Shown: positions 1 to 33,477 of the stretch, in pieces
Position numbering within the stretch: position 1 is the first letter of the stretch
Layout of the letters: each line of letters opens with the position of its first letter
The notes under the pieces: generated by a model
The model's input: the letters and a program-made list of their open reading frames with translations, nothing else
Told to the model about the DNA's origin: nothing
Databases searched by the model: none
Translations under genes and position numbers: made by a program
Virus record (IMG/VR): IMGVR_UViG_3300037069_003546
Span: 1-33,477 of that record
DNA from: a virus
DNA: 33,477 bases
Strand: one strand, 5' to 3'

Positions 1-234
1 GAGAATATGTGGACCTTCTTCGTGAGGTTGAGAATCAAAAGCATCAAAGAGTGCTCTCATCCCGGCAATCACTCCGGCCACATCTTTACTGTGTAAAGCT
101 TCGATGAGTTCTTCCCCCATAGCATGAAGCATTTCATCATCTTCACGCATCCCATCTTCTCGCTTTTCCACATTCTGGCTTTCTGGACCCAGAATCGCCG
201 TTACAGCCTTTTTCTTATCTGCCATTATGATCAC
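1..234 (-). CDS. Hypothetical virion-cluster protein, truncated by window edge
   Basis: This is the first gene after the head protein ending at 245, and its 3' end lies beyond position 1. The visible part begins MADKKKAVTAILGPES at the ATG at 225 and is acidic and helix-prone (DDEMLHAMGEELIEAL). An in-frame GTG at 234 lies 4 nt after TAAGGGGGT, which matches the anti-SD with one G-U wobble and overlaps the previous stop codon. I therefore prefer 234 to the ATG at 225, which would be 13 nt away. Function is not recognised. The position, two genes after the major capsid protein, suggests a head-completion or assembly role, which is inference only. Confidence 0.6.
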   Translation of the reverse strand, partial: MIIMADKKKAVTAILGPESQNVEKREDGMREDDEMLHAMGEELIEALHSKDVAGVIAGMRALFDAFDSQPHEEGPHIL

Positions 235-244
235 AGATACCCCC

Positions 245-898
245 TTAAACAGCGGTCGAACGTGTGAAGGAAAAGAAGAGTCTCAGAGCTTCTCCGCTCG
301 CAGGAACTTCAGCTACAAAACTAGCGCCTGCGCCCGTTCCAAACTGAAGGACTAAGTTAGCCAGAGTTGAGCTGGTGATGTTGTTTCCCACCAGGAACAT
401 GCTAGGAGCTGCTGGAGCTAGTGCGCCTGTCGAAGCTCCTCCTTGTACCCCTGCTTCATCCCAAAGATGACTAGCGCTTAAAAGCCTGACATAAGGATCT
501 AATCTGGCCGGACTAAATTGAGCACCGAATGTGATGGTGTATTGTCCGCCCGAAACGGTTAATCCTGTATTTGTTCCTGTGGCTGCCTGAGAGATCACCA
601 TGGTACCTGCACCTGGGTTCATGCTTGAAATGGTGGTATTCGCCGGTATATGTACCCCGCCGTCACTGATTCCCATTCCTACATAAAGTCCGGCAAAAGA
701 GCTGACTGAGCTGATGGTGGTGCTGGTGTTAGCAGAAGTTCCTGTAATCGATATGCTATTTAAAGCAATATTACAGATACCTTTTGAATAATTAGTATTT
801 AATGTCGGTGCTCCGGCAGCTCCAAAACTAATGAGAGCAAATACGGAAACCACATCGGCCTCAAAGGCGAATTGTACAGGTCTTACATATCTATTCAT
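245..898 (-). CDS. Putative head decoration/virion protein, 217 aa
   Basis: This is the first gene after the major capsid protein in the late operon. The protein is Ser/Thr/Gly/Ala-rich with beta-strand-like segments (ISITGTSANTSTTISS, GTGAGASFVAEV) and almost no charge in the middle, as expected of a virion beta-sandwich protein such as a decoration protein. Its SD (AAGGA) lies about 8 nt before the ATG, inside the loop of a perfect 7-bp hairpin at 900-919. A 168-nt hairpin-rich gap separates it from the capsid gene. Family is not recognised; the decoration role is inferred from position and composition. Confidence 0.6.
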   Translation of the reverse strand: MNRYVRPVQFAFEADVVSVFALISFGAAGAPTLNTNYSKGICNIALNSISITGTSANTSTTISSVSSFAGLYVGMGISDGGVHIPANTTISSMNPGAGTMVISQAATGTNTGLTVSGGQYTITFGAQFSPARLDPYVRLLSASHLWDEAGVQGGASTGALAPAAPSMFLVGNNITSSTLANLVLQFGTGAGASFVAEVPASGEALRLFFSFTRSTAV

Positions 899-899
899 G

Positions 900-1061
900 A
901 TTCGAATTCCTTTTCGAATAACCAGGTTCTTGGCCTGGAGGGACGGATTATGATTTTCCCAGTTGCCCCCAAGTGGGAAAATTGAAGGGCTTCCACCTTC
1001 TGCACAACCTTCCGGTTGCTCTTCTCCGTTTAAGGCCGGAGCATCCCTCGCCTTCGCAAGA
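900..1061 (-). other. Structured intergenic hairpin array downstream of capsid gene
   Basis: The gap between the capsid stop and the next start holds a chain of hairpins with no ORF. Arms are: 900-906/913-919 (7 bp, SD in loop); 922-926/934-938 (CCAGG/CCTGG); 953-961/974-982 (9 bp, plus an inner TTG/CAA); 984-988/996-1000; 1005-1009/1014-1018 (CAACC/GGTTG, closing a GGAA GNRA loop on the minus strand); and 1024-1028/1037-1041 (CTCCG/CGGAG). A further wobble hairpin adjoins the capsid stop. None is followed by a T-run in the minus direction, so simple termination is unlikely. It may set capsid-to-downstream expression ratios or mRNA processing. Confidence 0.55.
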
Positions 1062-1066
1062 CGAAC

Positions 1067-2494
1067 TTAGACTGACAACTTCACATACATGGAATGTCCT
1101 GGAGCAGCACAGCCCACCTGAGCATATGCGGCCAAACGGAATTCAAATGCATCTGCTGAAGCTTGTCGCAAGAAGCTCACGCCGTCGTCATCGACGATAT
1201 GGGGAGCCTGTTTCAAGCTATACAGAGCCCAATCATCCATGGTCAGGAGATAGGCAGTGTAAGGAGGGCAATTTCTATCCGCAACCACGGTGAAATTGCT
1301 TCCTGCACCTTGAATCTCAATCCCTTTGAAGAAGACCATCACATTGCCATTTTGATCCTTGGGTCCTTCAATCTTGGACTCATAGATGTTTCTAGCAGCG
1401 CAGGACTTCTGGAGTGCTGCATAGGCATTTGGACCTACGAAGCAGTAGTTTGGGTACCCACCTTCCATAAAGAGTTGGGTTGAACCGTCATAAAGAGCTT
1501 CTTCCACGCTCTGACCGTTCTGGCTTCCATCATAGAAACCACCGCCCAATCTCCACGTGTCTGCATATCGGTTCACACCGAAGAAGACGTCCGAAGAGGT
1601 GATATTCTGGCTATTTCCAATCCATGCAGCTAAGCCCGTCATAGCGACTGGGACAAAGTTACTGGAAATGGTAGGGCCGTTGAGAGGTGATGTACCGTTA
1701 ATGGCTACATAGTCCCCCGCCTGCCATCCTGTCGGAGTAGCAGGTGTGCTAGGGTTAGCAGCAGCAGCATTACCCACTGTTACCTGGCCCGCAGAACGAT
1801 TGATGGATACCACGTACCCATACCCTGTCCTTTGAGTCACCGTCGCACCTTGCACAGGGTCAGCGCTCGTAGCTAGCATGACCTGACCTACCGTAAAATA
1901 ACGTGCATCAGTTGGGTTGACCAATGTGATCACACCTGTGCTGATAGACGAAATGGAACCGATTGAACCTGAACCAGATCGATAGATCTGCTGGGACAAT
2001 AGGTTTGTGGTTCCTTGAATCATGGCGTCCATCGAAGCCATTTGGCCGTTGACGAAAGCACCGATATTCTCGGAAGCGGATAACATGGCCTGACGGTCAA
2101 TGATATGCACGCCATAGAGAGAAGCTCTCGTCAGCATGAATTTCACAAACTTAGCTGGGCCTTGGTTACCACCAATTCCTGTTCCAGAGTTAATCAGCTG
2201 GTTAGGAAGCTGAGCATTTGCGAATACGTTCGCAATACCGCTTGGGGTTTCATAAATCGTAGGTAATGGATAAGTCTCACCGACGAAGTCCTCTTTTTTT
2301 CTCAATAGAGAATAGAGAGGGTTATTTTTGTAATAAAGAATGGCAAGTTTTTGTCCGTCGTAAATCTGTTTTAGGATGCCGGAAATTTCCTGCATTCCCA
2401 ACGCGCCGGACGTATTGGCAGTAAACGGGCCATTGGCTGAAGAGCCTTGGCCTTCGTTATACGAACCAACGAAACTAGTTACTGTGCTAGACAT
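1067..2494 (-). CDS. Major capsid protein, 475 aa
   Basis: Forms the icosahedral shell. It sits directly after a coiled-coil scaffold and the portal, the standard place for an HK97-fold coat protein, and its size is typical. It has a helical N-terminus (ISGILKQIYDGQKLAILYY), then NPLYSLLRKKEDFVGETYPLP resembling the N-arm/E-loop start of coat proteins, and a central Ser/Gly/Thr-rich insertion around residues 180-290. The C-terminal part includes GYPNYCFVGPNAYAAL and DRNCPPYTAYLLTMDDW, as in P-domain/A-domain strands. The start is set by AGGAG 7 nt before the ATG. The identification rests on context plus overall sequence character. Confidence 0.88.
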   Translation of the reverse strand: MSSTVTSFVGSYNEGQGSSANGPFTANTSGALGMQEISGILKQIYDGQKLAILYYKNNPLYSLLRKKEDFVGETYPLPTIYETPSGIANVFANAQLPNQLINSGTGIGGNQGPAKFVKFMLTRASLYGVHIIDRQAMLSASENIGAFVNGQMASMDAMIQGTTNLLSQQIYRSGSGSIGSISSISTGVITLVNPTDARYFTVGQVMLATSADPVQGATVTQRTGYGYVVSINRSAGQVTVGNAAAANPSTPATPTGWQAGDYVAINGTSPLNGPTISSNFVPVAMTGLAAWIGNSQNITSSDVFFGVNRYADTWRLGGGFYDGSQNGQSVEEALYDGSTQLFMEGGYPNYCFVGPNAYAALQKSCAARNIYESKIEGPKDQNGNVMVFFKGIEIQGAGSNFTVVADRNCPPYTAYLLTMDDWALYSLKQAPHIVDDDGVSFLRQASADAFEFRLAAYAQVGCAAPGHSMYVKLSV

Positions 2495-2507
2495 GGAAAG
2501 CTCCTAG

Positions 2508-3440
2508 TTAAGGTCGGATGCCCCGAGCCCATGCGATAGCCCTGGCCACCCTTTCCTCGTCGGTTAAGACGCGATCGGGCACGGTGCTAGATGAGGCTGA
2601 GAGCTGATTGTTTAACGTCTTCGGCGCTTGACTTCGGGTATTTATCGACTTTTCCGGCGTTTTAGGAGCTGGGCGCGGAGCCAGCATAGCTTGCAGTTTT
2701 TTCAACTGCCGGGCTTTATCATACTTTTGCTCAAGATACTCTTCAACTTTATCAGCAGCTTGTGCAATCGTGAGGACCTCCCCGGTTCCTGTTTCGGGGT
2801 CCTTGGTCCTATTGTAATGCCCTTCAATCACATCATAGACTAAACCATCGTTTTGTTCAAAAGCGATGAATTCATATCTTTCTGAATTTTGTTTAATATA
2901 ATCTGAAATCTCAGTCTTGAACTCGGTAATAGTTCTTGTTTCTTCCTCTTCAGCGCGATGCTTTTCATTTTCTATTCTACGCTGTTCTAATTCTTGTTGT
3001 TGTCTGAGGAAGGTATCTAAGCGTTCTTCAACCTGTTTCACCTGAAGTTCAGCTGGGACCTGCCCATCTTTAAGAGCGACTTCAGTCAATTCCTGATAGC
3101 TGAGACCCAACATCTCAAGAGCTTTTAAGGGATTGGTCTTTTTTAAAGTCTCAAATTCAGTGACCCTTTTTTCGCGCTCTTCAAACTGTTTTAATCGGTC
3201 TTCTAAATCTCTTTCTCTTTGTGTAGCAGCTCTTTCCTTGTCCAGAGTAAGGCGTTCTCTTTTTAAAAGAGCTTGAAACTTGGGGGAAATCTTTCCATCT
3301 TCGGTCAGAGTCTTTGTTTCTGTAGCTTCGGGTTTTGCGTTCAATACTTCTTTGCCATTCAGTACTTCAATAGCCGTGGTCGGCGGCGCTTGTGTCGGTG
3401 TAGTTTGCGAAGGTGTTGCTGCGACTGCGACTTGTGTCAT
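2508..3440 (-). CDS. Capsid scaffolding protein, 310 aa
   Basis: Predicted to direct procapsid assembly and then leave. It lies between portal and coat, as in P22-like and many other phages. It has a Pro/Thr-rich N-terminus, then a long charged coiled coil (about residues 55-185: LKRERLTLDKERAATQRERD, EERLDTFLRQQQELEQRRIE) rich in E/K/R/Q, and a Pro-rich, basic C-terminus of the kind that binds coat protein. No protease motif is visible, so a cleaving scaffold is not supported. GAGGA precedes the ATG by 5 nt. Confidence 0.85.
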   Translation of the reverse strand: MTQVAVAATPSQTTPTQAPPTTAIEVLNGKEVLNAKPEATETKTLTEDGKISPKFQALLKRERLTLDKERAATQRERDLEDRLKQFEEREKRVTEFETLKKTNPLKALEMLGLSYQELTEVALKDGQVPAELQVKQVEERLDTFLRQQQELEQRRIENEKHRAEEEETRTITEFKTEISDYIKQNSERYEFIAFEQNDGLVYDVIEGHYNRTKDPETGTGEVLTIAQAADKVEEYLEQKYDKARQLKKLQAMLAPRPAPKTPEKSINTRSQAPKTLNNQLSASSSTVPDRVLTDEERVARAIAWARGIRP

Positions 3441-3449
3441 CTTTATCCT

Positions 3450-5366
3450 CTATACGGGTACGGCCTGTGGAAGATCGGGAGAAAGTCTCTCCGCCATTGG
3501 TACGACAGGCTCTGGGTTCTGTTCAGGAATCGGAATGCCTGCTTGCGGCTCTTCAGGCACTTCTGGTTCCGGTGCTAAAAACGCATCTACTTGTTTATTA
3601 AAGGTTCTGAGCTTTTCCATGCGATCATCAGGAAGCTCGTTTAATTTTCCTTCGGCTATGTATTGGAGAACCAACTTCTTAGCCACCAAATGGTTATCGT
3701 CTGGTTCTGGAGCTGTGTAACCTTTCCCATCGACGATATCGTCCAGGATCTTATGTAAATAATCCTGTGAAGCGTTGGCAAGCTTCTCTTCTGCTTCTAA
3801 ATCAGGGAAATCAAGCACTCTTCGGCCCACTTGTGGGTCAATGAGTCCTGATTCCATCATTTCTGTAATAGTAGCAATTCGTCCTTCTGGATCACTGGGA
3901 AGCTTAGAGACTGGGTAGAGCTGAAGAACAAAAGAATCTTCTTCCAAATCACATTCTTTCCAATCAATGGTTTGAATGAATCTCTTTCCCGGGACATTTA
4001 CACTTTTTAATTCTCCGCCATTCTCGTAATGATCTTTAGCGACCGCCACACTGATTCGCGCCAGGTCTATGAATACATGCTGGTACATCTTATTCACTGT
4101 ATTGTGACGTTGCGTATTAATATTCTGTTCAGTCCGCATGGCACGCCCTGAATTTACGCCCGGAGTCTTCACAGAAGTGGCACCCATTTGAGAGATGCCG
4201 GGAAGATTATAGCCTCGCCCAATCATTTCATTGAGATGATTATAGATTTCCGGTTGAACCAACTGAGGAACTACATATTGAGGAGGTGTGTCCCCGGCAT
4301 ATTCTAAGATAGTTCCAATGAGATTATCGAAATGAGATTTAATGATCTTAGAGCCTGCTTTGACGAATATCTTATGAGTTCCGCCAAGGTATAAGCTTCT
4401 TTGAATGGAAATGAGAGTTCTGTTGATCTCCACCTGGATCGGCACTAATTGTTCTGCCAAGCTCTGTGCATAAAATCCGTAAAGTCTGGGGCTATACCTC
4501 ATGATCGCAAATGGGAAGAAGTCATGCTTATAGTCTTCTTCTAAGAACGTGAAATCAGCAGCACTGATCGTGTGAAGCCCCGGTTGATCACCTACCGGCA
4601 ATCTCCAGGACTCCACTACTGTTACAGTGTCGCCCACTGATCTTTGATTAGCTGAGATAAAATGAGCCGTCCCCGACATGAGACTGATCTCTGCCTTAAA
4701 CTCAGGGAACATCTCGGCCAGTTCTGTCCTATCAATATTCTTGATCCGATGAAGCGTGCGAGTAGATTGCGGCCCATAATGGGACTCTAAATAATCTACC
4801 AGAAGCTCGTAGGGTAACACTCGCTCGTATTTCAGTTTTCCGCCTTGAACATAAACATGAACGATCCCTTCTCCAAAGACACAGCAGTCTCTGAAGATCA
4901 GAGGCATCAATTCATAGACTTTATTCTGATAGAAGGTCCCGTAACAATAAGCATCAAGCTTTTGGGCGCGTCTTTGAACCCGTGAATTGCCACCGCTAGT
5001 TAAGAACATCGGTTTAGGTTGGTTTTCAGTAATGAGGCTCACTAACGTATCCACGCAGGACTGAACCAGGTTATAGGTCAGTCGGTCTCTGGCCGGGGCC
5101 GTCGGTCTCCCGCTGTTAGCCAGAGCGTAACCATTCCAAAAAGTAGGAGTGTAAGTGCCATACAACCTTGCATACGTGTTGTAAGAATCAATTCTGCCTC
5201 GGTCTGCCTGGATAATTTGTCCAACCTGAGACATGATAGCGCTTGGCAGCATTTTACCCTTGGCCAACCACCAGCGATTCGATCGGGGCATGACTTTGGG
5301 CTTTGGAACTTTTACCGGATCTTTCTTTTCGTTTGGATCTGCTTTATTAAAATCGCGGTAGTCCAT
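3450..5366 (-). CDS. Portal protein, 638 aa
   Basis: Dodecameric ring at one capsid vertex, serving as docking site for terminase and tail. It has the length and layout of P22-type portals: a wing/clip region with RRAQKLDAYCYGTFYQNKVYELMPL, a stretch HDFFPFAIMRYSPRLYGFYAQSLAEQLVPIQVEINRTL (quoted here in parts: FFPFAIMRYSPRLYGFY and LVPIQVEINRTL) matching the conserved portal core, and a long helical, Pro-rich C-terminus. It starts 2 nt after the upstream gene's stop and ends 9 nt before the scaffold, consistent with one late transcript. Named from core motifs and position between terminase and scaffold. Confidence 0.88.
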   Translation of the reverse strand: MDYRDFNKADPNEKKDPVKVPKPKVMPRSNRWWLAKGKMLPSAIMSQVGQIIQADRGRIDSYNTYARLYGTYTPTFWNGYALANSGRPTAPARDRLTYNLVQSCVDTLVSLITENQPKPMFLTSGGNSRVQRRAQKLDAYCYGTFYQNKVYELMPLIFRDCCVFGEGIVHVYVQGGKLKYERVLPYELLVDYLESHYGPQSTRTLHRIKNIDRTELAEMFPEFKAEISLMSGTAHFISANQRSVGDTVTVVESWRLPVGDQPGLHTISAADFTFLEEDYKHDFFPFAIMRYSPRLYGFYAQSLAEQLVPIQVEINRTLISIQRSLYLGGTHKIFVKAGSKIIKSHFDNLIGTILEYAGDTPPQYVVPQLVQPEIYNHLNEMIGRGYNLPGISQMGATSVKTPGVNSGRAMRTEQNINTQRHNTVNKMYQHVFIDLARISVAVAKDHYENGGELKSVNVPGKRFIQTIDWKECDLEEDSFVLQLYPVSKLPSDPEGRIATITEMMESGLIDPQVGRRVLDFPDLEAEEKLANASQDYLHKILDDIVDGKGYTAPEPDDNHLVAKKLVLQYIAEGKLNELPDDRMEKLRTFNKQVDAFLAPEPEVPEEPQAGIPIPEQNPEPVVPMAERLSPDLPQAVPV

Positions 5367-5368
5367 GA

Positions 5369-5662
5369 TTAACCTGTTTCAGTTAAAGTCTGGTCTCCAG
5401 TTAATGCAACGGGAGCTGCTTCAGGAGCTGGTGAAGCGGACCAATTAAGAATCTGGTCAGCACTCATCAGGTCATCCCCACGAAAAGAATCTGTTCCCTG
5501 TGGAACAAGTAGACCTTTTTGGTTTAATTTTGGTTTAGGCTTCTTAACTTTGAGTTTCTTTTTCTTAGATACAAACCGAATCTCAAGTTCGTTCGACTTG
5601 AAGTAATCGACTCGATTCTTATTTAAAAGTGGGACAAGCTTGTTCAGAAGGGCGATATCCAC
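5369..5662 (-). CDS. Small basic hypothetical protein, 97 aa
   Basis: Not recognised. The middle third is very lysine-rich (VSKKKKLKVKKPKPKLNQK) and the C-terminus is Ala/Pro/Thr-rich and acidic, so it could contact DNA or another virion protein. It begins with GTG. There is no SD; instead an 18-bp sequence (5665-5682) lies 2 nt upstream, and the same sequence also sits just before the GTG of the GNAT gene. It ends 2 nt before the portal start, suggesting translational coupling. Confidence 0.6.
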   Translation of the reverse strand: MDIALLNKLVPLLNKNRVDYFKSNELEIRFVSKKKKLKVKKPKPKLNQKGLLVPQGTDSFRGDDLMSADQILNWSASPAPEAAPVALTGDQTLTETG

Positions 5663-5664
5663 AT

Positions 5665-5682
5665 AAAGTATGATTTGAGGAC
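5665..5682. repeat. 18-bp direct repeat copy 1, upstream of a GTG start
   Basis: The 18-mer AAAGTATGATTTGAGGAC (plus strand) recurs exactly at 8903-8920. On the minus strand both copies lie 2-5 nt upstream of a GTG start lacking an SD. On the plus strand this copy supplies the GAGG that precedes the ATG at 5687. It may be a phage-specific promoter or translation signal. Confidence 0.6.
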
Positions 5683-5686
5683 AAGG

Positions 5687-5848
5687 ATGATTCTGGATGT
5701 GCTGGCATGGTTCGGAGTGCTTTGGTTAATCTTACTGATACTCTATTGTGCCTGGCATACGATGGAGATTTGGATTCCTTGCTTACTCTTTCTAGGGGGC
5801 GTTGTGTTTATGTTGTGGTCGGTTTGTCGGGTTCTGGGCCACTGCTAG
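5687..5848 (+). CDS. 53-aa two-helix membrane protein, antisense to the late operon
   Basis: Small plus-strand ORF in an otherwise gene-free gap of the minus-strand packaging cluster. It begins MILDVLAWFGVLWLILLILY and continues WIPCLLFLGGVVFMLWSVC, giving two strong membrane segments joined by a short CAWHTMEI loop. GAGG lies 7 nt before the ATG. Its last 41 bp overlap the end of the oppositely oriented 65-aa gene. The minus strand of 5663-5807 has no comparable frame. Two short helices would suit a holin or a superinfection/lysis regulator, but no family is recognised. Orientation opposite to its neighbours is the main oddity. Confidence 0.5.
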   Translation: MILDVLAWFGVLWLILLILYCAWHTMEIWIPCLLFLGGVVFMLWSVCRVLGHC

Positions 5849-6005
5849 TTTTACGATCCAGCTTCTTGAAGAAAGCCAAAAGAGCCCGGGTAGCTTTTCC
5901 ATCTTTAATCACCCACCCCAGTTCAGGGTGGTAGACGTCCTTCTTTCCAGTTTGTCGGGTTAATTCATAGACGGCCCGTCGCACCTTGTCATTCAACTCA
6001 CTCAT
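5808..6005 (-). CDS. Small basic hypothetical protein, 65 aa
   Basis: Begins MSELNDKVRRAVYELTRQTG. The ATG at 6005 is 5 nt after the zinc-finger gene's stop and is preceded by GGTGA, so I prefer it to the upstream in-frame ATG at 6032. The protein is helical and basic with a polar C-terminal tail (SSGPEPDKPTTT). No family recognised. It lies between terminase and portal in the packaging operon. Confidence 0.6.
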   Translation of the reverse strand: MSELNDKVRRAVYELTRQTGKKDVYHPELGWVIKDGKATRALLAFFKKLDRKTSSGPEPDKPTTT

Positions 6006-6010
6006 CCCAG

Positions 6011-6244
6011 TCACCACCGATTCTTTTCCCAAGCATCATCTACTGCCCTTTCCACCTGCATTTTTCTTATATCGTGTTTCTCAAGGTGGTCTTTCATCAT
6101 CCATTCATCAAAACATTCATATTCTTCACAGAGCGTGCATTTGAGAACGTGGTCTTCCTGCGCATGCTTTGCCATCTCATCATAGGTCGGAAAGGTTTTA
6201 TAACAGCGGTAGCATTGCCTGAATTCAGTTCCCGAAGATTTCAT
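6011..6244 (-). CDS. Two-finger C2H2 zinc-finger protein, 77 aa
   Basis: Two classical zinc-finger spacings are visible: C11-x2-C14-x12-H27-x4-H32 (CYRCYKTFPTYDEMAKH) and C36-x2-C39-x13-H53-x3-H57 (CTLCEEYECFDEWMMKDH). The start at 6244 has AAGGAG 4 nt upstream and overlaps the end of the large terminase gene by 20 nt. Tandem C2H2 fingers are known in some phage and bacterial small proteins (Ros/MucR has one) but are uncommon. Nucleic-acid or protein binding is likely. Its place between terminase and portal suggests packaging or late regulation, as inference. Confidence 0.75.
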   Translation of the reverse strand: MKSSGTEFRQCYRCYKTFPTYDEMAKHAQEDHVLKCTLCEEYECFDEWMMKDHLEKHDIRKMQVERAVDDAWEKNRW

Positions 6245-7709
6245 TAAACTCCTTTTCCTGCTCATCCCAGGTGTCATCATAAGCCAGCTCCAGATGGTTC
6301 TGGTTCTGCTTCTTCCTAACTTCTTCCTGAAGCTTTTCGATATGGGCCGGTTCCCACTGGTCTTGTTTATGGGGGTCTACCCATTTGCGGCCATGATCAA
6401 ACACGCCGAGATAAGAATAGCAATAACGCCATAAATAGAGCACCGAGTCACACAAATCGTTGTGAATAGATTCATCTTCTTTTCTAGGCTCTAAGACCTT
6501 TCCATTGGTATCCGTTTCCCAGACTAAGCTTTCATATTCCTGTTGGAGAGGTTTCGTTTCTTTCTCTAAAAGGAGAATCTTCTTCTGAATGAAGTCGTCA
6601 TTCATGATTTTGATAAAGTCAGCTTTACCTTTCTTGTCCGTAGGGAGCAAATGAGTCCCATGCCGGTTATTCAGCTCCGCCAAGGCTTGCTTATTTGCTC
6701 CATCGCAGACCTTCACGTCGAACTTATATTTACGTTCTAGCAAATGGATATGAAGCGCTACGTCAGTGATATCCATCTTGAGCGCTTTAAAGGCATATAC
6801 AATAAACAAAATAGGTAATCCTTCGGAATAAGCTCCTATGGCAAAGGCAGTACTGTCCGGAGAATGAGCCAAGTCAACCCCAAGCACGTAACGAAAACCA
6901 ACATCAGAGGCAGGAGTGTTAGGCACACAATTACCATCCGCTCGAAATTTGTAAACTCTGGCTTCTTCGTCAATGACCCATTCGTTTCGATACCATTGTC
7001 GAAATAATGAAGTTTCCATGAACTCAGGTCGGTTCTTTTGGATGTCATCCAGCTCCTCTTTCCATTGCCGTGCAACATAAGGATTGTCTAAAGCGCTCCA
7101 GCTAAAGACCTTCCATCCGTTTTCTCGACCCGTAGTAATGTCAAAGAAGAGTCCAGCCGTTCTGTTCCCAGCTGTGCCCATCAGGCAAATCGTACCCCCC
7201 TGATCGATTACCGTAGGTCCCAACACCCCATAAACTAAAGTTCTCATGTCAATGCGGTAGCTTTGAGACTCATCTATAATGACGAGCTTCCATTTCTTGC
7301 CTAAGAGCTTTTTCATTTGCTCCTCGGTCGCATCCACACCCGTAATATAAATCATGGATCCATTAGAGTGTGTGAGTGTCAGCTCAGTTAGATTAGGCTC
7401 GACCGAAAGATTATGCTTAGTGTTAATGTCGATCAGAATATCTTTCCAAATAATGCCCTTCGCTACTCCGCGAGAAAGACCTATATAAAGGCAGTTGCAA
7501 TTGGAATAATTAAGAGCCGTTTGGGTGAGGTATGTTCCAGCTGTGTAGGATTTGGCCGCACGTCTTGTGCACCAAAGCACCTTCCTCCTTGCGGGGTCCT
7601 CTATAAACTCACATTGTTTAGGGAAGTTTCGGTCCAGTATGCTCGGAGGCTCCGTTAGCAATTCCGCTGCCTCCTGCACTAGGGATTCCATCAGTTCCAG
7701 GACGTCCAT
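6225..7709 (-). CDS. terL: Terminase large subunit (packaging ATPase/nuclease), 494 aa
   Basis: Motor that pumps DNA through the portal and cuts concatemers. The N-terminal ATPase has Walker A CTRRAAKSYT (about residues 47-56) and Walker B LVIIDES (142-148). The C-terminal RNase H-like nuclease has acidic motifs VLGVDLAHSPDS, VKVCDGANK and HNDLCDSVLYLW. Length is normal. It overlaps the small-subunit gene by 92 nt with the ATG at 7709. An in-frame TTG at 7661 (residue 17) has AGGAGG 8 nt upstream, whereas the ATG has no good SD, so translation may really start at 7661. It is followed by the coupled zinc-finger gene. Confidence 0.93.
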   Translation of the reverse strand: MDVLELMESLVQEAAELLTEPPSILDRNFPKQCEFIEDPARRKVLWCTRRAAKSYTAGTYLTQTALNYSNCNCLYIGLSRGVAKGIIWKDILIDINTKHNLSVEPNLTELTLTHSNGSMIYITGVDATEEQMKKLLGKKWKLVIIDESQSYRIDMRTLVYGVLGPTVIDQGGTICLMGTAGNRTAGLFFDITTGRENGWKVFSWSALDNPYVARQWKEELDDIQKNRPEFMETSLFRQWYRNEWVIDEEARVYKFRADGNCVPNTPASDVGFRYVLGVDLAHSPDSTAFAIGAYSEGLPILFIVYAFKALKMDITDVALHIHLLERKYKFDVKVCDGANKQALAELNNRHGTHLLPTDKKGKADFIKIMNDDFIQKKILLLEKETKPLQQEYESLVWETDTNGKVLEPRKEDESIHNDLCDSVLYLWRYCYSYLGVFDHGRKWVDPHKQDQWEPAHIEKLQEEVRKKQNQNHLELAYDDTWDEQEKEFNEIFGN

Positions 7710-8160
7710 TTTTAATATTCTCTAATACGTCTATATACCTCTTCATGAGTGTCACTTTCTGATCAGGTAATAGATCTGGTTTGGCCGGTTTAATATGTTC
7801 AATTGTCTTGAGCTTTGGATAGGAGTAGTGCGCCAGGTCCTTGATGATATCTGCTGCAATCTTTAAATAAATATGGCCTTTATCCTCGGTGGGAAATAAT
7901 CCACTCATCTCTCTTGCTTTAGATATGGCCTCAAAGATCGTTCCATAGTTATCGAAAACGGCCATCGCTTTTTTATAGCAAAGAATCATTTCCCTAGCGG
8001 GCTCAACTCCTTCTTCTTTTAGAATCTCAGAGACGGATTTAGGACCCGAGACCATTTCCAAGACAGGATAATGGGCAGGTCTTCTGCTCATGATGGGAGC
8101 TTTACTAGGACTTCCTTTTTTTCTGCCCCCGTATTTAGGGTGCCCAGGTTCGAACGGCAT
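7618..8160 (-). CDS. terS: Terminase small subunit, 180 aa
   Basis: DNA-recognition partner of the packaging motor. It starts MPFEPGHPKYGGRKKGSPSK, the basic Gly/Arg/Lys N-terminus typical of many phage small terminases, and continues into a helical body (VSEILKEEGVEPAREMILCY) with a short coiled region. It lies immediately upstream of the large subunit. The ATG at 8160 fits this homology-like N-terminus; a TTG at 8181 would add seven residues. Neither has a clear SD. The 3' end overlaps the large-subunit gene. Identification rests on N-terminal character and position. Confidence 0.75.
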   Translation of the reverse strand: MPFEPGHPKYGGRKKGSPSKAPIMSRRPAHYPVLEMVSGPKSVSEILKEEGVEPAREMILCYKKAMAVFDNYGTIFEAISKAREMSGLFPTEDKGHIYLKIAADIIKDLAHYSYPKLKTIEHIKPAKPDLLPDQKVTLMKRYIDVLENIKNGRPGTDGIPSAGGSGIANGASEHTGPKLP

Positions 8161-8187
8161 ACTATATTTTACATGAGTCAATACTAA

Positions 8188-8442
8188 CTAGGCGCTCAAT
8201 TCTTCTTTTTCTTCGTCTTTAGTATCTACTTTTGTTTCACCCTTTAGAAGCTTGATACTTTGAATATTGGCATAAGGAACAATGTGTTCATCTCCAGTCG
8301 AAGTTTTGACGTAGATACCAAACGGCAATATCTCCGCTTCCAGTTTCATGTTCACACAGTGAAATGCGTGTTTAGGCATAGGCCCGATGCTCGGGTCGAT
8401 GTGACAGCGAAAGAACTCTATTTTCTTACCTTTTAGATTCAT
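8188..8442 (-). CDS. Small hypothetical protein, 84 aa
   Basis: Begins MNLKGKKIEFFRCHIDPSIG, with AAGGA 6 nt before the ATG. Contains alternating hydrophobic strands (MKLEAEILPFGIYVKTS, EHIVPYANIQSIKLL) suggesting a small beta-barrel, with an acidic tail (KDEEKEELSA). Not recognised. It partly resembles phage single-strand-binding or SH3-like folds, but nothing diagnostic is visible. It lies between the GNAT gene and the small terminase. Confidence 0.6.
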   Translation of the reverse strand: MNLKGKKIEFFRCHIDPSIGPMPKHAFHCVNMKLEAEILPFGIYVKTSTGDEHIVPYANIQSIKLLKGETKVDTKDEEKEELSA

Positions 8443-8453
8443 TTGATTTCCTT

Positions 8454-8900
8454 TCAAAAGAGATGAGGGACAAATTTAAAGTTTTCGAATCGCTCAGATG
8501 AGCGACCCATGATTTTTGCTGCTTGATAGGTCATATGGGTGAAAATGACGGTCTTTTTGGTCACCGGGGCGATCCTATTAATAAGTTCTTTTCCTATTCC
8601 ATTCTGCTTAAAGAGGGTCTTTATATAGACGTAATGAATCACCGGAACCGTATCTATTGTTTCATAGGCCGCCCATCCGATAATATGCCAAGGATCATCC
8701 GAAGGAGCACAAACAAGGATGTTCTCCGAATTCTCTAAAACAAACTTTTCTCTACGAGGCCGATGAATTTTATGGAACGATTCGCGACTGACGAAACCGG
8801 CATAGGAACTGGAATGATAAGAAGATCCCCACGAATCTATAATAAAACTATGATCGGCCTGAGTTGCAGGACGATAGAGGAGTTCGACTTGTTCACTCAC
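8454..8900 (-). CDS. GNAT-family N-acetyltransferase, 148 aa
   Basis: Predicted to transfer an acyl group from acyl-CoA to an amine. It has the GNAT layout: an N-terminal strand/helix (YRPATQADHSFIIDSW), central strands ending in VIHYVYIKTLFKQNGIGKEL (motif A with Q-x-x-G-x-G for the CoA pyrophosphate), and a C-terminal helix/strand. The substrate cannot be told. GNAT proteins are common next to phage terminases, where their role is unclear. The GTG start lacks an SD; an exact 18-bp repeat (8903-8920) ends 2 nt upstream. Confidence 0.8.
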   Translation of the reverse strand: MSEQVELLYRPATQADHSFIIDSWGSSYHSSSYAGFVSRESFHKIHRPRREKFVLENSENILVCAPSDDPWHIIGWAAYETIDTVPVIHYVYIKTLFKQNGIGKELINRIAPVTKKTVIFTHMTYQAAKIMGRSSERFENFKFVPHLF

Positions 8901-8902
8901 AC

Positions 8903-8920
8903 AAAGTATGATTTGAGGAC
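8903..8920. repeat. 18-bp direct repeat copy 2, upstream of GNAT start
   Basis: Exact copy of 5665-5682. On the minus strand it begins with the last base of the preceding gene's stop codon and ends 2 nt before the GTG at 8900. No other copy was found by eye in the window. Confidence 0.6.
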
Positions 8921-9279
8921 TATTTTAATCTCAGATAATTTCTGATCTTCTTAATTTTCCTACAAATCCAGGTCTGATCAAAATCGACTTCTTTGGCTAT
9001 TTCCCTCGAACTCTTACCTTCGGCATGCATGGTCCATATTTTCTCATCAATACTGTTTTCAAATTCGCTCCGAGCGGCGTGCTGAAGAGCCCAGGAATAA
9101 TAATCGCGAATGGGTCCCATAAGATCCATTGTGAATCTTTTAAGCTGATGCAAGCGTTCAGTGTAGAAGACCATCCTGCCATTATCATCTTCTATGTCCT
9201 GAAAGCCCTGCTCCTTGAGCCTGGCATAATACTGCCGCTGAAGTTTTTTAAACTCCCGAGTTTTATAGACACTCATCAT
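8920..9279 (-). CDS. HTH DNA-binding protein, 119 aa
   Basis: A basic N-terminal helix (REFKKLQRQYYARLKEQGF) is followed by a C-terminal helix-turn-helix resembling sigma region 4 or a homeodomain-like domain (TMHAEGKSSREIAKEVDFDQTWICRKIKKI). The start abuts the upstream gene's TAA. It probably regulates late transcription or aids packaging-site recognition, inferred from its place just upstream of the terminase genes. The exact family is not recognised. Confidence 0.65.
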   Translation of the reverse strand: MMSVYKTREFKKLQRQYYARLKEQGFQDIEDDNGRMVFYTERLHQLKRFTMDLMGPIRDYYSWALQHAARSEFENSIDEKIWTMHAEGKSSREIAKEVDFDQTWICRKIKKIRNYLRLK

Positions 9280-9678
9280 TTATGCTGGCTCTGGCAGGTC
9301 CTCGAGATCTGTCACTTCTTCTAAGTTTGGCCTATCCTCGACGGTTTCTGTGACAGGATTCTTCTTGGCCTCTTCTTCCATCTTAAGAGCCCATTTTTTC
9401 TTAAGCTCATCCATGGCCTTTTTCTTTTGGCCTTGAGCGAGTTCATTCATTGCGAGCCGCTTACAGAAATTGGCAATATGCCCATAAGGCTTTCTGATGC
9501 TTTGACCAGGAACCGAGGTCACCTGACCTGCGATGGTTGCCCTCACTTCAGCGCTATCCGGAATTCCGTATTGTTCAAAGAGAACCTGGCACAAGGCTTC
9601 GTATTCCTCTTCCGTTCGTGGAAGCTTCCTAGGGACATAGGCAGTGAAGTGATAATAGAGTTTCTTCAGTCTCTTCAT
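9280..9678 (-). CDS. Hypothetical helical protein, 132 aa
   Basis: A basic, aromatic N-terminus (MKRLKKLYYHFTAYVPRKLP), then helices (TEEEYEALCQVLFEQYGI, IANFCKRLAMNELAQGQKKK) and a very acidic C-terminal tail. It starts by a 4-nt ATGA overlap with the 78-aa gene upstream and ends against the HTH gene, so the three are probably translated together. No family recognised. Confidence 0.65.
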   Translation of the reverse strand: MKRLKKLYYHFTAYVPRKLPRTEEEYEALCQVLFEQYGIPDSAEVRATIAGQVTSVPGQSIRKPYGHIANFCKRLAMNELAQGQKKKAMDELKKKWALKMEEEAKKNPVTETVEDRPNLEEVTDLEDLPEPA

Positions 9679-9911
9679 ACAGAATCCGGTGTTTTTTCTG
9701 CATTCTTGAGAGCCTGTAGATCCAAACAGAGCTTATTCATAGCCATAAATTCTTGATCTATTTCAACTTCGAGTAACTTCTTTCTGAACTCTTTATCTCC
9801 CACCATAGCCGCATGCTTTTTATATTCTTCGTTTATGTCTTTTTCTGTCTTTGTAGGTATTTCGGATGTAGATGGAACTTCTTGCACCTGCGAAGGAACG
9901 ACGTTTGACAT
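9675..9911 (-). CDS. Small hypothetical protein, first gene of the late minus operon, 78 aa
   Basis: Unrecognised, acidic and coiled-coil-like (EKDINEEYKKHAAMVGDKEF), with a Ser/Thr/Pro-rich N-terminus. The SD AAAGGAGAT lies 5 nt before the ATG. It is the promoter-proximal gene of the leftward transcript that runs through packaging and head genes, and its ATG overlaps the -35 box of the divergent plus-strand promoter. Confidence 0.65.
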   Translation of the reverse strand: MSNVVPSQVQEVPSTSEIPTKTEKDINEEYKKHAAMVGDKEFRKKLLEVEIDQEFMAMNKLCLDLQALKNAEKTPDSV

Positions 9912-9933
9912 AGGATCTCCTTTTCCTTATTTT
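9905..9933 (+). promoter_or_regulatory. Sigma70-like promoter for the plus-strand tail cluster
   Basis: TTGACA (9905-9910, consensus), 17-nt spacer, TATTTT (9928-9933, 4 of 6). It would start transcription near 9940, about 50 nt before the ATG at 9989. The -35 box overlaps the start codon of the divergent 78-aa gene. Confidence 0.5.
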
Positions 9934-9939
9934 ACAAAG

Positions 9940-9968
9940 AGTATTGTTTCAATTCTTATTAGAATCAA
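9940..9968 (-). promoter_or_regulatory. Sigma70-like promoter for the leftward late operon
   Basis: On the minus strand: TTGATT (9963-9968), 17-nt spacer, AATACT (9940-9945), each 4 of 6 to consensus. It lies back to back with the plus-strand promoter at 9905-9933 and about 30 nt from the ATG at 9911, so the two would interfere or be co-regulated. Confidence 0.4.
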
Positions 9969-9988
9969 CAATTTTCACGGAGAATAAA

Positions 9989-10207
9989 ATGTTACAAGGA
10001 CTCGTAGACGCACTGTTGCCCACACTGGTTCAAGAAGCTGAAACCCTTTTAGGAAGCAAGCCGCAATCCAACGATTGGATTACGGGCTTAGTCCAGGAAA
10101 TAGCATCTCTTTTAGGTAATAAATTACCAGGCTGGCTACAGCCAGAAATGGATGAAATCGAAGCTCTGATAGAAGCTGGTCTTGAAAAACTAGTGTCAAA
10201 AGTTTGA
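9989..10207 (+). CDS. Small amphipathic helical protein, 72 aa
   Basis: Starts MLQGLVDALLPTLVQEAETL at the ATG at 9989, preceded by CGGAGA 5 nt upstream; an in-frame ATG 45 nt earlier lacks an SD. The protein looks like two amphipathic helical repeats (LVDALLPTLVQEAETLLG and LVQEIASLLGNKLPGWL) and is acidic, with no long membrane segment. It may associate with membranes or act as a virion peptide. Family unknown. It is the first gene of the plus-strand cluster. Confidence 0.6.
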   Translation: MLQGLVDALLPTLVQEAETLLGSKPQSNDWITGLVQEIASLLGNKLPGWLQPEMDEIEALIEAGLEKLVSKV

Positions 10208-10393
10208 TATTGTTTCCAAAATTTAGTTACCTGATGTGAGCCATTGAGCAAAGCGGATAGAAGTAAAATAGACTTTGTGTAATGGTTCATATTCTATTTT
10301 TGATTTCTTTTGATGGAATGAAAAGCCTCAAAACGTACTTTATGACTAGCTCAAATTAAAAACGTTGAGCGAACCCATTAGGAGTCATAAAAG
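10208..10393 (+). other. Intergenic leader of the tail-accessory genes
   Basis: A gap of 186 bp, AT-rich, with no credible ORF on either strand. The only clear signal is the SD AGGAG (10380-10384) before the ATG at 10394. No strong promoter or terminator hairpin was recognised. Confidence 0.4.
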
Positions 10394-10789
10394 ATGCTGA
10401 AGGAAATCACTCCGTCTTATCCCATCTTTAACAATGCCAGTATGACTGGCAGTACCACCATCACTTCACTTCAAACAAACGTTGGATATAAAGATTCAGT
10501 TTCGATTGAGTTAGTGTGGACCGGAACTCCCACAGGAAACTTCTTTGTTCAGGGATCAAATAGTTATAATCCGGGCACACCGCAAACAGGTACACCTAAT
10601 GCGGGTACTTGGACCACTATCCCAGTTGTAGATCCCACCACTGGTCAGACACCGCAAGCATCAGGTCAGGCCGGACAGAATTTAATTAATCTGAAACAGG
10701 CCGGGTTTCCATGGATCCAAGTGGTCTACACGAACGCATCCGGCACCGGAACCCTTAATGCAGTTATTTACGCAAAGAGTCTAGGCTAA
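10394..10789 (+). CDS. Beta-rich virion accessory protein, 131 aa
   Basis: Ser/Thr/Gly-rich beta-sandwich-like protein. The pattern FFVQGSN ... W ... GFPWIQVVYTNASGTGTLNA ... KSLG matches the two 117-aa proteins at 13956-14680 (VQLQGSND ... NW ... YEYLQLVYT ... GVGSLLARMKSF), so all three are probably paralogues. A capsid- or tail-bound decoration or receptor-binding role is inferred from composition and its place beside the adhesin. It overlaps the next gene by one base (TAATG), implying coupling. Confidence 0.6.
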   Translation: MLKEITPSYPIFNNASMTGSTTITSLQTNVGYKDSVSIELVWTGTPTGNFFVQGSNSYNPGTPQTGTPNAGTWTTIPVVDPTTGQTPQASGQAGQNLINLKQAGFPWIQVVYTNASGTGTLNAVIYAKSLG

Positions 10790-11697
10790 TGGCTACATCA
10801 AATTATTCTGAAATCGTAACCCCCGTTTATATTACAGGTGGAATTTCGGTAGCTGTGGGCGTACCGGATGAAACCGCTTTCACCTACGGCGTTTCTATTA
10901 CGGACCCTATCGGGGGCGTGTATCAAGATGCTTCTCCGGCAGTGTCCTCGCAAGGAAAAGTAGGCGGAATTAGAATCACTCAGTTCCGAGGAATGCACGT
11001 CAATTTAAGGGATAGCTCCGGAAATGAACTTCTAGGGCAGAAATTAAGCGCAGCAAGTATCCCAGTAGTCCTAGCTTCAGACCAATCTATTATTAGCACG
11101 GGCGATGCGGCCGATGGACCCGTGGCTCCAAATACCGCTGCTAGCAAGTCCATGTTAATCGGAGGAGTGTATAATACTGTTCTTCCCTCTCCTACTACTG
11201 GCCAGCAAATGGCCCTTCAGCTGGATTCTAGCGGTAGAATCATTATTTCTCCACTTACAATAGCAAGTGTAATCAAAGTTGATTTACAGGATGGATCCGG
11301 CAATGTAATCAATTCTACTTCAAATGCTTTAGATGTGGCAGTCACTCAGCCCCTGCCAGCTGGCACCAATACCATAGGCTCTTTTTCAGTTACTGGCACA
11401 GCCATTGGGAATGCTCCCATTCAAAATGTTTATTCCTCTACGAATATTACTACAGGCGCTTATGTTCAATTGGTGGCAAGCACATCAAGCGCTATCAATA
11501 CCCTTTATATTTTCGATTCTTCGGGTCAAGCGATGATTTTAGGAATAGGTGCACCCGCTTCTGAAGTAACAACTCTCTATGTGCCACCAGGCGGAGGAGA
11601 TTACACTTTGCATATACCGGCAGGATCTCGCCTAGCATACAAAGCGCTCACCGCTAATGCCACCTCCGGTTACCTCTTAATGAGCTTCTTAGGATAA
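10789..11697 (+). CDS. Putative tail/adhesin-associated structural protein, 302 aa
   Basis: Low-charge, Ser/Thr/Ala/Gly-rich protein with many beta strands. The N-terminal part (VGGIRITQFRGMHVNLRDSSG) resembles tail-attached baseplate/fibre connectors. The C-terminal domain (about 200-302) has GAYVQLVASTSSAINTLYIF and GGGDYTLHIPAGSRLAYKAL, typical of small jelly-roll-like virion domains. It is translationally coupled to its upstream neighbour and 3 nt from the adhesin gene. Probably links or decorates the receptor-binding structure. Confidence 0.6.
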   Translation: MATSNYSEIVTPVYITGGISVAVGVPDETAFTYGVSITDPIGGVYQDASPAVSSQGKVGGIRITQFRGMHVNLRDSSGNELLGQKLSAASIPVVLASDQSIISTGDAADGPVAPNTAASKSMLIGGVYNTVLPSPTTGQQMALQLDSSGRIIISPLTIASVIKVDLQDGSGNVINSTSNALDVAVTQPLPAGTNTIGSFSVTGTAIGNAPIQNVYSSTNITTGAYVQLVASTSSAINTLYIFDSSGQAMILGIGAPASEVTTLYVPPGGGDYTLHIPAGSRLAYKALTANATSGYLLMSFLG

Positions 11698-11700
11698 GAT

Positions 11701-13761
11701 ATGGCTAATTCACCTTTTATTTATGGCCCTAACGGCGCAACCAGTTTAGTACCAGGAGGAATAACTCTTCCGGGTTCTACCAGCGGCACAATACAAATTG
11801 AACCTAATGCCTCTACCACTTCTTACACGATAATAATGCCAGCTGGCCAGGGCGGCGTATCTACCTTTCTGCAAAACGATGGATTCGGAAATTTAACTTG
11901 GGTTGCGGGAAATCCTGGCACTGTTACATCTTTTGCATTTACAAATGGTGCCAATATCACGGGAACCGTCACAACTCCTACGAGCGTTCCTACTTTATCC
12001 TTAGCTCCTACGAGTTCAGTTCCAGCAGCTTCTAGCTTTGCTTCATGGGATTCCAATAAGAATTTATCTGCAAATAATTTAATTGATGCTTATACAACTA
12101 CCGCCACCGCTGCCGGGACCACTACTCTAACGGTAAGTAGTACTGCACAACAATATTTCACAGGGACCACAACGCAAACCGTTGTTTTACCTGTTACCTC
12201 AACCCTAGTATTAGGCCAACAATTTATAATAGTGAACACATCTACCGGGCTTGTGACGGTAGAATCTTCAGGAGCCAATGTTATCCAAATCATGGCTTCT
12301 AATACTCAATTAATAGCCACGTGTATTTTGACTTCAGGAACGACAGCGGCTTCTTGGAGCATTAGCTATATCGCCCTAGGAATCTCTGTCCCTACTCAGC
12401 CCACGATTCAAAAATTTACATCAGGTTCAGGCACCTACACCACTCCGCCAGGGGTTCAATTTATTCGGGTCCGAATGGTAGGAGGAGGCGGAGGCGGAGG
12501 GGCCGGTGTTGGGAACGTAGGAGGAAGTAACGGCGGCAATACTACCTTTGGAACTACCTTATTGGTCGCAAACGGTGGTTCAGGCGCAACAAATAATAGC
12601 AGTCTTAACGGTGGTGCTGGTGGAACCGCTTCTCTGGGAGGCGTGCCAGGAACTGCGATAACTGGCACTACGGGTGCCTGCGGACTAGATTTGAGCGCCG
12701 GGATTACAGCTGGTGCCCAGGGAGGTAGCGCCCCTTATTTCTCAGGCGCGGGTGCAGGGACTGAAGGAAATGGCGGAAATGGCATTGCAAATACGGGCGG
12801 TGGTGGCGCCGGAGCTATAAATGGCACGACTGCCGGCGGGGGCGGCGGCGGTTCGGGCGGATTCGTAGAAGCGATTATCACTGGCCCCTTAGCAACCTAT
12901 GCTTATGCAGTAGGCGCAGGCGGTGCCGGGGGCAATAGCAGCGGCATAGGGGGTACCGGAGGATCCGGTTATATAGAAGTCACTGAATATTATATCAACT
13001 TAGCCATCAGCACTAATGTCGCTGTCGGAGCGAATACCATTTTAGCAGGCCCTTCAAGCGGAGCTTCAGCAGTTCCCACTTTTAGATCCTTAGCAACCGG
13101 AGATTTTGTAGCTCCTACGATTCAAAACTTTACATCAGGTTCAGGCACCTACACTACTCCGACCGCTCCTAGATCTCCTGTATATATTCGCGTCAGAATG
13201 GTCGGGGGCGGTGGTGGCGGAGGCGGCGGTTCCGGAACTGGTCATACCGACGGTGGAACTGGCGGAACTGGTGGGTCCACAACATTCGCATCTAACACTT
13301 GTGCTGGCGGTGTCGGCGGCGGTGATTATGGCAACGGCATCAGTACCGGTGGCGCAGGTGGAGCACCTACACTAGGCACAGGTGTTGGTACTGCAATGAC
13401 TGGAAACGGGGGAGCAGCAGGTGGAACGAATGGCTCAACTAGAATTTACCCAGGTGGCAGCGGTGGTGCCGGCCCTTGGGGCGGTGCTGCTCAGGGAACT
13501 AACTTAAATACGGCCGGTATAGCATCGGCTAATAACAGTGGATCTGGTGGGAGCGGGTGCGGTTCTAATAACGGCGGTACCTCGGGTACAGGTGGTGGAA
13601 GTGGCGGATATATTGACTGTTTGATCAGTGGAGCAGCCTTAGTCTCTTCTTTTTCATGGAGTGTGGGAGCAGGTGGTGCTGCTGGCACAGCCGGGACCGG
13701 GGGACATGCAGGCGGCGCGGGCGGATCGGGGTATATCGAAGTGACTGAATTTTATCAATAA
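11701..13761 (+). CDS. Glycine-rich receptor-binding adhesin/tail fibre, 686 aa
   Basis: N-terminal 230 residues form a beta-rich shaft (TTTLTVSSTAQQYFTGTTTQ, TQTVVLPVTSTLVLGQQFII). Two tandem copies of a glycine-rich tip domain follow, each starting FTSGSGTYTTP, then IRVRMVGGGGGGG, a long G-rich stretch, and ending SGYIEVTE(Y/F)Y (about residues 235-430 and 470-686). These resemble glycine-rich phage adhesin domains in which polyglycine helices present variable loops to the receptor. The DNA encoding each domain start is a 45-bp near-identical repeat, so recombination could swap or lose a copy. Confidence 0.75.
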   Translation: MANSPFIYGPNGATSLVPGGITLPGSTSGTIQIEPNASTTSYTIIMPAGQGGVSTFLQNDGFGNLTWVAGNPGTVTSFAFTNGANITGTVTTPTSVPTLSLAPTSSVPAASSFASWDSNKNLSANNLIDAYTTTATAAGTTTLTVSSTAQQYFTGTTTQTVVLPVTSTLVLGQQFIIVNTSTGLVTVESSGANVIQIMASNTQLIATCILTSGTTAASWSISYIALGISVPTQPTIQKFTSGSGTYTTPPGVQFIRVRMVGGGGGGGAGVGNVGGSNGGNTTFGTTLLVANGGSGATNNSSLNGGAGGTASLGGVPGTAITGTTGACGLDLSAGITAGAQGGSAPYFSGAGAGTEGNGGNGIANTGGGGAGAINGTTAGGGGGGSGGFVEAIITGPLATYAYAVGAGGAGGNSSGIGGTGGSGYIEVTEYYINLAISTNVAVGANTILAGPSSGASAVPTFRSLATGDFVAPTIQNFTSGSGTYTTPTAPRSPVYIRVRMVGGGGGGGGGSGTGHTDGGTGGTGGSTTFASNTCAGGVGGGDYGNGISTGGAGGAPTLGTGVGTAMTGNGGAAGGTNGSTRIYPGGSGGAGPWGGAAQGTNLNTAGIASANNSGSGGSGCGSNNGGTSGTGGGSGGYIDCLISGAALVSSFSWSVGAGGAAGTAGTGGHAGGAGGSGYIEVTEFYQ
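12403..12447 (+). repeat. 45-bp repeat A in the adhesin gene (start of tip domain 1)
   Basis: Encodes TIQKFTSGSGTYTTP. It matches 13117-13161 at 43 of 45 bases by eye, far closer than the rest of the two domains. Confidence 0.75.
13117..13161 (+). repeat. 45-bp repeat B in the adhesin gene (start of tip domain 2)
   Basis: Second copy, encoding TIQNFTSGSGTYTTP. Recombination between copies would delete one 714-bp unit in frame. Confidence 0.75.
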
Positions 13762-13770
13762 AGGGTATTT

Positions 13771-13959
13771 ATGCCGTATCGTAGCGAAAAACAAAGACGA
13801 TTCTTTCATACAGAAACAGCAAAAAAAGCTGGTATTACCGCGGCAGAAGTAAAAGAGTTCGACCATGCTTCTAAAGGGATGAGCTTGCCTGAAGCGATAA
13901 AGCACAAGAAATCTCATGAAAAGAGAAAAAAGATGTACCGGGGAGGGATGGTAAAGTGA
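13771..13959 (+). CDS. Small basic protein with SEKQRRFFH motif, 62 aa
   Basis: MPYRSEKQRRFFHTETAKKA resembles a widespread small phage protein type that begins M-P-(Y/F)-x-S-E-x-Q-R-R-(F/W/Y), usually found among structural genes. It is strongly basic and helical, ending KRKKMYRGGMVK. Its TGA overlaps the GTG start of the next gene (GTGA). Molecular role unknown. Confidence 0.65.
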   Translation: MPYRSEKQRRFFHTETAKKAGITAAEVKEFDHASKGMSLPEAIKHKKSHEKRKKMYRGGMVK

Positions 13960-14309
13960 GACCGAATAACTGCATTGTCATGAATAACCTCAATTCGGCA
14001 ACCAATCAGAATTCTACCCCTCAATGGACTGATACGATAGTGAGAGCTTCTTTTCAAATCGTTAATACAGGAACCTCCACAGGCTCCGTCCAACTCCAGG
14101 GCTCCAATGACCAAGCCATCGGTCTTCCTGCAAATCAATTTACTCCTACAAACTGGTTCAATATTGGCAGCGCTGTGACTATTAATGCTGCCGGGGTATT
14201 TTCAATTGCAGAACAGGAACTTTGTTACGAATATTTACAGCTTGTTTATACAGTTAACTCCGCGGGAGTCGGGAGCTTATTGGCCAGGATGAAATCATTT
14301 TCTTTTTAA
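13956..14309 (+). CDS. Beta-rich virion accessory protein, paralogue 1, 117 aa
   Basis: Begins with GTG (MRPNNCIVMNNLNSA) and overlaps the previous stop by 4 nt. It is closely similar to the next gene along its full length, sharing QWTDTIVR, DDQAIGLPANQFTPTNWFN-like and LLARMKSFS blocks, and more distantly similar to the 131-aa protein at 10394. Predicted all-beta, uncharged surface protein, probably a virion decoration or receptor-binding subunit. No enzyme motif. Confidence 0.65.
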   Translation: MRPNNCIVMNNLNSATNQNSTPQWTDTIVRASFQIVNTGTSTGSVQLQGSNDQAIGLPANQFTPTNWFNIGSAVTINAAGVFSIAEQELCYEYLQLVYTVNSAGVGSLLARMKSFSF

Positions 14310-14326
14310 ATATGAGGTAAGTATAA

Positions 14327-14680
14327 ATGAGACCAAATAATTGTATTATTATGAATAATCTGAGTGCAGCTTCCAATCAGACTTCTACCGTTCAATGGAC
14401 TGATACAATCGTAAGGGTTTCCTTTCAGGTGGTTAATTCCGGAACTTCAACCGGAACGCTTCAACTTCAGGCATCAGATGACCAAGCTATCGGACTCCCC
14501 GCTAATCAGTTCACTCCTACAAACTGGTTTAACGTGGGTGGAACCGTTTCGGTGACGGGAGCAGGCGTATTTGTGGTTACCCAGCAAGAAGTGGCCTACG
14601 AATATTTAAAGTTAGTATTTACGAGCAGTGTGCCCGGCACAGGGACATTGCTAGCCAGGATGAAATCTTTCTCTCTTTAG
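14327..14680 (+). CDS. Beta-rich virion accessory protein, paralogue 2, 117 aa
   Basis: Tandem duplicate of the preceding gene (MRPNNCIIMNNLSAASNQTS). Differences cluster in the first third and in the VSVTGAGVFVVTQQEV region, while AIGLPANQFTPTNWFN is identical. It has its own SD (GAGG, 10 nt upstream) and is the last gene of the plus-strand cluster. Divergence between copies may reflect different binding targets. Confidence 0.65.
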   Translation: MRPNNCIIMNNLSAASNQTSTVQWTDTIVRVSFQVVNSGTSTGTLQLQASDDQAIGLPANQFTPTNWFNVGGTVSVTGAGVFVVTQQEVAYEYLKLVFTSSVPGTGTLLARMKSFSL

Positions 14681-14694
14681 TATTGTTATTAGAA

Positions 14695-14715
14695 GGGAGC
14701 ATTTGGTTCGCTCCC
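14695..14715 (+). terminator. Hairpin between convergent operons
   Basis: GGGAGC (14695-14700) pairs with GCTCCC (14710-14715) across a 9-nt loop, between the plus-strand cluster and the convergent 74-aa gene. The following CTCTCTTCACTTTTC is only moderately T-rich, so termination would be weak, possibly in both directions. Confidence 0.4.
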
Positions 14716-14721
14716 CTCTCT

Positions 14722-14946
14722 TCACTTTTCGTTATTTTGTGTATTTGCCGAGTACTGGACTCTATTTTCCTCAAGCCATCTATCGAGGTCTTCCCTTAAA
14801 TACCTGATGCTACGTCCATTTCGAACGTAAGGAGGTGTTTTGATTCTTCCATCTCTGGCGCCGGTCATCCGGCCCTGCCTAAGTGTCGACGGTGAAAATC
14901 CAACATATTCGGCTGCTTCTTTCTCTGTAAATCCGCGTTTATTCAT
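14722..14946 (-). CDS. AlpA/excisionase-like MerR-type HTH protein, 74 aa
   Basis: Winged-helix small DNA-binding protein: MNKRGFTEKEAAEYVGFSPS (HTH entering the recognition helix STLRQGR), then GRSIRYLREDLDRWLEENR, the strand and C-terminal helix typical of AlpA/Xis-type (HTH_17) proteins. GGAGGT precedes the ATG. Relatives act as excisionases or transcription factors; with no integrase visible, a regulatory role is as likely as excision. Confidence 0.8.
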   Translation of the reverse strand: MNKRGFTEKEAAEYVGFSPSTLRQGRMTGARDGRIKTPPYVRNGRSIRYLREDLDRWLEENRVQYSANTQNNEK

Positions 14947-14999
14947 ATTCTGTTACCTCCGTTTACAGGAATATGTCCTAATTCAATAAAAGTCTTGGA

Positions 15000-15041
15000 G
15001 AGCTTTGGTAATTTTTCTACGGCTCAAAGCTCCCCATTTTT
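15000..15041 (+). terminator. Terminator-like hairpin upstream of the AlpA-like gene
   Basis: GAGCTTTG (15000-15007) pairs with CAAAGCTC (15025-15032), followed on the plus strand by CCCCATTTTTG. It would stop plus-strand read-through from the tail cluster. On the minus strand it lies in the leader of the AlpA-like gene and could act there instead. Confidence 0.4.
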
Positions 15042-15145
15042 GTTTATCGGGCGAGCCCGTGTAAAATCATCAGATTGATGGGGATGAACGTTTGCCAATA
15101 TTTTTTTTACGGACCACAACCATGGCCAGTGTGAAGAATTACTCG

Positions 15146-15340
15146 TCACTGAAAAGTAACTTCTCTTATCTCTTTTATGAGAATCTGTTCAGAAACTTTA
15201 ATAAGCGCGTCATCAAGCGTACCAGCGGCGATATAAAATTCAACTCCACCATGAAGGATAATGCAAAATCGTTTTCCGGTATCGGGGGGTTTGAAGGGAT
15301 CTCTTCTTTTTTTTCGGGCTTTTTTTTTATCTTTTACCAT
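15146..15340 (-). CDS. Small basic hypothetical protein, 64 aa
   Basis: MVKDKKKARKKRRDPFKPPD is very basic, followed by GKRFCIILHGGVEFYIAAGT and an amphipathic helix (LDDALIKVSEQILIKEI). The N-terminus may bind nucleic acid. No clear SD, so the start is uncertain. An 84-residue frame on the other strand (15092-15346) has poor composition and is judged a shadow. Confidence 0.45.
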   Translation of the reverse strand: MVKDKKKARKKRRDPFKPPDTGKRFCIILHGGVEFYIAAGTLDDALIKVSEQILIKEIREVTFQ

Positions 15341-15450
15341 CCATAAACATTATTCGATACCAGAACTAAATTAAATTAGTTTTGTCCCGTGGATTTTAGG
15401 AGATACAATCAGCTTTTCTAAAGCGATAGTATTAGTTATCGCGAATTGAT

Positions 15451-15468
15451 GGCTTCGAGTTCTTTGGC
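15451..15468. repeat. 18-bp duplicate of the Ead-like gene 3' end
   Basis: GGCTTCGAGTTCTTTGGC recurs exactly at 15799-15816, where it encodes AKELEA near the C-terminus of the Ead-like protein. Here the minus strand can read AKELEAINSR-stop but is cut off by an upstream TGA, so it looks like a relic of a lost related gene. Confidence 0.5.
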
Positions 15469-15471
15469 AGT

Positions 15472-15687
15472 TCATTTTCTTTTCGTTAGGGTTATTTTCG
15501 GCAATTTCTTAAACTTAAATTCCTTGCTCTTAGCGTAAAGCTTAGAGCGGGATATACCTAACTTGATTGCAGCTACATCATAATCCCAATTATAATAGTC
15601 CATTGCCAAAACCAAATAATTATATTCGATATATTTAAGATGCCTTTCTAATTCGCCTTTTGTAAAACTGAAAGTTTGACGACTCAC
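15472..15687 (-). CDS. Fis-like HTH protein, 71 aa
   Basis: The C-terminal half LVLAMDYYNWDYDVAAIKLG plus ISRSKLYAKSKEF matches a Fis-type (HTH_8) pattern: helix, turn, then a recognition helix after 'AAIKLGISRSKLY'. The tail is basic (KLPKITLTKRK). GTG start with GGGAGG 4 nt upstream. Likely a small transcriptional regulator. It overlaps the preceding 48-aa frame by 53 nt. Confidence 0.65.
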   Translation of the reverse strand: MSRQTFSFTKGELERHLKYIEYNYLVLAMDYYNWDYDVAAIKLGISRSKLYAKSKEFKFKKLPKITLTKRK

Positions 15688-15781
15688 ACATCCTCCCTTT
15701 GATGCGATTCCATAAAGATAAGGTTTTAATATCAGGATACTTGCTTCTTATTTCTTGTTCCATTTCTTCAAAGTCTTTCAC
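15635..15781 (-). CDS. Small hypothetical protein, 48 aa, coupled to Ead-like gene
   Basis: GTG start overlaps the TGA of the Ead-like gene (GTGA). Reads MKDFEEMEQEIRSKYPDIKT then LSLWNRIKGRM and a basic tail. The first two-thirds look like a real charged helical protein; the last third lies over the Fis-like gene in another frame. It fills an otherwise empty 90-bp gap. Function unknown. Confidence 0.4.
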   Translation of the reverse strand: MKDFEEMEQEIRSKYPDIKTLSLWNRIKGRMCESSNFQFYKRRIRKAS

Positions 15782-16164
15782 TTGTCATCCTCTGGAAGGG
15801 CTTCGAGTTCTTTGGCTAATTCGTTTAAATTTTGTTTAAAGTACTCATTAATAACAAAAGTAGATGCAGCTCTCAATGCCTCACATGCCTTGTTTAATCG
15901 GGTAGCCAGTTCCGGTAACATTTGCCTGCCAGCTGCGATGAATTCGGCGTTTCCATTCATTGTGTAGCCCCATCCCCCAATTTTACAAATGTATGCGTCA
16001 GGGTAATCTTTAATCCAACCTGTTGAATCGTTGACTTCTTGAATAAGGCAATCATCATTCCACCTATTCTTTTCCCAAGGCCCAGGAGTTGCGCGTTCGG
16101 ATAGTTCAAGGCAAGTGTCTGCAAAGGATTTTTTATATTCTGACTGTTTTGAATCCAGCTGCAT
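15778..16164 (-). CDS. Ead/Ea22-like phage protein, 128 aa
   Basis: Contains ATPGPWEKNRWNDDCLIQEV and NAEFIAAGRQMLPELATRLN, matching the 'ATPGPW ... D/E-FIAAAR ... P-x-LLxxL' pattern of the Ead/Ea22 family found in early regions of lambdoid and many other phages, function uncertain. The ATG at 16164 is preceded by GGAGGT 10 nt upstream; those bases are also the codons of the GGGGH motif of the overlapping DHH gene. A longer frame starting at 16275 would lie wholly inside that gene and is rejected. Confidence 0.7.
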   Translation of the reverse strand: MQLDSKQSEYKKSFADTCLELSERATPGPWEKNRWNDDCLIQEVNDSTGWIKDYPDAYICKIGGWGYTMNGNAEFIAAGRQMLPELATRLNKACEALRAASTFVINEYFKQNLNELAKELEALPEDDK

Positions 16165-16921
16165 TTTTATGACCACCTCCACCAAATTTTTTTGCAATTG
16201 CACCGACATCAAATTCATCCTTTGAGCGAAGCGACCACATAATTTGTTTTTCGAATACAGTGTATGAAGCGGCAAATGAACAGTGAGGATATCGCTTCAA
16301 AAGCTCCTGGCCTATTTCTGACCAAGCAATTGTTGTGTTTACAACAGGAATTTCATGGCCGTCTAATTCAATAAAATAGGAACCATCGCAGATATTATCC
16401 ACAAGTATAGTGTATAACCTTTCACAGGTAATACCTTCATTTTTCAAAGTTTCAACATCTAGATTATCCCAAACCTTAAAATCCATCGGATAAGACACTA
16501 GGGCTTTATGAATCTGAGCCGTTCCCGGTAGTTTAAATTTCCACAGATCTCTGTCTGAAATATGTTCGATTAACATTGGAGCTAAAGAAGCATGAAAATA
16601 ATTCCAGGTGAGAAGAGCGCCAGATTTTTCCATGTCGAATATCACGGTTGCATTATGATGTCGCCAGTCGCTCAACATCTCTTTGGCCGTCTTGTGATGA
16701 TCAATAAGCACGAGAGGAATATGCTCTGCTATTCCTTCTAGAATTTGATAATGATATGAGAAATCTAAAATAAAAATCTGCTCAGCGTCCTTTAAGTCTG
16801 GTAGCGGTTCTCCATAAGAAACTGGAATATATTTTACTCCTTGATCACCTAATGCCTTCCATGCAGAAAAAGCCGCACCAAAACCATCATAACAATTCGC
16901 ATGATATAAAACGTATTTCAT
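16133..16921 (-). CDS. DHH/DHHA1 phosphodiesterase, 262 aa
   Basis: Metal-dependent phosphoesterase of the NrnA/GdpP/RecJ superfamily, predicted to hydrolyse short oligonucleotides or linear/cyclic dinucleotides. Motif I is YHANCYDGFGAA (residues 6-17; D12 kept, a variant of H-x-D-x-DG also seen in phage relatives), motif II DFS (53-55), motif III IDHHKTA (73-79), motif IV SDRD (122-125). The C-terminal DHHA1 substrate-binding motif is FGGGGHKNAAGF. No signal peptide. Possible roles are nanoRNA recycling or removal of host nucleotide second messengers; the sequence does not decide between them. Confidence 0.88.
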   Translation of the reverse strand: MKYVLYHANCYDGFGAAFSAWKALGDQGVKYIPVSYGEPLPDLKDAEQIFILDFSYHYQILEGIAEHIPLVLIDHHKTAKEMLSDWRHHNATVIFDMEKSGALLTWNYFHASLAPMLIEHISDRDLWKFKLPGTAQIHKALVSYPMDFKVWDNLDVETLKNEGITCERLYTILVDNICDGSYFIELDGHEIPVVNTTIAWSEIGQELLKRYPHCSFAASYTVFEKQIMWSLRSKDEFDVGAIAKKFGGGGHKNAAGFKTVRI

Positions 16922-16927
16922 CTCCCC

Positions 16928-17191
16928 TCACTCCTTACGCGCCCGGATGGCTTGGGCTATTTCACTACTACGCACATAATTTGTTGCTGATGTAAAATTT
17001 TCAGCAATCTTAGCGCAGGCTTGTCTCTCATAATTGATCGCTGCTAACCAAGCTTGATAGGCCATGGTAGAACCATCCATCAATCCAGTTTCTCCATAAT
17101 TTTCAAAATACGCATCGAACCATCTGTTAAAAGCTTCTTTTTCTGTAAGTCTAATAGGATTTTTTGGATCTGTAGTAAATTCTGGAGTCAT
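16928..17191 (-). CDS. Small hypothetical phage protein, 87 aa
   Basis: Contains FNRWFDAYFENYGETGLMDG and AYQAWLAAINYERQACAKIAE, a W-x-A ... YE-x-x-C-x-x-I-A pattern common in short early-region phage proteins of unknown role. GAGG lies 5 nt before the ATG. It is the gene immediately downstream of the tRNA-like gene and its T-run. Confidence 0.6.
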   Translation of the reverse strand: MTPEFTTDPKNPIRLTEKEAFNRWFDAYFENYGETGLMDGSTMAYQAWLAAINYERQACAKIAENFTSATNYVRSSEIAQAIRARKE

Positions 17192-17212
17192 TTAAACCTC
17201 ATTTAAAAAAGG

Positions 17213-17290
17213 CTGGGCCGGCGGGATTCGAACCGCGCAATATTATCTCCCGAAACAGGGGAGCACCTTTACCAGTTTGGCAACGGCCCA
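17213..17290 (-). tRNA. tRNA-like gene, anticodon GUU (Asn), degenerate
   Basis: On the minus strand a perfect 7-bp acceptor stem (TGGGCCG/CGGCCCA), discriminator G, perfect anticodon stem CTCCC/GGGAG with loop CTGTTTC (U33, anticodon GUU), and T-loop TTCGAAT. Departures from a normal tRNA: positions 37-38 are U,C instead of A,A; the T-stem needs one bulged C; the D-stem keeps about three pairs; the variable region is long; the 3' end reads CC then T rather than CCA. T6 follows directly. It may be a decayed or specialised tRNA. An exact boundary call needs a covariance model. Confidence 0.6.
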
Positions 17291-17300
17291 GTTTTAATCA

Positions 17301-17513
17301 GCGCGGGCCATAAGGGGTTCTTTATCTAGTATTGACCCTTCCGCCACATCCCTAGAACGTGACTCTGCACCCGCGCCTTATTATCTCGGATTGGCGTGCA
17401 GTGACGCCTCGTTTTATACTTCACTGACAGGCTCTTACGAACGGGCCAGCGAGCCCTGCCGCACCGTTAACGACACCCACTGTCGGGTTATGCCGGCAAA
17501 GTCTCCGAGATAA
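17301..17513 (-). ncRNA. Structured noncoding RNA region A, adjacent to the tRNA-like gene
   Basis: This 213-nt stretch has no ORF and folds as two closed domains. Domain 1 is closed by a 10-bp stem 17381-17390/17504-17513 and contains 17399-17404/17421-17426 (CAGTGA/TCACTG), 17443-17446/17453-17456, 17457-17461/17494-17498 and 17471-17475/17481-17485. Domain 2 is closed by 17301-17307/17370-17376 (GCGCGGG/CCCGCGC), tRNA-sized at 76 nt but without a T-arm. The strand is taken from the flanking genes and the tRNA-like sequence plus T6 at its 3' side. Function unknown. Confidence 0.5.
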
Positions 17514-17515
17514 AT

Positions 17516-17761
17516 TTATTTCCTTTCCTCTAACTTTTCATTTTCCGTCATAAAATCTCTAACCCATTTAGATCTCTGTGCGAAAAGCTCACAAATATTT
17601 CTGAGCTTTTTCTGAAGATTTTTGTTCTCCACTCTCAGTCGATCTATTTCAGCTTCCAGATGAATCAGGCCCAATGCTAGAAGCTGAGGATCCGTCGTAT
17701 AACCCCCGATTCCAGGCCAAGTATATCCTCTGATTTCTTTTTCTCTCTCAGGTGTCATCAT
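17516..17761 (-). CDS. Small coiled-coil hypothetical protein, 81 aa
   Basis: MMTPEREKEIRGYTWPGIGG, then a coiled coil (LIHLEAEIDRLRVENKNLQK). Proteins of this 'TPER..EIR ... EID.LR.EN' type are frequent in phage early regions with no assigned role. It starts 1 nt after the stop of the 32-aa membrane peptide and ends beside structured RNA region A. Confidence 0.6.
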   Translation of the reverse strand: MMTPEREKEIRGYTWPGIGGYTTDPQLLALGLIHLEAEIDRLRVENKNLQKKLRNICELFAQRSKWVRDFMTENEKLEERK

Positions 17762-17762
17762 A

Positions 17763-17861
17763 TTAACTCAGTAATTTTCCAACGATGTATAGAGCCATTA
17801 CAGCAAATAAAAGAGTGAGACCATTATTAACTACCTCCGGCCAGCTAATGGAGTGAAGCAT
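17763..17861 (-). CDS. 32-aa single-span membrane peptide
   Basis: Reads MLHSISWPEVVNNGLTLLFA then VMALYIVGKLLS, one membrane segment. It fits exactly between two genes: it overlaps the 98-aa gene by 17 nt and stops 1 nt before the 81-aa gene. AGGGA lies upstream. Tight packing is the main support; function unknown. Confidence 0.45.
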   Translation of the reverse strand: MLHSISWPEVVNNGLTLLFAVMALYIVGKLLS

Positions 17862-18141
17862 TTTTATTTCCCTGTTTCTTTCCTTCCTGGGCGCTCCTAA
17901 TGAGAGACTCCGCAGCTCCATAAAACATATTTATATGTCCCAAAATAGTATCCGTTATGGAGGGTTGATTTAGATCATTATCTATAAAGTCATCATTTAT
18001 TAATTTCAGGATGTCTAGATAATCTTTGAATAGCCTTTTCTTTTCCTCTTTATCTACTGATTTTATGAAGGATTTTTCAAGCTGAGCTATTTTAAAGAAC
18101 TTTTCAGTATATTCCTGTTCGAATTTCCTAAATTTAATCAT
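17845..18141 (-). CDS. Helical hypothetical protein, 98 aa
   Basis: Charged helical protein (YTEKFFKIAQLEKSFIKSVD, KEEKKRLFKDYLDILKLIND) with a C-terminal helix (HINMFYGAAESLIRSAQEGK). No recognised family. The start is ATGA-coupled to the 47-aa membrane protein upstream, with GAGAGGGG as SD. Confidence 0.6.
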   Translation of the reverse strand: MIKFRKFEQEYTEKFFKIAQLEKSFIKSVDKEEKKRLFKDYLDILKLINDDFIDNDLNQPSITDTILGHINMFYGAAESLIRSAQEGKKQGNKNASLH

Positions 18142-18281
18142 TTGCCCCTCTCATGTTGCTCTTTATATCTTTCAAACGCTTTATCCATCATGGAGTCAAT
18201 TGACTTCCTTGTTAACCAACTGTGACCCCACAAGATAAATGCGAATAGAACCAGAAAAGCAAGTAAGAGATAAATATTCAT
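18138..18281 (-). CDS. 47-aa membrane-anchored small protein
   Basis: MNIYLLLAFLVLFAFILWGH is a single N-terminal membrane helix, followed by a charged cytoplasmic or periplasmic tail (SIDSMMDKAFERYKEQHERG). Both ends use ATGA overlaps with neighbours (start with the 60-aa gene, stop with the 98-aa gene), and AGGAG lies upstream, so it is very probably real. Role unknown. Confidence 0.65.
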   Translation of the reverse strand: MNIYLLLAFLVLFAFILWGHSWLTRKSIDSMMDKAFERYKEQHERGK

Positions 18282-18460
18282 CTACGATTCTCCTCCTCTA
18301 AGAATAGTTGCTCGATAATCCAGCCTACAGCCCAGGTGCACAGCGCCACTATCATGAGCCAAGGTTTCCACAAGCCTATGGTTAAAAGAGCAATGACAGC
18401 GAGAGCCGAAATAAAGAGGATGGTTGTTTCGTAAAGGACTGCTTTTATGAATTCTCGCAT
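18278..18460 (-). CDS. 60-aa two-span membrane protein (holin candidate)
   Basis: Two hydrophobic segments, TTILFISALAVIALLTIGLW and WLMIVALCTWAVGWIIEQLF, separated by KP, with a charged C-terminus LEEENRR. Size and topology suit a class II holin, which the phage's signal-less transglycosylase would need, but the gene is 6 kb from that enzyme. It overlaps the flanking small genes. Confidence 0.6.
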   Translation of the reverse strand: MREFIKAVLYETTILFISALAVIALLTIGLWKPWLMIVALCTWAVGWIIEQLFLEEENRR

Positions 18461-18645
18461 GGCTCTTTTTTTTCGTGTTTCTCTAATTCTTTCTTAACCA
18501 ATTCTCTTAAATAATCCTTACCGAAGTAATTGAGAACTGTCTGAAATTCCGGAGTTTCCGTTTTCTTCTCATTGATCATGCGCACACAATATTTACCCAA
18601 TGATTCAGCCATTCCCCATGTTAGAGGAAATTTAGGTTTGATCAT
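18445..18645 (-). CDS. Small hypothetical protein, 66 aa
   Basis: Helical protein MIKPKFPLTWGMAESLGKYC with a lysine/glutamate-rich C-terminus. Its ATG overlaps the TGA of the HNH gene, and its 3' end overlaps the 60-aa membrane gene by 16 nt. No family recognised. Confidence 0.6.
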   Translation of the reverse strand: MIKPKFPLTWGMAESLGKYCVRMINEKKTETPEFQTVLNYFGKDYLRELVKKELEKHEKKEPCENS

Positions 18646-19178
18646 TTAGGACGCCAATCGGTTTCGTCCCAAGCCCCCTTACCGAGATTACAGGGTTTAC
18701 AAAGAACCTGTAGATTTTTAGAATCAAGCGCTAGCTGAGGATATTTAGAACGAGGCTTGATATGATCGACCTGTATTATTCCTGATGAAGTTCCACAAAT
18801 CATACATTTTCTTCCATATTTAAGAAATATCTCGTACCTAAGTTTAAGCCATCTTGGATTAGTGTAAAAAGATTTGTCGTAATTAGATTCTAGTTCCTCG
18901 GAGAGCTTATTAAAGCCAATAGCTTTGCTTTCCACTTCTGACGCATTCTTAGGAAGATATTTATAAAATACACATAATCTGCAAACCTGCCTGGTATGTT
19001 TTTGACCGTCTTTAAAGATCACATCCTGTAGATAAAGATTCCATGGACGACATTCCGGTTTGCAACGATTTTTTCTCTTAGGATATTTTATCTTACATAG
19101 ATTGGAACAATATTTCCCGGTGACTCCTTCGTTCCTAGGATAGGTCTTTGCACATCCTCTACATATGGAATTTTTCAA
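18642..19178 (-). CDS. HNH endonuclease with N-terminal zinc motifs, 178 aa
   Basis: C-terminal HNH domain: CMICGTSSGIIQVDHIKPRS ... LQVLCKPCNLGKG, with two CxxC pairs, the catalytic DH and the N-x-L-x-x-L-C-x-x-C-N block. N-terminal CxxC-rich segments (CRGCAKTYP, YCSNLCKIKYP, CRLCVFYKYLP) probably bind zinc and help DNA recognition. The TTG start has GGGGGAG 4 nt upstream. Phage HNH proteins act as homing enzymes or in packaging; lying far from terminase and beside noncoding region B, a free-standing homing role is plausible. Confidence 0.85.
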   Translation of the reverse strand: MKNSICRGCAKTYPRNEGVTGKYCSNLCKIKYPKRKNRCKPECRPWNLYLQDVIFKDGQKHTRQVCRLCVFYKYLPKNASEVESKAIGFNKLSEELESNYDKSFYTNPRWLKLRYEIFLKYGRKCMICGTSSGIIQVDHIKPRSKYPQLALDSKNLQVLCKPCNLGKGAWDETDWRPK

Positions 19179-19198
19179 TTTCTCCCCCTCTTATTGAA

Positions 19199-19552
19199 GG
19201 CCCCGAGGCTTGGCCCGTAGGGCCGGCCCCCGGATGGGGCCGCCGACGGGGCCGAACAACCAGGAAGGGCGTTAGTTCTTCTACGACTTACACAATCCCG
19301 TACCTAAAAAGGTACACCTCTCCCACTACCAGAAAGTAACATGGTCAATTATATGAGTATGGATTGTGGCCTTTCCACCTATCCGCCAAGTATCGGCTTC
19401 CTGTGCCCGCTGCCGGCTTCCACGGCATTTAGATCGGTACTCTGGGTCTGCCCTTGCAGCTGTCCCTCACATAATCAGAATGACCCCTAATGGACTTCAT
19501 ATCCATCAACCCGCAACCGGGCGCGCCTTGATTGTCAGAGCGAGCTAATACG
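19199..19552. ncRNA. GC-rich structured noncoding region B
   Basis: No convincing ORF on either strand, but dense complementary pairs: a three-stem junction (19199-19205/19247-19253 enclosing 19212-19216/19220-19224 and 19225-19230/19236-19241), 19291-19298/19361-19368 (CACAATCC/GGATTGTG) enclosing 19300-19304/19311-19315, 19411-19415/19423-19427, 19471-19477/19529-19535 enclosing 19490-19494/19502-19506 and 19510-19513/19518-19521, and a crossing pair 19444-19448/19482-19486 that would form a pseudoknot. A plus-strand terminator follows at 19673. An extended -10 box on the minus strand at 19617 leaves the direction unsettled. Could be a large phage RNA or a long HNH leader. Confidence 0.5.
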
Positions 19553-19616
19553 CAGGACCATTTTCCAACCACTTTTTTCGTTAATTTTCTCTTGATTTAT
19601 CTTCCGCAATTTGGGA

Positions 19617-19625
19617 ATTATGACA
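19617..19625 (-). promoter_or_regulatory. Extended -10 promoter element, leftward
   Basis: The minus strand reads TGTCATAAT: a TGn extension plus CATAAT, 5 of 6 to consensus. No good -35. Transcription from here would cross region B and enter the HNH operon. Confidence 0.35.
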
Positions 19626-19672
19626 CCAAGAGGCCATAAACAAAGATGTGGTAATCAAAGTTTATAAGTGCC

Positions 19673-19714
19673 GGGCCGGTTAAAATCAAGTTTTAATCGG
19701 CCCTTTTTATTTTA
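19673..19714 (+). terminator. Strong rho-independent terminator, rightward
   Basis: A 13-bp stem (19673-19685 with 19691-19703, one G-T wobble) and TCAAG loop, followed by TTTTTATTTTA. It overlaps the end of the convergent 88-aa gene. No plus-strand gene lies upstream, so it implies a plus-strand transcript through region B. Confidence 0.75.
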
Positions 19715-19959
19715 TACTTCTCCTTCCACCTCCTAGACACTTCCCTTAGCTTCTCCGGGTTATTTTCTCTGTACCGAGCCTGAATTATCTTGTATCGTTC
19801 TGGATTCTTTTTCCGCCACTCATTGGCCTTTATGCTGTTGTACTTACTGCGGCAAATCTTACAGGTGTAGTGATACCCAGCCGTCGAATGACTGTTCTTG
19901 TGAAAATCTTCTAAATCCTTGGTCTTTTTGCACTTGTTACAAGTTCTTTTATTTTGCAC
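19693..19959 (-). CDS. Zinc-motif protein related to HNH N-terminal regions, 88 aa
   Basis: CNKCKKTKDLEDFHKNSHST then YTCKICRSKYNS forms a two-CxxC zinc module, followed by a basic repeat (KKNPERYKIIQARYRENNPE). This resembles the N-terminal part of phage HNH/endonuclease VII-like genes, but no HNH catalytic motif follows, so it is either a stand-alone DNA-binding remnant or a truncated endonuclease. GTG start without a clear SD. Confidence 0.6.
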   Translation of the reverse strand: MQNKRTCNKCKKTKDLEDFHKNSHSTAGYHYTCKICRSKYNSIKANEWRKKNPERYKIIQARYRENNPEKLREVSRRWKEKYKIKRAD

Positions 19960-20032
19960 GGAATAAATATTAAAAACCTAGACGCTTGCCTGTCAAGCTT
20001 TCTAAAGCAACCGGCTTTACATCAGCTTATAA

Positions 20033-20060
20033 CCCGGCTATACCTCCCAGCCGGGAGGAA
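20033..20060 (+). promoter_or_regulatory. Two mutually exclusive hairpins controlling an SD
   Basis: Hairpin 1: CCCGGCT (20033-20039) with AGCCGGG (20049-20055), 7 bp. Hairpin 2: CCTCCC (20043-20048) with GGGAGG (20053-20058), 6 bp, loop AGCC, burying the SD GGAGGA of the GTG start at 20063. Both use 20053-20055, so only one can form. Hairpin 1 frees AGGAA, hairpin 2 masks it. Confidence 0.6.
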
Positions 20061-20062
20061 GT

Positions 20063-20323
20063 GTGAAGACAATCTTAATACTCATCAGTTTGGTAGTGAG
20101 TAGTTGGGCCTTTGCGGATCAATTCGAAGTCAAAGGGATATTCCAGTGCTGGAAGAACTTCGGACCAGTTCCGGAATATTACCAATGTCAAAGCGAAGGA
20201 ACATTCGAGGCCCATTGCTGTCAGGACGCATTCAATAAGCTAAAAGAAGGCGATAATTGTTGCCACCGGCTTTATTCCGATTGGTTTAAGGGCACCTCGT
20301 GCCAGCAAGGGGGGCATCCATGA
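20063..20323 (+). CDS. Secreted Cys-rich protein, paralogue 1, 86 aa
   Basis: Sec signal peptide MKTILILISLVVSSWAFA, probably cleaved before DQ. The mature part holds seven cysteines (FQCW, YQCQ, AHCCQ, NCCHRLYS, TSC), consistent with disulfides in the periplasm or outside the cell. Similar to the next gene: both mature chains start DQ and contain a (I/R)-x-Q-C ... AHCC ... C order. GTG start with a strong SD that can be masked by a hairpin. Stop overlaps the next start (ATGA). Function not recognised. Confidence 0.7.
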   Translation: MKTILILISLVVSSWAFADQFEVKGIFQCWKNFGPVPEYYQCQSEGTFEAHCCQDAFNKLKEGDNCCHRLYSDWFKGTSCQQGGHP

Positions 20324-20661
20324 AGCTAATGAAGATTCTAGCTATCTTATTCCTAGCTACTTCATGCCAAGCAGATCAGAGCGATTACTCAAATCCTGGC
20401 CCAGATCCACGAGGATCGTCTCCGGGGCTTCCCAAACTCTACCATGTCGTAGGACGCATCCAATGCCAGTCCGATCAAAACTGGGGCTATTACTGCTCCC
20501 CTGACCCAGAGTTGAGAGATGCCACTGACTGTAACAATGGCAATATGCGACTCGAACGAGAACAGGCCCATTGCTGCAAGGTGACGCTCGTCAATGGGAA
20601 GATTCAAACAAACGCATGGAAAATTGATTATAAGCCAAAATCCTGCTCCCCTTTGTGGTAG
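20320..20661 (+). CDS. Secreted Cys-rich protein, paralogue 2, 113 aa
   Basis: Starts MKLMKILAILFLATSCQADQ at the ATG that overlaps the previous TGA. The signal could be cleaved by signal peptidase I after CQA, or the LATSC could be a weak lipobox giving a lipoprotein (Ala at -3 is atypical). The mature chain has a Pro-rich start (NPGPDPRGSSPG) and six cysteines, with AHCC matching paralogue 1. Coupled to paralogue 1, so probably made in fixed ratio. Could act in superinfection exclusion, spanin-like lysis or envelope modification; none is shown. Confidence 0.65.
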   Translation: MKLMKILAILFLATSCQADQSDYSNPGPDPRGSSPGLPKLYHVVGRIQCQSDQNWGYYCSPDPELRDATDCNNGNMRLEREQAHCCKVTLVNGKIQTNAWKIDYKPKSCSPLW

Positions 20662-20690
20662 GGATTTTGAAGAGAGAAAAGAGATGAATT

Positions 20691-21290
20691 ATGTGGGAAG
20701 CGTTAGAAGCATTGTTCTATTGGCTGAAATCCAGGGGCAAGGCGCTTCCCACGCCTATTAGCCTTCTGTTAATTGGCATTGTGATGATTTTAACTTATGT
20801 GGTAAGCGTCTCTCACGTCCCAGTTACTGAGCCGATCGGTAAAGAAGTTAGTACCGGTTCAGAAACAAGAGGGATGCAACCATTAAAAACGGTTAGTCAA
20901 TATAACTCCTCCCCTGCTCTTGTTCCTCTTGAGCGGGGGAATTTAGCCGCAGTACAACGACTTCCATTGGGACAAGGGCCCTTGTCCCTGGGCCGCAAGG
21001 CCCTAGAAGCCCCCACCAAAATCCAATCCAAAGAACCGGAATCGTATTCCTTTTTCAGAAATTTCTTAGAAGATCAGTTTCAGGCAGAGGGAATCGACAG
21101 AGAATTGGCAAAAGAGTTGTTGGTCCGGATCAAAATGGACCATCCTTTATCCGGCGATGAATATGATCTCAGGATTCCCATCAGAAACGTGTTTAAAACG
21201 TCCTCAGACGAAGAGATAGACAAAATAAGGGATATGGTCTTAGAAGTCTCTAGGAACTCGTTTCAGGCCTATTCCGGACTAGAGGAATAG
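20691..21290 (+). CDS. Membrane-anchored protein with soluble C-terminal domain, 199 aa
   Basis: A 21-residue N-terminal part with positive charges, one membrane helix (ISLLLIGIVMILTYVVSVSH, about 22-42), a Ser/Pro-rich linker, and a helical C-terminal domain (about 125-199: FLEDQFQAEGIDRELAKELL, EIDKIRDMVLEVSRNSF). Charges suggest the C-terminus is outside. Third gene of the secreted-protein operon, so it may anchor or work with the Cys-rich pair. An i-spanin-like role is possible, but the domain is not a typical spanin coiled coil. Family not recognised. Confidence 0.6.
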   Translation: MWEALEALFYWLKSRGKALPTPISLLLIGIVMILTYVVSVSHVPVTEPIGKEVSTGSETRGMQPLKTVSQYNSSPALVPLERGNLAAVQRLPLGQGPLSLGRKALEAPTKIQSKEPESYSFFRNFLEDQFQAEGIDRELAKELLVRIKMDHPLSGDEYDLRIPIRNVFKTSSDEEIDKIRDMVLEVSRNSFQAYSGLEE

Positions 21291-21297
21291 GTTTACA

Positions 21298-21462
21298 TTA
21301 TTCCATGTCATTTTTGGTAAGTTCTGTGGGTAATACATCATCAAGCCAATGGTCAAACCAGTCCACGCAGATATAAACAGGGTAAAAGACCCAACAGCAA
21401 AAGGTAAGACTGCCTAAAATAAAGAATCCGACTCCATCTGCCACTTTTTTTTGTAAATTCAT
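21298..21462 (-). CDS. 54-aa membrane protein
   Basis: Begins MNLQKKVADGVGFFILGSLT and continues FCCWVFYPVYICVDWFDHWL, one or two membrane segments, with an acidic C-terminus (TELTKNDME). AAGGAG lies 10 nt before the ATG at 21462. Longer upstream in-frame starts run into the plus-strand terminator region and are not favoured. It converges on the 199-aa gene. Function unknown. Confidence 0.5.
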   Translation of the reverse strand: MNLQKKVADGVGFFILGSLTFCCWVFYPVYICVDWFDHWLDDVLPTELTKNDME

Positions 21463-21515
21463 TTGCGCCCATCTCCTTTTGATGCCAATTTTGACTGACC
21501 TTAATGCTGATATCG

Positions 21516-21557
21516 ATGCCGGCCACATGATTCACCTATAGGCCGGCATTTTTATTT
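21516..21557 (+). terminator. Rho-independent terminator of the secreted-protein operon
   Basis: ATGCCGGCC (21516-21524) pairs perfectly with GGCCGGCAT (21541-21549), 16-nt loop, then TTTTATTT. It lies 225 bp past the 199-aa gene, so the plus transcript would run antisense through the 54-aa membrane gene. Confidence 0.7.
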
Positions 21558-21558
21558 C

Positions 21559-21572
21559 TTATCCCGCCTTCT
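21559..21572. repeat. 14-bp direct repeat flanking the zinc-ribbon gene, copy 1
   Basis: TTATCCCGCCTTCT, identical to 21742-21755. The two copies bracket the 55-aa gene exactly; copy 2 encodes the KKAG-stop end of the HTH protein, so the small gene may have been inserted by a duplication. Confidence 0.55.
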
Positions 21573-21739
21573 CAATCTGTATCTTTCATCAAGTCATTAT
21601 CATCCTGACAGTCGTCACAAAGCATTTTTCCAAAAGAGATGTTTGAAATTTCTCCACAAAATAAACAATATTTGGTGGGTAAATCTAAAGAATAAAGCGC
21701 ATTTACTAACTCATGCGTTTCCTGTTTGATCTTCTCCAT
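21572..21739 (-). CDS. 55-aa zinc-ribbon protein
   Basis: Reads MEKIKQETHELVNALYSLDL, then CLFCGEISNISFGKMLCDDC, then an acidic tail QDDNDLMKDTD. Two CxxC pairs 14 residues apart form a zinc-ribbon. It lies 2 nt after the stop of the HTH gene, so they are co-transcribed. Possibly a partner or anti-regulator; function unknown. Confidence 0.55.
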   Translation of the reverse strand: MEKIKQETHELVNALYSLDLPTKYCLFCGEISNISFGKMLCDDCQDDNDLMKDTD

Positions 21740-21741
21740 TT

Positions 21742-21755
21742 TTATCCCGCCTTCT
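21742..21755. repeat. 14-bp direct repeat flanking the zinc-ribbon gene, copy 2
   Basis: TTATCCCGCCTTCT, identical to 21559-21572; it covers the last codons and stop of the HTH gene. Confidence 0.55.
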
Positions 21756-22149
21756 TCATATCTGATTCAAATCCAATTCGTCCGGACTCAAATACCAGCT
21801 TACCCAGGGTCCTCTGATACTGCTCTACTTGGGTCCTTAACCATTGATTCTGTTGCGTGAGAATCAAATTTTCATTGGTCAGTTGTTGAATCCGTTCGTT
21901 GTGAATCTGAGGAAGATTAAAAGGGCTAGCCGGTTCTGTCACTGAGGGAACATTTTTGGTTTCCTTGGTATTTGTGAAAGCTTCCTTTTCCTTGATCCAT
22001 TTATTAATAGTGGAATAAGGAATTCCAACCGATTTACAAAATGACGTGATGCCCTGGCCGCTCTGCTTCCAATCTTCTAGGATTCGGTCCTTCTCTTCTT
22101 GATTATAAGTTTTACGCGCTTTGTCGTTCAATACTTCTACTTTTGACAT
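21742..22149 (-). CDS. Transposase-type HTH DNA-binding protein with coiled coil, 135 aa
   Basis: N-terminal HTH of the IS3/psq type: EEKDRILEDWKQSGQGITSF then CKSVGIPYSTINKWIKEKEA. A linker follows, then a coiled coil (RIQQLTNENLILTQQNQWLR, about 85-115), as in the small OrfA proteins of IS elements. There is no catalytic partner or inverted repeat, so it is best read as a phage regulator of that fold. It is first in a short leftward transcript with a sigma70-like promoter (22233-22261) and a palindrome-rich leader. Confidence 0.7.
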   Translation of the reverse strand: MSKVEVLNDKARKTYNQEEKDRILEDWKQSGQGITSFCKSVGIPYSTINKWIKEKEAFTNTKETKNVPSVTEPASPFNLPQIHNERIQQLTNENLILTQQNQWLRTQVEQYQRTLGKLVFESGRIGFESDMKKAG

Positions 22150-22169
22150 ACTGTTTCCTTCCTTAATTA

Positions 22170-22242
22170 AGGTAGCTCGATATCAACATTGATATGGAGG
22201 TGCGCTCGATGAGTGCATATTTTGTACACCTCTATATAGAGC
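22170..22242 (-). promoter_or_regulatory. Nested inverted repeats in the HTH gene leader
   Basis: Between promoter and SD: TAGCTC near 22171 pairs with GAGCTA near 22238, GAGGTG near 22197 with CACCTC near 22227, and ATATCA/TGATAT around 22178-22193. A CTTAATTAAG palindrome lies next to the SD. This could be an operator for the HTH protein or a leader RNA structure. Confidence 0.45.
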
Positions 22243-22261
22243 TACACTCGCTTGGTGTGAA
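22233..22261 (-). promoter_or_regulatory. Sigma70-like promoter for the HTH/zinc-ribbon transcript
   Basis: Minus strand: TTCACA (22256-22261, 5 of 6), 17-nt spacer, TATATA (22233-22238, 4 of 6). It lies about 84 bp upstream of the ATG at 22149 and directly after the ERF gene terminator. Confidence 0.55.
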
Positions 22262-22263
22262 GG

Positions 22264-22300
22264 AAAATAAAAAGGGCCGGAAATGAAGATAACCGGCCCC
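22264..22300 (-). terminator. Rho-independent terminator after the ERF gene
   Basis: Minus strand GGGCCGG (22293-22299) pairs with CCGGCCC (22274-22280), 12-nt loop, followed by TTTTTATTT (22265-22273). It separates the ERF transcript from the HTH transcript. Confidence 0.75.
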
Positions 22301-22338
22301 CAACCCATTCAACTTTACATTATAAGGAGTAATCTAGA

Positions 22339-23079
22339 TTATTTCACATGCCTCTCACTGTTTACAATCTCCGTTTTCAGATGCTTTACAAAATCCTTTA
22401 ACTGTTCGAGTGTCAAAAGCTTGGTTTCTTCGACATTATATCGGTTATTGAGAATCACTTTAATATTGGCGTCTGGGTAAGCTGCCATAAAGTTTTTGTA
22501 AACAGCCATCATTTCTTTATACAACTGGTCCCTGTTTTCCACAGGCGCATTAGCTACTGGTTTTATGTAGGGTTTACGATTATTCGATTCAGAATCATTG
22601 CCTGATGCTGCATTTCCATCGTCGTCTTCTTCTGCCTGAATACCTAATGCCGCACAAAGGGTATATCGCCTAGCGTAAGTAATAGAAGACCCGGTATCTT
22701 GAGGTCTTTGACTTAATACCAACGGAAAATTTCCCGATCTCCATTGCCCAGAAGAATGCATGATAGTTGTCCAAAGCCAGAGCTGTCCTCTCTCATCGGA
22801 TCTTGTTTCCTGAGTAAAAGAAAGCCCATGCTTAGCGAGTACCGGCTTTACGCTTTCGATAATGTCTGAAAGATCTGCATAGCAGTAACTGTAATTTTTT
22901 CCATCCCTAGTGGTTACCTTCACACTCCTATTCTTAGGAATCGGCGGGAATTCGGCTTGAGCCTTCGAAAGGGCCGCTGCTAAATCATTCAACTGGTTAG
23001 ATTGAAATTTGTTAGGGGCCGTTAAATTTGATAATTCAACCGCCAAAGAGCCACTTTCTGATAATTCATTGGGTAACAT
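22339..23079 (-). CDS. erf: ERF-family single-strand annealing recombinase, 246 aa
   Basis: Pairs complementary single strands in phage recombination and genome circularisation. The ERF core is clear: LAAALSKAQAEFPPIPKNRS, YCYADLSDIIESVKPVLAKH, GLSFTQE, IMHSSGQW, and DTGSSITYARRYTLCAALGI followed by QAEEDDDG. The C-terminal 70 residues form a helical region of the kind that varies between family members. I prefer the ATG at 23079 because GAGGA lies 7 nt upstream; an in-frame ATG at 23130 would add 17 residues with a weak SD. Divergently transcribed from the RHH repressor gene, with operator-like palindromes between. Confidence 0.92.
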   Translation of the reverse strand: MLPNELSESGSLAVELSNLTAPNKFQSNQLNDLAAALSKAQAEFPPIPKNRSVKVTTRDGKNYSYCYADLSDIIESVKPVLAKHGLSFTQETRSDERGQLWLWTTIMHSSGQWRSGNFPLVLSQRPQDTGSSITYARRYTLCAALGIQAEEDDDGNAASGNDSESNNRKPYIKPVANAPVENRDQLYKEMMAVYKNFMAAYPDANIKVILNNRYNVEETKLLTLEQLKDFVKHLKTEIVNSERHVK

Positions 23080-23148
23080 CTGTTTATCCTCTTTGTTCCG
23101 GCGAAACAGCTCTAAATCGTAAATGTTCATAGCTGTTCGCCTATCATG

Positions 23149-23161
23149 TTTTTGTCAAAAA
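23149..23161. promoter_or_regulatory. Operator-like palindrome 1
   Basis: TTTTTG-T-CAAAAA, a perfect inverted repeat with 6-bp arms in the divergent region between erf and the RHH gene. It shares its half-site with the palindrome at 23205-23231. Confidence 0.45.
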
Positions 23162-23204
23162 GGGATATGTCATAGACGGGCAGCAATTGCAAGCAAAATT
23201 CCTA

Positions 23205-23231
23205 TTTTTGCTGACATTTTTCAGACAAAAA
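23205..23231. promoter_or_regulatory. Operator-like palindrome 2
   Basis: TTTTTG (23205-23210) and CAAAAA (23226-23231) with inner CTGA/TCAG arms, about 10 pairs and one unpaired A. Candidate binding site for the RHH protein encoded 49 bp away. Confidence 0.45.
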
Positions 23232-23279
23232 TATTGCGCAGAAATTGCTTTGTGGTAATAAGACGATAGGAGGCAGCTT

Positions 23280-23480
23280 ATGTTTGAATTGAAACAGCAT
23301 GTTAAGGGCGTTCATGGTGAGAGAATTACCGTTAGATTTGAACCTATGCAGGCTAAAAAACTAGAAGGTATTGCTGGTCATGAAGGTTGGAAAATTTCAG
23401 ATATGATTCGTGAAGCGGTAGACCATTGGGTTGAGGAATATAAAAAAAGACCCGGTTCTAAACAATTGTCCTTTTTATAA
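23280..23480 (+). CDS. Ribbon-helix-helix (Arc/CopG-like) repressor, 66 aa
   Basis: A beta strand (ERITVRFEP) leads into two helices (MQAKKLEGIAGHEG and KISDMIREAVDHWVEEYKKR), the ribbon-helix-helix fold of Arc/CopG/MetJ repressors, which bind DNA as dimers through the strand pair. AGGAGG lies 7 nt before the ATG. It is divergent from erf with two TTTTTG/CAAAAA palindromes between them, suggesting control of both itself and erf. It ends at a terminator hairpin. Confidence 0.75.
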   Translation: MFELKQHVKGVHGERITVRFEPMQAKKLEGIAGHEGWKISDMIREAVDHWVEEYKKRPGSKQLSFL

Positions 23481-23483
23481 TGA

Positions 23484-23522
23484 AAACCCCCGGTTGCTTT
23501 TCAGCCGCCAGGGGTTTATGTT
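23484..23522 (+). terminator. Terminator hairpin after the RHH gene
   Basis: AAACCCC (23484-23490) with GGGGTTT (23511-23517), inner CGGTTG/CAGCCG, followed by ATGTTTC. The tail is short, so some read-through into region C is expected. Confidence 0.55.
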
Positions 23523-23542
23523 TCGATCAAATTTTGTAAGGC

Positions 23543-23831
23543 GCTGAGTATTAGTCTCGAAAACAAGGCTCAGCTCCTAGACTGCATGTGAACGGTCTAT
23601 ACGATTCTAATCGTGAAATCAAGCACATTGCAGCTCGTTAACTGGAGAGGTACCCGCAATCCAGAGCCTAAGAGCAGCGTCGAAGTCGGCACTTAGGACA
23701 GAAAGCCAATCCTGGCTATGAGGGACAAGGACGTTTCTCACCGCTTCAGCTAACGAAAAATTCATCCCTAATGGGAACGTGTACCTTGAGTGTAACGGTG
23801 TCCTGGGTACTGAGGGGCCTTCTGCCCCTCA
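23543..23831 (+). ncRNA. Structured noncoding RNA region C
   Basis: About 290 nt with no ORF and a chain of stems: 23543-23548/23569-23574 (GCTGAG/CTCAGC); 23582-23590/23624-23633 (9 bp with a bulge) enclosing 23601-23605/23610-23614; 23635-23640/23751-23756 (TCGTTA/TAACGA) closing a multiloop of 23642-23646/23660-23664, 23667-23672/23692-23697 (CCTAAG/CTTAGG) and 23704-23708/23713-23717; then 23781-23785/23806-23810 and 23811-23818/23824-23831 (8 bp). A perfect terminator follows. The nested, non-crossing arrangement and the terminator support a discrete rightward RNA. Function unknown. Confidence 0.6.
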
Positions 23832-23841
23832 AGCTCCCCTG

Positions 23842-23876
23842 AACTGTTCCGCCTTCCAGGCTGGAACAGTTTTTTA
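23842..23876 (+). terminator. Strong terminator of RNA region C
   Basis: AACTGTTCC (23842-23850) with GGAACAGTT (23863-23871) plus inner GCCT/AGGC, followed by T6. It works only on the plus strand and ends 10 bp before the RusA stop codon. Confidence 0.8.
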
Positions 23877-23886
23877 AGACTTTTCT

Positions 23887-24339
23887 TCACGACCGACACA
23901 TCGAATAGGGCTTGATATGAACGTCTACTGTAGCCGTGTGCCTATCATTCGCAAACCATTTCTCCGCTGAAATTCTGAAGAAATAGCAATCGTCTATTTG
24001 GAGATAGTCTGCCAAGCAGTCATGGATGGCTTTTAACCTATTACTCGTATCCATCTTCTTAGGCCTGCCATCCTTGGTAAAGACTTTGGACTCTTCAAAG
24101 AGGAACAGGCAATGGACGTCAAGATAGAGACGGTTTGCCACCCAATTCTTAAAAATCTCTCGGTATTGGCTCAGTTCTGTCTGATGTCTCCACCAATAGG
24201 CATTCATGTCTGATTTAAATTTTCTTAATCCTTCTGAGGCGGCATGCCTGATTTTACCATTGCTAGACATAAAGGATTTGTACTGAGAATTGCTAGAAAC
24301 AGGCATGGGTAATCCATTGATTGATATCAAGTCAGTCAC
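23887..24339 (-). CDS. rusA: RusA-like Holliday junction resolvase, 150 aa
   Basis: Cleaves four-way junctions made during recombination or before packaging. The RusA signature is KKMDTSNRLKAIHDCLADYL followed by QIDDCYFFRISAEK: the D-x-x-N, the DxL helix and the D-D before a strand, as in the metal-binding active site. Length is close to family members (about 120-150). GTG start with GAGGTGA upstream, 13 nt after the transglycosylase stop. Functionally pairs with the ERF recombinase 0.8 kb away. Confidence 0.87.
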   Translation of the reverse strand: MTDLISINGLPMPVSSNSQYKSFMSSNGKIRHAASEGLRKFKSDMNAYWWRHQTELSQYREIFKNWVANRLYLDVHCLFLFEESKVFTKDGRPKKMDTSNRLKAIHDCLADYLQIDDCYFFRISAEKWFANDRHTATVDVHIKPYSMCRS

Positions 24340-24352
24340 GGTTCACCTCACT

Positions 24353-24829
24353 TTATGGACGTTTAAGATAGTTTAGCCGATTCGTTACTTTATCCACATA
24401 ATTTTGATTCTGATATGTGCCGTCAGCTGCCTTAGTAGGATGACCCGCATTGTAAGCAGAAATAGCATCGGATCGGGTTGGATATTTTGCAACAATAGTC
24501 TTAAGGAATCGACAGCCGTAGAGCACACCAAGCTGGGGTTGCACCAGTAAAACAAGCGTTCCGTTAAATCCCAGACTTCGGGCATTGCTTCCCATGATCT
24601 GAAGAGGCCCAAAGGACATCTTCTGAAGTTGTACCTCAGTCTCTAGCGTAATACCTAGCTGGCCCGCATATTTATCCGGGTTAACGAGGTATTCCCACTT
24701 AGGCTCATATCTGACCTTAGTAGTATCCAGTGAGGATTCCACAAAGGAGATAGCTAGGGCCAAGTTCACATCTAGACCCATGCCCGTGGAGATTTCTTTG
24801 ACATAAGAAATAGTCCTATCAGAGTCCAT
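24353..24829 (-). CDS. Lytic transglycosylase (SLT family), 158 aa
   Basis: Cuts peptidoglycan between MurNAc and GlcNAc. SLT features: the catalytic Glu in ISFVESSLD (E31), the SFGPLQIMG block (72-80) and AISAYNAGHP (122-131). No signal peptide, so export would need a holin, or the protein acts from the virion during entry; its place directly after the internal virion genes allows either. A promoter-like sequence sits 18 nt upstream of the start. Confidence 0.88.
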   Translation of the reverse strand: MDSDRTISYVKEISTGMGLDVNLALAISFVESSLDTTKVRYEPKWEYLVNPDKYAGQLGITLETEVQLQKMSFGPLQIMGSNARSLGFNGTLVLLVQPQLGVLYGCRFLKTIVAKYPTRSDAISAYNAGHPTKAADGTYQNQNYVDKVTNRLNYLKRP

Positions 24830-24846
24830 ACCTATATATTACATTA

Positions 24847-24874
24847 ATTTTATTAAACTCAAGTGATTTGTTAA
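24847..24874 (-). promoter_or_regulatory. Sigma70-like promoter for transglycosylase and RusA
   Basis: Minus strand: TTAACA (24869-24874, 5 of 6), 16-nt spacer, TAAAAT (24847-24852, 5 of 6). It would give a leader of about 10 nt before the ATG at 24829, so lysis/recombination genes could be expressed apart from the virion operon. Confidence 0.5.
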
Positions 24875-25068
24875 TATTTTTTAATGCCGACACAATTCAC
24901 ACAGTTAGGAATCGATGGTCCCATAACAGCGCTACAAACAGGGCAGAACCATCCGGTAGCATTAACCTCCGGCCAGGTATTATAGATCACTCGCGTGTCT
25001 CCGTGAATAGGACAAGTGATCTTAGATACGGCACAAGTACAAAATGAGAGATCATCCACTGTTGTCAT
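24871..25068 (-). CDS. Small zinc-binding protein, 65 aa
   Basis: Two cysteine clusters: FCTCAVSKITCPIHGD and FCPVCSAVMGPSIPNCVNC, i.e. CxC-x6-C-x2-H then CxxC-x10-CxxC, as in zinc ribbons. It overlaps the end of the 921-aa gene by 17 nt. Probably a DNA- or protein-binding accessory; no family named. Confidence 0.6.
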   Translation of the reverse strand: MTTVDDLSFCTCAVSKITCPIHGDTRVIYNTWPEVNATGWFCPVCSAVMGPSIPNCVNCVGIKKY

Positions 25069-27817
25069 TTAATCTTAAACTCACCCTTCTATCAGCTTTG
25101 CTCTTCATCATTCTAGAGCCTGAAAACTTAGGGGCTTCCTTTTCTGCTCTTTCTTGATTGTGTTGAGCAAAGGCAGATTGATTCAGGGCAATTGATTTCT
25201 TATTTAAAGCGCTGTCCATGGGTTGACCCAAGAATAGACTTAAACCTGACTTTAATTCAAAAGGAATTTCTTTATCTTGGCTGAGATGTTCTACCAAAGC
25301 CCCCATTAATTGATCGCTAAGAGATTGGGCAAGCTCTGGATATAGATTTCTCAGGTGATTCATATCCGAAGGAGTCAGCTGTTTTGTCTTGAGATACTCT
25401 AAGGTCATTAAGGGTTGCTGTGCAATTCCAAGAGCGCGCCTATATTCCTGAACTTTATATTTATCCGGTTTAATAACGGGATCCAGAGGCCCCATCTTCT
25501 CTTCTCTCGGTCTCAGTCTATTTAGATAATTGGCAGTCTGTGCCAGCGTCGAGGTGATTTTAATGCCATGATCGGGAAGATAATAACCTGTGGTCTCTCC
25601 CACCTTTTCAAGCTTAGAAGGATTTAATTGAATTTCTTGGAGTTTTTTGTCTAGATCGTCCAACTGTTTAACAGTCGGGTAAAGATCATCTGACAGTACT
25701 CTTTTACCAGATTCAAAAACCGCTTTAGAAGTCCTCTTAACAAGATTTTCTCCCCGAATGCTCTTACTATAGAAATCGGTCATGGCTTTAAATGCTGCCG
25801 AATCGATCGATTTATTAGATCCGAGCCATTTGAGCATTCCCAATCTCACAGCATCAGGAACCTCGGAAGTCAAAAGATGGGCAATTGTGGCAAATCCAAT
25901 TGACGGAATATGTCCTTTGCCTACTAATTCAGCTGAGAGAAGGGCTAGAGTTGCGGGCCAGTACTTTTTATTCTTTGCCTCTGTCCTAGCCGTATTGGAG
26001 AAGTTGAATTTAGGATTTTTGAACTTATCCAGCATGGTTCCGATAGAATTAATCTGAGCTTCTTTATTTCCCATGACAAACTGCTGAAGCTGAGGAGAAA
26101 GTTTTCTGATCTGATTCATGAGCCTCACAGGGCTCAGATTCCCCGCCGGGTCAAAGCCTTCAGACAGCACCGAATCGATATAACTTTGTCTTAAAGTCTC
26201 TGCGGCATGAGGGAAATTGTCTCGTAAATGGTCTAAGAGGAAAACATCATTCTTGGCCTGAAGTTTTGTAGCGATTCCTTCAGCATCTTCCGAAATCATT
26301 TCCTTCAGCCTTTTCCCAAAGCCTGAAAGGGTTTCGTTCTTAATCTTTAAATGGGCAAGAATGGGATTCAACTTCTGATAGGCTTGCTTATAAACATCTC
26401 TCGCGGCCTGGATGACTCCCGGTTCTTTTGAGAATGAAGCCAGAGCGTCGATTTCGACATCTTTTAGCACTGACATGATCTCGCCCACGGCATAATTCAA
26501 ATTGGAATTTCCAGGTAAAGGATTGTACTTTTTCCCTACATAACTGATCAGACTCTTGAGATCAGAAACCGTTTCCTGCTTAGGAAGGTCGTGGATGACT
26601 TCGCTTAAAAGCTTTTTCATCTCGGATTTTTCAATCTTATTCCAGCCTTCTCGTTCTCCTAGCTCAATCAGTTTATCCACTCCCTGAGACATGAGCCCTG
26701 GTCTTTTAATTTCTGTATAGGTCGGAGTGACATAAGGATTGGCCAAGCTTTCTTGGGTCTGAACTCTTTCGATTTCATCTATGGGTAACTTCTTACTTCC
26801 ATAGCGGGCTTCTATTTCTTCAAACTTTTTAATAGCAGGATCAATAATGACTTTGGCGTCTTCTGCTAAAGCGTGGCCAAGTTTCGTTCCTACCGTGTGT
26901 TTGTCAAAAGTCTTAGGGGCTTCTCCTACTTTCCTTCCCAATCCTTCTACAATCTGTTGGGATGCTGCCTCTCTGAAATCAGACATCCTTTTCTGATAAG
27001 AAAGCCCTGCTTTATTATCCGTCTGAGAGAGTTTCAGAGCCATCTCTTCACCGGCCGGAGAAGTCATAGATGCTTTCACAGCTGAGTCTATTTCTAATCC
27101 GCTCTCTGCAATCGCATTATCAAGAGCCGTTTTTTCAACTCCTTCGATTCCGCCATAATGATCGGCCAAGGATTTAAGCTCAGAACTGACCTTCTTACCG
27201 ACTGTAGCCTTCCAGAATGAGCCAGCAAGAGATAACCCCCCACCCAAAGCTGCATCAAGCCCTACACTTGTTAAAGCTGTACCTACCGTTTGCCCCGGAG
27301 TTTTATCTAAGTACTTTGAAATCTGGGAGCCTGTCCCAAAAGCCGCCATCTCAACAGCAGCCCGTATGGCCTTAGAACCTACTTTATTGGCAATAGGTAC
27401 AACATGGGCGAATGTCTCACCGATCTTGCCTAGAACCTTAGCTTGTCCTGTCCCGGTTAAAAGACCGGCGGTAAAACCGAACATCTGACCCGCCGTTGAA
27501 CCAACTGCGCCTAGACTTTCTTCCCTCAATCTCCTATTTTCCGGGGAAAGATTCGGTACACCAATCTGATGTAAGGCTTCTTCTGCTGCCGTCGCTACAG
27601 GCCCAGCAAAACCTTGTGCCACTGCCTCGGCACCTGCAAGGAGAGTCTGTGCAACCGTGCCATGTTCCTCAATTTTCATTTCATGATTGAGCTGTTCAAA
27701 AATGGGATCCTGTTTCTTAGGCTCTAAAAGAGTCTGATTTGGCACTTGAGGCATAGAAATTCCTGCCTCTTCGTTCTCCATCTCTTTTCTAAGCTCTAGA
27801 CCAATATCCCGTTCCAT
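25052..27817 (-). CDS. Large internal virion/ejection protein, 921 aa
   Basis: Probably released with DNA at infection to build a conduit across the envelope. The N-terminal third is Ala/Gly-rich and amphipathic or weakly hydrophobic (TLLAGAEAVAQGFAGPVATA, SLGAVGSTAGQMFGFTAGLL, VGLDAALGGGLSLAGSFW), followed by a long helical body and a basic C-terminus. No lytic motif was found. Starts immediately after the 520-aa gene's TAA (TAAATG). The position as last of three large genes after the nozzle matches the P22 gp7/gp20/gp16 and T7 gp14-16 groups; specific homology not shown. Confidence 0.7.
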   Translation of the reverse strand: MERDIGLELRKEMENEEAGISMPQVPNQTLLEPKKQDPIFEQLNHEMKIEEHGTVAQTLLAGAEAVAQGFAGPVATAAEEALHQIGVPNLSPENRRLREESLGAVGSTAGQMFGFTAGLLTGTGQAKVLGKIGETFAHVVPIANKVGSKAIRAAVEMAAFGTGSQISKYLDKTPGQTVGTALTSVGLDAALGGGLSLAGSFWKATVGKKVSSELKSLADHYGGIEGVEKTALDNAIAESGLEIDSAVKASMTSPAGEEMALKLSQTDNKAGLSYQKRMSDFREAASQQIVEGLGRKVGEAPKTFDKHTVGTKLGHALAEDAKVIIDPAIKKFEEIEARYGSKKLPIDEIERVQTQESLANPYVTPTYTEIKRPGLMSQGVDKLIELGEREGWNKIEKSEMKKLLSEVIHDLPKQETVSDLKSLISYVGKKYNPLPGNSNLNYAVGEIMSVLKDVEIDALASFSKEPGVIQAARDVYKQAYQKLNPILAHLKIKNETLSGFGKRLKEMISEDAEGIATKLQAKNDVFLLDHLRDNFPHAAETLRQSYIDSVLSEGFDPAGNLSPVRLMNQIRKLSPQLQQFVMGNKEAQINSIGTMLDKFKNPKFNFSNTARTEAKNKKYWPATLALLSAELVGKGHIPSIGFATIAHLLTSEVPDAVRLGMLKWLGSNKSIDSAAFKAMTDFYSKSIRGENLVKRTSKAVFESGKRVLSDDLYPTVKQLDDLDKKLQEIQLNPSKLEKVGETTGYYLPDHGIKITSTLAQTANYLNRLRPREEKMGPLDPVIKPDKYKVQEYRRALGIAQQPLMTLEYLKTKQLTPSDMNHLRNLYPELAQSLSDQLMGALVEHLSQDKEIPFELKSGLSLFLGQPMDSALNKKSIALNQSAFAQHNQERAEKEAPKFSGSRMMKSKADRRVSLRLNDNSG

Positions 27818-29380
27818 TTAGAACCCATACTTTCGTTTCGTATATTGGATGACCTTTTGTATAGCAGGGTCTGGATTATTCTGATTTTCGATAACCCATT
27901 GTTTTTTTAAATTAATAGCTTTCTGCTGAGGTGATTCCGTTCCATAATCCAAACTGGTCGATGCAAATTTATCTAGGGGGATGCCTGTGGCTGCCTGGAA
28001 GAATGACCCTACCTGTTTTGTTTTGATAAGATTGATAAAGTCTCTTCGTTTATTTTCCGTGGTTGCCGAACCTTCTCCGATTCTTTTGAAAAAATTCTTA
28101 GCAAAGGACTCGGCCTGTTCTTTAGTAAAAGAACCTTCCATCATTTTGACCAAGGTTCCTGTAAAGGTTCCCTTGGCTCTTGCGGCGTCGAAAGGACTTA
28201 AGACCTGATTAATTTTTTGCAGTTCATCCATGGCACCCAAAACGTTGGTTTCCATTCGTTTTAGATTCTGCATCTCCTGAATTTCTTTTCCGGCTTCTTT
28301 CTGGAGATGATGGTCTTTAATGCCTCTCAGAAGGACAGTAGGATCCGCGTTGATAATTCCCTGAGTTCTACTGGCCTCCATAAAGGATCTTCTTAGAGTA
28401 TTTTCTTCAATCTCTTTATCTATCTGTGCCAGCAGGGGAGCTGCACGAGCTTGAGCCATTGGGCCAGCGGCCTCGGCGGAAAATTGTTCTATTCTCACTT
28501 TTGCAGCCTGTAGAAGCTGGTTTCTGGTTTCTAGAGTGGCCTGCATATCACTTTGGGTAGCTTCTCGGTTCATTTTCCAAAGATTATAGGCTTTATCCTG
28601 AGCATTCTTTTGAGCCAGAATATCATCGTCTATAGCCTTATTCAGTTGATCGAGTGCGGCGTTTTTCCCTGTTCCACCGCCCCCCATACCGCCAAAGATC
28701 AGACCGATTGCAGTCACTACCTTACGACCCGTGGTCATATTATCAATCACTCGCCTCGGATCTATTTTATTTTCTCGATATTCTTTCTCTAATTCCTGGT
28801 CCTGTGCTCTTCCTCTTTGATAAATCTGTTCAGGAGTCTCCATTGAATCGAGCTTCTGAGCGGCCCTTTTATATTCCTGAGCTTGTTGCTGGGAGGCCCT
28901 TTGTTCTGCCTGGGCACCTTTTTTAAGATTCTCTCGCTCTTCTTCAAGGTAGGACTTCTTAGGTTGTGCCTGTTCAGCCTCTTTTGGTTTTACTACTGGA
29001 GCTTCGGTAGATACGGGTTGAGTTTCAGCAACTTCAACGGTAGCTGCCGGAGTTTCCACCGCCGGAGAGGGAGGGATCCCTTGACTAGCCTCCATCATTC
29101 TTGCTTCTTCAACAGTCTTAGGTAAAGAAGCGGCTTGTCTATCAAACCGCTCCTGTGCAGCTTCCATATCAGGCGTAAACATTTCGGCGATGTATCCGAA
29201 ATCATCGTTAGAAGCGATCTTGCCGCCCTTACTATATTTTTTAATCTTAGAGAGTTTACCGTGCATCTCTAAATTGAGATTTTTTTTGGAAATATGAAAA
29301 TTCCTTCCATCTCTTTCATCATGAATCTCATAAGCCTGCGGTGTCTCCTCGACGAGTTTGTAATGATTTGGAATATTCAT
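27818..29380 (-). CDS. Internal virion/ejection protein, 520 aa
   Basis: Highly charged, Gln/Ala/Glu-rich helical protein with a Pro/Thr/Val linker (about 95-140) and coiled coils (ERENLKKGAQAEQRASQQQA). One hydrophobic Gly-rich segment, VVTAIGLIFGGMGGGGTGKN, may cross or insert in a membrane. The C-terminus ends IQKVIQYTKRKYGF. Its ATG overlaps the preceding TGA (ATGA) and its stop abuts the next ATG, so the three internal proteins are made together. Role inferred from order and composition. Confidence 0.65.
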   Translation of the reverse strand: MNIPNHYKLVEETPQAYEIHDERDGRNFHISKKNLNLEMHGKLSKIKKYSKGGKIASNDDFGYIAEMFTPDMEAAQERFDRQAASLPKTVEEARMMEASQGIPPSPAVETPAATVEVAETQPVSTEAPVVKPKEAEQAQPKKSYLEEERENLKKGAQAEQRASQQQAQEYKRAAQKLDSMETPEQIYQRGRAQDQELEKEYRENKIDPRRVIDNMTTGRKVVTAIGLIFGGMGGGGTGKNAALDQLNKAIDDDILAQKNAQDKAYNLWKMNREATQSDMQATLETRNQLLQAAKVRIEQFSAEAAGPMAQARAAPLLAQIDKEIEENTLRRSFMEASRTQGIINADPTVLLRGIKDHHLQKEAGKEIQEMQNLKRMETNVLGAMDELQKINQVLSPFDAARAKGTFTGTLVKMMEGSFTKEQAESFAKNFFKRIGEGSATTENKRRDFINLIKTKQVGSFFQAATGIPLDKFASTSLDYGTESPQQKAINLKKQWVIENQNNPDPAIQKVIQYTKRKYGF

Positions 29381-30576
29381 GACATTCCTCCCCCGTACAT
29401 CTTTTCAAGTCGTTCAACACGTTCTTTCAGACTCTTCTTTTTATCGGCGATGCGTTTATAATCTTTTTTAGAAACTTCGACATCTTTTTTACTTTTAAGA
29501 TGTTTAACGAATTCCGCGGCTTTAGAAGGTGCATCTTTCGCATTGGTAACGCTTCTTGGAAGCACAATTTCCCCTGGGCTGAGAAGAGCAGGAACCTTGT
29601 CATTCTTTACGCTATTACCTTTGATTTCAGCGTGTCCCGGAACCTCACCTGCACTCTCTTTGAAATGATCAGGGTATCTTATCTTGGCGATGCTCCTTAC
29701 GTGTTCTGGCACCTTTCCACCTTCGGCTCCAAATAATCCGCCAATGAGAGGAACTTTTGAACCGACATCGGTAAAGACGCTTCCAATCCCGCTCAAAAGT
29801 CCTTTATGAGTGTCTCTTAAAGCTTTCGCATTTTCTTCGGCTGTCTTAGAATTAATCCCTTGTGCCATTTCATAATTACGGATCCCACCCAAATTTTGTT
29901 CATTCTGGGCACCTGCGCCGATCCCTAAGAGTCTGGCGTTGATCTCTTGTTCATTTAAATTTTGCCCTGCCATAGTGGCCTGTTGTCTCGCTAACTGATC
30001 TTGTGCAGCGAGCTGTTGTCGTGCTTGAAGTAAGGCTGCATCTGCATTTGCTCTGTTTTGAATCGCTGAACCCTGCTGCGCAGCCTGTTTGGCGATTAAT
30101 CCGGTATTTGCTCCAGCACCTCTCTGACTAGCCATCAGAGCCCTTTGTGCTGCGATTGTATCAGCGGTATTTTGTCCTAATTGTAACTGTGCCGGATTAG
30201 GACCACCTCCGTTGACCTGTTGACCTAGAATGTTTGCCAGGGTCTGCTGCTGCTGCCTTAATTTCAGTGCATCCTCGTAGCCCTGAAAAGCCCTTCCCGC
30301 GGACTGATCTATCACATCTGTATAATTACTGGTTTGTGTCGGCGCCAGCTGTGCTTGATATTCATTTTGTGGTGTAAAGGCCCCTGCGATACCTTTTGTG
30401 AGACCGGACAGAGGAGACAGAACCGTCTGAATGCCCTGGCTAACTCCTCCCTGGATGGTTTGTCCAATCCCGGTATTGGGAGCCTGAACCACACCCCCCA
30501 CATCAAAGTGTTCCATTCCGGCTTCCATGAGAGCCTTAGCTAAAGATCGATTCATAACCGTTTTTTGTGTACCCAT
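29377..30576 (-). CDS. Internal virion protein with SPGEIVLPRSV motif, 399 aa
   Basis: N-terminal two-thirds are Gln/Ala/Gly-rich helices (AAQRALMASQRGAGANTGLI, LLQARQQLAAQDQLARQQAT). The C-terminal part has VPGHAEIKGNSVKNDKVPAL followed by LSPGEIVLPRSV, a motif recurrent in phage virion proteins near ejection/tail genes ('GDSxxNDxVPAxLSPGEIVxP'). It ends in a basic coiled coil. I start at the ATG at 30576, 4 nt after the nozzle stop with GAGG upstream, not at 30639 inside the nozzle gene. First of three coupled ejection-type genes. Confidence 0.7.
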   Translation of the reverse strand: MGTQKTVMNRSLAKALMEAGMEHFDVGGVVQAPNTGIGQTIQGGVSQGIQTVLSPLSGLTKGIAGAFTPQNEYQAQLAPTQTSNYTDVIDQSAGRAFQGYEDALKLRQQQQTLANILGQQVNGGGPNPAQLQLGQNTADTIAAQRALMASQRGAGANTGLIAKQAAQQGSAIQNRANADAALLQARQQLAAQDQLARQQATMAGQNLNEQEINARLLGIGAGAQNEQNLGGIRNYEMAQGINSKTAEENAKALRDTHKGLLSGIGSVFTDVGSKVPLIGGLFGAEGGKVPEHVRSIAKIRYPDHFKESAGEVPGHAEIKGNSVKNDKVPALLSPGEIVLPRSVTNAKDAPSKAAEFVKHLKSKKDVEVSKKDYKRIADKKKSLKERVERLEKMYGGGMS

Positions 30577-30580
30577 AACC

Positions 30581-33477
30581 TCATCCAATCGATTGAGCTG
30601 CCGGAACTCGTGGCCAGCCTTTTTTCTGCCCAAAAACAACTGTTAGGCCAGAAAATGTTATTCCGGCTCCGGCCGGAAGTCCTGCTGTTGAATTAAAGAA
30701 TTCTTGAAAGGTCATTTGTAATGACTGACATTTCTGATTCTCAAAGTTAATTCTCCATTGTTCTAACTGAGACACTCCGCCATACACTGCCGTAGATCCG
30801 TAGGGAGAATCAGAACCATAAGTGTTCGTCGAATTGAGAGGATTGATATTAAAACTTTGGATGGCCGCCGGATTATAATCATAGGCAATCTTCGTATTGA
30901 GAGAATGAGGACTTTGATAAGTTCCTAGTAAAAACGCCCAATAGGCCCTTTGTAATCCTTGGATCCCTGACAAATTAATCCAGCCCGTTTGAATCTTCAT
31001 CAAAACAGGATCCGCACCATCGAGATAAGAGCCTGGATTTTCCTGAAGCACCTGGCCATAAGGATTGATATAGGTGTGTAGCCCTTGGTAGATAGTTCCA
31101 GAAAGAGCCTTAAGATTCTTAAATGTTCCCCATTGATTGTAATAGTAATCATACATTAAGGTAACATTGTTGGAGAGGGTAAAAATGACATAAGTGGTTC
31201 CGGGGATAGAGTTCGCACTTAACACAGAATATTGATTGTAAGCTTCTACCTCTGCCCCTATATATTTGGTTGAAAGATCTCTTCCTAATAGCCAAATGCC
31301 TTGATTTTGGCTTGCTTGGAACATTAACCCTATCGGTGTAAAAATAATCGAATTATCATTTATTGACCCTACAGCACTGGTGATGAAAATAGGTTCACTA
31401 TATTGATTGTTATTCCCGGTGGAATCAGGACCTATTCCATTAATGTAGTAGAGTGCCTGTGTCTTAAAGATAATTAGCTTATCGTCCATCACAGCCAGTG
31501 TCTGCATAGGGCCAGTTGACCCCTCAGCACTGACCGTAGGACTGACGTATCTTGTCAGATTGAGCGACATCTCTACCGGAGTACTATCTATGATGAGCTG
31601 TGAAAAATTCAGGTTATTTGAATCTTCTGCGTTGATGGAAAAAAGTCTGTTATCGAAAAGGGTAAGTGACTTACAGGCTGGGCCACCCGTATTTTCTAAA
31701 ACCCCTCCGACCGTATAAAGGATCGAGTTGCCCACAATAGAACTATCTGCCGAAGTATCAGTAATGGTTACCTGATCCGAACTAGTGACGTTCAGCGTGG
31801 GGGATGTAACAGAGGTCACTTGATAATAGGTGGGCTGAGCCGTACTTGCTCTATAAAGCACAATCTTAACCGGATTATTAATTTTATAGGTAAGCCTAAG
31901 AGTAGGGACTTTAATAGTCACGGTATTGGATGATCCACTCAAAGAGCTCGACGACAAAGCAGCAGCTACACTGATTCCTGACCTGTGTATATTGCCTTGA
32001 TTATCCTGCCATTCGTAAGTTGCTATGTAGCTATAAGGCTGAGTAGTGATGGAACCCCCGCTAGAAGCGGCCGTAATTGCGTTCGGATCGAGATCAGGCC
32101 AAAGATGAAAATTCTGCTCACAAAGAGTGTTCCCATCATAAGCCCACATGAATCCGCCTGTCAGATTCAGGTTTCCTCCTATTTCCGCTGAAATTAAAGA
32201 GGAGCTAGAGAAATCTAGTTTAATGAGATTAACCCCCTTCTGCGCGTAAACTCCCTGATTCTGTCCACCAGAAGGTGCATTTTGGTTCTTATTTACCGAG
32301 GCAATAGCAAATTGATAAAGATAAGGGATTGTGACGATAGTCCCCTGTACTGTGGCTGAAGGGATCCCAGCCGTCAAATAACCGCCCCCATTTTGGTAAG
32401 CAAATTTTGCGTAAACATTTCCACTGCTGTCACATAAAAAATAAGTAGATTGATAGGTCGATTGATAGGCAGTCAAAAGGTAAATAGAGCTATTCATGAT
32501 GAATGGCTTCGAAGCGATCCCTACCGATCTCACAATAGTGGCAGGGCTAGATACCGTTCGAGAACTGGTAACAGTCAAGCTACTGATATAATTGGAAGCT
32601 GGACCACTGCTCCAACTATAAGCGTTTGATATTTCATAAAATACCGTGAGAACAGAAAGATTTGCCGAGGTAGCCAGATTTAAAACTCCGCTGCTGCTGG
32701 TAAACTGAGTGGGTATCATTACGGAGTTTAAATTTGCATCTACGGCAAGAACATACCCGCTACTTCCGGCATAATAAGTCACCCAGATGAGATTTAGACT
32801 TAAAGGAGTATTTTCACCAGCCACGCTAATCATCGTCCAATCAACAACAGAGCTATCACGAGTCACAGCACTGGAAACAACCAGCGACCCGGTAAGAATC
32901 ACCATTTTGATTCCAGAAGAGCTTGCCCCGTTATAAGCGATATAAAGTCTATTGTTAAAAACAGCTCCGTCAAATGCCACGGTTGAATGAGGCTGATAAG
33001 ATGCTGCAATATCAGCTGGATTAGTGACGCTAGAGGGCTGAGAGATATCAACGGCGATATATTTTAAATGGTATACCCCTGCTACATTGACCGTATATAA
33101 AATGACAAAGTAATTAGAGAGAAGAAATACCCGAGGAGTTCCGTAAGTGGGATCCGCACTGGCAAGCTGAGTCGGTGGAACGATATACACTCCCGTGGTT
33201 CCATCTAAAACCGCGTAGCTGAAGATATTTGCATTGATATTACTTGGGTTTTGATCCGTATAGACCACACAGACCGAACCATTCGGAGCCGTCACCGCAT
33301 CACATTGCGTCTGATTCGTACTGCTTCTGACCGCTGGTAAAACGCTCAATTGAATAGGTATAAAGTTACCATGAGAGGACCAAGTCTTTGTAGCGCCGGA
33401 ATAAGATTGAAGATTGGTTCCAATAGCCAATAAGTCGTTACTGAAAGTAGAAAGAAACGTATACCCTAGTGAAGGAT
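30581..33477 (-). CDS. Tail nozzle/stabilisation-like protein (P22 gp10 type), N-terminus beyond window
   Basis: At least 965 residues. The frame stays open to the right edge (PSLGYTFLSTFSNDLLAIGT precedes the first possible TTG at 33430), so the true start lies outside. Composition is beta-propeller-like, and the C-terminal half has KSLTLFDNRLFSINAEDSNN, LAVMDDKLIIFKTQALYYIN and TYVIFTLSNNVTLMYDYYYN, matching the repeated 'D-x-RL-F / DDKLIIF' strands of podovirus nozzle (phage stabilisation) proteins, though about twice the size of P22 gp10. It heads the run of ejection genes, as the nozzle does in P22. Confidence 0.68.
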   Translation of the reverse strand, partial: PSLGYTFLSTFSNDLLAIGTNLQSYSGATKTWSSHGNFIPIQLSVLPAVRSSTNQTQCDAVTAPNGSVCVVYTDQNPSNINANIFSYAVLDGTTGVYIVPPTQLASADPTYGTPRVFLLSNYFVILYTVNVAGVYHLKYIAVDISQPSSVTNPADIAASYQPHSTVAFDGAVFNNRLYIAYNGASSSGIKMVILTGSLVVSSAVTRDSSVVDWTMISVAGENTPLSLNLIWVTYYAGSSGYVLAVDANLNSVMIPTQFTSSSGVLNLATSANLSVLTVFYEISNAYSWSSGPASNYISSLTVTSSRTVSSPATIVRSVGIASKPFIMNSSIYLLTAYQSTYQSTYFLCDSSGNVYAKFAYQNGGGYLTAGIPSATVQGTIVTIPYLYQFAIASVNKNQNAPSGGQNQGVYAQKGVNLIKLDFSSSSLISAEIGGNLNLTGGFMWAYDGNTLCEQNFHLWPDLDPNAITAASSGGSITTQPYSYIATYEWQDNQGNIHRSGISVAAALSSSSLSGSSNTVTIKVPTLRLTYKINNPVKIVLYRASTAQPTYYQVTSVTSPTLNVTSSDQVTITDTSADSSIVGNSILYTVGGVLENTGGPACKSLTLFDNRLFSINAEDSNNLNFSQLIIDSTPVEMSLNLTRYVSPTVSAEGSTGPMQTLAVMDDKLIIFKTQALYYINGIGPDSTGNNNQYSEPIFITSAVGSINDNSIIFTPIGLMFQASQNQGIWLLGRDLSTKYIGAEVEAYNQYSVLSANSIPGTTYVIFTLSNNVTLMYDYYYNQWGTFKNLKALSGTIYQGLHTYINPYGQVLQENPGSYLDGADPVLMKIQTGWINLSGIQGLQRAYWAFLLGTYQSPHSLNTKIAYDYNPAAIQSFNINPLNSTNTYGSDSPYGSTAVYGGVSQLEQWRINFENQKCQSLQMTFQEFFNSTAGLPAGAGITFSGLTVVFGQKKGWPRVPAAQSIG

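Follow-up and report, generated by a model that had tools for sequence, protein, structure and literature searches.

A candidate structured non-coding RNA of about 350 nt, apparently present in two diverged copies in a 33-kb phage genome

In the genome of a bacterial virus, two gene-free gaps seem to hold diverged copies of a single folded RNA that is about 350 nt long and has no assigned class. We call these copies B, which lies in the longest gap of the genome (19179-19692, 514 nt), and A, whose gap spans 23481-23886. Both are non-coding; they resemble each other when B is read leftward and A rightward, they contain a common 26-nt motif, and their separate folds have one and the same architecture. 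The reading of B that we consider most likely is therefore that of a structured RNA read leftward, whose paralog is encoded elsewhere in this phage. Whether the two paralogous copies make up a new family of undescribed structured non-coding RNA, most likely free-standing, is in our estimate an evenly balanced question. A preliminary description of region B, made before copy A was noticed, had raised a new RNA class as a possibility, and this idea gains support from the second copy, that is, from evidence lying outside the region then described.

Results

The phage genome and the surroundings of region B

The window, by which we mean the whole 33,477-base contig that was analysed, comes from a 33-kb virus of bacteria encoding terminase, portal, ERF, RusA-like, and lytic proteins, as identified by Pfam and PHROG matches. 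A second contig (L013), identical to the window in sequence, bridges both of its ends by linking position 33476 to position 4 at 100% identity, which makes a complete and circularly permuted genome probable. Nothing closely related to its terminase, portal, capsid, or tail proteins is present in the phage collection; ERF and terminase have almost no relatives among the viral contigs, and the capsid has none among the genome contigs. Structural proteins so nearly devoid of relatives make a same-site comparison across related phages impossible.

Region B is flanked by an HNH endonuclease gene, whose 178-aa product has one HNH domain match, and by an 88-aa endonuclease VII-like ORF (Table 1). The latter begins with GTG, without a ribosome-binding site and roughly one nucleotide away from where transcription is predicted to start, and its stop codon falls within the stem of a rightward terminator. 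Nearby genes had been described as running leftward throughout; three ORFs at 20063-21290 in fact run rightward, and a clear ribosome-binding site precedes the first of them.

The only tRNA gene, tRNA-Asn, occupies 17211-17291, and just upstream of it on the minus strand lies a further GC-rich structured gap, region C (17292-17515). Its two domains are closed by UAUCUCGGA/UCCGAGAUA and by GCGCGGG/CCCGCGC, its fold has a z of -3.1 (0 of 200 shuffles as good), its sole Rfam match is the tRNA, and it has no similarity to A or B. Two adjoining 117-aa ORFs on the plus strand (13956-14309 and 14327-14680, MRPNNCI[VI]MNNL...) are tandem duplicates, and 11701-13761 (+) encodes a 686-aa glycine-rich protein, probably a tail or receptor-binding protein, with an internally duplicated IQxFTSGSGTYTTP...GGGGG...SGYIEVTE unit.

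Table 1. Positions of the RNA copies, their structural elements, transcription signals, and neighbouring genes in the window
Feature	Positions	Strand	Remarks
RNA B	19199..19610	-	Similar to copy A on - only; no Rfam match, no protein-family match
RNA A, second copy	23520..23876	+	Between CopG/Arc-like repressor ORF (+) and RusA-like gene (-)
Shared motif in B	19395..19420	-	GAAGCCGGCAGCGGGCACAGGAAGCC
Shared motif in A	23682..23707	+	GAAGTCGGCACTTAGGACAGAAAGCC
Copy A domain	23635..23756	+	P1 closing multi-branch loop with P2, P3, P4; fold z -3.0, 0/200 shuffles
P1 in A	23635-23651 with 23741-23756	+	15 pairs, two 1x1 loops
P1 5' strand in B	19466..19485	-	GGUCA, 5-nt bulge, AUUAUGUGAG; 15 pairs with 19343-19357
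P1 3' strand in B	19343..19357	-	CUCAUAUAAUUGACC; pairs with 19485-19466
Hairpin UGCCG/CGGCA in B	19411..19427	-	Encloses conserved GAAG; centroid fold
Hairpin P3 in B	19385..19397	-	GCCGA/UUGGC; AGCCA/UGGCU in copy A
Hairpin P4 in B	19361..19384	-	AAAGG loop; loop AAGGAC in copy A
Hairpins P5 and P6 in B	19300..19336	-	P6 GUACC/GGUAC and flanking GUGUACCUU common to copy A
GC-rich three-way junction	19199..19254	-	Just upstream of HNH ribosome-binding site; no U-run after; absent from copy A
Weak extended -10	19617..19625	-	TGTCATAAT (TGNYATAAT); possible B promoter
Promoter-like TTGACA-N18-TAATAT	19967..19996	-	Could drive whole leftward unit including B; count not above chance
Rightward intrinsic terminator	19673..19703	+	Hairpin and T-run; on B's 5' side, antisense to B; overlaps 88-aa ORF stop
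Stem-loop with U6 tail	23841..23876	+	Read as RNA A's intrinsic terminator; one stem bulge
HNH endonuclease gene	18642..19178	-	3' of B; Pfam HNH 1.1e-8, phrog_144 2.9e-17
88-aa endonuclease VII-like zinc-finger ORF	19693..19959	-	C-terminal catalytic half of most relatives missing

Region B considered alone

The GC-rich, non-coding character ascribed to region B is borne out, with a G+C content of 0.50-0.56 against 0.44 for the window and no long frame, the longest stop-to-stop frame contained in the gap being 66 aa. Neither the frames of this gap nor those of copy A have a PHROG or other protein-family match. Since these frames are short and unmatched, and since mismatches in the ungapped A/B block are distributed 5/2/3 by codon phase with no third-position concentration, a protein-coding gene at B or A was rejected.

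The structural elements first proposed for B fared unevenly. The three-stem junction is there, as a very stable three-way junction at the 3' end of the region. The proposed 8-bp long-range helix also exists as an inverted repeat (19291-19298/19361-19368), but at chance level: it is one of three such pairs, and by our own estimate a stretch of 611 nt should contain about three. The core by itself is thermodynamically unexceptional, its fold having a small margin over dinucleotide shuffles for both strands (z -1.3 for plus, -1.5 for minus); a value of -3.5 on the plus strand is owed mainly to the terminator hairpin and the GC-rich junction. Given this weak core z and a long-range helix at chance level, the finding as first written was weakly founded.

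A second gap resembles region B on one strand

The resemblance of the gap holding A to region B was spotted when other long gaps were read. Local alignment of A(+) with B(-) gives a score of 41, against a shuffle mean of 16. Dinucleotide shuffles of B (16,000, maximum 32.5) and local block shuffles, in which local composition is kept (18,000, maximum 36), all stayed below this score. As controls, the best unrelated tile of the window scored 28 and the best among some 5,500 tiles taken from other phage DNA 34.5-36.5, while A against B(+) scored 15, which is the chance level, and reversed B likewise remained at chance. The blocks of similarity are colinear over about 300 nt. Their ungapped heart, CGTCGAAGTCGGCACTTAGGACAGAAAGCCAATCCT in alignment with CGTGGAAGCCGGCAGCGGGCACAGGAAGCCGATACT, yields, taken alone, an empirical p of about 8e-4, and A and B have GAAGNCGGCA-N6-ACAGNAAGCC in common. 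The 26-nt motif pattern, GAAGNCGGCANNNNGNACAGNAAGCC, has two sites in the window at up to 3 mismatches, both with 0 mismatches, where 0.01 would be expected; this expectation is descriptive only, as the pattern was derived from A and B themselves. The A/B comparison was made after several gaps had been inspected, amounting to a dozen or so gap/strand pairs, and with these allowed for, the sequences make homology between A and B highly probable. Because it is only B read on the minus strand that resembles A, we place B on the leftward strand, which is that of the HNH gene; a leftward reading, one of those offered earlier, is thereby supported.

Two separate folds with one layout

Folded separately, A and B yield one layout, in which a 15-bp helix P1 closes a multi-branch loop, the hairpins follow in the same order, and P5 and P6 come afterward. 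The two copies are also alike in the linker ACAG-AA within the multi-branch loop and in a hairpin upstream of the P1 domain, P0, with a UAUUAG loop. Parts found in B alone are an extra hairpin, CUGC/GCAG, and the 3' GC-rich three-way junction. The P1 sequences of A and B are almost wholly different, yet the helix is retained, which is the pattern that compensatory change would give. The search for compensatory changes suggested in the preliminary description thus has a divided outcome: the P1 helix persists although almost every pair in it differs between the copies, but 8-9% of shuffled flanks do as well as either P1 taken alone, and neither of the covariance models built from single copies (R1 and R2) recovers the opposite copy at thresholds up to E 10. 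With two sequences only, and with single-copy models that miss each other, a structure common to A and B is supported rather than proven.

Ends and transcription signals

The 5' end of B is guessed from the weak extended -10, and 19255 and 19199 are the two candidates for its 3' end. The extended -10 had been pointed out before; it is present but weak, five TGNYATAAT sequences being found versus 2.8 expected. It is uncertain whether transcription of B would begin from this element (19625-19617) or arrive by read-through from the promoter-like sequence at 19996-19967.

No terminator of its own separates B from the HNH gene. The rightward terminator reported earlier is real as a hairpin with a T-run, but it is not the 3' end of this RNA; with B fixed leftward, it sits 5' of B and antisense to it. 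Its stem, GGGCCGG..CGGCCC, is not a chance pattern and occurs at just one other place, 22274-22299, after the ERF gene, which identifies it as a genuine terminator of the phage. The putative terminator of A, a strong stem-loop with a U6 tail, went unlisted by the automatic scan because of the one bulge in its stem. Downstream of A, the next gene is on the opposite strand, and there is no sense gene.

Another hairpin, at 23483-23516 on the 5' side of A, is followed on the antisense strand by a U4 tail. Both copies accordingly have a 5'-side hairpin that would stop antisense transcription, and at B no rightward transcript that would need such a terminator is visible.

Searches for known families and relatives

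A cmscan of the whole window against Rfam at gathering scores returned no GOLLD, ROOL, OLE, or HEARO. The same held when B (both strands) and A were compared with the full set of 4,227 Rfam families at E up to 10, a search that returned no introns either; membership of B in GOLLD, ROOL, HEARO, or OLE, raised as a question at the outset, thus finds no support in the Rfam models, and a group I or group II intron at B or A was rejected on the same result. In blastn searches of B and A against phages and plasmids, chance matches alone were obtained. Exact B patterns and the shared motif in all viral contigs, and the shared motif in all genome contigs, hit coding sequence or chance, and no third copy was seen; these contig scans used exact patterns, which more diverged relatives could escape. 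Neither HNH relatives in ten other viral contigs nor endonuclease VII-like relatives were accompanied by this RNA. The best of about 80 loci aligned with A and B (L031) is coding sequence, has no motif, and was rejected. Elsewhere in the genome, neither A nor B has a perfect antisense match of at least 13 nt. As no relative turned up in the collections searched, there is no independent covariation.

Discussion

A homo-oligomeric cage and a frequent location near tRNA genes are characteristic of GOLLD and ROOL. These are large structured RNAs of phages and prophages that lie in gene-free gaps and whose function is still unassigned; the ROOL solved by cryo-EM is 659 nt long, and GOLLD often exceeds 800 nt (PMC12286853). 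B and A are like GOLLD and ROOL in kind, being phage-encoded and situated in gene-free gaps, with a tRNA gene in the leftward unit of B. We nevertheless assign them to neither family, as they measure about 350 nt, occur as two copies per genome, and go unmatched in Rfam at E up to 10, and as the tRNA gene lies 2 kb away from the RNA.

We infer transcription of both copies, free-standing action, and any partner that such action may involve. B would be made leftward and A rightward; P1 would close a multi-branch loop presenting the conserved loops GAAG-CGGCA, ACAG-AA, and AAGG, with two hairpins to follow. The RNA would act free-standing during infection, through its folded shape and not as a message or leader, and the HNH gene would be a passenger reached by read-through, a neighbour rather than a target. 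A free-standing RNA is favoured over an HNH leader because A has its own terminator and precedes no sense gene.

We rank this free-standing RNA first, with about an even chance, and place second a cis-acting leader or antitermination element, a reading that we think rather improbable. B would then be the 5' UTR of the HNH message or of the leftward unit, controlling translation or elongation in a riboswitch- or antitermination-like manner, as would fit its place immediately 5' of the HNH ribosome-binding site, in the sense orientation and uninterrupted by a terminator. A homologous pair of elements near the control region, one on each strand, also recalls phage HK022, whose left and right put sites are related RNA elements in oppositely directed transcripts. 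An antitermination RNA of the put type acts in cis, allowing RNA polymerase to pass terminators that lie downstream; however, put RNA is far smaller than A or B, and copy A, unlike put, directly precedes a terminator, within about 50 nt, without a sense gene. The HK022 put transcript is reported to suppress pausing and termination in the early genes (PMC9378689). A leader or riboswitch would be expected upstream of its regulated gene in all copies, which is not what we find, and the element does not accompany the HNH relatives found in ten other viral contigs, so that the long HNH leader envisaged in the preliminary description is weakened. Another reading is a mobile or decayed ribozyme-like element (an intron, a guide-RNA element, or similar) present in two copies, which we regard as quite unlikely. 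Two diverged copies in one genome, a homing-type HNH gene adjoining B, and the truncated 88-aa neighbour would agree with it, and a structured RNA upstream of a same-strand HNH gene is the arrangement of HEARO and the IscB guide RNA. Against it, group I, group II, and HEARO were all absent from the Rfam matches at E up to 10, copy A is intergenic with no HNH or other nuclease gene alongside, no target-site duplication was seen, relatives of the HNH gene lack such an RNA, and the 178-aa single-HNH protein bears no sign of the larger IscB nuclease.

That the A-B alignment is due to chance, with B a GC-rich spacer or decayed gene bearing ordinary hairpins, is unlikely in our assessment: the weak advantage of the B core over shuffles, the failure of covariance-model cross-searches, and the lack of homologues in the collections searched would be in keeping with such an origin, but 0 of 34,000 shuffles of two kinds reach the A-B score, and an exact shared motif, strand specificity, colinear blocks over some 300 nt, and the same fold topology all argue otherwise. 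Very unlikely, finally, is an RNA on the plus strand, that is, a rightward transcript of about 510 nt ending at the 19673-19703 terminator. This terminator is real, the fold including it reaches z -3.5, and one pair of an 8+8-bp stacked helix (19263-19298/19361-19376) is G-U when read on the plus strand but an A-C mismatch on the minus strand. The similarity to A is nonetheless confined to B(-), G-U pairs on the minus strand in P1 and in the 19491-19511 hairpin turn into A-C on the plus strand, no plus-strand promoter is seen upstream of 19199, and the fold is ordinary once the terminator is left out.

A more specific and tentative possibility is that of a new family of large phage RNAs whose two oppositely oriented, diverged copies act as a matched pair, with region C as a third, unrelated structured RNA in this small genome. 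The members of such a pair may, for example, be two subunits of one RNA assembly, or left and right cis-acting elements.

With about 2% of a 33-kb phage genome given over to two diverged RNA copies, this virus would offer a small and tractable case. A and B serve as mutual internal controls, since comparing them reveals conserved loops and compensatory changes, and deletion of either copy, or of both jointly, is possible.

Follow-up and report, generated by a model that had tools for sequence, protein, structure and literature searches.

A candidate structured RNA with a strong intrinsic terminator between the ribbon-helix-helix and RusA genes of a phage genome

The region between a ribbon-helix-helix (RHH) gene and a convergent RusA-like resolvase gene of a phage genome is noncoding, folds more stably than shuffled sequence, prefers the plus strand, and ends in an intrinsic terminator. 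As judged from a single sequence, it is a moderately supported candidate for a real structured RNA with a strong terminator. Its best explanation, which is put forward tentatively, is a noncoding RNA gene specific to this phage lineage that would be read rightward and would act via its fold; we infer promoter use, transcription, function, and mode of action from the features described below.

The sequence analyzed, an IMG/VR virus record of 33,477 bases, is referred to here as the window. It contains T7-like portal and terminase relatives and genes for an Erf annealing protein, a RusA-like resolvase, a transglycosylase, and a DHH phosphoesterase. A second record, L002, is 100% identical over its positions 3–13715 to window positions 1–9940 and 32249–33476 on one 13.7-kb stretch, and thus joins both window ends, adding about 2.5 kb. 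Because L002 bridges these ends, the genome is probably circularly permuted, with a length of about 36 kb. Besides L002, ten IMG/VR records encode terminase relatives with 25–49% identity, and four of the longer ones (L164, L165, L166, and L170, records of 27.8–38.8 kb) share 46–49%. Elsewhere in the window, a 300-nt stretch is present in two diverged tandem copies (13943–14242 and 14314–14613), which are 71% identical and span two 117-aa ORFs. The tRNA-Asn(gtt) of the window is also found in two related phage records, L176/L177 and L182 (G001 and G004).

The gap between the RHH and RusA genes is 406 bases long (23481–23886; Table 1). The RHH product matches Pfam RHH_3 with an E-value of 0.0017 and RHH_1 with an E-value of 0.0037, both slightly below the curated cut-off, and a PHROG transcriptional repressor with an E-value of 1.9e-4. 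The first-pass annotation had described an ORF-free stretch of about 330 nt and, indeed, neither strand of 23543–23876 carries an ORF of 50 aa or longer, nor does the 406-base gap as a whole contain one. The GC content of the gap is 0.49, compared with 0.441 for the whole window and, among four other gaps of the window that were measured, 0.33–0.41 in all but the tRNA gap (0.53). Long GC-rich gaps are the feature by which published pipelines pick structured RNA candidates, as described in PMC11109978. Minus-strand coding was considered and rejected: a 69-codon open stretch with a 48-codon ATG frame has no protein relatives. A PADLOC scan of the RHH and RusA proteins returned no match, and no retron, CRISPR, or toxin-RNA partner gene lies beside the candidate RNA, whose neighbors are the Erf, RHH, RusA, and transglycosylase genes. 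A pseudogene or a defense partner was also considered, and the search of the neighboring genes yielded nothing for either.

Table 1. Features in and around the gap between the RHH and RusA genes (window coordinates).
Feature	Position	Strand	Evidence or remark
Upstream gene, 66-aa ribbon-helix-helix (CopG-like) protein	23280–23480	+	Pfam RHH_3, RHH_1; PHROG
Two-way terminator-like hairpin: RHH gene rightward (poor T-run), leftward transcription (better T-run)	23483–23520	both	
Weak sigma-70-like promoter candidate, TTGCTT-17-TATGTT	23494–23522	+	overlaps hairpin 23483–23520; best site upstream of the RNA
5' hairpin, 7 pairs	23543–23574	+	mean pair probability 0.88
Domain 2, long hairpin with internal loops	23582–23633	+	pair probabilities 0.81–0.94; z −2.91, 0/100 shuffles
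Domain 3, interrupted 15-pair helix closing a three-hairpin multiloop	23635–23756	+	z −2.56, 2/100 shuffles
Small 4-pair hairpin	23765–23776	+	mean pair probability 0.96
GC-rich 8-pair hairpin	23811–23831	+	mean pair probability 0.95
Intrinsic terminator, 14 pairs and one bulge, then T-run	23841–23876	+	fold and T-run survey
Convergent downstream gene, RusA-like resolvase	23887–24339	−	Pfam RusA 2.2e-6, above cut-off

On the plus strand, 23543–23876 folds with an energy of −116.8 kcal/mol and a z-score of −3.98; the z-score on the minus strand is −2.39, and for neither strand was any of 100 dinucleotide shuffles as good. The region was also compared with 158 background stretches of 334 nt from both strands of the same genome (step 420, 25 shuffles each). 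In that comparison its own z-score was −3.73, which no background stretch reached; the lowest of them had −3.11, and one (23521, plus, z −3.06) overlaps the region itself. Removal of the terminator (leaving 23543–23837) raised the z-score to −2.34 on the plus strand (1 of 100 shuffles as good) and to −1.04 on the minus strand (20 of 100), indicating that the terminator hairpin supplies much of the fold signal. The terminator-free part prefers the plus strand, with an excess stability that is modest. Taken separately, the plus-strand domains have z-scores between −2.26 and −2.91. For the whole gap, the two strands are alike (−4.0 and −3.98). Values of −3.9 or lower were obtained for three of 34 gaps (5 of 68 strands) surveyed from this and related phages, two of which, both from related phages, score as low as or lower than 23481–23886. 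The fold stability is therefore best taken as suggestive of a structured RNA and not as proof of a selected structure; a recent critique argues that virtually every RNA has structure (PMC11234323).

The predicted fold retains the architecture that had been noticed at first sight. The six-base pair said to close a three-hairpin multiloop is predicted at 23635–23640/23751–23756 (UCGUUA/UAACGA) with a mean pair probability of 0.87. It is extended by 23642–23647/23744–23749 (0.90) and 23649–23651/23740–23742 (0.80) into a helix of 15 pairs with two mismatches. In the three inner hairpins, the 5', long, and GC-rich hairpins, and the terminator, most helices have pair probabilities near or above 0.85. 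Eight to nine hairpins were found where nine stems had been counted, the number depending on the treatment of weak ones. Two pseudoknots proposed by eye, GGUACCC at 23650 with GGGUAC at 23805 and a loop AGGAC with GUCCU, are unsupported, since the predicted fold already pairs part of each 3' partner and 133 of 150 shuffles equaled or surpassed the best non-nested helix.

The terminator at the 3' end of the region (hairpin 23841–23872 and T-run, −17.5 to −18.9 kcal/mol) ranks near the top of the 461 hairpin/T-run sites surveyed, in agreement with its initial description as near-perfect on the plus strand; it is absent from the list of a simple terminator scanner. At the opposite end of the gap, the hairpin following the RHH gene has an energy of −18.2 kcal/mol on the plus strand, where the survey lists it only via a later T-run at 23532. 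On the minus strand, the corresponding terminator at 23486 (−21.7 kcal/mol) ranks first of the 461 T-run sites and is the strongest leftward one in the window. Downstream of the RusA stop at 23887, no strong leftward terminator is met until 23486; the scanner lists a weak terminator-like site on the minus strand at 23779–23763. Because the terminator at 23486 lies past the RNA, readthrough from RusA would be fully antisense to it, and the claim of the first-pass annotation that the RNA is antisense to nothing is doubtful. Nor is its description as discrete and standing alone supported: although the RHH gene has a terminator-like hairpin ahead of the RNA, readthrough from that gene is possible. 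The promoter candidate overlapping this hairpin was scored with a crude weight matrix. As 8.9% of 415 plus-strand 80-nt segments hold a site as good, it is weak evidence, and a consensus promoter scanner found none.

Searches for known families and homologues returned no relative of the candidate RNA. At the gathering cut-off, the Rfam 15 covariance models, which include tmRNA, RNase P, 6S, riboswitches, GOLLD, ROOL, and group I/II introns, gave no match to it in the whole window. With the region alone and E-values up to 10, four hits were obtained (1.7–8.7), all far below gathering and none plausible. ARAGORN detected neither a tRNA nor a tmRNA in the candidate, its only hit being the tRNA-Asn at 17211–17291. 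Within the reach of Rfam and ARAGORN, the candidate is thus no known tmRNA, RNase P, 6S, or riboswitch, none of which the first-pass annotation had recognized. Blastn against 50,697 phage records returned chance matches only (nine, 25-nt, E 5), and against 72,556 plasmid records no match. An exact 18-mer of the multiloop strand had no occurrence in viral_contigs, where no RusA or RHH relatives were confirmed either. For the genome collection, the portal and terminase proteins were the sole queries, and no relative emerged.

Records related through the terminase were also searched with the RNA itself. Neither blastn nor R1, a single-sequence covariance model of domain 3, matched any of the ten terminase-related records, and the four relatives with long records (46–49%) contain no sequence or R1 match. 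In G003, one of these four, the gene beside the transglycosylase homologue directly adjoins a convergent ORF, leaving no space between them. Across 20 sources, R1 matched the window alone, and it found nothing in 80 Erf-encoding viral loci. Nhmmer, run on 86, then 162, then 10 loci, gave a sole weak match (L002 11544–11735, E 0.028–0.059), which was discarded on account of its location within a 361-aa ORF. Single-sequence models and exact seeds are insensitive, and relatives below about 75% identity could escape them. The candidate RNA may be new, lineage-restricted, or simply unsampled.

Other structured gaps were observed in the window and in related records. A second GC-rich structured noncoding block of 224 nt (17292–17515, minus) lies directly upstream of tRNA-Asn(gtt); its z-score is −3.46 on its own minus strand versus −2.05, and a helix of 9–10 pairs, TTATCTCGG/CCGAGATAA, closes a multi-hairpin domain. 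Rfam yields only the tRNA there, and none of the ten related records contains a match to the block. It shares seven 8-mers with the candidate RNA against 1.7 expected when the tRNA is included, and four against 1.2 when it is left out. In an alignment of the two, 11–14 of 300 shuffles were as good in one of three scorings, and the other two scorings showed nothing; kinship was accordingly rejected as unproven. A further structured gap of the window (22150–22338, plus, z −3.6) is located between an HTH/transposase-like gene and Erf and contains terminator-like hairpins. The two low-scoring gaps of related phage records are L184 12273–12781 (z −6.67 plus, −5.48 minus), an AT-rich gap of a 35-kb record that contains repeats resembling CATACATTTTCGACATATACACA, and L179 9462–9757 on the minus strand (z −5.22), which has several terminator-like hairpins.

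Several other readings of the region have to be weighed. It might belong to the RHH message as a structured 3' end: rightward transcription would read through the weak hairpin at 23483–23520 and stop at 23876, and the fold would serve only to stabilize or regulate the transcript. On the same strand, the RHH gene is the immediate upstream neighbor, and its hairpin has a poor T-run on the plus strand, but a promoter-like site and a terminator-like hairpin separate the gene from the RNA, and a phage 3' UTR of 400 nt would be long; we consider this reading unlikely. The window's strongest leftward terminator and the equally good minus-strand fold of the full gap (z −3.98) would instead suit the 3' UTR of a leftward RusA operon ending at 23486, or an antisense to it, in which case any plus-strand RNA would act in cis. 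Cis-antisense phage RNAs are indeed known, PAK_P4as15 and STnc6030 being listed in a recent review, PMC12197685. However, the minus-strand fold is ordinary without the terminator hairpin (z −1.04), and the weak site at 23779–23763 might stop some transcripts, so that this arrangement appears rather improbable.

The fold might also have no function as RNA. The presence of Erf and RusA genes on either side of the region could point to a replication or recombination site, at which the inverted repeats would act in DNA. Iteron-like direct repeats are lacking, though: the only direct repeat in 23100–23900 is a 13-nt pair of 85% identity outside the RNA, and a plus-strand preference is unexpected for a DNA site, which makes this reading very unlikely. 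Decayed or chance-structured noncoding sequence, such as a degenerate mobile element or a lost gene between two real terminators, would agree with the modest z-score obtained without the terminator, with the empty homologue searches, with the three of 34 surveyed gaps at −3.9 or lower, and with the 69-codon open stretch on the minus strand. Against this, none of the 158 background stretches of the same genome equals the region, and the open stretch has no protein relative; such an origin is therefore held to be quite unlikely as well.

Returning to the lineage-specific RNA gene tentatively preferred here, transcription would proceed rightward from the weak promoter-like site at 23494–23522, which is suitably spaced from the RNA, starting near 23530, and the 3' end would be formed at the intrinsic terminator near 23876. 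In the resulting RNA of roughly 345 nt, five to six helical domains are predicted to surround the multiloop at 23635–23756, and this fold might bind a phage or host protein, or serve as an RNP scaffold or decoy. Antisense pairing to the translation starts of its own phage was considered and dropped. For the best duplex with 42 phage translation-start regions, 54 of 60 shuffles were equal or better; because complementarity does not exceed that of shuffled sequence, action through the fold appears likelier than that of a base-pairing regulator of its own phage. A bolder proposal, which we regard as doubtful, is that the RNA represents a new structured phage RNA class confined to one lineage of phages of about 36 kb, perhaps paired with the 17292–17515 block and acting in trans on a host or phage protein. 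If expressed and functional, the candidate would represent a class not yet described beside the few known large structured phage RNAs, for none of which the function is established, and it would demonstrate that RNAs of this kind can be restricted to a single phage lineage and thereby elude comparative searches.

To date, the large structured noncoding RNAs described from phages and prophages include GOLLD and ROOL, which are characterized in PMC12286853 as being of unknown function, often near tRNA islands, and forming multimeric cages. The candidate RNA differs from both: it has no Rfam match to either, and no tRNA adjoins it (the sole tRNA is about 6.3 kb away). Its best non-nested helix gives no pseudoknot signal above shuffles (133/150). 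It is also shorter, at about 335 nt, than GOLLD RNAs, many of which are described as exceeding 800 nt. The small regulatory phage RNAs listed in Table 1 of PMC12197685 include sar, PreS, PAK_P4as15 (about 550 nt), and STnc6030 (786 nt). Like these, the candidate is noncoding and is possibly antisense to a leftward message, but it has no excess complementarity to phage translation starts, and kinship in sequence is not expected. Finally, it resembles the structured 3' UTRs and terminators of phage messages in its position between two terminator-like hairpins and two genes, whereas it is longer and modestly more folded than terminators alone require.
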